A stretch of 64,000 nt of DNA, taken from the NCBI RefSeq assembly GCF_933775445.1, contig NC_065877.1, positions 36,902,694 to 36,966,693 on the forward strand. The letters run 5' to 3'. Every line of letters starts with the position of its first letter. The stretch's first letter is position 1. The translations under genes and the position numbers were made by a program. This stretch comes from Argentina anserina (taxonomy: Eukaryota; Streptophyta; Magnoliopsida; Rosales; Rosaceae). Shown here piece by piece: positions 1-64,000 of the stretch. The notes below the pieces were generated by a model. The model had not been told where the DNA came from. It worked only from the letters and a program-made list of their open reading frames with translations, and searched no databases.

Positions 1-623
1 ATAGTGTCTTCAAAGAAGAATTCATCTCCCACAAATATGTTCTGATCACACCCACAGTCATGTTCATGATACAAAACAAAAGGCTATTAACTCCAGTACT
101 CTTAAAATACCAAGTCAACAGTCAACAGTCAGCATGAACTGTCTTCAAGACTTAAAAGCAAACCACATATCTCCTATCTCCGCAAGAATATCATTAAAAC
201 AACTGGAGGAAAATATCTGAAGAACTAAAAACAGATTTTTCAGACAAAAAATGCGAATTATTTCTTCTCTCTTCAGAAATGGACTGTGGACACAATGAAT
301 ATCACAAACAAAAGTTTCAAAGACAATCGGATCTCCAAATTCAATACAATAATAGATCTTCATTCTGTTTTCCAATCAAACAATATAAGACTTGAATGAC
401 AACCGTACACAACTACAAGCACTAAGACCCCAAGGGAAGGAAAAAATTTGGTGTCTGTTTCAGTGTTTCTGATCCTCGGTAGACTGGAGTGTTAACCTCC
501 ATCATGCTTGATATATGTTGATGAGCCACGAATAAATTCTTAGTATACAAACAACTTGGACAAAATACTCCAGTTTGAAGGTGACATGGAGAAATCAAGG
601 AATTTCTTGATGCTCTCATTCAA
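1..623. other. Downstream flank / probable 3' UTR of the MFS gene
   Basis: No convincing gene. Open frames here are short and lack family resemblance. The few hundred bases next to position 624 are probably the 3' UTR of the minus-strand transporter gene; the rest is ordinary AT-rich spacer. Confidence 0.5.
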
Positions 624-3268
624 TCATGAGAGCCCAGATGAACGGGACTTGCCATACAGATTGGTATATACGATTCTAGTCCGATGTACCAGAATCATGC
701 TCAAAAGAAATGCAATAACACAGAACAAGGACATAATTACCGAAGTAAGAAAAAAGCATACCACACCATGACACTTTGGTGCATCCTGTCCGAGCATCCC
801 TTGGAAAATTGATCCTGGAATCTGATGCAGGAGATGAGGCTGATGAGCTTGCTTCTCTGCTTCACGGTCATATATACTGCTAGCAATCAAACCAGAGAAA
901 ACTAAACTACCAGCAGGGTTTGCTAATGTGAGAAAATTGTATAAAGCCCCAAACTTTTTCAAGCCAAACAATTCAGAGGCAGCAGCTGGCACAATTGCCC
1001 AATGAGCCCCATATCCTAGCCCAATCAAGATGGTTGCAATGTGCATCGCTCCAGGCCATCCAAAAGCAATGAAGAGATGCCCAACTGCCATTATGAGTTG
1101 TGCCACAGCCATTGCTACTGGTCTCGGATAAGCATAGTCCCTATTAAACATACAGTGAAGAAACATGTATCAGATTTCAGAAGTCATTAAAACGATTTAA
1201 AATCCAGATGTGAACATAATTATTGTATACCTCACAATAATCTCTGAGAAGAAACCACCACCAACACGACCAAGAAAGTTCCAAATACTGATCATGGAGA
1301 CAAAAATATGTGTATTATCATATCCTAGAGACTGGCTCATCTGGCCAAGGTTATCAATCACTGTCAAACCAGATCCAGAACCCAACAGAAGTGAGAAAAA
1401 TATAAGCCAGAAGTCTGCTTTGATCAAAGCTTGTGTCAAGGTGAAGTCTTCTCCTCTGTGTGGACCCCTCCTCCTCTTCACCCTGACTGCTCCTTCTGCA
1501 GCTGCTTGGAATAGTTTCGTCTGCAATTGGGCAATTCGTTTTTGCCTTTCCAATGCGGGAAGCAAGTCCACTTCTTTGGGCTTCTCATCTTCCACTTCAC
1601 TGAATATTACCTCAGTAGTGTCTGCTTCAGATTTGCCTGCTTCTTGTTTCAGTGTAGCAGACAGGAGTGACTCCTCTTCTGGAATTCTCGGCTGTGAGTA
1701 GAAGAAACTAAGCGAAATAGGAATCACAATGGGAACCAAGAGGAGGATAAACAAGACCAATGTAAAAACAATGATCACGGAGTGGCTCAAATCAACTAGA
1801 TCCTCAACTATCATGACCCCCATCAAGTAAGCAGCTAACAGTAGGCACACACTGTAGATAAATGTGAAGCTCATGTCATCAGTTGGACGGACTTGTTTGT
1901 GACCTCCAACTGGTCTGACAATAAACATTAAAGCAATAATGACCATTGCTGGACCAACTGCAACCATGAAAATCAGAGATGCATGATCTGGGGATTGAAT
2001 TATTGCATATATCTGAGTCATAATTGCGCCACCCAAGCCGGCAAAGCCCTTGAGAATTCCAACCACAGGACCCCGACTTTTTGGGAAGTTTTGGACACAA
2101 GAAACAAGAGCAGCAGTATTGAAGTAGGTTTCACCATTTGTTCCCACAAATATAAGAATGCACATCTGCAAGTTGTAATCGAAATATCAAACCAAGCAGG
2201 ATGACAATAAGTATGAGTAAATGTCTTCATGTCTAAATAGAACACATGAGCAACACTTTGAATTGCTCTGTTTAAACTGTTACCACTATTTGTAATATTC
2301 ATGGCCAGCATTTTCTATCAAAAGGATCGTTTTAATCGAAAACTACAGAGAACTAGTGACCTCCTGTTGAAATGACCAATTCTGGTCTCTTACAGACCAA
2401 TCACAATTAAAACAGCAATGCACAAGCAATTCTATATCTTGGTAGCAAGTACAAATCAAAATCTCAGAGAAATTAGATAGAAAAATACACAAGTTGGAAT
2501 TTATGCAAAGTAGAAGAGAATTGCAGAATTGCTGACAGCTAGACTCCTTTCTAAACCAAAGCAAAAAAAACAAAGATCCAAACATACCCTCAAAAAGATC
2601 TACATATTTGATTCTCCAGGTTCCAAGTTTTGCATGTGAGCACTTGAAAGTTGAAACTAACAAATTTCCACAGGTCAAGGCCAAAGGTTCTTCCTTTATC
2701 CTAGAGCCAATATTACATTAAACTCTGCTCATCAACTCAAACCATATTGACTTCCTCACAAACAATCAATACAATCAAACAAAAAAGGCTTGATCCACAA
2801 GTATCAAAGTACTCCACTATCACAGAAACACACCAAACTACTCTACCATTCAATAAACAAGATCAAAGACTAAAAGAAAAAAAAACTATTATTTGAAGAA
2901 GAAAAGAAGAAAATAAGTAAAGTGAGAGACTTTGGAATACTCACAGCCCAGAGAGGCAGAGGTGGAGCTCTACCAGTGACAATCAGCCAAACCCAGCCAT
3001 ACCCTACAAAGTTCTGCAAAGCACCAACAAGCAAAGCAGCCCACAAAGGCAAAACCTCACACAAGGTCCCAGCCAGAAACCCAACACTGTCCCCAAGGTC
3101 CTTAGCCACCCCAAGCCTCGCAATCTGCCTCTGATTATAGTTCAAGGAGCTCTTGATCACTGGTGATATGCTCCCAAACAAGTACCCAATTCCAGCACAG
3201 GACTGCATCCACATTGCCGCCACAAAAACCAGCCATCTGTTGCTGAAAAACGACTTCAACTTCTCCAT
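624..3268 (-). CDS. NFD4-like / nodulin-like major facilitator superfamily transporter
   Basis: Three exons on the minus strand: 3268-2945, 2165-1231 and 1140-624, giving 591 aa. Junctions are GT..AG and phases agree (0, then 2). The start is the ATG at 3268 (MEKLKSFF); an in-frame GTG six bases upstream is not a credible start. Exon 1 holds the N-terminal nodulin-like MFS domain (SCAGIGYLFGSISPVIK; LNYNQRQIARLGVAKDLGDS). Exon 2 begins MCILIFVGTNGETYFNTAAL, carries several membrane segments and a hydrophilic acidic central loop (EEESLL to RRRGPHRGEDF), then re-enters the membrane. Exon 3 supplies the last helices (LIGLGYGAHWAIVPAAASELF). This matches the plant NUCLEAR FUSION DEFECTIVE 4-like family of about 12-TM proteins. 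The substrate is unknown, and the name reflects homology to Arabidopsis NFD4, not a shown role here. The gene looks intact, with no frameshift. Confidence 0.93.
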
Positions 3269-4472
3269 CCCCACGATTACAACTACAGAAAATCTCTATT
3301 TGGATTAATCTGAGACTGTTTTTTCTTGGAATTTGGGAGTTTTTTCTGATAAAGGTTTGATCTTTTTTGTTTGGTTTTGTTTTTGTGTGTATTATGAAGC
3401 AGAAGATATGGACTAGTACTAGTAATGGTGAGCAAAGGGTAAGGCAGGCTGAGGATGATGGTGATGTGCTGGATTGGGTCACCGATTCTGAACAAGTGAC
3501 GGGTTTTTATATACATCTTCTAAATAAAGCCGCATTTGGTGTCAGTCTACACGTCGTACTTATAAACAGAAATATGCAGTGACCATGGTCGTTACTGTTT
3601 CCATAAGCATCTTTATGCTATTTCAAGATCCAAGATTTTGTTTCGATATTTAAAAAAAATGGAGCTTCTTTTTATATAAAAAGTTATAATTTGTCTTCAG
3701 ATAAGCTCACTGAAGTGAGGAAAAACAAAATATTACGAGAAAATGTGCTCTTTACGGGCTACGGCAAAAGTAGTTTTGCTGTCACAAACCTTTTGTTATG
3801 TCTATGGTAGTTGTACTATGATAGGTCCACTTTGAAACTCATATTGATTTCTTGTTCTGATCTTAAATGTTGACCAATAATTACATAAAAACTAATCAAA
3901 CATGAAAGTGAGTTATCAAATCCAGCTTAGCAATAGGCTATCCTTCTCTATGATCTGTCCTGGATTCGTTGCACTAATTTTGCGTCCCAAAAGTCCTGTC
4001 ATTCCTATCATCTAGCTAATGGTATCACAATTTGGGTTTCGGCATCTTAATCGTATTAAACCTTGGTGAAAGAATAACACAACATTATTGTAATCGAGTT
4101 GATGATATAATTGAAAGTATAGAGTTTGTCATTTTAGCATTAAGTGCATAAAATAAGCCACGAGGAACATGAGGTCGGCGGCCTTTACCTTGTAAACAAA
4201 TGAGAAATGGCCCAGGAAGAAGAAAGACATAGATCGTAGATGTCCCTTGCATAATTTGATTCCAAGGGTCATGTGGTTTCAGATCACTCCACCCCATTTT
4301 TTTAGTGTGCAATTTTGCAAATTCATATCCTTCTTTACGGTGTTAAATAATTTTCGTTCGTGCTGTCCTTCTCCTCCATATTAAAAAAATGTCACGTCCA
4401 CATTTTCCATAGATAGACCAGCTACCTAATTGAATAGTGATATGGTTTTTTGTGTAGCTAAACACCAGAGAA
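3269..4472. other. Upstream region of the MFS gene
   Basis: Probable promoter and 5' UTR of the minus-strand transporter, then AT-rich spacer up to the tRNA gene. I see no supported gene in it. Confidence 0.5.
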
Positions 4473-4554
4473 GTCGATATGTCCGAGTGGTTAAGGAGAC
4501 AGACTTGAAATCTGTTGGGCTTCGCCCGCGCAGGTTCGAACCCTGCTGTCGACG
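4473..4554 (+). tRNA. tRNA-Ser (anticodon UGA)
   Basis: 82 nt folding as a class II (long variable arm) tRNA. The acceptor stem pairs GTCGATA with TGTCGAC, followed by discriminator G at 4554. The anticodon loop CTTGAAA gives TGA at 4506-4508. The variable arm is TGGGCTTCGCCCG and the T arm contains GGTTCGAACCC, the pol III B box. The A-box region is GTCCGAGTGGTTAAGG. A T-rich run follows directly (TTCCTTTTCCTTTT), as expected for pol III termination. There is no intron. It reads UCA and, by wobble, other UCN serine codons. Confidence 0.97.
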
Positions 4555-5175
4555 TTCCTTTTCCTTTTGTACCCTCTTGGGGTTTTATGCTTAGTTAGAT
4601 ATCTTGAAAGTCTGTTGGGCTTGTAGACAAGGATTTATACTGATCTGTGTTAATGTAATATTGTAATGTATTGTTTTCTTGGCCTTTTTATGCTTTGGTT
4701 GAGCTCTCAAGCAACTGAAAAGTGTCTTATCAATGAAAAGATAGAGATGGAAATGGGGGAAGAAAGAGATTTTTAGTGTTGGATGAATAGTTAAAGAACA
4801 GGTACTCCTTCTCTCTATAATGCCTTGGCTAGTAGTAGAAGGAAGCACCTTTGATACCATGAATCACAATTTATTACCAAAGGGTGTTCTGTTCGTGTGC
4901 ATAGCTGTTTGTTTAGTGGGAAGCTTCCTCATGTTGCATGTGAATAAGAATAGCTTGCTTCTGTAACCTTTGCCTTTTTCCTAGTCATCAATCCCTTGTC
5001 TCTTCCTCCCCAAAGGCAATTAGTACCCAACTTTCTGATTTAGTGCATTTCCTTTCATCTTTCTTTGTCCATACCAACCAATCCGTATCTCCCTCATTGG
5101 CCATTATATGGCAGATCAGATCAGACCACATTTGAAGTTTGAGAGAGTATTAGTGCAGGAAGGCGAGTATCAGAG
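4555..5175. other. Spacer between tRNA-Ser and the first DUF3339 gene
   Basis: No gene supported. The last 100-150 bp is probably the promoter and 5' UTR of the gene starting at 5176. Confidence 0.5.
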
Positions 5176-5388
5176 ATGTCGGATTGGGGGCCAGTTTTCA
5201 TAGCAGTAGTGCTATTCATACTTTTGACTCCAGGATTGCTGATTCAGATACCTGGGAAAAGCCGGTTTGTCGAGTTTGGCAATTTTCAGACTAGTGGAGT
5301 TTCAATTCTGGTTCATTCCGTCATCTACTTTACTCTCATCTGTATCTTCTTGTTGGCTATAGGAGTCCACATGTATGTTGGTTCTTAA
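5176..5388 (+). CDS. DUF3339 small membrane protein, copy 1
   Basis: Single exon, 70 aa, ATG start. It shows the full DUF3339 pattern: N-terminal DWGPV, a first hydrophobic helix (FIAVVLFILLTPGLLIQIPG), a polar middle (FVEFGNFQTSGVSILVH) and a second helix ending in IGVHMYVG. DUF3339 is a plant-specific family of about 70-residue proteins with two predicted membrane spans and no established biochemical role. This is the first of five copies in 5 kb. A poly-C run lies downstream (about 5525-5535). Confidence 0.93.
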   Translation: MSDWGPVFIAVVLFILLTPGLLIQIPGKSRFVEFGNFQTSGVSILVHSVIYFTLICIFLLAIGVHMYVGS

Positions 5389-6312
5389 CTTGTACCAGTA
5401 CCAAATTGTGAACTCAGGATTTGATTGTCTCATATACCATTTGCAACATATATCAACTTGATTTGTCATGTACTTTATGTTGTTTTGTTTTTCAATGATC
5501 TTTACTGCTAAAAACTGAACTTGCCCCCCCCCCCCTTTCTGAGTTCTAAATTGCATAATTGCACATTCATTCTAATATCCTATTCATTCTAATATCCTAT
5601 TCAGATGATAAGGTAAAGATTTTAGATTATTCACAGTTCAGAATGTTCACTCTATATATAATTTGATGGACCTGGAGGGGTCGAATTTTATCTGGGAACA
5701 AGAGTTCATTTCTAGTATATTTAATGTTTGATGGAATGAAAGAAATCATCTCTATAGTAACATGTATAGCTTGAGCAATAAGTGTGTGTATTGGTTACCA
5801 GGCATCTCTGATTTCAGTCTGGTAGTTCTAGAAATAAACTTCAAATTTTGTAGATTGAAATTTTGACATACATAGTTAACCAGAAGCAGCACAGGTAATG
5901 GTAATTGAAAATGCATGGGTAAACAGTTGAGTACAGAAGTTTGTACCAGAATCTTTTTAACTCTAATACAGTAGTAGAAAAAACACCAACCTTCATGAGA
6001 GTGATGAGACCCTCCCTTTTGCCCATGCTCTTGTATCCAAACTAAGGACTTGATTTTTTTTGCATACCCTTTTGCCTATATTGACAATTTAAGTTACCAG
6101 ACAAACCAAAACTGTTTACACCGTTATATGCAGATAGGTACATAACAGACTTCTTCATTCTTTTCAAAGCAGAATTTATGAAGGTGTAGAATACATAGAT
6201 GATGTAGCACCACTGCATAACTAGTACATATGATAACACAGAGAAACTAAATCAGTTTAATCCTTAAAGCACTTACAAAGTTACAAGCTGGTTTCTTATC
6301 TTGATGTATTTC

Positions 6313-6519
6313 CTAAGCATAGATGTGAATGTCAAGCACAACAAGGAACAGAATCATAAGCAAACCGTAGATTACAGTGTGCAAGAACATGGAGGCAATG
6401 TTGGTCTTCATGTTCATGAATGCGAAGGGACGCTCCTTCCCCGGCATTTGAAACACCAATCCTGGTGACAAAAATGCAAACAGCGCTGAAGCTATCAGCA
6501 GAGCAGCATAGTCTCTCAT
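6313..6519 (-). CDS. DUF3339-like small membrane protein, divergent copy 2
   Basis: 68 aa from the ATG at 6519 (MRDYAALL). The frame stays open upstream to 6720, but family similarity begins only at MRDY. A pyrimidine-rich stretch ending in CAG at about 6583-6600 looks like a splice acceptor, so a 5'-UTR intron is likely. It keeps the DUF3339 layout: helix, PGLVFQMPGKERPF, MKTN.ASMFLHTVIY, second helix and a terminal DIHIYA. The signature DWGP is replaced by DYAA, and basic GKER replaces the usual GKSR/GNGK. It is the most diverged of the five copies. Function unknown. Confidence 0.82.
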   Translation of the reverse strand: MRDYAALLIASALFAFLSPGLVFQMPGKERPFAFMNMKTNIASMFLHTVIYGLLMILFLVVLDIHIYA

Positions 6520-7321
6520 CCTCAATGAAGTCTTCTCAGTTTGATCAGCTAGCTCCTTACTTTGCAGTTTGCACAACTCAAGCTGAGCAGAAGAATAAAA
6601 ATAACAGAGAAAGGGCATATAAAAAAGGCTTTGGATGCCAACTAGTGAGTTTAAGTCCTTATAAGAGGGAATAGGAATCCCATGATTAAAGCACCAAGAA
6701 TTTTCAACCATCCACTCCACTTTCCCTCCTTTCTTTAAAATCTTAATCTCTTGTCATTTGCTTTGTTGGATTGTTGGATAAGGGAAGAGCATCATTTTCT
6801 ATTGTTTTCAAGGCCAAAACTCATCAACATGACTCTAATATACAAGAACTTGCATTATTAGGTTGTCTGCAATCACTAGAAGCTCCATTAGCATTCAAGA
6901 GTTGGCTGTTACATGATTCAATCACTATCCTTTTCACAAATTAAGGGCTGGCAACAACTTGTCCCTATTCAACTTTCTTTGGAATTTCATTCATTTCAAT
7001 CAAGTTTAGTCAAATAAGAAAAGAATAAAAAAAGATGAAGAAGCTTTGAACTCAGTGGGGGTGCTTCATTATTCCTTTATTCCAAAAACCAAATGCATGG
7101 TTTTATTCTGTAACGCAAAGCAGACAACCAAACCTTCAGACTAGCTTCCACACCGTTCCACCTTAGTCGCTTACAATTCAGAATCCCAAGTGTCTTTTAT
7201 GATAAACACACAAAACTAAAGCCTCTCACTTCGTCCTCATCCTCATTCTGTCACTAAAGGCTTCCATCTTTAGATCTCATTCCGACCCAGTTTGGTTTTT
7301 GAAGCTTTAAACTTGAAGGAA

Positions 7322-7531
7322 ATGGCGGACTGGGGTCCAGTACTGATTGGGGTGGTGCTGTTTATCCTGCTGCAACCGGGACTACTCTTCTCGTTGCCCG
7401 GAAACGGCAAGCAGGTGGAGTTTGGGAGCATGAAGACCAATGGCAAAGCCATAGCTATACACACACTCATCTTTTTCGCGCTCTATGCCATTCTCATCTT
7501 GGCCGTACACGTCCACATCTACACCGGCTGA
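7322..7531 (+). CDS. DUF3339 small membrane protein, copy 3
   Basis: Single exon, 69 aa from the ATG at 7322 (MADWGPVLIGVVLF). An in-frame TTG 30 bases upstream adds residues absent from the family, so it is rejected. Two hydrophobic helices flank the conserved middle PGNGKQVEFGSMKTNGKAIA, and the end is HVHIYTG. Compared with copies 1, 4 and 5 the middle has KTNGKAIAIH instead of QTSG.SILVH, a feature partly shared with copy 2 (KTN). Function unknown; two-span membrane topology predicted. Confidence 0.92.
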   Translation: MADWGPVLIGVVLFILLQPGLLFSLPGNGKQVEFGSMKTNGKAIAIHTLIFFALYAILILAVHVHIYTG

Positions 7532-8750
7532 TGATGATCCGGTACTCTCGCGCAGCTTTGGATCTGTGTCTTTGTGTCTCTTTAGCATTAATCTGAGCTT
7601 ATGTTGTTGTAACCCGTATGATTAGTTTTGAAATGAAGTACATATAAAAGCACAGATCTTTTCTTTTTGGATTTGAATCTCTGGCTTTAAGTTTTGGTGC
7701 ATAATGTTTGATGTTTTCTTATGGTCTGGGATTTGAGATGCCATTTACTGTGATCTGTGGTGCAATTATCCAATGGGGATTAGAGTCTTTCAATTTATAA
7801 CCTAGTATTAAGCTCAAGCTCCTTAAATGAACATGGCAACCATAAACGATTAAATAGCCATGCCAAAGAGGTTGGCTAAGCTGGTGTATTGGGTTTGTTG
7901 AGCTCAAAGCTCATGATTCAGTAAACAAACTCAGAGTGCTGGGAGTATTAAAAGATTCAACGTGCCACACCTTTGCCACGTTGAGTCAGGAATTTAGGAC
8001 TAGAAACCTAGAATGAACAAGTCCACCTAGAATGACCGAGTCTACTGTTCATCTATCTAAGATATTGTACTGAAGGAGTGGTCTCAAATTTTAAACTAGG
8101 TGCCTGTTTAGGGAAGAGATGTAATTACTCAATTACACACTCTTTCAGTGATCTGGGAATCATATTCTTTAGTTATTGTTTTAGGTAGGTCGTGATGAAA
8201 TGATGAAAATCTATGGAATTCCATGTAACAACTTCCAGATTTGGATATATCTGTGAAGTGAGTGTGTGGTAATACTTCACACTGTTGTTAGGAAACAGAG
8301 ATGTCTATAGATATTTTCCTCTATCCATTTTACAAATGCTTGAATAGACAAGCTTCGAGTTAAAATGGTAGCACAAGGGGTTGGTAATTCACCTTGAATC
8401 TTCCATTTGAATTTAATTGTAAGGCAATGCCCCCGAACTTAAACTTGCTACTTTTGAATCTTTGATAATGGTCTTGTTTATATCTAATACTATAAAACTC
8501 AAAAATAGGGACTCAATAAGATAAACCAGAGCTGGGAGAGAACATAGGGAACAACTTTGTGATGTAGTGCCAGGAAAGATGCAAAGCATAACTATTTTCA
8601 TTTCATTAAGATACTGCTTCACAATGGGTCAATTTCAAGTAAAACTAGACACACGAGGTAGCAGTAAAACATTAAACAAGGAGCGCCGAACACGTAAGTT
8701 CACTTAAGAAAAAACTTTACAATAAATTGGACTCAGAATTGAAGTTTGAA

Positions 8751-8963
8751 TTAGTTGATATGTATGTGAATACCAATTGCAATGATCAAGATAGTCAATA
8801 TGCAGAAGTATATGATGGCATGAACCAGGATAGCAATCCCGCTCGTCATCATGTTTCCGAACTCCATCACCCGCGTCCTTGCCGGTAATTGGAAGAGCAG
8901 CCCTGGCGACAAAAGAATGAACAAGATCACTGCAACACAGACCGGCCCCCAATCAGCACTCAT
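8751..8963 (-). CDS. DUF3339 small membrane protein, copy 4
   Basis: Single exon, 70 aa, ATG at 8963 (MSADWGPVCVAVILF). It carries the canonical PGLLFQLPARTRVMEFGNMMTSG core, followed by AILVHAIIYF and a second helix ending IGIHIHIN. The extra Ser after Met (MSADWGP rather than MADWGP) is a small N-terminal difference. It converges on copy 3 and diverges from copy 5. Function unknown. Confidence 0.93.
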   Translation of the reverse strand: MSADWGPVCVAVILFILLSPGLLFQLPARTRVMEFGNMMTSGIAILVHAIIYFCILTILIIAIGIHIHIN

Positions 8964-9914
8964 ATTTGCTCTACTCTTGCTCTGCTTACAAACTGGAGGT
9001 ATGTAAACTTGTTGAAATGGGTAGATAGACTGTTGTGATGTCTTCTATTATGTAGAAGAATCGAATGAAGCTTAGTTTCTTAGTGAAGAAGAGAGAGGGA
9101 TGCCAAACTTAGTGAGAAAGAAGACCTCGGGATTAAAACAGAGGAAAGGTATTAAGAGAAGGTGGTGGGTTTGCTTTATGGAGATGAATACAAGAAAACA
9201 AAGGTGTTTGCTTTCATAAGCTTCCAATAAGTGTTTGTTAGAAGGGTGCTTTTCTTGCTTTAGAGATTGATGAAAGGTGGAGTTTTCTTTCCAGAAAGAT
9301 CTGTAATATAATGTGGCAACAGATGAACTGTAAAGCTATGGTTAGTCTATGCATGTTTGGAATGCTTACCTTGTTTTGTTCGCCTTTCTACAGGAAAGAA
9401 AAGCTATAAGAGCATTACAACTATCAAAAGATGAAAACACATGGAAGTGTTACTTCTTTGAGCAATGCAGAAACATGTTTGTTTGAATTGACTAAGGTCA
9501 ATTTGGATTAGAATCCCAGATGTTTTTGCTTAGATGACCAGGAAGTAGGAATTTGGGCCAAGCTAAGACAAAAGATTTGGCCCTGAGCTAGCTAGTTGAT
9601 TGGCCCTAAAACAAGGTCCAAATTGATAGTAGAGGCGTCCATAAATCCAAACAAAAGAGAGATCAGAGATGCCGCCCAATGGGGATTGTTGTATCTATCA
9701 GAGTAGCATTGTAATGCAACGAATGACGGCCGTCCGAAGATGTCTAAGTTCTAACTTTTAGCTTCGGCGTGGAGTGTGCATTCTCTTTTGTACGTCTTTA
9801 TATCTAGCCTGACTAGCCCTTCTCTATGTATTGTGCTTCTTTCTTTCATTTCTATACTTGCAGTGCTATTTACAGTACTAGTGACATCTTTTTAACTCGG
9901 CAGTGGTAGGGAAA

Positions 9915-10133
9915 ATGGCAGATTGGGGTCCGGTGTTGATAGCGGTGGCGCTCTTCGTACTGCTAACTCCAGGATTGCTGTTTCAGCTGCCGGGGAAAAG
10001 CCGAGTGGTGGAGTTTAACAACATGCAGACCAGTGGAGTTTCCATTTTGGTGCACACCATCATATACTTCGGACTCATTACCATCTTTCTCATAGCTATT
10101 GGTGTTCACATCTACACCGGCGGCGGCGACTAG
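9915..10133 (+). CDS. DUF3339 small membrane protein, copy 5
   Basis: 72 aa from the ATG at 9915 (MADWGPVLIAVALFVLL). The upstream in-frame GTG at 9903 is not used. This is the most canonical member: PGLLFQLPGKSRVVEFNNMQ, TSGVSILVHTIIYFGLITIF, AIGVHIYTGGGD. The extra GGD tail is unusual. Function unknown; two membrane helices predicted. Confidence 0.93.
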   Translation: MADWGPVLIAVALFVLLTPGLLFQLPGKSRVVEFNNMQTSGVSILVHTIIYFGLITIFLIAIGVHIYTGGGD

Positions 10134-11002
10134 CTACTTCAGGCTCTGATTCCACTGCCTTCTGCTGCGATCACTGTTGGAACATTGCATCTGGAGTCTT
10201 TTATATATGTATAAATTGGACTGAAACTTGACTCTTGTTGCTTGAATCTGTACTAGGTGATTACGCCCATAATTTTAAAGCACGAAAATTATTGGTTCAC
10301 AGAGAAGTCTTTCTCTAAGGCAATGAACGATAGACATCTTTGGCACCTCACAATTTCGTTTAAATTGTCACTCTTTTACTTAAGGTCCAATAGAACGCAC
10401 CACAAAGCACCATCATGGCATCATCGAACATTCATACTTTAACAAGAAAACTCCAACACATATTTCCCATCATCAATTCATTACGTTAAGGTTATTGGAT
10501 TGTCTGCACTGCAATTTTTACCTCATTGCAGAACGATTCCAATAGAATTGATGGTAATCGGTGAAATTATAGGTTCCCTTGTCCTTTGAATCGCATCAAG
10601 CATCGTAGATCCATGTAAAACTCAACTAATCAAACATTAGTTTTATTATACATTTTACTCGCCAAACACAGCTAGCACTGCGCTGGAGAGAACAGGAGAG
10701 AGCACACAGGTAGCTTGCTGCACATTACATGACATTGTTACATTACACAAATAAACACACTCCTCCAGATAGCACGAGGCCGTAAGGAGGTTTCTTGCCT
10801 CTCTTGTGCCTCGTCAAGCCAAAACACAACGGTGGTTGAAACGGTGCGGTTTGTCACTTAGTCTCTCAAGACTTCCTAGTACCAGTGTCATTAGGAGTTG
10901 AGGTGTGGCAGTATCTGCTTTTGCCACGTTGCATGCATCATGCATATGTCCGGTCTAAATTACACACGTATACACAAGCAAGTAATCGTCCCCTAAGGGA
11001 TC
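10134..11002. other. Spacer downstream of DUF3339 copy 5 and of the FLC-like gene
   Basis: Convergent 3' flanks of copy 5 (plus) and the MADS-box gene (minus). No additional gene supported. Part of it is presumably 3' UTR of both. Confidence 0.5.
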
Positions 11003-14000
11003 TTAAAACAAATTAAGCATGAGATGTTTGGTCCTGGCACCTCTGATATGCTCATCTGCGTCTCCTTCTCCTTCTCCTTCTCCTTCTCCCTCCATTTCTT
11101 CAACTTCATCACCGTTATCATCAGCAGCAGAAATTGGAATTGCCTCTTCCTGGTGCTTCGCCTTCTCCACCATCAGTGCTGCAATCTGAGGCCCCAAAAA
11201 AACACGGTGCATCAAGAGTGGATTGTTAAGCACTTAATTCTCAGAATACGAGTACTTGCAGCATAGACCTTAGTGAGTTGAATTAGCTGTGAACCAGCTC
11301 CTTATTTTTTGCTTATTATGTGCTAGCTGGCTGCATATGCATGCAATAAACTTTGTTTTCCAGTAGTAGTAATAATAATTGGGATATACAGTACCTGTTG
11401 TTCCATATGATCCTTATCTTCTTCCAGCTTCTTTCCCTGTTCTTGCATTACAGACACCAGCAATTACAAGTTAGGCAAACATGTACTATCAATATATTTC
11501 TGCAGAGTAGCTGCAATGTCCTCCATTCTGTGATTCCTATACAGATTACTCATTCCATAGTCCATACAATACCTCAAACACTTAACGCACACGAATATCT
11601 CACTGACAAGGATTCCTCACTGACAAGGATTCCTTTTTCCCGGAATCAAAAGTCCCCCTCCCCGAAAAACGAGAGATTAATGCACCCCAAACATGCAACA
11701 AAATAATGGTCAAACAGCACTGCAATAAGTGCATCCTGGTGTTGGGCATATAAACAGTAGTACATTTTTCAGTCATCTTCCGATATCGAATCGTAACAAA
11801 TTTCTGTTTGTCAATAAAGCTTCCTTCTGCACTGCAAGGGAAAATTTGGGACACAGCCTCCCATTAACCTCACTGAAGCTCTTGTTGGTTTTAACAGAGC
11901 CACAGTAGGTAATATTGTGTCCATTGATCGATAAATAAGATCTCAGACAAGTCAAAATATAGTTTTACAAACGATGATAATCTTGCACTATCTCATGGGC
12001 CTATTTTATAAAACCAATCCCTTTATATTCACCTGAACTACTTCTAGTCATCCTCAGTGTAACCAATTTGAGCCTACTTCTAACTTATGATGCATGACTC
12101 TTCGAACTCACATTCCATCTTTCTTGAATAGTTGAATACATAGGTAGACAGCTAGCAAGGAAGAAATTACCCTACAAAGATTAATAAAATGACGCAGGGA
12201 GATGGCCATACCTTCTCAATGAGACTTGCTATGGTTTCCATCATGAGCTGCATCTGCACCATTTATAAAAGTACTATTTATGTGAGTTTAATCCAGAATC
12301 TCACACTTAGCAAAATATAGCATACTATTCTGTCTCTTAAGATCTTAATTCTTGTTATTTAGCCAGATTTTTTATCTATAAGTATATATAACTAATGGAA
12401 AAGAAACACTCAGAATCTATATAAATTGGGATTAAAAAACAAAAAATCTGTATAATTGATATAATCTATATCTTCTCTAAATACTTGAAACTTCTACTGG
12501 AAACAGGAGACCAGACTTGACAGTGAAAATTCAAACCTGAGAAAATAAACAAACAGAACAGTATTTCGATAGAAATAATTTAAACAACCTTTCTTGATCT
12601 TGTTTGTCTTAAAACTGCTTCCAGTTGCTTCTCAAGTTGAGTAAGCTCTGTCACATCCAGATTTTCGATGTTCTGTGCCTCTAGTTCACTGCAAGCACAC
12701 AAGTACCAATCCAAATCAGTGCAATCATACACATGGCTCGGCTATACCTATAACTACTGCTTGTTCAAGACAATTCGATCAATTACCTTTGCATCATTTT
12801 CAGGGACTTCGTAGTGCATGCATCATTACCAGGAAATTCCAAATGATGCTGCGGGCAGAGGGCAACACATTCAGAGTGTAAGAACTAACAAAAGATGGTG
12901 TAATAAAGGAAAGACAACCTCTCACTACAAAACCTGAACTACTATTGGTCATCACCACATATTTCATATTTCTACTGTCTGGCTTACATTCTTTATCTTT
13001 TGTTTTTATTCATGTTTCTTAAGAAGGATGTTCACTTCAAAATGGTGAAGAAGTACGATATCCCTACAATAACAATTCACTAGCAACTGTATAGTATCTC
13101 TAACAGTCTTTACCAGTAATTAGAGATTGTAGCTTCATAGTTCAGCGCATGACCGCCTAGGCATTATCGTAGAAAATGTATTTCCTCTTGAATTGATCAT
13201 TTACAGAATTTAAAATATATAGGATATTACAACCTCAATCTTCCAATCTACGATAACTACCATATCAAATCTGATCCTATAATACAGATAAACACAACTA
13301 TGACAAACAAGGTTTAGGCGTTAATCGGGCGGACAGCTAAAAACCAGCGCCCAGAGGATTAATCGGCCCAAAATCTAGGCGGCCAAGGATCTCCGAGCGC
13401 CTAGGCGGGGATTTTAGAACATTGATGACAAATATCAAAACTGATGCTAGAATTACAATCACAGATCCATGATTCAAGCCATGATATTAGTGCTATTAGA
13501 TGTGGAAGATTCTGGTTCATTAACAATTATGCTGCCAGTGATAAACAAGCAAAGATACTACAGTTGCTTCGAAAACATATGCCTTTCCGTCAACTTTTTT
13601 AAATTGTAATCGTTTTATCTCAGTGATAACAATCTCCATTCATTTCAGTTGTTAAGGGATCATGAGCACCATTTTCACTGTATATACTAGATTTTATATG
13701 TAATACTGTGGCTGTGCCAACTTCATGCAAAGCTAAAATGCTTCTAACCTTGGAATTCTTGGAAACAGCAACTTCCTCCTCAGTATGTATCTGGTAACGC
13801 TCGAGAACATTTCCTAAGCTGAAGCAGAAGAAAACTTTGTTAGGAGTACAAAAATGGAATGTAGTCTCCTAATGGTACAAAGGTTCATACTAATTAGTGC
13901 TATTTTATGGATATATATATATCTGAAGCAAACATGGAACGGTAATAGACTTTCAAGTCTAATTGTACAGGGCTATATTGTCAAATTGTTCTTCAAAAGC

Positions 14001-17000
14001 ATGCATACAAAAGCAGTACAATCTAGTTTAGAACTTCTGACAAACAAGAACATTGGCTGAATATTTTTCTTTTCCTTCAACTTATGTCATATTCAATGTG
14101 AGCTGTAAAAAGGAATGCCAATTTCAGTCATACGAGATAGGCGGCATTGCGCCATTAAAGATCTACAGTTTTAGGCTGACAAGATGCATATGCGAATCCA
14201 AAGGATAAAGGCGGAAGGTGGTGAATGAAGCGCATCTCGTCGGATGAATGCAAGATGGGAGAACTCACACCAATGTCTGTTGGAAAGAACACCTCGGATG
14301 TCGTTAAGTGTTTACTTATGAAACTTAAGGCGGATGGAGCTATCGATAGGTACGAGGAGAAGTTAGTCTCCGAGGGTATATTAACAGGCACGGACCCAGG
14401 CTATGCCTTGGAGGACTCAAGTCCCCCCTAAATCCAGACAATAATATACCAAGTACACATTATATATAGATAAAAAATACATATGCTTTAGTTTTGTAAG
14501 CTTGGTTTTGGTGTTTTTTTAATATCAAGTCCACCCAAATTCAATTCTCAACAAATGCAAGCCTTTAGAGTCTTTTTTCCCTGTACATTCATATTGGCCT
14601 TTATTTCTTCAACATGTTTTCCATTTTATTTTCATTGGTTATTAATTTTAATTAAGCTATTTGCTCAATGAAAAAGAATTCTTTTCAGCAATTGATTAAA
14701 TTAATAGTAATTTTAGATGGATTGCTATTTTCACATCAATAAAGTATATACCTAATGTAATATCATTACATATTTCATGCGCTATAGAATTTTATCATTT
14801 CAGTCATTATAAGAAAAAATATCATGTCCCCCGAGATATAAATCCTGGATCCGTCAGTGGGTATATACGTTACGGAATTGGTTATGAAATTATGTTTAGA
14901 CCAGTAGCAAATGTCAACACCAGTTTGACTTTTAATTTCACTAGCTTGCGACTAAGGGTTGGCCTTTGGCCTTTTTTACGACAGTTTGATGAGAAATGTT
15001 TTTCTGAATGGAAACTTAGACACAGTTTCCAATACCCTTAATATTGGCAAAGACTGTAATTATGGGAAGTCTTTTTAGTGGTTGAAACAGCTTTCTATAG
15101 TTGGATTGGGTGGCGCACGTTCTATGCACGGGGTTTGCGGGGGGGGGGGGGGGAGATTTTATAGGGTTACAAACTAGATTTTTCCCTCCATCCATTTCCA
15201 ATTATTTTGAACTGTGAACATCATATTATTTTATCATATAATACTTATGTTTTGAATGATATAATACTTATGTTTTGAATGAGGTTTAATGACAATTGAA
15301 AAGGGCTTATTGCTTGAAAAAATGACAAATTAGGAGTTATGGGTAGACAGATAGTCATTGGGGTGGTGATGAGACCGATTATCATGCATCTAGGTATTTT
15401 ATGTTTGTTAGGCATCATGATAACATGTCTGGATTGTTTTTCGTTGAAATAGTTCATAGTGATGCATGATTTGACTGAACTAAGCAAGTGGAGGAAGATA
15501 AACAACTCATTAAATCAATAAAAAACATGCATGAAAAATCAAATGATCTATTTGTGTATACCATATTTTCTTACAAAAAATATCAAAGAGAGTGTTTGAC
15601 AACACAATTTCGGCATGATGTGTCTTACATGCACCAGCTAATCAAGTAGAAATGTACTTTCCTATTATCTACAGCTAACATATTCTGTATAGTTGTAAGA
15701 ATAATGTGTGTGTGTGTGTATATATACACACGTCGAAATTTGATTCTAATGCATCATCTTCAGTTTTTTCTGCATATGATGAGATGTCTCCTATTTGTAA
15801 AGAGCGATCTCTAATTAACTCGGCATCTCCTAGTTCAAAGAAATTGGTTGTCCTCATAAAGCTTACCCCCGTATGCTTTTCCAAAACAAAAAAAAAACAA
15901 AAAAAAAGGTGGGAGGCACTGCTTAATGCGCATATGTGGTTCAAATACCCTTTTATATTACCACGTGTCTGAAACTATGTTTATTTTAGGGTTTTGGGAT
16001 AGATCTTCTACCTCTCTCCAAAGTCCAAACCAAGGGACCCTCAAACTAGATATACAATATTTTTCAAAATTCATTTGGGACATGATTAAAAGATACTATA
16101 TTATTTTTTCCAATGCATTAATCTGATTCCCACTTGCTTTCCACTTTATCATTCTGCTGTCTTCTAGTAGGTGAAATTACATAATACGAGATTTTTCACT
16201 TTTTTCTTTTCTAATTCTTGTTTCCCAGTACTTCCTCAAAACGAAACAAAAATCTTGCTTACCAGTGGAGAAGCTAATGTAGCTTCCCAACTATACTTAG
16301 TTCTCCATTTTGCTACTCAGTTTTTCTTTGTTTATATTTTCTGCTTCGTTTACTGAAGTACAGACCTTGTGCCTCTTGCTACTCTTAAATAAGATTTTTT
16401 TTGTTATTCCAGAATTGCTCAAAGGTTCAAATTCCTTTTGACACTATATAATTTATACATACCTCTGCCCTTCATGGAAGTGAACAAAATCTTCTCTTAT
16501 TTCTACAATAAGAATTTTAGAGACCTAAATTCTCGTGGCATATGGTGGCAAATGTGCCATTTTATGTACATTTGGGCGGCTGTGAAATTAAAACAATATA
16601 TTAAATCAATATAAGTTATTCACCAAAAAAATTGAAACTGTTTGAAGTGTTAAATGTTTCAAAATGCGCCAACTTGGTTTGTTAACTATAACCCTTAGTA
16701 GGCCTCATTATAGAACATGTCAAGGCAAGGAAATGACCCTATATAGTTTGGCCTATGAATGTTTTCACACATGTCAACCTCTTAAGTCAAGTCCTTAATT
16801 TAATTATACTCCAACTCTAACATATCCCTATTTACAACAATACCTTGGTTATACTCGGCCCCCAATTAGACTATTTTTTGGTCTTTCAACTAGACAATTG
16901 AAAAGGGGATAGTTAAAAAAATATCCTATCCCTATAGTGTGTCCCTTCTTGGGTCCGTTAAAGTGTGAAGAAATCAAATTATTGAGTTTTCAAAGAAGAG

Positions 17001-19872
17001 AATCACATTCTAGGTATTTGATTTCCCTATTACTTTTGTTCCGATCTCTATGTAGACGGTTACTCACAAAGACATTGGCAAAATCTTACAGAAAAATAGG
17101 AGGAGAAACTGAAAAGATGGAGAGCAGATTACCTAAAATGAGGACAGTGTTATCATATCACTCGAGGTCTAATCTGACAATTATTATAGATATTGTTGCT
17201 ATTTGATTTGAAATACGGATTCGAAGGATCACAAGTTGGTTCATTGATTTTAGATTTATACAAGAGAGGTTGCAATTGCCGTAGGACTTCGTGAAGTTTC
17301 ATAAGGTTTGAATTTGGCGCTGATCCATTCAGTTTATGGTTTTCGATTTATTTGTCATTCCTCCTAACATGTGCTTATGTATGGATGAATTTGAGAAGCT
17401 AATCCCAAAGTCCCAACTATGCTTAAGAGTTATCTTTGTCACGAAATACTCGTTTGAAAGAGAAAAGTAACACTTTCTATGTCTTGCCATAAAACAATTT
17501 CAAGTTAATTATGTATAGCAAAATGTTGCAGTATGCATGTCCTAGAAAAAAGAACATGGTCATCCTGAGTGCATTTCAAAATCATTCAGTCTATTTCCTT
17601 TATTAAATATTTTATAATGCTTAATTGTGTTACTTGAGTACAGATTAAATATTTTCCCTCGTTCTTCCATGTATCTTCACAGCTATAGTAAGTGAAAGGG
17701 TCGTGCTCGCGTGTGCAAGAATACTAGTTATCTTGAAGTGAGCTATTTGTTGAGTGTCACATATCGTGTGTGTGAACTAATATGTGAAAAAAAATATTTT
17801 GATGTCTCCAACAAATTACGCACTACGATTAGATTTGCACATTTTTTTATAAAAAACAAAATAAAACTGAATTTATATTATAGTTATTAGTATTTACATG
17901 TGAGTTGAAAAGTCAATTAGAAAAAGAAAAAAGATAAAGATGCATTTAGCTATTATTTCAAGCGTGTAAATAGAATTCCCCTTATATTTTTCCTCTTTTC
18001 ACCAAAAAACACAATGAACTCGTTAATCGTCTTCTCCAAGCATTCGTCAATAAAGATACCGTTTGTAATTTTGATCATACATATAATTTCCTAGTACTAG
18101 TTGTATATGATTGTGAACTCATAAGTTTCATTTATATGTTATTATCGCTAAGTTAGTTAAACAAATCAAACTCGTATTATATAAGATCGCTGGAGCACCG
18201 CAAATTTATGGTATGCTAATGGTTTATTGAAATGAAAGTCATATTGATGTGAGACATCAGGTTCAGCCAGGCATGCACGGATGCCTTCTGTCCTAAGCTC
18301 CGGTAAAGCTGTTAAGACTTGACCAGCTTAGGGAATATTGGCAGCAGAAGAAATCAACTAAATAAAAGAATATTTGGCCTCTCACTCGATTGGCCACCTT
18401 CACTACCAGTGACGGAGCTTAGTGTAACATGACCTGGGCGGTAGCCCGTACAACAATCCTAATCACTTCAATTTATGTATGTACGAATAATGCTAATCAA
18501 TGCTTTTTTCTGTAAACAGCCCAGTCAATCAAAATAGTTACTAAATTAACGTATTAATTTGTTCATAATTTAACCCACATTTCTAGCTAGTTACATGAAA
18601 GTCTATTAATGTCAATCATCTCATAATCCTGCTATTTTTATCATTGATAAAAGAAATATACCATATAAATCCTAATTCATATACTAATATCCGGACTATG
18701 TGATGTTTTTTTAGTCATTTAAATCGTATTAGTTACTGTATTTTTTTCTCAATATAAATTATTTTATACAGTATATTACTTACCGACTACATATTGAAAT
18801 ATTATTTTATGGGAAAAAACATATATTATCGATATAATATTTTTGAGATTGAAGCTCAAGATAAATTTAGCCCAGGATATTTTAGAATCCTGGCTCCCTC
18901 CGTCCATCACTATCTCATAAAATTCCTAACCCAGGTATATACGACCAACTTCATTCCCCAACCCAAAAGCCACCGCTCGAGATTGATAGTTTATGTTCTA
19001 GCTGTATATCGAAGTTAACCACAAAAAAATAAAACAAAAACATGACAGAAAGAAGATACATCTTATACTTCACAGAAGAAGGTCGAATACATGCATATAT
19101 AATAAAAAACACTATTGTCCGAATACATATACGAAATGACCATGAACACGATGATCATCTTGGGCATGAAGAACACAAAAGCTAGCCTCGATAGCTCTAG
19201 CTAAAATGGTTCATGCTTATCAACGGAACTTGACGATAGAGCTAGCTCCAACATCTCTGACACACAGTACTCGACAAACATAGTAGCAGAACATGATGAA
19301 ATTCTGGCCAGCTGCAGAATATGAAGAAATCCTAGCCAGCAGTTCAGCATTACAATGGCCGAAATTAAGCTGTTTAGCTAATTAGATAGATAGTGCGAGT
19401 TTTTTTTTTGGTATGAGAAATAGTGCGAGCTTTTTTTTTGGTAAAACACTAAACTCAGAACAAGATTTCATGTATACGTTGTAAATCAACGGTTGACCAA
19501 CGTACGGTACATATCTACATACAATAGCAGGCAGCAAAGCAAAGCAAAGCAAGGCAGCCAAGCCAGCACGATCTTAGTGGCTAGATATGTATATGTATAT
19601 ATATAGAATATAGAAAAGTACTAATCAAGTGGTTGAAAGCAAAATTTTGGCTAAGCAAAAATTAGCAAACGAGATCGGACAGCGTACCTATCGCCGCTAC
19701 AGAACTCGTACAGCCTCCCTTTGGCGGAGAAGATGATGAGCCCAACCTCGACGCCGCACAGGACAGAGAGCTCGCGAGCCTTCTTCATCAGCCCAGTCCT
19801 TCTCTTCGAGAAGGTCACTTGGCGCCTGATCTTGTCCTCGATTCGCTTCAGTTGCACCTTCCCTCTCCCCAT
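11003..19872 (-). CDS. FLC-like: FLC-clade type II (MIKC) MADS-box transcription factor
   Basis: Seven exons on the minus strand: 19872-19688, 13818-13749, 12848-12787, 12688-12589, 12253-12212, 11436-11395 and 11185-11003, encoding 227 aa. All junctions are GT..AG and phases are consistent. Exon 1 is the MADS DNA-binding/dimerisation domain (1-61; [29 protein letters not shown]). Exon 2 is the I region ([16 protein letters not shown]). Exons 3-6 are the K-box coiled coil ([37 protein letters not shown]). The FCSGD junction, exon sizes of 100, 42 and 42 nt, and a very long intron 1 (5.87 kb) place it in the FLC/MAF clade, known for repressing flowering with cold-regulated chromatin. The C-terminus is unusual: residues 199-208 are repeated E-G, from a hexanucleotide repeat. 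Residue 40 is G where MADS proteins usually have D. Whether it is vernalisation-regulated cannot be told from sequence. Confidence 0.9.
11059..11093 (-). repeat. GAAGGA-type coding microsatellite in FLC-like exon 7
   Basis: Imperfect CTCCTT repeats on the plus strand encode the E-G run at residues 199-208 near the C-terminus. Its length is likely to vary between alleles without shifting the frame. Confidence 0.8.
13308..13424. mobile_element. Tiny non-autonomous hAT element in FLC-like intron 2
   Basis: 117 bp flanked by a perfect 8-bp duplication ATGACAAA (13300-13307 and 13425-13432). Ends are CAAGGTTT... and ...TAGAACATTG. The interior is made of AGGCGG/CGCCTAGG-like subterminal repeats, the same kind as at both ends of the 34.1-37.7 kb hAT. 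Confidence 0.85.
14225..14380 (+). pseudogene. Ty1/copia reverse-transcriptase fragment
   Basis: The frame includes [19 protein letters not shown], which matches the start of the copia RT domain (family pattern K.K.DG.I.RYKARLVAKG). The fragment is cut at the 3' side by the hAT element starting near 14385. It lies antisense inside intron 1 of the FLC-like gene and has no function as a gene. Confidence 0.7.
14385..14859. mobile_element. hAT-like non-autonomous element in intron 1
   Basis: Ends CAGGCACGGACCCAGG and CCTGGATCCGTCAGTG form an imperfect 16-bp terminal inverted repeat. GGTATAT-like flanks occur on both sides (left GGTATATTAA, right GGTATATACG), so the exact boundary is uncertain by a few bases. 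It interrupts the copia RT fragment. Confidence 0.6.
15139..15153 (+). repeat. Poly-G run
   Basis: Fifteen consecutive G. Such homopolymers vary in length and are hard to sequence. It lies within FLC-like intron 1. Confidence 0.8.
18407..18905. mobile_element. hAT-like element private to duplication copy A
   Basis: About 499 bp with ends CAGTGACGGAGC and GGCTCCCTCCGTCC. The flanks TTCACTAC and ATCACTAT are an aged 8-bp target duplication. Copy B at about 26337 reads straight through (CCTTCACTATCTCG), showing the empty site. The element therefore inserted after the duplication, into intron 1. Confidence 0.85.
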
Positions 19873-20900
19873 TTCCGCTTCCTGGGCAAATCGTAATTCG
19901 TCAAAAACCCTAACCCTAGCAAACAGTGAGCTTAGCACTAGCAGGAGTCGAGAATCTGAGGAAAGTGAGGTCAAAGAGGGGCTTTTATAAGCGGAATCGG
20001 CAACGGGAACCCGGTCGTGAAACTGATTGGCTGGAGCGGTCAGTCGGTGACTTTGGGTTTTTGATTTTTACGGACACTTCTCTCCCTCTCTGTAGTCTAT
20101 ACTAGTTTTAACCCTTAAACCCAATCTCGTCTGGAAATTATACGATACATCTACTCTCCGCCACGTGTAACCATCATGTAAACTCCAATCCCCTCCCCCA
20201 TGAGAGGGACGGAGAGAGCAAAAAAAGGAAAGTATCCGGAGTAAATAGATCTAATAAAAGAAATTTACTGATGATGATGGTGTTTGCTTGGATTGGGATG
20301 GGACGGCCTCGAAGATATTTAAGGGCTGCCACGTCGGCAACAGTACTACCGGCACGTGTTAGTTGGGTTAGTGGAAAGCCCAAAAAGAGGTTTTGGTATC
20401 ATGGAAGATTGGAAGGGATATATTGGGAAAAGAAATTTCAATTTTGTCGAATTCTAATTTTGCTATAAATAGCATCATCTGCTGTTGGCTGTGCTTTGCC
20501 TCGGTGGACCAGGAAGAGCTGCCTTAATTGGTCCACGTGGCGGGACTAGTGAACCTAGTTTCACTATGCCTTTCGCGAGTTTTGAGTTGGAAGTGTCCCA
20601 TCGTCGTTCCAGAAATGTTCCACGTCTTTCCTTTAATGGTAAAAATACTCTGCAAGACTGGTGGTGGTGGTGATGGTGGGGGTGGATCTCTCAGAGCCTC
20701 AGAGTACCGAAATGACCCTTTGGCCCTCGGTTCTCTCTGTGGAGATATTGATTCGATCATTTCGGCCTAAATATCTTTTTCCGCTTTTTCACGCATCCTT
20801 ATAAGAACGCCCATCGGGTCCCGCCCATATCGATCCGAAATCGAAGCGGCTAAACCCTAACCGGGTCACCTTTAGGTTCAGTTCCAACTCTATCTAAACG
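19873..20900 (-). promoter_or_regulatory. FLC-like promoter, copy A
   Basis: Reading the minus strand, a TATA box (TTATAAAAGC, 19990-19981) lies about 110 bp before the ATG and a CCAAT box (ATTGG on plus, 20026-20030) lies about 40 bp beyond it. Three CACGTG G-boxes occur at 20162-20167, 20353-20358 and 20534-20539. G-boxes are bZIP/bHLH-type binding sites in plants. The open frames on both strands in this stretch are not genes. Confidence 0.65.
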
Positions 20901-21935
20901 GCCACCTTCACACCTTCCCAGTTTCCCTGACCTCTGCTCAGTACAGGAAAGAGAGCTTATTGGCCGAGATGAATCACAAAACCAATTCTCAGGTTTCCTT
21001 CCGATAATGCGTTATCGATCATTGTAGTCATAGGCTCAACCCACACCTGGCTTTAGGCCCAGTTTCCTACGTATAATTCTACCGGAACCTTTCCCCTGAC
21101 ATCTGATCAGTCTCAGTACGGGGTGACATGTTGCAACCGGAAAGAATGCTGGGCCAAGAAGGATCACAAAACCAAACAAGTCGATATCTATCATGCATTA
21201 TAGTTTTAAGCATTGATACTACTTTGATACGTTAAGAATATAGTTCGATGGCCTAAAACCTAATTCGTCCCAACGCATTCAAAAGCTTCTCGCATGTGAT
21301 GCAAATGTAATTAACACATAAGAGATGACAAAATTAGGATTTTAGAGGACACTCTTAAATAGGGAAACTGTTGGACTTAAAAAAGCATGGTGCTTTTCCG
21401 AATGACGAATGCATAAATTATAGGACAGGAAAGCTATAGGAGATGCTCAAAACTAAATATATGCACTTAACACCAACTGTGAGCATCAATACTAGCATAG
21501 CTGGAAAAAGCTTGCAATAGTTTCATTGAGAAACTATACCTTATATATGTTCCCTATCTTGTGAGCTTATTGGATATTGTAAACTTTAAATTCTTCCACA
21601 AAAGGCACCATGATCATGATAACTGATAAAGTGGTGCACTATTGGTTTTCCATAGACCATTACATCAATACACAATATTTTCTCTGTCTTCAAGCTCGTT
21701 TTCCCTTGGTTCTATGTTATTCACAATTTTGATCGAGGCAAGTATCTTTCACTATAGTAGCTAGCTAGCTAGTTTATGGTTGCAATTTTAGAGGCCTATG
21801 TGTACGTGGATTTGTAATTATATACATAACATACATATCGACATATCGTCACAGATCAATGCAAAAGAACACTAGAGAGGAAGCAAAAGTATTAATAATT
21901 AGGAAAATATACCTAGCTACGATGATGCATCATAA

Positions 21936-23290
21936 GAGCATGTGAAGTTAAACACAAGTAAAACAAATAATAAGGGAATGCACCATGTCTAATGCACACA
22001 CACTACAATGCTAAGGCTTCCCCGGAAATTTTCCAATACTCCCGGATGACCATGTGACAATTTCCAATGGTACTTCTCGTCTGTTATATTTTGACACGTT
22101 GATTTATTTCACCAAAATTATAATTTTACGTATTTTTATTATTTGTGAAATTACCTATCATGGGTATTGATGATTTTGAATTAGGATTTAGAGTTTAGAG
22201 TTTAGAATTTAAGATTTAGGGCTTAGGGTTTAGAGTTTAAGATATTAGAGTATATGGTATAAGGTGTAAGGTTTAGGGTTTAGAGTATTAGTGTATGGTG
22301 TAAGGTTTTAGAAAAGAAAAAAACTCAAAATAATCTTCACAAAATGGTTTAAATATGAATTTTTTAAGTAAATCTTGCGTGACAAAATATGATTGGAAAT
22401 AAGGACTACTGGATATTGCCACATAGTTCTCTGAGATAACTGAAAAAATTCTCGGCTTCCCTTAGCTAAACTAAGTAAGTGCAATAAGGGCAAGAAATGT
22501 ACTAATTACAAATAATAAACTAAAATTCATGAAATCCTTGAAAGTAAAACATTAAAACATTAAACAAAATATCAAGTATGAAATAGTTCAACATAAAAGA
22601 TCCGCCCCATCTATTAAGTACACAAATTTTGCCAAGGAAAACAATAAAACTAGAACAACCAAGTCTGAGGCTAACCTTATTGATCATAAATATAAGAGGC
22701 TGAAGCTAAAGTTAAGAACTTTGAGTATCTTTTCATGTTTTTTTTGTTTTCATGTATGGAGTTTAGTTTGTTTTTGTTTTGGTTACTTTGCTTTGTTACC
22801 GAAACCATGCTTGTCATGGTGTAGATATTATTTTTCTTGCATCGTGCGAAAGTGTTTAGATAGTTGGTCTATCCTAAATCATAAACCTTAAATCCTATGT
22901 ATCATTATGGTATATGTACCAGAAAGCTCTGTCTCCTGAAATAGGTGATAGCGGGTGAATATGTAATGACCTTCTTAACTTGTGTTTGTCTTATTAAATG
23001 AATTCTTATTTCAAAAAAAAAACTTAAAGAGTATCTAAAAGCATGTGTCTTGATTTCAAATAATCATATAAAACAGTATGAATTAAATCAATGATCATCT
23101 CTACCATCACGTTATTATACAAACACGGAAACACCTAATATCATCTAAAATCATGTATCTTCCCTCTGAGGTATTTCTACGAACACCTACTAAGCATAAA
23201 CCATAAAGTTTCCAAAAGAAAATTCAAAATTCCAATGCACCGAAATCACATAACAAGCATACAAAATCAATCAAACATTCTCATATCCAC
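21936..23290. other. Spacer between the duplication copies, with telomere-like repeats
   Basis: No gene supported. A degenerate TTTAGGG/TTTAGAG array runs from about 22180 to 22310 and resembles interstitial telomere-type sequence. The rest is AT-rich. Confidence 0.5.
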
Positions 23291-23297
23291 CGAGAGA

Positions 23298-23690
23298 AGA
23301 ATGAATTTCAGAATCATGGGTCTGGATGCTCCTATCATCACTGCTTCGGAGGAGACCGAGAAGACATTCAATGCTCTGACCTGTACTTATAACCGTGACG
23401 TACACCAAGGTCATGGCTTCCACTCCGGTAGAGTGAAGGAGTACCCAACTTCATTCACCCGTACTTACAACGGAGACACCAAGGCCATGTGTTCATGATT
23501 AACATGTCCGAGCTCAAGTCAGGGGACATCAAGGAGCAGGTGGAGGAAGATATGATCAGCGACAAGAGGAATAGGGAGGTAAGTTCACGAGGGGGTTAAG
23601 TATGTGAGGATGGAGAAGAGGGTTGGTAAGTTTCAACTATTTGCCTAGTAAGTTTTGAGTTTACTAATGTTGAGAATGCGAGTGCCTATC
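23298..23690 (+). pseudogene. Class II cytosolic small heat-shock protein pseudogene
   Basis: Decayed reading frames spell recognisable class II sHSP blocks: MNFRIMGLDAP at the start, EKTFNA, VKEYP, then in another frame MINMSELKSGDIKEQVEED (family: VIDMPGLKSGDIKVQVEDD), and KYVRMEKRVGKF. Frames are broken by small indels, there is an internal partial duplication around VKEYPTSFTRTYNGDTKAM, and the C-terminal half of the alpha-crystallin domain is missing. It lies in the spacer between the two FLC-like duplication copies. Confidence 0.8.
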
Positions 23691-24689
23691 TATTATTAAG
23701 TATTTTCCTAGTGAGTTTGATCACTAAGGCACGAAACGCCTTATCAATTGGCAAAATGACAATGATACTTTCTAGGGTGTGCCTAAAATTAGGTAATGCA
23801 TCTCACATCCTTGACGTCTCAATATTTGATAGTTAATAGATCAATAACACAATTTTCAAATACACTTCTCTAACATCAAAGATTCAAGCATAAGAGTATA
23901 ACATACATATTTGTATTCGTGTTCTAAACGAGTTCGTCTAAAATGTCTCATCTCCAACCTCATAATCACCATGGAAGAAGTTACCAGTTGCAGGATTGTT
24001 TTTCAGGGAGACGTGGAGTAAAAGAGAGTGCAAAAATGTAGGTGTTTTATTTCATTTTATATTTTTATATACATTAAAAATATTTATCTATGTTGAAAAA
24101 AAGATGGAACTTATCCGTCTTTACTAGTAAAGAGTATACCGGAGCTAAACAAACTTTTAAGCTCCAAAATTGTTAGTTTGCCGCTTAATCTTGTAGAGGA
24201 AATTGCTTCCGTCTCTATTACTATTAGAGACCATTTAATTCATCTCTATTATTATCAGAGACATAGAATACACAACTGTCACTAATAAAAACGATACACT
24301 TTTATTAATTCATCTCTAGGCTTCGTCTCTAAAAAATACATTTGGTGTGTAGTGTACTCGGCCCCCACCTAGACTATTTTTTTGTCTTCCAACTAGACAA
24401 TTGAAAAGGGGATAGTTAAAAAAAAAATCCTATCCCTACAGAGCCTAAGGCCTTACCATTAGCTTGTCAAGGAAGCTTGCAACGTCTCGAACCCGCAATT
24501 TTGTTCTTTATGACCATTATTATCTTCAAGTGCACGTACTATTTACGAGTGTAATAGTTTGAATCAAGAATAGTAGTTACATATCTCGTGTGTATGAACT
24601 TATATGTCCCCAACAAATTACGCACTGCGATTAGATTTGCAAATTTATTTTTGTAAAAACAAAATAAAACTGAATTTATATTATGAATT

Positions 24690-25890
24690 GATGGCCTAAC
24701 TTAAAATTCGACTTATGTCTAAATATATCAGATACGGACCTACTTTCACCGAGGGTCACAGGTGACGACATGATCCTTGCACCACCGTCATTGCACGCGT
24801 ATAGTGGTCTAACATCAAGGTGGAGAAGACAAAAACACCATTGTTGTATCTGCGCAGATGGATGCCTAGACTTTGATGGAACACTCTAACAAGGGTAAGC
24901 ATCCCTATCGTGTTGAATCACAAGGAAATGTTCCCTCTTTTTCAACATCATTTAAGGAGCTTGACTAAGCATGACCATAGTTAAGGTATGGTCAAGAGAT
25001 CGAAATACCATAGACATAATTAATTTCAATTATATTCTCGTACCCGCCTTAATTTCGTTATAAAAAAATGAGTATTTACCTGTCCCCATTCCCATTGGGA
25101 ATCGGTTCTCACGGGCTCAATAACCGTTAATGATATTTTGTTATATTATATGAATTATAAAAAAACGTAAAAATCTAAAATGAAAATCAAATATCATGAT
25201 AAAAATTAATTGTTTTACATGAATCTAACTTAAACAAGTACAAATCTAATTCAAAATAGAACATAATGATAAAAAAGAGTTTATTTACATAAATATCTAT
25301 TTTATTAATTAATATTAAAACATATATAATATATATTTTATTCTTATTGGGTAGGGATGAGTATGAGAATTAAAATATCATCACCGCCCGTTACCTAATT
25401 TCATATTTTGAATATATGAGATCCTCATACCCATTCCCCGTCTTTACTCATTTTACAGCCTCATTAGTGTTGAATACCCGTGATTACACTAACCGATTGG
25501 TAATATTGCTACCACTCAAGGGTCAATACATGGAATTAAGTATTATTATTTCTTTAAATTACACATTGCTTTAGCATTTGCACGAGAGACGCCTAAACCA
25601 ACTAGTTAAGTCAAATCGTTTCTCATCTATAATATAAATTCTGTAAAATTTTCTCGATGAGAAATATTTTTTTTAACCCATAAACAACCTAGAATTCAAA
25701 ATCAAGTCACTGATTCTAGTTTTAGTTTTCTTGTCCCTGTCATGTCTTGTTTAGTTTTAGAGTCAAAAACTCATTGTATCCTTTCCGTTTTCTAGTGGAC
25801 TAATCTTTGTTTGGAATATGATCTCGAACTCGTTGTAATTCTTTTTAAATTAATTAATTAATCTTTGATTAAAAAATCACACATGCATGT
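24690..25890. other. Insertion in duplication copy B (about 1.2 kb)
   Basis: Absent from copy A, where the flanking sequences are about 200 bp apart. It contains stretches such as CCCCATTCCCATTGGGAAT and CCTCATACCCATTCCCCG, which look like inverted ends of a degenerate DNA transposon. No coding sequence supported. Confidence 0.5.
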
Positions 25891-27106
25891 GATTTGTTAT
25901 ATTTTTCCTCTTTTCACCAAAGAATAATATATTTTTCCTACAATCAGAAAACACAATGAACTCGGTTAATCGTCTTCTCCAAGCATTCGTCAAAAATAAA
26001 GATACCGGTTTGTAATTTTGATCATACATATCTTATAATTCCTACCACTAGTTGTACATGATTGTGAACTTATAACTTCCATTTATATGTTACAATCCCT
26101 AAGTTTGAGTAGTTAACTCGTATTATATATGATCGCTGGAGCACCACAAATTTACGGTGCTAATGGTTTATTGAAATGAAAGTCATGTTGATGTCTATCG
26201 TGTTCGACCAGGCATGCATGGATGCCTTCTGTCCTAAGCTCCGGTAAAGCTGTCGGACTTAACCAGCTTAGGGAATATTGCAGCAGAAGAAATCAACTCA
26301 ATAAAAGAATATATGGCCTCACTCGATTGGCCACCTTCACTATCTCGTAGAATTCCTAACCCAGGTATATACGACGAACTTCATTCCACAACCCAAAGGC
26401 TACCGCTCGAGATTGATATTTTATGTTCTAGCTGTATATCGAAATTAAGTAACCAAAAAAATTAAAACAAAAACACGACAGAAAGAAGATACATCTTATA
26501 TTTCACCGAAGAAAGGTCAAGTACATGCATATATAATAAAAAACACCATTCTCCGAAATCCGAATACATGTACGAAATGACCATGAACACGATGATCATC
26601 TTGGGCATGAACACCACAAAAGCCTCGATAGCTCTAGCTAAAATGGTTCATGCTTATCAACGGTACTTGCCGAGAGAGCTAGCTCCAACATCTGACATAT
26701 AGTACTCTACAAGCATAGTAGCAGAACATGATGAAATTCTGGCCAGCGGAAGAATATGAAGAAATCCTAGCCAGCAGTTCAGCATTACATGGCCGAAATT
26801 AAGCTGCTTAGCTAATTAGATATATAGATAGTGCGAGTTTTGAATTGGTAAAACACTAAACTCAGAACAAGATTTCATGTATACGTTGTAAATCAACGGT
26901 TGACCAACGTACGGTACATATCTACATACAATAGCAGGCAGCAAAGCAAAGCAAAAGCAAAGCAAAGCAAGGCAGCCGAGCCAGCACGATCTTAGTGGCT
27001 AGATATGTATATTTGTATATATAGAAAATAGAAAAAGTATTAATCAAGTGGTTGAAAGTAAAAATTTGGCTAAGCGAAAATTAACAAACGAGATCGGACA
27101 GCGTAC

Positions 27107-27291
27107 CTATCGCCGCTACAGAACTCGTGCAGCCTCCCTTTGGCGGAGAAGATGATGAGCCCAACCTCGGCGCCGCACAGGACAGAGAGCTCGCGAGCCT
27201 TCTTCATCAGCCCAGTCCTTCTCTTCGAGAAGGTCACTTGGCGCCTGATCTTGTCCTCGATTCGCTTCAGTTGCACCTTCCCTCTCCCCAT
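27107..27291 (-). pseudogene. Second FLC-like MADS exon 1 (orphan or alternative first exon)
   Basis: 185 bp, the same length as exon 1 of the downstream gene, with an intact ATG (27291) and an intact donor (AG|GTACGCTG) in the same phase. It encodes the same 61-residue MADS domain with two differences: V41A and Y55H. No stop, no frameshift. No copy of exons 2-7 follows before copy A; the next compatible acceptor in the gene is at 13818, 13.3 kb downstream. Spliced there, it would give a full-length alternative isoform. Otherwise it is a non-functional orphan. The intact frame and TATA box favour recent origin or retained use; the sequence alone cannot decide. Confidence 0.8.
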
Positions 27292-28560
27292 TTCCGCTGT
27301 GCTGGGCAAATCGTAATTCGTTGAAAACCCTAGCCCTACTACACAGTGAGCTTAGCTTAGTAGGAGTCGATAATCAGAGGAAAGTGAGGTCAAAGATGAG
27401 GTTTTATAAGCGGTCAGTCGGTGACTCTGGGCTTTTGATTTTGATGGACACTTCTCTCCCTCTCTATAGTCTATACTAGTTTAACCCTTCCCCAATCTCA
27501 TGTCTGGAATATACGATGCATCTACCTCGCCCCCACGCTTACCCATCATGTAAACTCCAATCCCCTCCCCCATGAAGACAAGAACAAAGAGAGACGGAGG
27601 GAGCAAAAAAAGGAAAGTATTTGGAGGTAAATAAATATAATCAAAGAAATTTACCTTGATGATGATGATGATGATGCTTGCTAGGATTGGGATGGGCTCA
27701 GAGATATTTAAGGGCTGCCACGTCGGCAATAGTACTACGGGCAGGTGTGAGTTGGTTAGTGGATGTGAGAGGAAACCCCAAAAAGAGGTTTTGGTATCTC
27801 GTAAGGGATATATTGGGAAAAAATGGAACCTACACTGGTTTCAATTTTGTTCGCCCGTTAACCCATAATTCTAATTTTCCTATAAATATCTATTTTTTTA
27901 TTGAACTATAAATATCTGTTTGGCAGCTGTGCTTTGCCGTAATATAAGAGAGTAAGAGGATATTTTTAAGGAAATTCAGTGATCATTTTTTATTTGTTTA
28001 TTCTTCTAAATTTATAACGTGTGTTTTTTATTTTAATAATAATTTAGTAATTACACACATGATATTTGTTTAGAATTATGGCACAAAGTGATCAAATATT
28101 TTTTTTATTTTTTATTTCAAGAGACTAAGAGGACAGGGGGAGCTGCCTGAAGGGGTCCACGTGGTGGGACTAGTGAAGCTGGTTTCACCATGCTCTCGAG
28201 GTTACAAGTGCCCCATCGTCATTCCAGAAATGTTACACATCTAATCTTTCCCTTAATGGTAAATACTCTGCAAAACAAGTGGTGGTGGTGGATCTCTCAG
28301 ACTCTTAGAGCCTCAGAGAATACGAAATGACTCTTTCACCCTCGGTCCTCTCTGTGGAGATATTGATACGATCCTTGGCCAAAATATCTTTTTCTGCTTT
28401 TTTACGCGTCCGTCGGGTCCCGCCCATATCGATCCGAATACGAATCGAGTCGGCTAAACCCTAACCAGGTCACCTTTAGGCCCAGTTATAAACGGCCACC
28501 TTCACACCTTTCCCAGTTTCCCTGACCTCTGCTCAGTACGTGTTACATGTCCGTTACAGA
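27292..28560 (-). promoter_or_regulatory. FLC-like promoter, copy B
   Basis: Homologous to promoter A. A TATA box (CTTATAAAAC, 27410-27401) is kept. The CCAAT box is lost by a deletion of about 45 bp between two GCGG repeats just upstream of TATA. Of the three G-boxes only the distal one survives (CACGTG, 28158-28163); the other two sites read CCACGCTT and GCAGGTGT. AT-rich sequence absent from A lies at about 27890-28130. Confidence 0.6.
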
Positions 28561-28879
28561 AAAGGAAGCTTGACCAAGATGAATCACAAAACCAATTCTC
28601 AGGTTTGCTTCCGACAAGCATTATAGTTTAAAGCATTGATCATCATTGTAGTTTTTGGCACAACCCACACCTGGCTTTAGGCCCAGTTTCCTACGTACAG
28701 TTCTACTGGAACCTTTCCCTGGTCAGTCTCAGTACGTGGTGACATGTTGCAACTGAAAATATCATACCACAAAACCAAAGAAGTCGATATCATACCAAAG
28801 CATTATAGTTTTAGGCATTGATAGGTTATGAAAATAAATATATAGTTCGATGGCCAAAACCCAATTCGTCCCAAGTTTC

Positions 28880-30110
28880 TCAGCCTATTGGGCTGTCTCA
28901 ATCTGTTTGAGCTATTGGCAACCAAGTACTCGACTCTTGTGGGAAAAAAAAGTTGGGAGTCTTTGAGGGGTATGTGGAAATCAAGTCTCTTAGGATAAAC
29001 TAAAACGATTTCATCTCCGTTCGGTGGCGTGTTTATTAACGCTGCCGCTAGACTAGAGATGTGTTTGGGTCAGTTGGTGGCCGAGCAAGGAGGTTGATAG
29101 TGGTTGACCGATGGAGGGTGGCGGCCCTGGATTTGGTCCGCTTGTTGCTTTCGGTTTTTGCTTCACAGGGGTCATGCCTGATGGCGATGTCTTGATGTCG
29201 CTTCTGAGTTGCCAATTTGGGCTCGCAGGGGGTGGTGTTGCCGCCGGCACGAGATGAGATGGGGAGCGGAGGCGTCGCAAACTCTCTGGTTTGCTTTACT
29301 AACCGAGGTTGGGTCTCATCGATCTTTTGCTTGTGTGATTTTTATGCACGGTGAGCGGTATCTGGCGTGATTTAGAGTGGTGGCTTGCTAGCGGCGGTAG
29401 GCATTAATGTTTGACGACGGTTACTGTGACCGGAAGGCGGCGATGGTAGGATGGCAGAATTATGGTCGGTGGCCTTTGGAGGTTCATGGTGGTGGGCCTA
29501 GGCTCTTTTAGGCCTAGGTTGGGTCAACCAGTTAGGTTGTGTAGGTGGGCTTAGGTCTTTTTCTCCAAGTCTGTTTTTGTGTTTTTTTTTCTTTTGTTTG
29601 TCCCTCCTCCTTGAGTGAGGGTTTAGGTTTGTCGATAGGTAGGGTATGGTCGTGTCGTTGAGTACACATGTTTATGGTGCATGTTATTTTCAGGATTATT
29701 TAAAATTCAGTTCTTTATGGGTGTCAATGTAATGGAGAGGTTGTCTTTGCAAATATACCGAAGGTTTTGGTATGTGATGCTATTAGAGTGGTTTCCTTCT
29801 TGAAATTAGCGGTTAGTAGGTTATCTGTTATTTCTATAATCATATTTGATTGGTTCAGGATTAGGCCTTCTTAGCTCATGTTTATTGATTCTTGTGATAG
29901 TCCTATGACTAGCAGTGTTGGTCAAACTAAGTGTGGAAAATCTAGTTCCACCACCGAGTGTTCCATTATTGTAATCTTATTTTGGTGATATATCTTTTTT
30001 CTAAAAATAAAAAATATGTTTGAGTTAGCATGTGAGACCCTATCCCACTAGTAGTTTAGGATTTTCATTAGAGCAACTCCGATCTATTAGATACTTTGAT
30101 GGAGATCGAG
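28880..30110. other. Insertion in copy B, possible LINE remnant
   Basis: A 1.2 kb block absent from copy A and richer in G than its surroundings. On the plus strand it ends in an A-rich tail (CTAAAAATAAAAAATATG, about 30000). That would suit the 3' end of a non-LTR retrotransposon, but no coding domain is recognisable. Confidence 0.35.
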
Positions 30111-30164
30111 CATTTTTCTCGTATGTGATGCAAATGTAATTAACATAGAAGAGAGGACAAAATA

Positions 30165-32725
30165 AACACATTGAGTAGAGAATTTTGCGTATGAATGTGC
30201 CTTCTAATTCCCGCTTCACATTTTTTTTTCAATTTTTGGTACACCTAATCTACTACAAAATGTTGTGATTTATGAACCAATTCATTATTCTTGTCTTAAA
30301 TGTTCTAAAATTTCACAAGGTCATGCAAATAGTTTATCATCATCACTCCCTCCCTCATACTTTTACCTCTCTTTTATAAATTTATAAGAGCAACTCCAAC
30401 ATGTTCTTCATGTTTTAAACTAATTATTGCTAAATCTCCTTTAAAATAAACTCATGCATATTTTTCCTTCATTTTACGCCCACTCGACGTAAGCAAACCT
30501 ACTATATAAAAGCTTATGTCGATGACTAATGGTGTTTTCCATTTTTCATGTTACTAATTTGCCATTCAGATTGTAGAATGCTATATTTGGTATGTTATTC
30601 AATCTTAGTATCAATTTGAATTTCAAATAGTAAGCAAAAATTTAGTTGAATTCAACTTTCTCATAAATTTTACATTCTTAATTTCTTACCTTATTTTATA
30701 TTTTCTTTACTCACTTGATTATATATATTCTCTTCATAGAAGTATTCCATTTCTTTCCTAAAGACTTTGATTAGAATCTTCAGAAAGATTTGTATTCTTG
30801 TTTCAAAGTAAGGGAAGAATGTAAGTGTCCATATTACTTTTTGCATATGTCTTAGTGAGCTGATTGAAGAAATATTTTGAAAGAATTGAAGAAGAGGGAA
30901 GAAAGGAGAAAAGAGTTTGAACAACAGATTGGAATATTGCATTTCAATCCTAAGCTTCACACTAATGCCTTGATGTTCATACTAAAAAAATGTCTAATTG
31001 CAAGGTACATTATTATTTTTCTTTAGCAATCTTTTCTCTTGTTTTAAGTATATTATTATTTCATGTTTAAACTTGATCGAGAGAACCTTTTGCTCTCAAC
31101 CATTTACAATTTTCATCTACATATTAACTAAGTAAAGTTTGAGTAACTTAACATTGATCACAATAAGTTATATATATGTATGTATTCCACAATCATAGGT
31201 ATAATTTATTAGGAAACCTAACTAATAGGGATAATAAAAATAAGAATCTAATATATAGGTGTTTAATATTTATGTGTCATACATAAAAAATATAAATAAA
31301 TTTTCTATAAATCAGAGTTTGTGAGACTCAAATTAACTTGAACAAATACTATAATAGTCATAGGTCTTGTTTACTAGTGCTAGGATTACATGTGTAATTT
31401 TTTTTTCTAGGAAAAAATTATTAAATAAAAAAGATGTATTTATATTTATATTATTTATGATTATATGTTATGTATAAATAATGAATTTTCTTTCACCTAA
31501 ATTTTTCAGAAAATTGTGAAAATAGTCCATGATTCTCACAATAATAATTAAATTGATTGAAACAACAAAAAAATTAGCATTAAAGAAGAAACCCATAATT
31601 AAGATATTTAATATAAAAATCATTAATTAAGGTTTTTAATTATGTTGATGTTATAATTAAATGATGGTAATTTATAAATATTACATAAAATAAGACATAA
31701 AATGTATCACAATCAGCACATTTTAGGTGTCTATTGAAAATGTATATTTAATGAGTTTTATTTAAAAGATGTCTTGAAAATTGGGTGTAAATTAAATTCC
31801 CTTTTTTATTTTTCTTTACTTTACGAAAAAATAAGCCTATTTCACTCCAACAAATTTCCTATAGTTATCTCCAATAAAATGAATGCATTGAACGACGATA
31901 GCGAATTCCCTAAATTTACAGCATTCCCTAAAGATTTTGGAGATGGGGTTTCTATTCATACCTCCTAAAATGACATTTTGACCTCCATATTTTTCCTAGA
32001 TAGTTTTGACTTAGTCAATGCATATGAAATTACCAAAAAACAACATATAAAAATAAAAATACAAGAAGGGAAATAATTGTTTACTTATCTATTATAAAAT
32101 ACAAATGTAGATAATTATCTTTTATATTTATTTCTAAACAATCCAAAATGAGATATCAAATTACATTAAATGATTTAATTGATTACCTTCCTTTTTTATC
32201 AACATTATTAGTCAAAAATTTAATGTAGTTGATAAACATCAAATTGAATGTGGATGATTTAATGTATAAACTATATAACTATCTATAATTTCTCATAAAC
32301 TTCAATTTGAGCCAAAAAAATAAAACTTATTCATTAGAGGTTAGATTATTTGATATATGTTGATGAACAAAACTCGTTAGTTAGAGGTTAAAATATTTCA
32401 TATACGTTGATGTTACTATCAATGAATGAAAAATATAGTTTATCAATTTATTATGAATTTAGAAAACGAGTGGAGAATGATCGAATTAATTCAAGAATAT
32501 AGTTTGTGTGATTATTATGCATTTTTCGAGTTGTATAGAATAAATGAATTTGAAATAGAGTCGAAAAAAATTAATAGATAGTAGTATGATTTGATATATC
32601 AAAATAGATAATTGACATTTTAGAAAATCTTTGAAGGTTTAAATAGTATTATTCTAGGTATCTATAAAAGCAAAATGAATGTCTACTGAGTAAGAATGTC
32701 TAAATACTGTTTTTAGAAGTATTAA
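30165..32725. other. AT-rich insertion in copy B (about 2.5 kb)
   Basis: Absent from copy A, very AT-rich, with no gene or clear element ends that I can identify. Confidence 0.45.
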
Positions 32726-33518
32726 TAGAAGCTCCCTTTTAGAGAACACTCTAAAATAGAGAAAACTATAGGTTTTGAAGCATGTAACTTTCCTAATGTA
32801 AAACTTATAGGATAGTTGTTGGAGATTGCTCTAATTTAATAATTACAGTTAACATCAACTGTGAGCATCAGTACTATAGCATAGCTGGAAAAAGCTTGCA
32901 ATCTAAGTTTCATTGAGCAACTATATATATGTTCCCTGTATTCTTGTAAGCTTACTGGATTTTATAATTTTCTTCCGCAAAAGGCGCCATGATAATGTAA
33001 CTGATACAGTGATGCACTATTGGTTCTCCATAGACCTAATCATCGATACAAAATATTATATCTGTCTTCAAGCTCGTTTCCTCTTGGTTTTATGTTATTC
33101 AGAATTTTGATCGAGGCAAGTGTCTTTCACTGTCATACGGAGCTAGTATATGCTTGCATACGATTTTGTACGTCAAATATTATATAGTTGCAATTTTAGA
33201 GGCCTATGTGTACGTGAATTTGTAATTATATACATGCATATCGACATATCGTCGGAGATATTGATATAGAATTTTACGACTTGAAGAGGAGGAGAATAGA
33301 AATTTATAGGATTCTGTTCACTTTAGTAAGAAAGCAATAGAACACACAACATCCTGCAAAAGTATTAAACTATTAACAATTAGGAATATACCTAGCCACG
33401 AGCCCGCCCACGATGACGCACCCATACTAGTTGTTGATTACTCTTAACTGTTGCAAGAATAATATCAGTATATATAAATAAACAAATATATATATATATA
33501 TATATAAAAGGTTTTTTC

Positions 33519-33913
33519 CCTAAGGATGTTCTTATTTATTCTTACAGTACATATTTTCATTTTGATCAACTTTTTGATCGATTTTTAATATTTTCACCAT
33601 CTAATATCTAAGTAATAACGTATAGATCATCTCTACAAAATTTAAGTCATTTTGAAAATCATTAAAATACTTATAACTTCGATTTTTTACTCAAAATATG
33701 AACGGTTTAGGTTCGGTAGAATTCAATTCGTCCATTGTTTTTGATTAGTTTGATACATTAACAATCATCAAATCAGCTAAAATTTTGTGGAGATAATCTA
33801 TTTATTATTACCTAGATATTGGACGGTGTGGATGAAAAAACTCGATCGAAAAGTTGGTCAAATATGAAAATTCGTGCCATAAAAATAAGAATAAATAAAG
33901 ACCTCCTTATGGT
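33519..33913. mobile_element. Foldback MITE (long inverted arms)
   Basis: The two halves are inverted copies. The left arm begins CCTAAGGATGTTCTTATTTA and the right arm ends AATAAAGACCTCCTTATGG. Internal arms share GATCAACTTTTTGATCGA / TCGATCGAAAAGTTGGTC. It is flanked by (TA)n runs on both sides. It resembles the element at 35341-35757. Confidence 0.75.
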
Positions 33914-34905
33914 CATATATATATATATATATGAAGCCAATGGCTTTCCTTAAAGAGTATGGGTATCAAGATCTACCGAGGTCCGAAGTTAAAGAGAAGT
34001 CGATCACCAAACTACACAGCACTGACAACATTAATCTAAAACTAAAAGATGGGAACTATGCTAGAAGATATTAACTAGCTAATAGCAATGTTCTAAAAAC
34101 GGGCTAGGCGGCCGCGTAGACGCTAGCCTGCCGTTCCGATTTTAACATAGGCGGGTTGTCTGGGCATTAGGGTCAAAAACGGCTGCCTAGGCAGGTTCTG
34201 GGTGGTTTAGGCGGATCTTGGGTGAAACGATTTAGGCAGTTCTTGGGTGGTTTAGGCGGTTTGTAGGCGCTACTCTAATTCCCCCACCCCCCCCCCCCCC
34301 CTCATCTACCCTTTATGCGTGCTCGGATACTCACATATCCCTTCGTCTCTCACTTTAATTCACTTTAACTAAAAATCTACGCCTCCAAGTAGTGCCTCCT
34401 CTCACCTCCCTCAATCCCGATCGGCAAAGCAAAACCTATAAATTTAGAACCCAGCCTCTGCAGCTCTGCTTCTTTAAATCCCTAGTCGTGCACTAGTGCG
34501 CTCTCTGCCTCTCTCTCTCCGACTGTTAAAAGACGCGGCGCCACAGTAGTCACACTCTCTCTGAGTTGAAGCTTTCATTCCAAGTTCGTCAATTGTGACC
34601 AAGGCTATTCGCTCTTGGTTTGATTTTGATGTTGAAGCTTTCATTGCTACTCCGGTTCACGACCCCCTATAAATTTCTTCTCATTTTCTTGTTGCATATT
34701 TATGGTTATGATCTTTATTGTGTTTTTGTCTATTGTTGTTTGGATCTGTTTATGTTCTTATTATATTGGGTGTGATTGAAAATTTGAAATCTTGTTCTTG
34801 ATTTCAAATTCAACATTTTTTTATGTATTGGTGTGTTTGGTTTAACTGTATTACAGCCCATGATGTAATGGTACGAAGGTATCATATATATATATATATA
34901 TATAT

Positions 34906-35300
34906 AGTCCCTATCCAGAGTGAAGCTTCACTCTGAAATTACAGAGTGAAGTTCCAATTTTGGCACACTTTTCGGTCAAAATTTTTCACCATAAGCGATT
35001 CAATATTTAGGTATGATATTCAAGATCATCTATACAAAATTTCATCTAATTCGGATATCGTTAAGGTATTGAAATTAGATTAAATCAATGAATGAATTAA
35101 AACTGTTCAACGTGAACCGTTCGTGTAAATCCCAATTTTAAAAGCTCAAATATTGTCAAATTGGATGAAATTTTGTAGAGATGATCTTGAATAGCATACC
35201 TAAATATTGAATAACTTATAGTGAAAAAATTTGACCGAAAAGTGTGTCAAAATTGGAACTTCACTCTGTAATTTCAGAGTGAAACTTCATTCTGGATAAG

Positions 35301-35304
<4 letters not shown>
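34906..35304. mobile_element. Foldback MITE nested in the hAT
   Basis: Left end AGTCCCTATCCAGAGTGAAG pairs with the right end (reverse complement AGTTCTTATCCAGAATGAAG). The arms are inverted along most of their length (TTTTGGCACACTTTTCGGTC against GACCGAAAAGTGTGTCAAAA). It sits between (TA)n runs. Confidence 0.8.
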
Positions 35305-35340
<36 letters not shown>

Positions 35341-35344
<4 letters not shown>

Positions 35345-35757
35345 GGGGCTTTTTAGGTAAGGAGGTCTTTATCTTAGTTTAAGGTACGGATTTTCATTTT
35401 TGACCAACTTTTCGATCGATTTTTCACATCTCGACCGTCCAATATCTAGGTTATAACGTATAGATCATCTCCACAAAATTTCAGCCGATTTCATGATCGT
35501 TAAGGTATCGAACTAATCAAAACCAATGGACATATTGAATTTGCCGAACCTAAACCGTTCATATTTTGAGTAGAAAATCGAAGTTATGAGTACATTAACG
35601 GTGATGGAATCGGCTGTAATTTTGTGGAGATGATCTATACGTTATAACCTAGATATTGGACGGTCGAGATGTGAAAACTCGATCGAAAAGTTGGTCAAAA
35701 ATGAAAATCCGTACCTTAAACTAAGATAAAGACCTCCTTACCTGAAAAGCCCCGTAT
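35341..35757. mobile_element. Near-perfect palindromic foldback MITE nested in the hAT
   Basis: Two arms of about 200 bp, almost identical when inverted. Ends are ATACGGGGCTTTTTAGGTAA and TTACCTGAAAAGCCCCGTAT; internal pairs include CCAATATCTAGGTTATAACG with CGTTATAACCTAGATATTGG. It is flanked by long (TA)n and would form a long hairpin if transcribed. Confidence 0.88.
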
Positions 35758-35982
35758 GTATATATATATATATTACATGTGAGTTCAAAATCAAGATGTG
35801 TCTGAAATTCGTTTTTGATGATATTTTACTTTTATTACATGATATCATGTATCAGGATCATATAGTTTTAGAAGTTCCATCTTCTCTTCTTTTTTCCAGG
35901 TTATAGTTTCTTGACTTTTTTCACTAATGATTGGTATGGCATATACAAAGAAAGTGATTATATTGCATTCAAAGCATGTAGG

Positions 35983-36739
35983 CAGGGGCGGATCCCAGGT
36001 GAATATAACCCATAAAAAAACTCAACCCTCTATTAAAAAAAATTTAAAACATCAGCACGAGTCTCTCTCTGTCTCTCACACTTTCGCGTCTTCTTCTTTC
36101 AATCTCTGAAGATTTTCTCGTCTGCTTTTGCTGATCTGCTCTTCAGCCTCTTCTTCTAATCATCTTCTCGAGTTCTCGTTTAAGCCTGCATGTTACCACT
36201 CACCACTTGCCATTGCTTGTCGCCGTTCTCCACTTCCCCGTGCACGCCGCTGAAGCTCTTAACCAGTCCATAAGTTTAGCACTTTTCCTCTAATCTCTTT
36301 CAAAATTGAATCAAATTTTAGCTTATAGAATGATTGATTTGATTTGGAATGATTTGAGATTTTTGGTATATGGGTTTGTTGGTTAAAGTATTGATATAGA
36401 ATGATTGGAAATTTGGAATCGAAATTAGGTGTTAGTATGTACTATCTGTTACAGAATGGCTAGTGACTGTGATCAGAGATTGAGTATTTTATTTGCCTAT
36501 TTGGAAATTATAATCAAAGTAGTGAAGTTTATTAATTAACATCAGGCGAGATAAATACATAATGAAAGATAAAACAGAGGTGTGTAGAGATTAATTTGAA
36601 AATGCTACATTCTGATAACAAATATCGACATACCTAATATAAGGAGAGAGAAAATTTTTGCACTCCGCGCAAATAAAAGCAATTTTACGCTTCACATCAA
36701 ATTAGCCCTCGTAGCATTTCAATCCTAGATCCGCTACTA
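35983..36739. mobile_element. hAT element nested in the larger hAT
   Basis: 757 bp, ends CAGGGGCGGATCC and GATCCGCTACTA, perfect 8-bp target duplication CATGTAGG (35975-35982, 36740-36747). No transposase frame. Confidence 0.9.
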
Positions 36740-37705
36740 CATGTAGGTCTATGAAGTAAGTACGACGGTTGCCTATAGTACTGGATGCTGAAAATTGCAG
36801 CAAGTGTTGAAACACATGAACAAGAGACTTTACTAATTGAATTGACTGACCTGATCTTGCCTATTGCTTACTTGGTGTTAGTGACTTGCTGTGTATATAT
36901 CTTTTGTATATGACTTGCTGTGTCTTGCGTTTTGTCTATTGTTGCACTAACTATATAACCTGTATTGCTGACTTGCTGTGTATATGTCTAGTGTGTAGAT
37001 GAATCATTAGATCATTTAGATGATAGAGTTTCGATTTAGTGTTGGTTGAATTTTATTTGAAGTTAAAGTTCCTTAATTAATCTTATATAGGATTGGCAAG
37101 GTAATGGTAAGTGGCACTAATTCTTTGTTGGCATCTACCGGTATGTAAGCAATTGATAAAAGCATTAAAACGTGGTTCGGGAGATGTTGGATGAGATTAT
37201 GGGGAGTTGGTGAAAGGTACAAATTTGGATCGAATTCAATCTAAATTGTGTGGAAAAGTAGTGAGTGATGAAATATATCGAATCAAACAACATATTGCTA
37301 GCATCAAGAGGAATGTACCATCTTGTAAGAAGTCTACCGATGAGGACAAAGCAAAATGCAATTTGAGTTTGAGACTGATATGGAGGGAGTAGTGGAGGGA
37401 GTTAGAGAAGAAGAACGTGAGTCATAGGCTTGGAAGATTTTAATTTGCTTATTTACATTTCTCTTTTATATATTTTTTAAGAACATTGTTGCATGTTGAA
37501 CATTTGATTCATCTATTATTTTTAGTATTTTTCTTATTCTGAACTATTAAAATACATTCTCATAACGTTATTTTAATTTGTATATGTTATTACAAATAAA
37601 AAAATTAATTAAATATATAAACCGCCTAGTCCCCGACTAGTCTTTTAGGCGCTAGTCCCCAATAATCCGTCCGACTAGCGCCTAGCGTTTTTTAGAACAT
37701 TGGCT

Positions 37706-39570
37706 TGACACGACCCGCCCAAAAATAAACCCTAATATCAAGGCAAATCGTGCGAGGGCTACTATCAAATGAGATATACTAAAAATTTCGGCATAGTCTC
37801 CCCTGAAAGTAGCCAACCATACCTGCACAAAAAGACACTTCCAATATTTCAAATCCAACCTCAACACCTGGAGCCTCCGTGCTCCTCACAATTCCACCAC
37901 CTCCACAAACACAAATCATAAATATAATTCAAAATGCCTTACGGAGTATGCAATGTTCGTTACCTAATCTCATTGGACCCCTGGGGCTCATAGCTCGTCT
38001 TATACCGTAACCATCCAACCCACTAAGACGACGGGGTTAAAACAATCATACAACATTCTATAAACACCTAACCGTATAAATTTATACTTATAACGATGTC
38101 CACTGGGAAGTAAACTCGAGGCCATACGACACTCGGCGAGTTACTAGTCCTTTCCTTTCTAATCTCTATCAGTCTGCTAGTACATCCTCTCTCTTCTAGC
38201 GACTCAGTAATATCAATACTGCTTTTTGTTCATCCCCTCTCTTCCGGTTCCCCTCACTCTCTTAAAAATATCTGACACAAGCCCCAAAATATAACCCTGA
38301 GTCTCATTCGTAAACAATATACAGTCACCATCTCAAACATAGCATTAACCCATCACAAAAGCATCAACATATTCATAATCAATTAACTAAACGTTTAAAC
38401 ACACCATTCCACTAGTATATTGTTGATACCACTATGATAACCCAACTTGAGTTTACGCTCTGAAACCCAAGTTAGATCATTAAAGAACGATAAACATTTT
38501 ATAATAAAGGTGGCTGCACCCAAATCCGATTTGTATCACAAACACAACATCACAACTGACACACACACAATTAATATCATAACCATCACCCATCAAACAC
38601 ACAACACCACATCCATTATCAATCACGACAATCACATCACAACCAACAATAAATAAACCCAAAGCCTACGGCAATAATACATTATTATTTATAATGATAA
38701 TCTAAATTAAAAATCTTATACGATAACCAAATTCAACAGTTAAGACATCGATAAGTTCGTATCGACATATATTACACGATGGAGTGACTTACTGCTCTAA
38801 CAATGGCAGCACACGCCGCCACAGTGGTGCGCGTGGGCTCCCTGCGCCACCACTCTCCAACCTCTCGAAAATCAACTCGACCCCAACATGAAAGTCATAG
38901 ATCACCCAAAAACAAACATTTTTCATGACGGTGTCGAAGCCCAGATCGGCCGATAAGTGGCCGAAAAACGCAAGGGAATGTCGGAACAGTGCACCGAAAT
39001 CCAATTCTTGATCTAGCTCAATTTGAAGCTCTAAACCGGTCGATTCTAGTCCAGAGGGGAAGGATTTTCTGATCTGCAACAGCCCGAGCTCCGGTGTCAC
39101 CGGAAAGAGGCCGTACGGCAGCGTGTACTTCTACCGAATTTTTCGATCATCACGGCGTCGCACAAGGCGGTTGGTGGGCGTCATGGCTAGTACCAAACGA
39201 TGAAGAATGGTGAGGTGGTTCGGACGGAACCGGTGGCACGTTGATTGGTGGCCGGACGGCGGAGATCGCCAATATAGAAGAAATCGGGGTTCCGACGATG
39301 AATAGTGGCAAGAAACAAATTTTGAATTTTTTTTCATTTTATACTCCTATTTATACTAAATTCTAAAAATGCCCAATTGCTCTTTTGATTCATAACTTCT
39401 ACATACGAACTCCGATTTAAGCGTGTCGCATGTCCACAAATTCGTATTGACGAGCCCTACAACTTTCGTAAATGAAGTTTTCCCCAAAAAAATATACACA
39501 TCAAAAAGTCAACTTTTAGAGTCGTTACACTTAACGACGCTATACGGGAAAAAAGATTCGGGGCGTATCA
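37706..39570. mobile_element. Solo LTR (1865 bp)
   Basis: Begins TGACACGACC and ends GGGCGTATCA (TG...CA). It is flanked by a perfect 5-bp duplication TGGCT (37701-37705 and 39571-39575). No internal retrotransposon domain lies within or beside it, so it is a solo LTR left by LTR-LTR recombination. It landed at the right end of the 34.1-37.7 kb hAT. Open frames inside are incidental. Confidence 0.88.
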
Positions 39571-40006
39571 TGGCTAATGGTAGATTAACAAGGCAACTGT
39601 GACTTGAACATGGATGCCTGCTGAATGTAGACTGCAGTAGTAATACAATAAATCATGCTTAATTGTAATTCTGCATTATATATCTGCCAGAACTCAATCT
39701 ACGCAATAAGCACCTAGATAGATTAACATGCCAGAAATATCAATCATACCAGCAATTTTTAATCAACAAATAATGAAAACCAAGCACGTCTCCTAATCCG
39801 ATCTCTACATACACGTAAAACAAATCTTTCTTCCAGGACATATTTATATTCGGGGATGACTTATCACGAGATCGACCAAACTGTTTGATGACTTAGCTAG
39901 ATTGTAGCTAGATGTCTAGATATACTAATAGGTAGCTGGCTAGAACCTTTAATTTCTAGTTTCTAGGTATATATGGGACTTAAAATATGGGTCGATCATG
40001 ATCGAG

Positions 40007-40414
40007 TTAATTGTTACGTTCAAGCTTGAAACGTTCTTGAACTGATGAAATATAGGTTGCCGCCTTCATATCAACCATGTCATCACCAACAAGGTTATGA
40101 TCGACCTGTTGCTGCTGCTGCTGCTTGCGATCATGAGAAGGTGGAACTATGAAGGTAATCTTCTGTTTAGGTTGAGCCTGAGCCTGAGTTGCGATGACAT
40201 GATAGTCCTTATGGTTGTGAACCAGAAACCCTACTGAAGACGGTAAGGGATAGGCCTGGCTCGGCTTAACCTTGCTGCTCATCATGTATTGCATGCTAGA
40301 CTGCTTGCTAGTTGTATTGGTTGTAGTAGTTGAGATTGACGAAGGTTTGGAAGCACGATAGAATGGCACCAACTTCCCCTTCATGAACCCTCTGCGCTTA
40401 CGATTCGACTCCAT
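40007..40414 (-). CDS. Small plant protein of unknown function (135 aa)
   Basis: Single exon from the ATG at 40414 (MESNRKRRGFMKGKLVPFYR); an upstream in-frame GTG is not credible. The protein is basic at the N-terminus, Ser/Thr-rich in the middle (SISTTTTNTTSKQSS), has SKVKPSQAYPLPSSVGFLVH, a polyglutamine stretch (KQQQQQQV), and ends in DMKAATYISSVQERFKLERN. No signal peptide or membrane span. The layout resembles short uncharacterised plant proteins with an ISSVQERF-type tail, but I cannot name a family or function. A sensible AT-rich promoter flank follows upstream, toward 40.58 kb. Confidence 0.68.
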   Translation of the reverse strand: MESNRKRRGFMKGKLVPFYRASKPSSISTTTTNTTSKQSSMQYMMSSKVKPSQAYPLPSSVGFLVHNHKDYHVIATQAQAQPKQKITFIVPPSHDRKQQQQQQVDHNLVGDDMVDMKAATYISSVQERFKLERNN

Positions 40415-40579
40415 CGGATCGACCTGATTACTCTTCACCTGGGTTTCTAGTACTAACTGATATCACTCCTTGTATATATGATCAAAGTAGACAGGAAATG
40501 GGCAAGTTCGTATGTTTTAGTGCAACTGAGGGGTCTATATATAGCCTACAGTTTGGCACATGAGTCGTGGAATAATTGG

Positions 40580-41405
40580 AGGACTCCTATAACTTTTGTG
40601 GAAGTTTTTTCAATGAAGATTATATGATTAAGAACTAGTTGATGACTTCTTTAATTAATCTACTTATCCATTATAAATTTAAATTTCGACCGTTTAATTT
40701 GTAGATATATATGAGTATATCATTCTTGTAAATTTTCATCTAATTTGAAAATTATTAAGATATTTATAAATGTGATTTACTCATTATGAATTTGAAATGT
40801 TCATATTTGACAATTTTGATCTGTTAACTAATTTGATCTACTTTTTTTTCACGGCAAAGAACCATACCCCACTGACATGGGGGGCCCTAGTCTCATGTGG
40901 CTCTTACGAGCGCGAGCAGAGACAGTCCACAACCGGAACATCAGGGTATCCCCACAACCGAAGGTATTTCTTCCGGCATGGGACTAATCCCTGATGGGGT
41001 CAGTGTGAAATGGTTCCGGCCCAGACCATTACAGCATGGGTCCCCTGGCCACAGTAATGCCTCAAGTGGCCCAACACGGCCGAGCTTTTCGCTACAATAG
41101 GCCCATAAGATACACTGGAGTGTGTAATGTTTCTGTCAACGATCGAACCGCTTACCAATGTCACATTTAAGTCATGGTTAAAGAGTTGTCGCGGTCAGAA
41201 ACCACTACACCACACCCCGTAGTTCTAATGTGATCTACTTTGATACCTTAACAATAACTAAATTGGTTGAAAATTTGTATAAGTAATCTACTTATTCTAC
41301 TTATATAGACCTAAAATATAAACGGTTGAGATTAAAAAATGTGATCAAAAATTATGTTTAAGTAATAATTAATTAAAAAATCCTCAAAAACCTTCCTAAC
41401 TTTTG
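40580..41405. mobile_element. Degenerate foldback element split by a SINE
   Basis: Left arm (about 40580-40844) and right arm (about 41225-41405) are inverted relatives, for example TCGACCGTTTAATTTGTAG against CTAAAATATAAACGGTTGAG. The element is interrupted by a SINE at 40845-41224. Outer limits are approximate. Confidence 0.6.
40845..41224 (-). mobile_element. SINE retrotransposon
   Basis: On the minus strand it starts near ACGGGGTGTGGTGTAGTGGT, which includes an A-box-like TAGTGGTTTC. It has a B box AGCGGTTCGATC (near 41142-41153) and ends with an oligo(A) tail (the T run from 40845). A 17-bp target duplication CTAATKTGATCTACTTT flanks it (40828-40844, 41225-41241; one mismatch). Total about 380 bp, non-coding. 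The tRNA-like pol III promoter is what defines it. Confidence 0.85.
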
Positions 41406-43602
41406 CATATATATCTTTAATTATCCTATTACTTTAAGCTCATTTCACTGTAGATAGATCGACCTCTTCGAGATCATTTTCTTTCAGGTCGTGGTCCCCA
41501 AGGCCTCAATATCTCGAAGCTTAATATCTCGAGTCTTTCGAGTCCTTGTGTACGTATTTATTCTATTATGTCCATCATTCAGCCAAACCTGAATCATTTT
41601 GTCATTGGATATGGATACGCATGGTTTAATTAACACACTACATATAATTAAGTTGCTACTTTACAGACATCCAAAATTAGGTACTTGATGAAACACGTTT
41701 TCCAGTTAGTATATTACGATATATCACTTACATATAATATACTAATTAATTATCCTGCGACTAATTCTTTAGTACTTCATAGACTATTTCTAGTCAAAAA
41801 GTGAACCTTATTGCCTAACGCACTAACCAAACAGAGAGTAGTACGATTTGTCTTAATTAATATTAACCACGGTATTGTCAACTGATAACTACATTCTGGC
41901 AGTGAATATGAATTTAAGCCTAGAATATCTGGTAGTTGCAAAAGGATGAGATGCTAATGAAAGAGAACTAAGCAAAATGTAATCACAAATTATGCTTTCC
42001 CCACTTCCATACCACATGCACTACCCATAGTCCCATATTATCCTAAGGGATCATAAACGTAATTAAAGAGAACATAATTTCCATAATATATAGTCGTTTC
42101 ACCCATAATTAGGCAGATGGTGACAAGTAATCTCTTATCGCGTGTTCGTGATTCCCCATCTCAATATATGGCTGGACTCGTATAGTCGTATATATCTTCT
42201 TTCTTTCCGCTGCTCGAATTTTTTTTTGAATTCTAAGAAAGCATAATTAACTCGAGCGGAAAATACATCTTTAAAATGATAAGTTTGGAGTTTCGTTTTA
42301 AAGTATAGAAACATCAAGCAAGTACTGCTCATCGTTAGGGTGATCAATAAAGACAGAGTGTAGAGAGGATCAATCTGAGGATCAATCTGAGGATGTATAT
42401 ACTATGTAGGCAAGTTCCTCATGCTTCTTAATTAACTAGCTAATATGTACTTTAATTATGTGCACTTGCATGCATGGTTGCAAATATGTGTGAGGCATAT
42501 AAGCGTATTCTCATCGCTATAGCCAGCTCTTCAGTCTTGACTAGCTAATCACAAATCATGGTGTTTTAATTAAGTGATGTTGGATTTAAGGGTGCTAGAT
42601 ACTAGCTACGGCAAAGCATATTTAAAAGTAGGAAAGCAAAATCCCGAAGATCGCAGCTGATAGATAAGAATAGTGTCTTTTTCAGAGTACACTAGCATAC
42701 GACTCGGTCTTTGATCCCATTGGAGCGCACTTTGTTAATCAAATATGTAGCAGAAAACGCAGAGATGGAGATCAACACAAATTAACAGGAATCATGATCG
42801 ATGATCTAGATACATGCCTAATGCATATGACTTAGTTAGAAGCAGAGCTTCCTCGCCGCCACTACGTACGTACTGAACCCTAGATAGCTACCCGACCAGG
42901 TCTTTCCATGTGTAAGTACGTATTGTATAATCTTTGGCTGATGTTATCTTACGTACAGCTTATAGAAGCAACATTGGTATATATATTTACCAGTACGTAC
43001 GTTATACAGTAATTTGGAAGTAGATAGAGATTAAGGCAGATCGAATTCAAAGAAGCATCTGATATTTACTATTACTTTCGAGTGATGGATGAAGCTGCGG
43101 TTAAGGATACCTTCAAGTTGCAGGTGGATAAGTTTGCTTTAGTTATACTGAGACAGACATAATGCATGTGCTAGACACTAGTTCTATACACTGATCGGAA
43201 TCACTACCTTAGGTGCTATGAAAGCGAAATAAAGTTGCATGCCAAATTCCTTGTCGTTTTCACGGATAAGATATTCTACCTGCTGAAGCTGATTTATACA
43301 ACAATAGTCGACACAAGCGGCCTGGCCTGGCCAGTTACCAATTCGATCAGAGGACCAGCTTCCTGTAGTACTTCTTCTCTTCCAGTTTCCAGTTCAAGGA
43401 GAATTGTATATGCCTCACTCTAACGCGCGCGTGATTAAGATCATAGTGCAAGAGCTAAATATTGATCCCATGGCAATATATATAGATATGATCTGCATGC
43501 AAGGACTTCGCGCAACTTATCAAGTCTCTTTCTGAAATGTGCAATTTGAATTGGGTGATGTACTTGCCCTAGATAGACAACTACATGGAGCCAGGGTCTC
43601 TA
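41406..43602. other. Spacer without a supported gene
   Basis: AT-rich. Short open frames occur (for example around 43230-43430 on both strands), but none has a recognisable domain, codon pattern or splice structure. Confidence 0.45.
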
Positions 43603-43605
43603 CAA

Positions 43606-43608
43606 GAG

Positions 43609-43689
<81 letters not shown>
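43606..43689. repeat. (TC)n(TA)n compound microsatellite
   Basis: About 28 bp of TC repeats run straight into about 50 bp of TA repeats. Confidence 0.95.
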
Positions 43690-43694
<5 letters not shown>

Positions 43695-44850
43695 CCCTTA
43701 ATTTGCAAGCTTGCTAAAGTTCCTCTTCGATTCTTTGACTCTTAAAGTTAATTTGTTCTTCTATGATGCATAAAGTCATAGGATAAATTTGCATCATCCA
43801 AAAGTGTTGCATGTCGATTGCTTTGTGTCCACAAATTTTTGTATATATCTTGCTAAATTTTCCAAAGAAATTTCTTGATCGATCACTCATATTTTTTTCA
43901 CGAAAAATAGTATTTGCCACATTAATTCGTTCATCAGTATCTTATCATGACGTGCACGCGCGTAGAGATCTCATTTTGTTTTTGTTTGAGGGTCTCAAAC
44001 TCACCAATTATTATTATTTGGTCCGAGTACTACCCTCCTGCTAACACCGATGTTATTATCACTCGAAACTGGCGGAGACCATGCAAGGGGGTGAAGGAGC
44101 AAGGTATTCAATCAACAGCAGTGATACATTTAAAAATGCCTTTTTGAAGTAGCTGATACTTGTAATCATAGTTCCAGGCAATATGTACGACTACTACTTC
44201 TACTGTAAATTAGTCCTGCAAAACATGAAACAAAACACAAATTAAGTTCTACTGATTCTTGAGAGTTCAGAGGTATGAAATCCTAAGTTAGGTCCAAACT
44301 CCAATCAGCCGTGATACAAAGGTCATAATAATTGGCATTATTAGTACTTTTTGATGAACCAAGACCATACCAAACGCTAAACGCTAAGACCATACCAAAC
44401 GCGCACTATCATATCAAAAATGTACGTGACCAGTTCCATGTACTTCAGAAATCTGAAGGGAACTTTTGAAACTCGAATCTAAGTAGATAGAGAGGCAGAT
44501 ATCGGCAAGGCTCGGTCAGATTATAAGAGGTACTCAAAATGAGTATCGAGAACTTTGATTTGATAGTTCTCTATCCAACATCATCATATGTACCACTTCT
44601 AATTCAAGAACAACAGCAACCACATTGATGAATCAAGCAGTAAACTGAGGAAAAGTCATACAGACATGACATGAGTCATACAGCTTGTATTAGTCTGATA
44701 TGGTCATATGGTGATGCTGAGCTGACCAAATACTTTTATGGAACTAGCAGGCTATCCTAAGTTTCGAGAAAAATTTGTAGGTCTTTAGTTTCTGAGATTA
44801 ATATCAATTTATAATTGACAAGGTCATCTTATCACATACATGATACATGT
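43690..44850. other. Spacer without a supported gene
   Basis: No domain, RNA gene or transposon ends recognised. Confidence 0.45.
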
Positions 44851-45387
44851 TAGGGCTGTAAACGGTTCCAAAATAGCCAAAAATAGGTGGAACCGTAAAC
44901 CGAACCGTGTTATTTAAACGGTTCGGTTCTTGTATTTTTCAGAATAGGAACCGAACGGTTCGGTTCCTAACGGTTCCATGGCGGTTCCGGTTCCAAAACG
45001 GTTCCAAAAAAAATTGTCTTAAATTCAAGAATGATGTTAGTTTGAGCATATCATACTTATATTTGGTGACAAGAAATGATGGAAGATTGATAATTCGAGA
45101 CAAGATAATTCCAAATCAGGGGATAGTCTATGTCCTCCACCAAATGGAATATGACTAGTACTTTAGTTTAAAGCAATTTCTCTCTTTTGCAAACGATTTC
45201 GGTCCCAAAACGGTTCCAAACGGTTCCTATACATTTTTTTCTAGGAACCGAACCGAACCGAATTGTTTTAAAAACGGTTCGGTTCTACTGTTTAACTTCA
45301 TTTTTTTTCTAGGAACCGAACCGAACTGCTGTTAAACGGTTCGGTTCCAACGGTTCCTTCAGGAACCGAAACCGATTAACAGCCCTA
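44851..45387. mobile_element. hAT non-autonomous element with AACCG-rich repeats
   Basis: 537 bp, ends TAGGGCTGTAAACGG and TTAACAGCCCTA, perfect 8-bp duplication ATACATGT (44843-44850, 45388-45395). The subterminal regions are packed with AACGGTTC / GAACCG repeats in both orientations, which is the usual place for transposase binding in hAT elements. Confidence 0.9.
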
Positions 45388-45602
45388 ATACATGTTACCT
45401 TTCTCTGTCCAATCAGAAACAAAAAAAATATACATATTCCTCTTTATTTTGGCAAACATACATGTTCCTTTCTTACATAAGCAAAAATGGTTTATCAGTA
45501 ATCAGTAATAGTAATTACTTCTTATTTTATCATAACACAAACACAAACAATGAAGAGTGTTCAGACGGGAAGGATGCAATTGTTGATTAATTACCCAACG
45601 CC

Positions 45603-46300
45603 ATGGAGAACTCCCCTCAAAATGGTGTGGTCGATGATGCTATTGTGGATAACATTGTTCTAAGTTCAGATGTCATCGAAGAAAATGTGTTGCAAGGGAC
45701 GATTGTTAATGTTGACACTACGCTTGCAATCAGCAGTGATCGAGACATCAATCCAACAAATTGTTCAAGTAATGATAATGTTAATATTTCCATGGGTAAT
45801 AGCTTTGTGGTTCTTGCTCACATGCAACAAAAGGTGAACATTGTTGCACATGAACAAGAACCGTTCGTCGAACACATGGACACTTTGATTGGTACTATTA
45901 ATAAAGATTCTGCTATGGTAGAATCTAGTGTACCTCAAACCAAATTCAATTGGGGTGATTTAGAAAATGAAAAACCCCTAGGTCATCATCCATATGATCT
46001 GAAGGGACGAGTCCCTTGAGTTCCTAGTTTGATGAAGGTGAATCTCCAGAAGTTGAGAATCTTCTCAAATCTTTCCATAAGTCTCAAAAGAAAAAACAGA
46101 AGGTCAAAAAGGATTCAAGAGATCCTTACCCTGCCCGTAATCGCGCTCATGTTGTGCCTCTTGATCTTTGATACAATTGGCTATGTTTTTTCTAGCTTGC
46201 TTATGTTTTAGTGGCCTTTTTTGTTCTAAGAGGTTTTGGGTTTATGTCCCCCTAGTTTTTTTTTTCTTTAATAATTTTTCCTTTAGCGAAAAAAAAAAGT
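45603..46300 (+). pseudogene. LINE remnant (ORF1 end plus 3' tail)
   Basis: A 138-codon frame (45603-46019) includes GNSFVVLAHMQQ and TKFNWGDLENE. The next segment continues in another frame (FDEGESPEVENLL, RDPYPARNRAHVVPLDL), so there is a frameshift near 46019. It is followed by a T-rich 3' region and an A10 tail at about 46289-46298. This looks like a truncated non-LTR retrotransposon with part of ORF1 and its 3' end but no endonuclease or reverse transcriptase. Not a host gene, though moderate doubt remains because no diagnostic domain is present. Confidence 0.5.
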
Positions 46301-46539
46301 CAGAATAACCAGCTTGTCTCTGCCTATCAGCTGGGAGAAAAGAATTTTATAAGATCTGCATTTGGCAGACTTGGCAAACAACAAAGACATTGGGGAGTTC
46401 TGAATAATATGTAGTTGAGTATCTCCCAGCAGTAACTTTATTCAATACATAAAAACGCTATCCATATGAAGAGAATATCTTTCTTCTTTTTTTTGGTCGA
46501 AATATGAAGAGAATATCACTCCATTAGAATTGGAAGCAT

Positions 46540-48652
46540 TTAAGTCCCAGTGTCCAACAGGCCATCAGGATCAGGCCTCAGAAAATACTTGTCCTCCACA
46601 TGATTATGTGAACAGTATGATGGGAATTCAGAGAAACTCTTCATTTGGAGTTGCTGATGACCTGAATCAGTACTAGTGACCACATTGGACTGGACCGAGT
46701 GAGTTAGATTTCTGTTCACCAAACTTTGTGTTGGATTTGACGATGACAGAAGATAGAGAGCACAACTCGAGTCAATGCCTCGAGTTGTACCATCAAAAGA
46801 AATTGCAGGACCTGCAGCATCCCTTGTGCTTTGTGGTAAGGCTGCAGCTGCAGCTGGTGTTGGAAACGACTCTCGCATAAAAGCTTGAGGGGTTGCTGCT
46901 TGGTTGAAAGATGAAACTCTAGGGTCATTGGTCTGCAAGAAAAATAACTGTTTATCGGCTCCTCCATCGTCAGTGCTGCAATTGGGAGGAATTCGTAGGT
47001 GATCAACTGCTTGCATCCGCTGGTGACGATTGTACAGCATCGGTTGATGATCTGCTGAATTTTTGGCCTCAAAAGGCCACAAACTTCTAACATTGGTGGT
47101 TGCACATAGCTGTGGACTACCAAAGTGCAAGATTCTGGGGCCTATATTTAGTGAAAAAACATGTCAGTCCCATAATCTCAGGCCAATTTCAATACGACAA
47201 ACTAAATAATTCAAGAAAAGGAGAATTAACATATGTTAGAATGATGATCTATATTAGCATGCAACGGATTGCTACCAATGCACCAAAATTTGCATCTTCA
47301 CCAGCTTCAACTTGAAAACTGCGTTCTATTAAAATTTGAGAGAAGTTTTATTTCCATTGGTTTTTCTGAGAGCTAATATGAAATATTGGATGATATTTTG
47401 AAACTTGACTGGTCAGATGCCCCCAAAGCAAACGCGAGGGAAAAGAATTACAGAATCATGTAGTACTGATGGACAAGCGCAAACAGTAGAAAATGTGCTC
47501 TATCAAAACTAGGCAAGCTCGATCTCTAACATTCACCAATTAATTTGATGAATGGAAGTGGGTAACAGAAGCATGTATATATGTATTAGTAGTCCTTTAA
47601 GTTTAGTACGTCTGCTAGGATGTAGAACATACCTTTGTAATTGGAGAGGAAATTATTGGAAGTAAAGTAGAAAGATTCTGGTTTAGGTTTCCTCCGCCGC
47701 TGGTTGTGTCCATTGAGACGTTTTCTGCAGCTTCTCTTCACCTCATCAAACTCCACCAGAGAATGGAACCTGTACAATTAGCACTCGATGAGATCAAGAT
47801 CTGCTGTTCCGCGCTAAAAAAGAACACGTAGTATCTACGTCAGACTAGGATTGATAATTTTCATATTGTTAAAAACTTCTGATGACTCGAAAAATAGGTA
47901 CTGAAGGATCTTACTAATAGCACTAATGAGCTTAGGTACTGATAGACTGAACTATAAGAACAACTGCCTAAAACTAAAAGTACGTACTAATATCTAATGG
48001 ATCAACTAAACTTAAATCCAATAAACCAAAGTATTACTGGAATCCATAACTAATACAGTAGTACTTCAATCATAAAAGCAAGTGCAAATATGTCTATCGA
48101 ACTGAAATCGCAATTGAAGCATGTAAAACTAATTGTCCATCAAAACTGATCAAAGTATAGCAATATAGCATACTCGGCTAAATTAACCAAATGAATGATT
48201 CATATATGAAAAATGTACCTGCTGCACTGCTGGCAGAATCGCTTCTGTTGACATCTGATGACCACAATTGGCGTCTTGGAGTGGAGCTCGCAGACCCTAT
48301 GCCGGCGATGATACTCCCTGCAGCGACTCAGGTCTGCCTTGCAACCATCGACCAAGCATGTCGGCGTAGGCGATGATGCTACTTTGATTTTCTGATGATG
48401 ATCAACCTTTCTGGTCCTGGACAAAGGTGAAGAAGAAATTAAAATTGAGGGCTTTATTGCAATTGGAGCAACCACTTCAGCACTAGTACTGCCAAGCTTC
48501 AAATCCACTAAGCTGAATGATGGTGATTCACATCCTCTGCTTCTAGCACTACTTGAACCAACCAAAGCAGCAAGATCATTTCCCTTTTGCTGATGATCCA
48601 ACTGATCATCATCATTTGAATCCCAAGCAAAGTCCTTGTAGTCCCATTCCAT
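46540..48652 (-). CDS. SPL13-like: SQUAMOSA promoter-binding protein-like factor (SPL13 type)
   Basis: Three exons: 48652-48219, 47769-47633 and 47141-46540, 390 aa, GT..AG junctions with matching phases. Start ATG at 48652 ([10 protein letters not shown]). The SBP DNA-binding domain spans roughly residues 97-173 and is split by intron 1 at the usual site (CQQCS|RFHSL). Zinc ligands visible: C99, C104, C121, H124, then C140, C143, H147, C159. A bipartite basic nuclear signal overlaps its end ([18 protein letters not shown]). The region before the SBP domain has FSLVDLKLG, as in SPL13/SPL16-like proteins. Exon 3 carries the miR156/157 site at codons for [11 protein letters not shown] proteins bind GTAC cores and promote the juvenile-to-adult and flowering transitions. 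The assignment to the SPL13 subgroup is an inference from layout. Confidence 0.92.
46744..46763 (-). promoter_or_regulatory. miR156/miR157 target site in the SPL mRNA
   Basis: The plus strand reads TGACAGAAGATAGAGAGCAC, identical to positions 2-21 of the well-known miR157 sequence, so the minus-strand mRNA is fully complementary there. It lies in exon 3 over the codons for CALYLLSS, the site typical of SPL genes. Confidence 0.95.
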
Positions 48653-49760
48653 GGCTCTTAACTCCACAAGTCCTTGTAGCTAGGCTAGTAGCAGCTGCAA
48701 TTAGCAACATAAGGCTGTAGGTATATTAAGGCAAAAACACAGGAGCTAGCTAGGAGGCTCCAAAAAATTGGGTGGGGATAACTAGCAGTTTAGCACGACT
48801 GTTCCCTCCAAAAGAAGGAAGGTCAAAAGCTTAATTGTCCAAAGTGCAAACCCAAGTTGGATTATCAATGAGTAGCAGATCAACTAATTTAAATTAATCT
48901 AATGACCCACTACTGCAACAAAATTAGTTAATTAATTAAAAAAAAAGCTAATTATCAGAAAAAGGAAATGAACCACACTGTAGGGCACTATATAAAGAGC
49001 AGAAAAATCCAGCAAGGTTAGGAATAGAACCAGTGGACCACCGGGAGGTTGAGGCTGAGAGCTTTGTCCAGCTTCTGCTTCTGTTGTTCTGTTTGTCCCG
49101 AAAATTCTTCCCCTCACTAGGTGAAGGTTCATTTTCGGCCAACATTCTGGCGTGGCAGCACTACAGAAGTTTGAGTCAAGTGTTGGTTTTGACTAACACT
49201 CGAAAATCTCCGTTAACGTCAAGTTTGAAATAGGGTTGATTGCCAAACTGAAATTAGGAGAGAGAGAGAAAGGAGACCCAGATGAGAGAGACATGAGGGA
49301 AATTTGAAGGAAAACTTACTGATTGCACATTCATATCATCTAAGGAAAACTTCCCAGAAGTTGAATAGAGAAGAAACAGAGAGTATCAATTTTCTTTTTC
49401 TTCTTTCTCTGATTCTAATGCTATTAAAATTATACTTCGATTTTTCTTTTCTGAGTTTTCTAAAACCCCATAAGCCAATCATCAAAACCCAGAATCTTAC
49501 GACAATGATTAGAAAATCTAAGGAGGAGAAGGAGAAGGTACCAATGATGGGTCTGGCTCTGCCGACGCATTGGTGGCTTTGTTTCAATTTTATTTTTAAA
49601 CCTTGAACTCTTCAGTGGCGATGGCACTGCAAAATCCTTGGTTTTTAGTTCAACTCTGTTAGCGTGTGTACTACACGCTCCGTTAAAAAGAAAAAGAAAA
49701 AGTGAATGTTCACAGAATGAAGGAAAGAACCTCCGCTGTTTGTCCATAATTTATAGGGCC
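48653..49760 (-). other. Probable 5' UTR / upstream region of the SPL gene
   Basis: No additional coding region supported. Pyrimidine-rich tracts read on the minus strand (about 49340-49730) suggest a leader, possibly with an intron. Overlapping frames on both strands lack domains. Confidence 0.4.
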
Positions 49761-51405
49761 CAACCTCTTATTATTTAGGTGATGGGAGTGCAGAATTCAA
49801 TACATAAATATACAGAGATCGAATCTATAATATACATTAATTCTTAATAATATCTCATTAAATAGTTTAATTACTTTGTTAATGATCAACTACGTCACCA
49901 TTAGCATTAAAGAAAAGAAGAGGTCCCATAAGATAGTATAGTCGGTATCCATGCCATAATTTCATATTATCTTATTACACACTTCTTTTTCTTTTTTGTT
50001 GGAATGATATTTTATCTATTATACACAATAATGAAATGAATGGTTCATCTGATCCTTCCACGAGTATGAGAGGACTGTAGATAGCCCCATTTGATTGATT
50101 TCCATAAATGAGAGATGATTGAACCTTAATATGGCATACAAATATCTTGATCAACCTAGCTGATGCTGGTCTGTATATAGTTAATTAATTAATTGATGAT
50201 AAGCATGATCGATCAGTATTTAATTAGCACTAAATCCCAATGGTCATGATGTCTAAACCAATGGTGATGGAATTTATCACTGCCCTACACCACTGGTTCT
50301 TTAATGGAATTGAGGGGGAACAAGTTCTTTGGATGCTCTCATTCATTATATCACTTATTTGTGATTCATGCCTTAGTGTATGTAGAATACACTTCTTTTT
50401 CTTTTTTATTGGACTGTTGCCTTATATATAATACACGATAATGAAATGAATGTTTCAACATCTAAATTCTGATCCATCCACGAGTATGAGAGGACTGTAG
50501 ATAGCTCAATTTGGTCAATTTCTACAAATGGAGATGATTGAACCTTAATATGGCATACAAATATCTTGATCAACCTAACTGGTGCTAGTCTGTATATAGT
50601 TAATTAATTAATTGATGATAAGCATGATCGATCAGTATATATTTAAGTATCACTGCCCTACACCACTGGTTCTTTAATGGAATTGAGGGGGAACAAGTTC
50701 TTTGGATGCTCTCATTCATTATATCACTCATTTGTGATTTATGCCTTGGTGTATGTAGAATACACTACTTTTTCTTTTTTATTGGACTGTTGCCTTATAT
50801 ATAATACACAATAATGAAATGAATGTTTCAACATCAAAATTCTGATCCATCCACGAGTATGAGAGGACTGTAGATAGCTCAATTTGGTCAATTTCTATAA
50901 ATGGAGATGATTGAACCTTAATATGGCATACAAATATCTTGATCAACCTAGCTGGTGCTGGTCTGTATTAGTTAATTAATTAATGATGATAAGCATGATC
51001 GATCAGTATATATTTAATTATCACTGCCTACGCCACTGGTTTTTTAATGGAATTGTGGGGGAACAAGTTCTTTGGATGATCTCATTCGTTATTTCACTTA
51101 TCTGTGATTCATGCCTTAGTGTATGTAGAATAAACTTCCTTTTGTTTTTTATTTGACTGTTACCTTATATATAATACACAATAATGAAAACTCAATGTTT
51201 CAACATCTAAATTCTGATCCATCCACGAGTATGGGAGGACTGTAGATAGCTCAATTTGATCAATTTCTATAAATGAGAGATGATTGAACCTTAATATGGC
51301 ATACCAAAACCTTGATCAGACCTAGATGGAGCTGGAATGAATATAGTTATCATTAGCATATATGATCGATCAGTATTTAATTAGCAATAAACAAATGGTG
51401 ATGAC

Positions 51406-52576
51406 CAAGGTTTAAAATATCATTTTTTAAAAATGGATATATCGGATATATATATCGGGGATATTAGAAAAAATATATTGTTTTTTTAATTTAGATATCG
51501 TATATATATCAGAGATATTGAAAAAATATATATCATTCATGTTCTGAAATTTTTTATTTTTTATTATTAAATTACATATAAAATATACAGTTATTAACTT
51601 TATCTAGTACCAGAAAAAAACTCTAGGTGCTTGAAAAGACGCATGTTGGTCAATCAAACTACAATACTCTACCCAAGACATACAAGTCATATAATACGAA
51701 TTGCAATAGTTAATATGATAGTCATATATCTCTTTCGAGTTGCCGACAGTTTCTTCGAGAAATCGATAGTAAGGATAAATTAAACTCGATGATTAATCAT
51801 ATATTTCTTCAAACTGACCATAATCGTAAATAAAATAATCAAATTGATAGTTTGACTTTATGTGATCATTTGCTATAGATCCATGATCTATAGATCCATG
51901 ATCCTCATCTTGGGTAGCATGATCAAAATTACTTTAACAAAAAAACTGCTCAAATCTTTCACAGATTGTCCATGTTCAAACCTTGTATCTCCACCACCTT
52001 GTCCACCACCACCATCATTTGAACTATCTAGAGTTGATACGCCGCCCCACACACTAGCATTATCATAATTATTTCCTGAGTTTTCAACTTCATCAGATAA
52101 TACCTTATTTACATCAATTCCAAAATCAATTGTATTTTCTACGACATGTGGATGCGAGTTGCTATTTTCTTCATCGAGGTCAAATAGAGCATTTGTCACT
52201 GATATGGCTTGACTCTTAAGAGTTAAGACTTGAACTTTCACTTCTCATCCATAATTCTTTTACAAAAAAATAAAAAATAGCCGATTGAGAGACTACTCTT
52301 CTAGTATTCTTTTTTATATCTCTCGAGGCTCGATGTGATTAATTAATCAAAAACTCATCTCTAAGAGTCTGAGACATCATCAAGTTAAGATAAAAAAAAA
52401 TGAAAATAAAAAATTTCAGATATTTCTCCAAAATATTGAAGATATATAAGATATTTCGTAAATATCAGAAAAATATCGGAGATATTTTATGTTATCGGAG
52501 AAATATCGCAAATACGAAAAAAATAAGATATTTACCCCTAAGATTGATCGGAATATCGGGAAGATTTTGAACCTTG
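51406..52576. mobile_element. hAT element in tandem unit 4
   Basis: 1171 bp, ends CAAGGTTTAAAATATC and GATTTTGAACCTTG, perfect 8-bp duplication GTGATGAC (51398-51405, 52577-52584). Subterminal repeats of GGATATATCGG / ATATCGGAGATAT type. A minus-strand frame (52241-51888) has no recognisable transposase domain. Confidence 0.88.
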
Positions 52577-52643
52577 GTGATGACTAAACCAATGGTGCTG
52601 GAATTCATAACTGCCTAGGCCACTGGTTTTTAAATGGGATTGA

Positions 52644-53021
52644 AGCTATTTTGTTTCAAGGAATGGAAGGATCCTTTGGAAAATCCAAGGCATGGGAAAT
52701 TGCAATTCCCATCATATTTTCTTTCCTCTGTTTGGAAAATTCTGGAATTGGACAGGAGATACATGTAGAATTGACACATAAATCTAAAAGGTAATGGATA
52801 AATAGGACAATTAATGATTTCCAGTAGGGATTTTAGCAATAAATGGTAGAGTTTGCCGCGAAAATGAATCTTTTGAGTGGGTTTAGGGAAACATTTTCTG
52901 CCAAAATCTCCTTCCAATTGGGAATTACTTTCCTTTCCTACTCTTTTACTTGAAATTTCATATACAATAAAGTAAAAAATTTCATTTCCCATGAGTTTCA
53001 TTTAGTGAAACAAACACAGCC
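52644..53021. mobile_element. MITE in tandem unit 4
   Basis: About 378 bp. Left end AGCTATTTTGTTTCAAGGAA and right end (reverse complement GGCTGTGTTTGTTTCACTAA) are inverted. TTGA flanks both sides. Neighbouring repeat units give the empty site (AATTGAGGGGG). Superfamily uncertain. Confidence 0.7.
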
Positions 53022-53172
53022 TTGAGGGGGAACTAGTTTTGTGCATGCTCTCTTTCGTTATTGCGATTCATGCTTTAATTAGTGCATGTAGATTAGACGA
53101 CGACAGGACCACTACCCAAATTATGTAGTTAAAAAAGGAGAAGGGAGGATAATCAGGATATAGTTGTTGAAA

Positions 53173-54248
53173 GAGTTTTTTTCACCAACAGTCCCTCAAC
53201 TCTGGTGTACCTACCAATGTGATACCTCAACTCTTAATCGTACCAATGTGATACCCAGACTCTAGTATTGTTATCATTGAAGTACTTCCGTCAGTTTTTT
53301 TCAACTTCTCCGTCATCTTGGTGATGTGGCAAGTACGTGAGGCCCACAAAGAGGGTTAAAAGACAAAAATTAGCCCCATCTGAAAGGAGCAATGTTTTTC
53401 CCGCCCTTTACCTTGAGAAAGACACCCAACAATTCCAATTTTAGCGCCAATTTTCCCTCCATACTCCTTAATTTGTGTCTCTTATCTAAACTAAATAACT
53501 ACCGCCAACCAGTCGACCACAATCTGATAAAACTTAGATCAATCTCATTTTCTATTTTTACCCTAGCACTTGTTAAACTAACAGAATAAATATAGAAATT
53601 TATATGGAACATCTCATTTCCACAATCTCATAAGAATATAGAAACGCATTACTTAACGAAATTCAAATACATGTTTAAGTACCATTAGTTATTACAAGCA
53701 AAAATCATGGCAGATCAACATAAAAGGTGGCAACTAATGGTACTTAAACATGTATTTGAATTTCGTTAAGTTATGTGTTTCTATATTCTTATGAGATTGT
53801 GGAAATGAGATGTTCCATATAAATTTCTATATTTATTCTGTTAGTTTAACAAGTGATAGGGTAAAAATAGAAAATGAGATTGATCTAGGTTTTATCAGAT
53901 TGTGGTCGACTGGTTGGCGGTAGTTCTTTAGTTTAGATAAGAGACACAAATTAATGAGTAGGGAGGGAAAATTGGCGCCAAAATTGGAATTGTTGGGTGT
54001 CTTTCTCAAGGTAAATGGCGGGAAAAATATTGCTCTTCTCAGATTGGGTTAATTTTTTCTTTTAACCCTATTTGTGGGCCTCACGTACTTGCCACGTCAC
54101 CAAGATGACGGAGAAGTTGAAAAAAACTGACGGAAGTACTTCAATGGTAGCAATACTAAAGTCTGGGTATCACATTGATACGATTAAGAGTTGAGGTATC
54201 ACATTGGTAGGTACACCAGAGTTGAGAGACTGATGATGAAAAAAACTC
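53173..54248. mobile_element. Mutator-type foldback element (1.08 kb palindrome)
   Basis: Two arms of about 515 bp are inverted copies around a short loop of about 40 bp (near 53690-53740). Ends GAGTTTTTTTCA and GAAAAAAACTC; perfect 9-bp target duplication TTGTTGAAA (53164-53172, 54249-54257), which is diagnostic for Mutator-like elements. Arm pairs include AGTACTTCCGTCAGTTTTTT with AAAAAACTGACGGAAGTACT. No transposase. A transcript through it would fold into a very long double-stranded RNA. Confidence 0.9.
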
Positions 54249-54257
54249 TTGTTGAAA

Positions 54258-54847
54258 TAAGTATAAGATGGGTTTCGAAAGCGAACAAATAGTGAAAGGA
54301 AGAGATATATGAGCACAGAGAACAAGCATGCACGCAATCACATAAAGATTTATAGGTGATTTGGTGGAAGAAGACAACAAAGGCTTCATCGTGTTCAACA
54401 AACGAGGGAAATTAGTTTTATGGGTTGGGTTAGGATGATCCATAGATTTGGGTAGGTATATCCGTATATGTTTATCAGTTTATGAGTTTTTGTCCGCCCC
54501 TTCAAGGCTTCAATCTCCTAAACAAACCCAATACATCTGATTTAGACCATCCCATGAAATAAGGCCCAGTATTTTTCATCTTTAAACGCTTACTATGAAT
54601 GCAGAATCATGCATGAATGGATGTTCACACTCACTTCGAGTCAACTCTTAATTTACTTTAATAGTCGCATATTAATTTCTCATAAGATTTTTCCGGGAGT
54701 TGGTAATGCCTAGCCTAATGAGTTACTTTCAAGTTTCAACTAAGTGAACTGACGTACTGTTTTTGTGTTGTCTGAGTACTTCATAGTTCATACAACGTTA
54801 TATGAATTATGAAATACTCAGTCTTAACAAATTAGTGCGCTAATCAA
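54258..54847. other. Spacer without a supported gene
   Basis: No domain or element ends recognised between the Mutator-type palindrome and the next hAT. Confidence 0.45.
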
Positions 54848-55118
54848 TAGTAGCGGATTTTGAAAAAAAAATTCGGAGAGACCAAAATTTTTAGAGGCCA
54901 ATATATATCAAAGTATATAATTAAATATTGATATATACACAATTATACCATAAATATATGTAATTGTACCAAAACTATATGAATTACAGCTTATTAAAAG
55001 TAATAATATCATAATTATACACAATTATGTTATAATTATACTATTTTGTAGAGGGAAAAAATTACTTCCGTGGGGACCACAGCCCCGGAGAGGCCTCTTC
55101 AAGCATCCGCCACTGCTA
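54848..55118. mobile_element. Small hAT-like element
   Basis: Ends TAGTAGCGGAT and ATCCGCCACTGCTA. The flanks CTAATCAA and GTAATCAG are a decayed 8-bp duplication. 271 bp, AT-rich interior. Confidence 0.65.
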
Positions 55119-55415
55119 GTAATCAGGCATGCATGCACATTATAACACAAACACCTTAGTGTCACACTGCGAGAGTTCAACATTTCTCTATTGGTTCCCA
55201 GGCCATGCTCGACAGTAAATTAATGTACTATATCATAATAATCAGCAAAAAAAGCATATGTGGGACAATACATGCATGAACAAACGTCATTCACATGCAT
55301 GATCAATATGTCTTACATCGCATAACGAAGCCAATTTTATTGTTTCTCGATTACAATTAATTAATTAAGAACTTAGCTAATTTGCACAGCATGGGAGAAG
55401 AACCAAGGAGCGAGA

Positions 55416-55897
55416 CAGGCCCGGCCCGAGCCCCGGCCCGTGCGACCGCACCAGGTCCAAGGGCATGAGAGTTTTACTAATTTAATATAATTAGATTTAA
55501 TTAAGGCATTTTAATTAACTACCGATGGAAATTTTACATAGAAAATAAAAGAAATGAAAGGAATTACAGTAGGAAATGGGGATGACAAAAAGATAGAACT
55601 TATTTATTGGTGGGACTCGGATGATTATGAAGGTTAATTAGGCATTCATTATATAATTAAGACCACAAAATTAATAACAAGGCCAGATTTTACATAAAAG
55701 AAACAAAATTCAGATTGCTCTGTCTATTAGTGCTCACAATTTTCTAAATTGTTCAGTCTCTCTCTATTTCACATCTTGTCTTTCATGGATTCTAAATTTT
55801 TGAATTGGTAGTTTTTAAATACAAGAAAAATTATGTAAGAAAGATGACACAAAATTTTTCTTCACACCGGGCATTCAATCTCTCAGGACTGGCCCTA
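55416..55897. mobile_element. hAT element
   Basis: 482 bp, ends CAGGCCCGGCCC and GGACTGGCCCTA, perfect 8-bp duplication GAGCGAGA (55408-55415, 55898-55905). No transposase frame. Confidence 0.85.
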
Positions 55898-56306
55898 GAG
55901 CGAGATCGTACATACCAGGGATTTAGAATTCAAGCAAAAAGAACTTGAGAAACTCGTGCCTCTAGTACTTTGCTTTCCTTCAATAAAACTATGATATATA
56001 GAATATGTTGATGCCAAGAGCGTTAAGACTGACTTAATCAAGACATGCATGCTCTAGCTAATTAAACAATAAATTGAATTTTGAGACCTGCCCACTTCAT
56101 AGTTAACTACGTACTTTTTATACGTAGACGACATCATTGATATCAAACATCTGCTAAAAGAAAGAAAAACCAAAATTAAATATTACTGATCTGCTACATT
56201 TTCCGATCCATTCCATTTCAAGTAGCAGAGGCCAGCACAAAACCTAGCTCGATCGGTGTCTTCAGGTGAAGCTGGCCAGCTGGGTGACTAGAAATCAGTT
56301 TCTACC

Positions 56307-57778
56307 CTAGCTATCACGCGTGTAATTTGTAAGCTGCATCTGAGTCAAGATGTGTTCGAAATTGTCGGAATTAGGCTTGTCAATTGGATGAGAGTGCATT
56401 CCTTCGTAAGTGGTTACCACAACGCCTTCGTCCTTGCTTAACCGTTGCACTTGCTTCTTAACATTGCATCCTTCATACGTACATCGATAGTAGCTTTTGC
56501 AAAAAATTTCTCCATTAACATAGCTTGATACAGTGTTACAGTTGGCCTACTTGTAATAGTTGTAGTTGTATACAGTATGTGCATATATAGACGTACACAA
56601 ATGTATATAGACGGTTCATGGTTGGAGTCATTTATCATTTTATCTGAAAACTAGGTAGCTAGTGTTAGGTAAGTATATATAAGCTAGAGAACGTAAAGGA
56701 CATATATGTGTGTAAACTACTGATTGTGATATTATTAATGAGGTTAATTAGATGAAATTGATTAAGTAGTAAGATATCCCTATCTATAAAATACTGATGA
56801 TTGATGAACATAAAATCAGTGCTTAAGATGGGATATATAGTGGGAATGAGTAAACGCGAAATATCAAACGCATGAAATATGAATGGATTTATCATCATAT
56901 ATTTCTAAAAATTAGTTCCGGCCGGCAACAATCATTTTCAACCACCTATACTCATTTTTTTTCCTTCGATTAACCATGCAGCTTCCATTGTATATACCTC
57001 ATTTGATATTGCTAATATACCAACTTTTCCTAGTGGAAAATCAAGTAGGATCTTGCTCAAGTAAATTAACACGTGCTTAATTATATAAGATGATGAGGAG
57101 CCTCGCTCAAGTAAATTTTTATTGGATGATATGGATCAATATTTTATGTACGTATATACCAGACTACCACTTAAACAAATCAAATCTGGTGATCGGGTCA
57201 TTCGAGTGACATTAATTCATGCATGGATCAAAATATTCTCATCATAGTAATGAAGGATCGATGATGATTGAACATATCTGATGAATTGGAGAAAACAAAA
57301 TGGAACAAAATATATATTGAAGCTTACGTACAGATACGTACCTGGGAAATTTGTTGGCTTTGACTGCTTTTTGGCCATATTTTCTCCAGCGATAACCATC
57401 GTCAAGTATGTCAACCTGGCTCCTTGTCTGAAAAGCATACTTGGGCTTTTTCGCTTTCTTCTTCATCTTACCTGGGTTATCGGCCGCCGCCGGCGGACTA
57501 TGATCATGATTCGCAGCACGATCATCAGAATAATGGTCGTCATCGTGTTTAACAACAAGTTGTTTGACTTGTCTCCCATTAGCTGCATGGTTTTCTATAC
57601 CTGTCGACTCCAAAAGCCTGTGATTACTTGAACTGCTATGGTCACCGCCATAGCTGGTAATACCGCTTCTACTGTAAAGTAGTGTTTGAGGGCTGTCCAT
57701 ATTCGGTGATGATAAAGCCGCCATTGATGATGAGGAAGCTGATGGTGCTCCTGGGAAGAACATTTGGTAATTGTCCAT
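56307..57778 (-). CDS. WRKY75-like: WRKY transcription factor, group IIc (WRKY75-like)
   Basis: Two exons: 57778-57342 and 56493-56307, 207 aa. Start ATG at 57778 ([10 protein letters not shown]). The N-terminus is Ser-rich, followed by a Lys-rich nuclear signal ([17 protein letters not shown]). The WRKY domain has WRKYGQK at 131-137 and a C-X4-C-X23-H-X-H zinc site (C150, C155, H179, H181), the group IIc form. The end [10 protein letters not shown] is typical of WRKY75/45-like proteins, which bind W-boxes (TTGAC) and act in senescence, phosphate and defence responses. The intron sits at the conserved R-type position, but the only usable acceptor AG seems shifted by 3 nt. The expected FPRSYY becomes FPSYY, losing the conserved Arg. 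K.NNKF of the family is here KANKF. Confidence 0.88.
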
Positions 57779-59120
57779 GTTCCAATTATTAAGCTATAGC
57801 CGTATGTCTGGTGTCACTAAACTCAAAAAACAAAAGAAGAAGAAGAAGAAGAAGAAGAAGAAGAGAGGCGGCAAAGGTAATGAGCCAGCGATGGCCCCGA
57901 CTTCAGTATATGTAGGGTTTCACCAGAGCGAGACAATTTGAGACACATGATATATGGGGATATATACTGAGAGAGAGATCGATAGGTGTCGTAAACGGCA
58001 CGAAGGCTGTTCAAAGGTGAAAAGTAGATACGTAAGCTTTATTAAATTTTAAATTTTGTGGATCATGTGTGATTAGAAAGAAAAAGAAGAAGTAGCAACA
58101 TTGCTAGAATCGATGTGTTGGAATATGGAGGCGGCTTCATTAAGAGAGTTTCTGCTGTACAGAATACAGATTGAGGACTGGAAATAGTAACCAGCTTAAC
58201 TAGTTAAGTTTAACTAGTGATCGATGCACTGTGTACTGTGTACGTAGAAGTATACAAATTATACAATAGATGTTGTTCATGCAGACCATATTATACACGT
58301 GCTTGAGACGATGGAAATTAATGTGAGACATGTTGAAAGCAAACCACTAGATTTTTAAATTAATGTGGAAAAAACTTGAATAACCAATTAACCATTACAT
58401 AAGTTACAACTTAGTTATATTATTTAAAGTGTTATTTATTTTAAACTACGAGTTGTGTCAAGTTCAGTTAAACTTATTTTTCCTATCTTGGTTTCAAATC
58501 AATTTACTCTTCAACATGATATCTGCTTGCACAGTTGCATTGAAATGCAACTCGAGCCTTAATACATGTATGTGGTTCTCGAGTACGAGATGTGTTGTAT
58601 CAACATTATCATCGATTATTGTTCAGATAACTTAACCGATCCTTTTCAAAAACAAAATGACTCGATACCTACTTTCTGTAAAATTGATTTCTACATTGCA
58701 TGATTCTTGTTTCCATAAAAAAGTAAATAATTAGGAGTTCATATTTCTGAATTAGCCTGCCATTGTTGAACCATGACTTTGCTACATCCGCCAAATTTTG
58801 AATGATCTGTTGAAAGTTGAAACTGGGGAAACTTCCCAGCCAGTAGTTTCTATACGTCTGTTGAATCTTTCGGAGACAAGTAGCTTAGATTTTAGATTTT
58901 CCAACACCCGGACCAGAAGCGAATTGTTTAGTAAACACTGAAGAGTATAGATTTTCTAAGTGCGGACCAGCTAATTGTTTTTATGTGGATTTCTATTTTT
59001 TCACAACTTTTTAATTGAATTTCCTCATCTTCATCGTTTAATATCTAGATAATATTGTGTATCATCTCTGCAAAATTTCAACCAATTTGGTAATTATTAA
59101 GTCAATTCTAGTGAGGAATT
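57779..59120. other. Promoter and spacer upstream of the WRKY gene
   Basis: Includes a (GAA)n tract at about 57834-57863, probably in the 5' UTR. A lone foldback-arm-like stretch lies around 58985-59105. No other gene supported. Confidence 0.5.
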
Positions 59121-59446
59121 ATTTTTAAAGAAATAAGTCATTTGACCAACTTTTCGATTACGTTTTAACATCTACACCATTCAACTTTTAGGGTCTAATG
59201 TGTATATCACATTTGTAAAATTTTAGCAAAATTAGAGGTTTTTAAGGCATTCAAAACCGGAAGCAACGATTCAGGTTTGACAGATTTAACGCGTCCATTG
59301 CTTTCACCAAGTTTGATACCTTAACGATCACAATTTTTTAGCTGACATTTTACAAAGATGATCTACACATTAGATCCTAAAAGTTGAACGGTGGAGATGT
59401 AGAAATATAACCGAAAAGTTGATTAATGAGCTATTCTTTTTTTAAT
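59121..59446. mobile_element. Foldback MITE
   Basis: Inverted arms: GACCAACTTTTCGATTACG pairs with TAACCGAAAAGTTGATTAA, and CATTCAACTTTTAGGGTCTA with TAGATCCTAAAAGTTGAACG. Same general class as the elements at 33.5 and 35.3 kb. Confidence 0.75.
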
Positions 59447-60050
59447 TATATCCATATTCTCTCTTAAATCACCCTCCAGTTGAGTGAGTTAACTGCAGAT
59501 TCAATCAATGGTGCCTTCTATTATTGGACTATCGGCAGATTTGGTGTTTAATATATTGATACATTAACTTCCTAGTGGTGATCTTACCCATGATACATAC
59601 CTAGATACGTCTTGTTGAGCAAACTACTGGATTTTTTTCCATACATGTTATATGTTATTTGGTTTTGGCAAGGGAATTCAACAAATCAGTGATAGATAAA
59701 CCATTTGATCATGTTGAACATTGACAAAGTGAGGGATGAAAGATGCGCCGGTTAAATCAATGGATGTTTCACTGGAAACAGATGTGATGACAAATCAATG
59801 ACCATGATAGTGTTGTTTCATGCTGAAGTTATGCTACAGAAATTGGAAATTGGCACCGACTGTGTTCCATTCTTTGAAAATTCTGCACCTCAGTATAGGA
59901 TAGCTATCATTCCAGTCCCATCGTGTTTAGAAAGGCAATTGAATCTTGACTGTGATTCATAAGAAACAAATATAAAAATGGCCAATCAGTTAACCTACGA
60001 ACAAATCTAATTAACTGATAATAGCTAGGACGATGTAATGGAGACAAGAA
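59447..60050. other. 3' flank of the SDR gene
   Basis: No gene supported; the part nearest 60050 is probably 3' UTR. Confidence 0.5.
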
Positions 60051-62229
60051 TCACATATAAGAACGCATCCGAGGCCTCACAAGAGACTGTGCCCCGTCGA
60101 CAAATATAGTTGTGCCCGTCATGTACCTTGAACCATCACTGACCAAATATATGACAGTTGAAGCCACATCATTTTTAACATCGAGCCATCTCTCCAGTGG
60201 AACTGCATCCTTCACCAGATTCTTTGCCCTCTCCATTCCCACAGACATGGGAAATTCATCTTCCAAATGCAAACCACGTGCAATTGCATTAACCCTGATC
60301 TGGTATTTTCCAATCTCCAAAGCCGACAACTGATGGAATAGCAAGGGGAAGGAGGTTGTTATTGATAAAAGATCAAAATAAGAGAAGAAACAATATTGGA
60401 CATATAATTAGATGTGATGTAATAAAAATTGTAGACATAAGCAACAAGATTCTCAAAATATACTAGAAGTTGTACAGCTATGCAACAAGGGTTCATTAAT
60501 ATCACGTTAAAGAAAACATCACAGCACAGTCAATACTAACAAAACATGCAATGCTTATAGTTGGTGCCTAAAGGGTAACTCATAAAATACCAAAAGCAAA
60601 GCTTTTGATGATCATCACAACAAAGCAATTCCTAAGTGTCCGACTGATATGAGGAATGAAGTTATTGTTCTCTTAATTATTAATCAAGTGCAAGATGATC
60701 AATTCATGACCTTATACATTTATGCTTCATGTTTAACTTACTGTGACCAACAGGAGACAAGAAACCCATGGTTTAGGGGTGTTTCTGATGATCAAGAAAC
60801 ACATGTAAACTCAATCATCTAACTAGCAAACAGAGAGAAAGTCGAAGTACTGTTTCAAAGACATGAAGGGTGCAAATTGGTGCATTGCTTATGTGCGCGC
60901 GCGCGCAAAGTACATCATTTTTCAATCTTGCATACTCAAAATTTATAGGCAATAGTTATGTTGTGTGAGTCTAGTGTGATCAACATACCCTTGCTAACTG
61001 CTGCAGTGCTGCTGAACAAGCACCATAGGCTACAGCTCCAGTATGAAGCCCTCTTTCAGCTCCAACAATTGAGGTCAGCAGTATGATGGAACCTCCTGAC
61101 TTATGATCTCGCATTCTTCTGCCAACAGCCTTTACCAGAAACCATGCAGACATGAAATTTATCTTCATTATCTTTTTAAACTCATCTTCCGATAATTGCA
61201 GATGTTCTTGCATCTCTCCTGTTTCAAATAAATCATAAATGATACAACTTCTTTCTTCCAACTAAACTACATTAACCCTTAAATCTCAGCACATGGAAAT
61301 GCTCAAAAGTCAAAACTGAAGGCAAAGTAAAGAATGACACAAGAACCATAGAAGAAGGTATCAGTTTTAGTACTGAATTTTAAAACATGCAAGAGGGGAA
61401 ACTGATTGACCTAGTTGTCAATTTAAACAATTCATTCCTGCTCAGGCTTTAAATTTGCCCTGCAAAAACTGTAGTTTCTTCAAGTTTTGTCTTTTATGTA
61501 AACAAGCCTTCAAACTACTCATTTGACAATCCTGATGGTGTCATAACAATACATACAACAAAAACTAAATACACTAAATAAATGGAAGCACGTTCAGCGC
61601 TGACAACCACCATCTAATTATCTTTACTGAATAACAAATAGAAGTAATACTATGCAGTTCATAAACGTGTATTGTGTTCAAAGTTAAAGTTCATATCTTT
61701 CAACCGCCCATAATCTAGGTGCAACATTTCTAGAACAATTTCAGCATAGAACTACCAAGATGACCAAAACTGAGAGAGGATGGTGTACCTTCATAGGCAC
61801 AGCAATGCACAAAGGCATCCAAATTTCCCAATATTTCACAAGCCTTATCCACAGCCTCATGAAAAACTCCTTCTCTTTCCTCCTCCATGTCAACACCAAT
61901 CACCTCTACAGACACCACACCTTCCAGCGATCCCCTCACTTTCTCTGCAACACTCTTCAAAGAACTCTCTTTTCCCATCAAAACCAATCTAATTACCAAA
62001 AAAAGACAACATATTTCAACAACCCGGTAGTGTGCTTGATCACAAAATGCCTCCGGAGCAACCAAAACCCAGAATCCCAGATTCAGAAATTCACAACGGA
62101 GAAGGGTGAAAAAGCAAGGAGCTTGGGAAATTACCTGCAACCGCGCTGGGCCAGTTGTAAGGCTATGTTGGATGAAATTTCATCCCCATTGGAGGTGAGA
62201 AGGACTCTCTTTGCAGCAGGACTCCCCAT
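60051..62229 (-). CDS. Atypical short-chain dehydrogenase/reductase (SDR) family protein
   Basis: Four exons: 62229-62135, 61988-61789, 61218-60989 and 60329-60051, 267 aa, phases consistent and GT..AG borders. Start ATG at 62229 ([18 protein letters not shown]). The fold is clear from [30 protein letters not shown], the helix-alpha-5-like [26 protein letters not shown] and the C-terminal [17 protein letters not shown]. The functional motifs differ from classical SDRs: TGxxxGIG is replaced by [12 protein letters not shown] by HCCAYEG, and YxxxK by YGACS, so the catalytic Lys is missing. The Ser before it may be kept ([11 protein letters not shown]). It may be a conserved non-catalytic SDR or use an altered mechanism. 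No targeting peptide seen. Substrate unknown. Confidence 0.87.
60894..60907. repeat. (GC)n tract in SDR intron 3
   Basis: GTGCGCGCGCGCGCA, an alternating purine-pyrimidine run able to adopt Z-DNA, in a non-coding position. Confidence 0.7.
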
Positions 62230-63660
62230 TCTTTAGCGTAATCAAACACCCAAGAAGTTGTCCAGGCTCTTTATATAATAAGGCCGAAGACTCGAAGCCC
62301 TGTGACACAATGAAACAGTGAGAGTTAATAAAAAAGAAATGGAGGTCCACCTCCGTAGTTGTTGTTCTGCTTCCTGGTGAATACAAGACGGTCTCTTTTG
62401 TCGATTGACCACATCAAAGGCGATGCAGCTAGATTCAGAATTGTGAACAAGTATATGACTTGTGTTTATTATATGTGGACATCCAGAGGATCCATTGGAA
62501 TTGTAATGAGGAGAATGCAGCTGACAGAAGCCTACCTTTGCATGTGGTGTTAGGCTGAAATCATTCAAGGTGTGTCGATAGAACAAACTTCACAAGTGGA
62601 TACATTAGTAGCCACTTGCTCATCAGCCAAGTGTTTCAATTATCGATTGATTCAACATAACCATGGCAATTAATGGTAACACGTATATATGGTAAGAAAT
62701 TATGTGTATTTAATCTGTATTTAACCGTATTAATTACACTGAAGAAAGATTGAAGTGAAGCTTACAAGCTTGATTTTTCCGCAGTTTAAATGAAAAAGTT
62801 CGAGAAGCATGGAGTGTAATGGTCAAGTAAATTTCGTGGTGTTTGATGATGTGTGGTGGCTGAGAACAAACTGAGTATCAAAGCAAGAACAAGAGAGTGG
62901 AAGTTGCAATCAAACTTTTGGTGAAGGCTGTTGAAAGTCTTGAAGAATGAAGATGGCCTTGTGATCTAAAGTTTTAGTCAACGTCAAACTAGTAAATTAC
63001 AACGTAATCTTCAAGATAAGAAAACAGAAGAAAAGAGGTAATATTCGACAAGTGACTTGACTTGGGAATCAAAGATGTCATTTACTATATATTATAGGCG
63101 GGTTAGGTTAGGAACAGTAGGAACAGTAGGAACAGTACGAAAATAGGGGATATTTACAATTCTGCCACTGGGACAGCTGTTTTGCCTTTTGACACGTGTA
63201 GTTGTTATTTGGTCCTATCTGGGGAAGGTTTATTTGGGTCGATGGTTGTTGTTTCAGCTGAAGGAAATTGCTCCATTTCGTCTTTTTCTGCCGTGTTCAT
63301 TGGTCTGATTACTTGAAAAGGGAATCTAAGAAACTTGACTAAATTTGGTCATCGACCGTGATATATCTTCATCAATAGTGTGATTCGGTTGGTCGGGTTC
63401 CCCTCTGCGCTCAAGACCAAAAAGGTAAGAGTTTGCTGCTATCTTTTTGCGATCTGGATGGGGATTTAGGTTGTTTGATCATTGAAAGGTTGTTTTCTCC
63501 GGCTTTGGTTTTTTTTTTGGTTCGTTTTGGGTTGGTGTTTCCCGTTAATTGTTTCAGTTGATTGCCTTCTGTTCTGTTCCTTTTATTTCTATAGGTCTGT
63601 TATTTTTCTGTGGGTATCTGATATTGTTTGATGATTTGGTCTTTCGTTTTTTTGCGTTTT
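62230..63660. other. SDR upstream flank and probable promoter of a rightward gene
   Basis: The leftward SDR promoter is followed by spacer. A CACGTG occurs near 63195. From about 63380 onward the base composition turns pyrimidine-rich, and AAAAAG|GTAAGAG at about 63424 looks like a 5'-UTR splice donor. The coding part of any such gene would lie beyond the window. Confidence 0.35.
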
Positions 63661-63667
63661 CTTTTTA

Positions 63668-63715
63668 TAACTCTCTTCTCTGTATATAACTTTTTATATA
63701 CAGAGAAGAGAGTTC
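63668..63715. repeat. Perfect 21-bp inverted repeat (hairpin)
   Basis: AACTCTCTTCTCTGTATATA (63669-63688) and its exact reverse complement (63695-63714) are separated by six bases. One more A-T pair extends the stem to 21 bp with a 4-nt loop. Its role is unknown. Confidence 0.85.
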
Positions 63716-64000
63716 AACCGAGAAAAATGATGGAGCAATCTTCTTCTTACTTCCTAACACAGTAATCTTCTTAAAGGCTGATGAGGTGGCCTGCTCCCAC
63801 TCCTGAGTCCGAGTTTCCACAAGCCGTCTTCCTTTATTGATTGGTGGGTGTTAATCTTCATTTAATTTGCTCGAATTTTGATTTTGGATATTCTTTTGCC
63901 TATTTGTTTGATGATTGGTTTGAACTTTGAATTTTTATTATGGGGTGTGTTATGTTGGTATATTTTTCAATTTGAGTTTTCTCCTCGCTGTGATGATTCT

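Follow-up and report, generated by a model that had tools for sequence, protein, structure and literature searches.

The closest described counterpart of the locus analyzed here is PEP1 of Arabis alpina, an FLC orthologue that is reported to carry a tandem copy of ~2 kb in which exon 1 is accompanied by portions of promoter and intron 1 (PMC3527215). The two PEP1 first exons lie 6.3 kb apart and are both spliced to one exon 2; their transcription starts were found to be separate by 5' RACE, and their expression differs (PMC3527215). In the accession Dor before vernalization, the upstream first exon accounts for 3% of the transcripts in leaves and for 26% in apices (PMC3527215). In the set of FLC orthologues compared by Kiefer et al., PEP1 is the only one with a duplicated exon 1 (PMC5485006). 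The Arabis event therefore seems confined to its lineage, and the silverweed duplication described below seems separate from it. Local duplication of FLC has also been described in Arabidopsis lyrata and A. arenosa, the latter with one partial beside two complete copies; the copies in these species are mainly full-length, and the available portions of the sources (PMC3527215, PMC7927791) describe no sharing of exons 2–7 by two first exons. The part of the literature that was covered, which leaves out most subscription journals, yielded no description of a duplicated first exon of FLC in Rosaceae.

The stretch of DNA analyzed here, referred to as the window, comprises 64,000 nucleotides from the genome of the perennial silverweed (Argentina anserina, Rosaceae; contig NC_065877.1). 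It contains, on the minus strand, an FLC-like gene with seven coding exons and six GT-AG introns that encodes a product of 227 residues. The exons are located at 19688–19872 (exon 1, MADS domain), 13749–13818 (exon 2), 12787–12848 (exon 3), 12589–12688 (exon 4), 12212–12253 (exon 5), 11395–11436 (exon 6) and 11003–11185 (exon 7, stop codon included). Exon 7 encodes a Glu-Gly run with five consecutive EG pairs; the corresponding run of the Rosa and Fragaria proteins is shorter. Elsewhere in the window, one plus-strand tRNA gene was found at 4473–4554 (Rfam RF00005, 59.6 bits), and a tandem array of ~2.9 copies of a 373-base unit with 93% matches occupies 50275–51349.

The 227-residue product is an exact match to the database entry 'truncated transcription factor CAULIFLOWER A-like [Argentina anserina]'. 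Judging from its domains and its placement, this name is misleading, since the protein has both a MADS domain (PF00319, 6.2e-26) and a K-box (PF01486, 2.5e-11), each past the cut-off, and groups with FLC-named proteins. In a tree of 34 proteins, it falls in a set of 26 rows with all nine FLC-named rows, separated from a set of eight AP1/FUL rows with a split support of 100/100; as SEP, AGL6 and SOC1 proteins were left out of the tree, it sets the FLC side apart from AP1/FUL alone. The closest row to the silverweed protein is from Fragaria (95/85), and within the 26-row set the Rosaceae rows stand beside, and not among, the FLC-named rows, in a branching order without resolution. The gene also displays the pattern of the FLC clade, with the MADS domain within exon 1 and seven coding exons, which is that of most FLC-like genes of Brassicaceae (PMC10536770).

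Proteins homologous to that of silverweed are encoded by the FLC-like genes of Rosa, Fragaria, Rubus, Geum, Prunus, Malus and Pyrus, with full-length identities, among the matches listed, of 79% for Rosa and 75–76% for Fragaria. Apple MdFLC3 is reported to repress flowering in transformed Arabidopsis (PMC7348945). Two Rubus argutus proteins (P0007 and P0009) share 77–82% identity with the silverweed protein over 74–79% of its length and cluster with the Rosaceae FLC-like rows; a clear FLC homologue is nevertheless said, in another report, to be absent from both public blackberry genomes (PMC13232755). A Rosa chinensis protein of 102 residues (P0123), encoded by an exon 1 that runs into the intron, was not counted as a second exon-1-only gene, because its record equals that of P0004 in length and the two may represent the same locus split by annotation. 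A. anserina seems to have no FLC-like gene other than the one described here.

Sequence comparison revealed a second MADS exon 1 on the minus strand at 27107–27291 (61 codons plus two bases), upstream of the normal one; we refer to the two as the distal and the proximal exon 1, respectively. They are identical in 183 of 185 bases, with no indel and no stop codon, and their starts are 7419 bases (7.4 kb) apart. Both end in AG/GTACGC, with the donor of the distal exon intact and in equal phase, and the opening 22 intron bases are identical. At the two differing positions (122 and 163 of the exon), the proximal copy has T and the distal copy has C, which results in the substitutions V41A and Y55H. 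The likeness is not due to chance, since the two copies were matched with E values of 1.3e-90 and 6.4e-88, compared with 3.3e-26 or weaker (71–75% identity) for the remaining six of the eight genome DNA matches scored. A search of plasmid records with the exon retrieved no match, as expected of a plant. The coordinates, frame, donor, phase and both substitutions given for a second intact MADS first exon in the original prediction were thus all verified. Joining 27107 to the acceptor of exon 2 at 13818, which is open to either first exon, yields an open frame of 227 residues with an intron of 13,288 bases (27106 to 13819).

The distal exon is part of a direct tandem duplication of ~5 kb that takes in exon 1 together with its promoter and a portion of intron 1. 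In the blastn comparison, positions 16852–21856 pair piecewise with 24355–33259, and an extra match of 37 bases links 21886–21922 to 33367–33401. The proximal copy, which comprises part of intron 1, exon 1, the promoter and upstream sequence, therefore extends over 16852–21922, and the whole distal copy, in pieces, over 24355–33401, both on the minus strand. A search for a second copy of exons 2–7 was unsuccessful at the DNA level (10500–13900 against 20000–40000, blastn with E up to 0.01) and at the protein level (tblastn in 13901–45000 with E up to 10), and a relic of a whole-gene duplication was discarded for want of such a copy nearby. These results bear out the earlier description of a duplication with promoter, exon 1 and 5' intron that lacks exons 2–7, although the unit is larger than then described.

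Two further origins were considered. A retrocopy was rejected because the duplicated unit includes a promoter and an intron. An assembly artefact was judged unlikely from the assembled sequence itself, since the aligned non-coding parts of the copies differ by 4–15%, the distal copy lacks exons 2–7, and the window is free of any N. Dating of the duplication with assumed rates gave ~4–34 million years, a range too loose for use.

Three stretches are found in the distal copy only (24685–25896, 28875–30115 and 30164–32736). Dispersed repeats are matched by ~24960–25545, by most of 28875–30115 and by ~31930–32736, whereas 30164–31930 has no repeat match among the candidates scored (40 out of 114, 155 and 458, respectively, in the searches of the three stretches). 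The last of these, of which about 790 bases (31948–32736) belong to a high-copy dispersed family with main scored matches of 85–91%, precedes the distal promoter on its upstream side. The stretches 33469–33932 and 35306–35773, immediately beyond the upstream end of the distal copy, match each other both directly (72%) and in inverted orientation (79%), and are probably an inverted-repeat element.

The junction between the copies (21927–24348) is filled by a dispersed repeat, with repeat matches over 21927–22730, 23029–23498 and 23618–24348 and a second repeat nested at 22025–22453. We compared it with five other genomic copies. Two of these (L010 and L011) align with each other past the point that matches 21927, and the four that reach the point matching 24348 (L009–L012) cease to align near there. 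As judged from these alignments, the junction repeat is truncated at 21927, the point at which the proximal unit loses its upstream homology, and on the other side the natural terminus of the repeat at 24348 abuts the start of the intron homology at 24355. On the strength of this arrangement, we infer that the breakpoint of an unequal exchange was located within a probably transposable element of intron 1. No copy of the repeat was found in the proximal intron (16000–16851), a stretch that matched only itself genome-wide. A mechanism in which two copies of the junction repeat recombined was discarded, as no other copy was seen near 16852 or 33401.

The layout is that of the PEP1a/PEP1b pair: a partial, direct tandem duplication, in which promoter, exon 1 and a portion of intron 1 are repeated ahead of single exons 2–7, with an extra exon 1 that is intact and has the same phase and donor. 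The exon spacing is similar as well (6.3 kb in PEP1, 7.4 kb in silverweed), and both plants are perennial. The two loci differ in that the silverweed unit spans ~5 kb, compared with ~2 kb for the longest PEP1 segment, and in that the silverweed exons encode slightly different proteins, whereas the PEP1 exons of accession Paj are predicted to encode identical ones. Use of both first exons has been demonstrated in Arabis only. Because silverweed belongs to Rosaceae and not to Brassicaceae, its duplication presumably arose independently of the Arabis event.

We favor, with some caution, the reading that the distal copy is a working alternative first exon, probably minor or tissue-restricted. The sequence shows that the tandem duplication doubled exon 1 with its promoter and a portion of intron 1 and left exons 2–7 single. 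In the scheme that we propose, the distal promoter would still start transcription, roughly 90 bases before the ATG as suggested by the placement of its TATA box, and the distal exon would be spliced over 13.3 kb to exon 2, skipping the proximal promoter and exon 1. The outcome would be a second full-length isoform with A41 and H55, probably minor or limited to some tissues or seasons, in an arrangement equivalent to PEP1a/PEP1b and presumably reached independently. The original proposal, with splicing over 13.3 kb from an alternative first exon, is structurally possible, and the PEP1 locus provides an experimentally demonstrated precedent. Splicing of the distal exon to an AG ahead of the proximal ATG, inspected by eye, leads to an early stop. 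The main rival, in our estimation possible although the less probable of the two, is that the distal copy is a dead by-product, i.e., a non-functional relic of the unequal exchange that by chance is still undisrupted, with any transcripts being noise.

The divergence between the copies bears directly on this choice. Exon 1 differs at 2 of 185 positions (1.1%), compared with 22 of 221 (10%) in the immediate flanks (Fisher p 8e-5) and 87 of 1145 in all of the aligned intron (Fisher p 2e-4). Upstream of the ATG, 14 of 121 positions differ in the 5'UTR, 43 of 376 in the promoter and 108 of 698 farther upstream; in intron 1, the differences amount to 8 of 100 in the first bases, 18 of 436 in the next part, and 19 of 205 and 42 of 404 beyond. 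Likewise, there are no indels in the 185 exon bases, as opposed to one to four per neighboring window of 100 aligned bases. Both the exon divergence, significantly under that of the immediate flanks, and the lack of indels speak against a dead by-product and in favor of use of the exon.

As the proximal exon is itself constrained, we computed a test in which changes were allowed on the distal branch only. An unconstrained distal exon would be expected to have ~9.9 changes according to the immediate flanks (Poisson P(≤2) 0.003) and 7.4 according to the full 1145 bases of aligned intron (P(≤2) 0.022); the nearest 536 aligned intron bases, with 26 differences, give 4.6 and a non-significant P(≤2) of 0.16. 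When synonymous change is counted on both branches, the P values become 0.0004, 0.005 and 0.07, respectively. The flanks may themselves be constrained, in which case the test would be conservative. Constraint on the distal exon is thus suggested by the substitution pattern and not proven, and the low exon divergence may also stem from a low local mutation rate or from conversion.

Recent gene conversion by the proximal exon, rather than selection, would be compatible with either fate of the distal exon and is not exclusive of them. It would account for the absence of synonymous differences between the exons and for the low divergence of part of the 5' intron, where only 1 of 100 positions differs (proximal 19571–19472). 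However, divergence is high directly on both sides of the exon (8 of 100 right after the donor, 14 of 121 right before the ATG), so that a conversion tract would need to follow the exon boundaries almost exactly, and we regard this explanation as improbable. The alike stretch of the 5' intron itself (~100 bases, 19472–19571 and 26879–26989) has one substitution and one indel, and is closer between the copies than the neighboring intron; it is a possible conserved intronic element.

The dN/dS check of the exon copies yielded two missense and no synonymous differences. All 16 other Rosaceae rows of the protein alignment have V41 and Y55 (17 database rows, one being the silverweed gene; 17 of 21 fetched sequences aligned, several rows coming from single species), and the distal copy is therefore the most likely origin of both missense changes. 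With two missense and no synonymous changes, both on the distal side, the dN/dS ratio is uninformative. A derived missense pair without synonymous change argues against strong constraint to the same function, and, at sites invariant in the other rows, it adds to the case for a dead by-product. In 106 MADS domains parsed from the best 120 of 1055 matches, A41 was found in 28 and H55 in one; in a wider set of 222 domains, which includes matches of a search with the distal exon and is biased towards that exon, the counts are 115 and 11. The occurrence of both new residues elsewhere is weak evidence, because ~25% of all single-base changes that could occur lead to a missense residue that is also found in other proteins (24–28% are synonymous). 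Eighteen distinct PDB sequences were matched, namely 14 of the MEF2 type along with SRF, MCM1 and a SEPALLATA3 fragment. Residues 41 and 55 presumably lie in the beta-strand dimerization part of the MADS domain and not in the DNA-contacting helix, which makes the 'slightly different DNA-binding domain' proposed at the outset an imprecise description of the second isoform.

The promoters have retained some elements and lost others. In both copies, the TATA box TTATAAAA precedes the ATG by 118 bases (27402–27409 distal, 19983–19990 proximal, minus strand). The distal 5'UTR and promoter (27292–27821) align to proximal 19873–20431 with 57 mismatches in 497 aligned bases, and the two share one GCCGAC, located inside 28 identical bases, and one ACCGAC. 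Two CACGTG (G-box) sites and a CCAAT at -158 are present in the proximal promoter only. The CCAAT box belongs to a 45-base segment (19995–20039) that is missing from the distal promoter and is bounded by CCGCT repeats, as expected if the distal copy had lost it by deletion. Taken by itself, the sequence divergence of the promoters fits changed regulation and decay equally well. Should both promoters be active, their divergence suggests that the two transcripts likely differ mainly in when and where they are made, and less in the action of the protein.

Each copy of the 5' intron also has one TGCATG hexamer of the RY type (+777 and +762), that of the distal copy (26334–27106) being at 26524–26529. 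In the equivalent part of FLC, RY elements are described as binding sites for the repressor VAL1 (PMC5485006). As ~0.7 occurrences of TGCATG are expected by chance in 1.5 kb on both strands by plain arithmetic, the hexamers are only a lead. A bolder proposal, which we consider rather unlikely, would take these motifs together: the FLC locus of a perennial Rosaceae would have independently evolved the PEP1 layout, with two separately regulated modules of promoter, exon 1 and 5' intron on one gene body, each with a cold-responsive promoter (two RCCGAC) and a silencing region (TGCATG), and the distal module would have been selected for adding a differently timed isoform with altered dimerization residues.

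It is also conceivable that the distal promoter acts mainly without a full-length protein, either dampening the proximal promoter in cis by transcribing through it, or yielding transcripts that terminate in the intron and encode a MADS-only peptide of 73 residues that may dimerize. The distal exon, read on past its donor, encodes 73 residues before a stop, and the proximal promoter is located inside the distal transcription unit; moreover, the mRNAs of apple MdFLC1a/b are reported to hold intron sequence and their deduced proteins to lack the K and C domains (PMC7348945). However, the proximal exon likewise stops after 73 residues, so the read-on is nothing special to the distal copy. We attach little probability to this mode of action.

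Use as an alternative first exon, the reading we favor, is thus supported by the low exon divergence, the intact frame, donor and TATA box, the occurrence of A41 and H55 in other MADS proteins, and the precedent of PEP1. Against it stand the derived missense pair, the lost CACGTG and CCAAT sites, the P of 0.16 from the nearest intron, the 13.3-kb intron with its repeats, and the database cluster of the normal 227-residue protein, which has a single member. The lost motifs and this cluster also favor a dead by-product, as do the indels and extra repeat sequence around the distal copy and the fate of the Arabis counterpart: the upstream PEP1 copy is reported not to amplify in three of six A. alpina accessions tested and to be deleted in Tot (PMC3527215). 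The distal isoform or exon was absent from the best 120 of 1055 and the best 120 of 397 protein matches. The RNA-seq of the silverweed assembly is stated to come from leaf (PMC11162522), and absence from a leaf-based annotation is weak evidence given the low share of the upstream PEP1 exon in leaves relative to apices.

The layout itself is already known from PEP1, and silverweed looks like an apparent second case, in another family. Should both first exons prove to be in use, one and the same flowering repressor would have acquired this two-promoter arrangement in two plant families, both times in a perennial. A review states that tandem FLC duplications themselves do not contribute to perennial life (PMC7927791). 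The two bases that differ between the first exons label the two transcripts, and the Rosaceae case would provide an independent test of whether this layout alters the seasonal expression of FLC.
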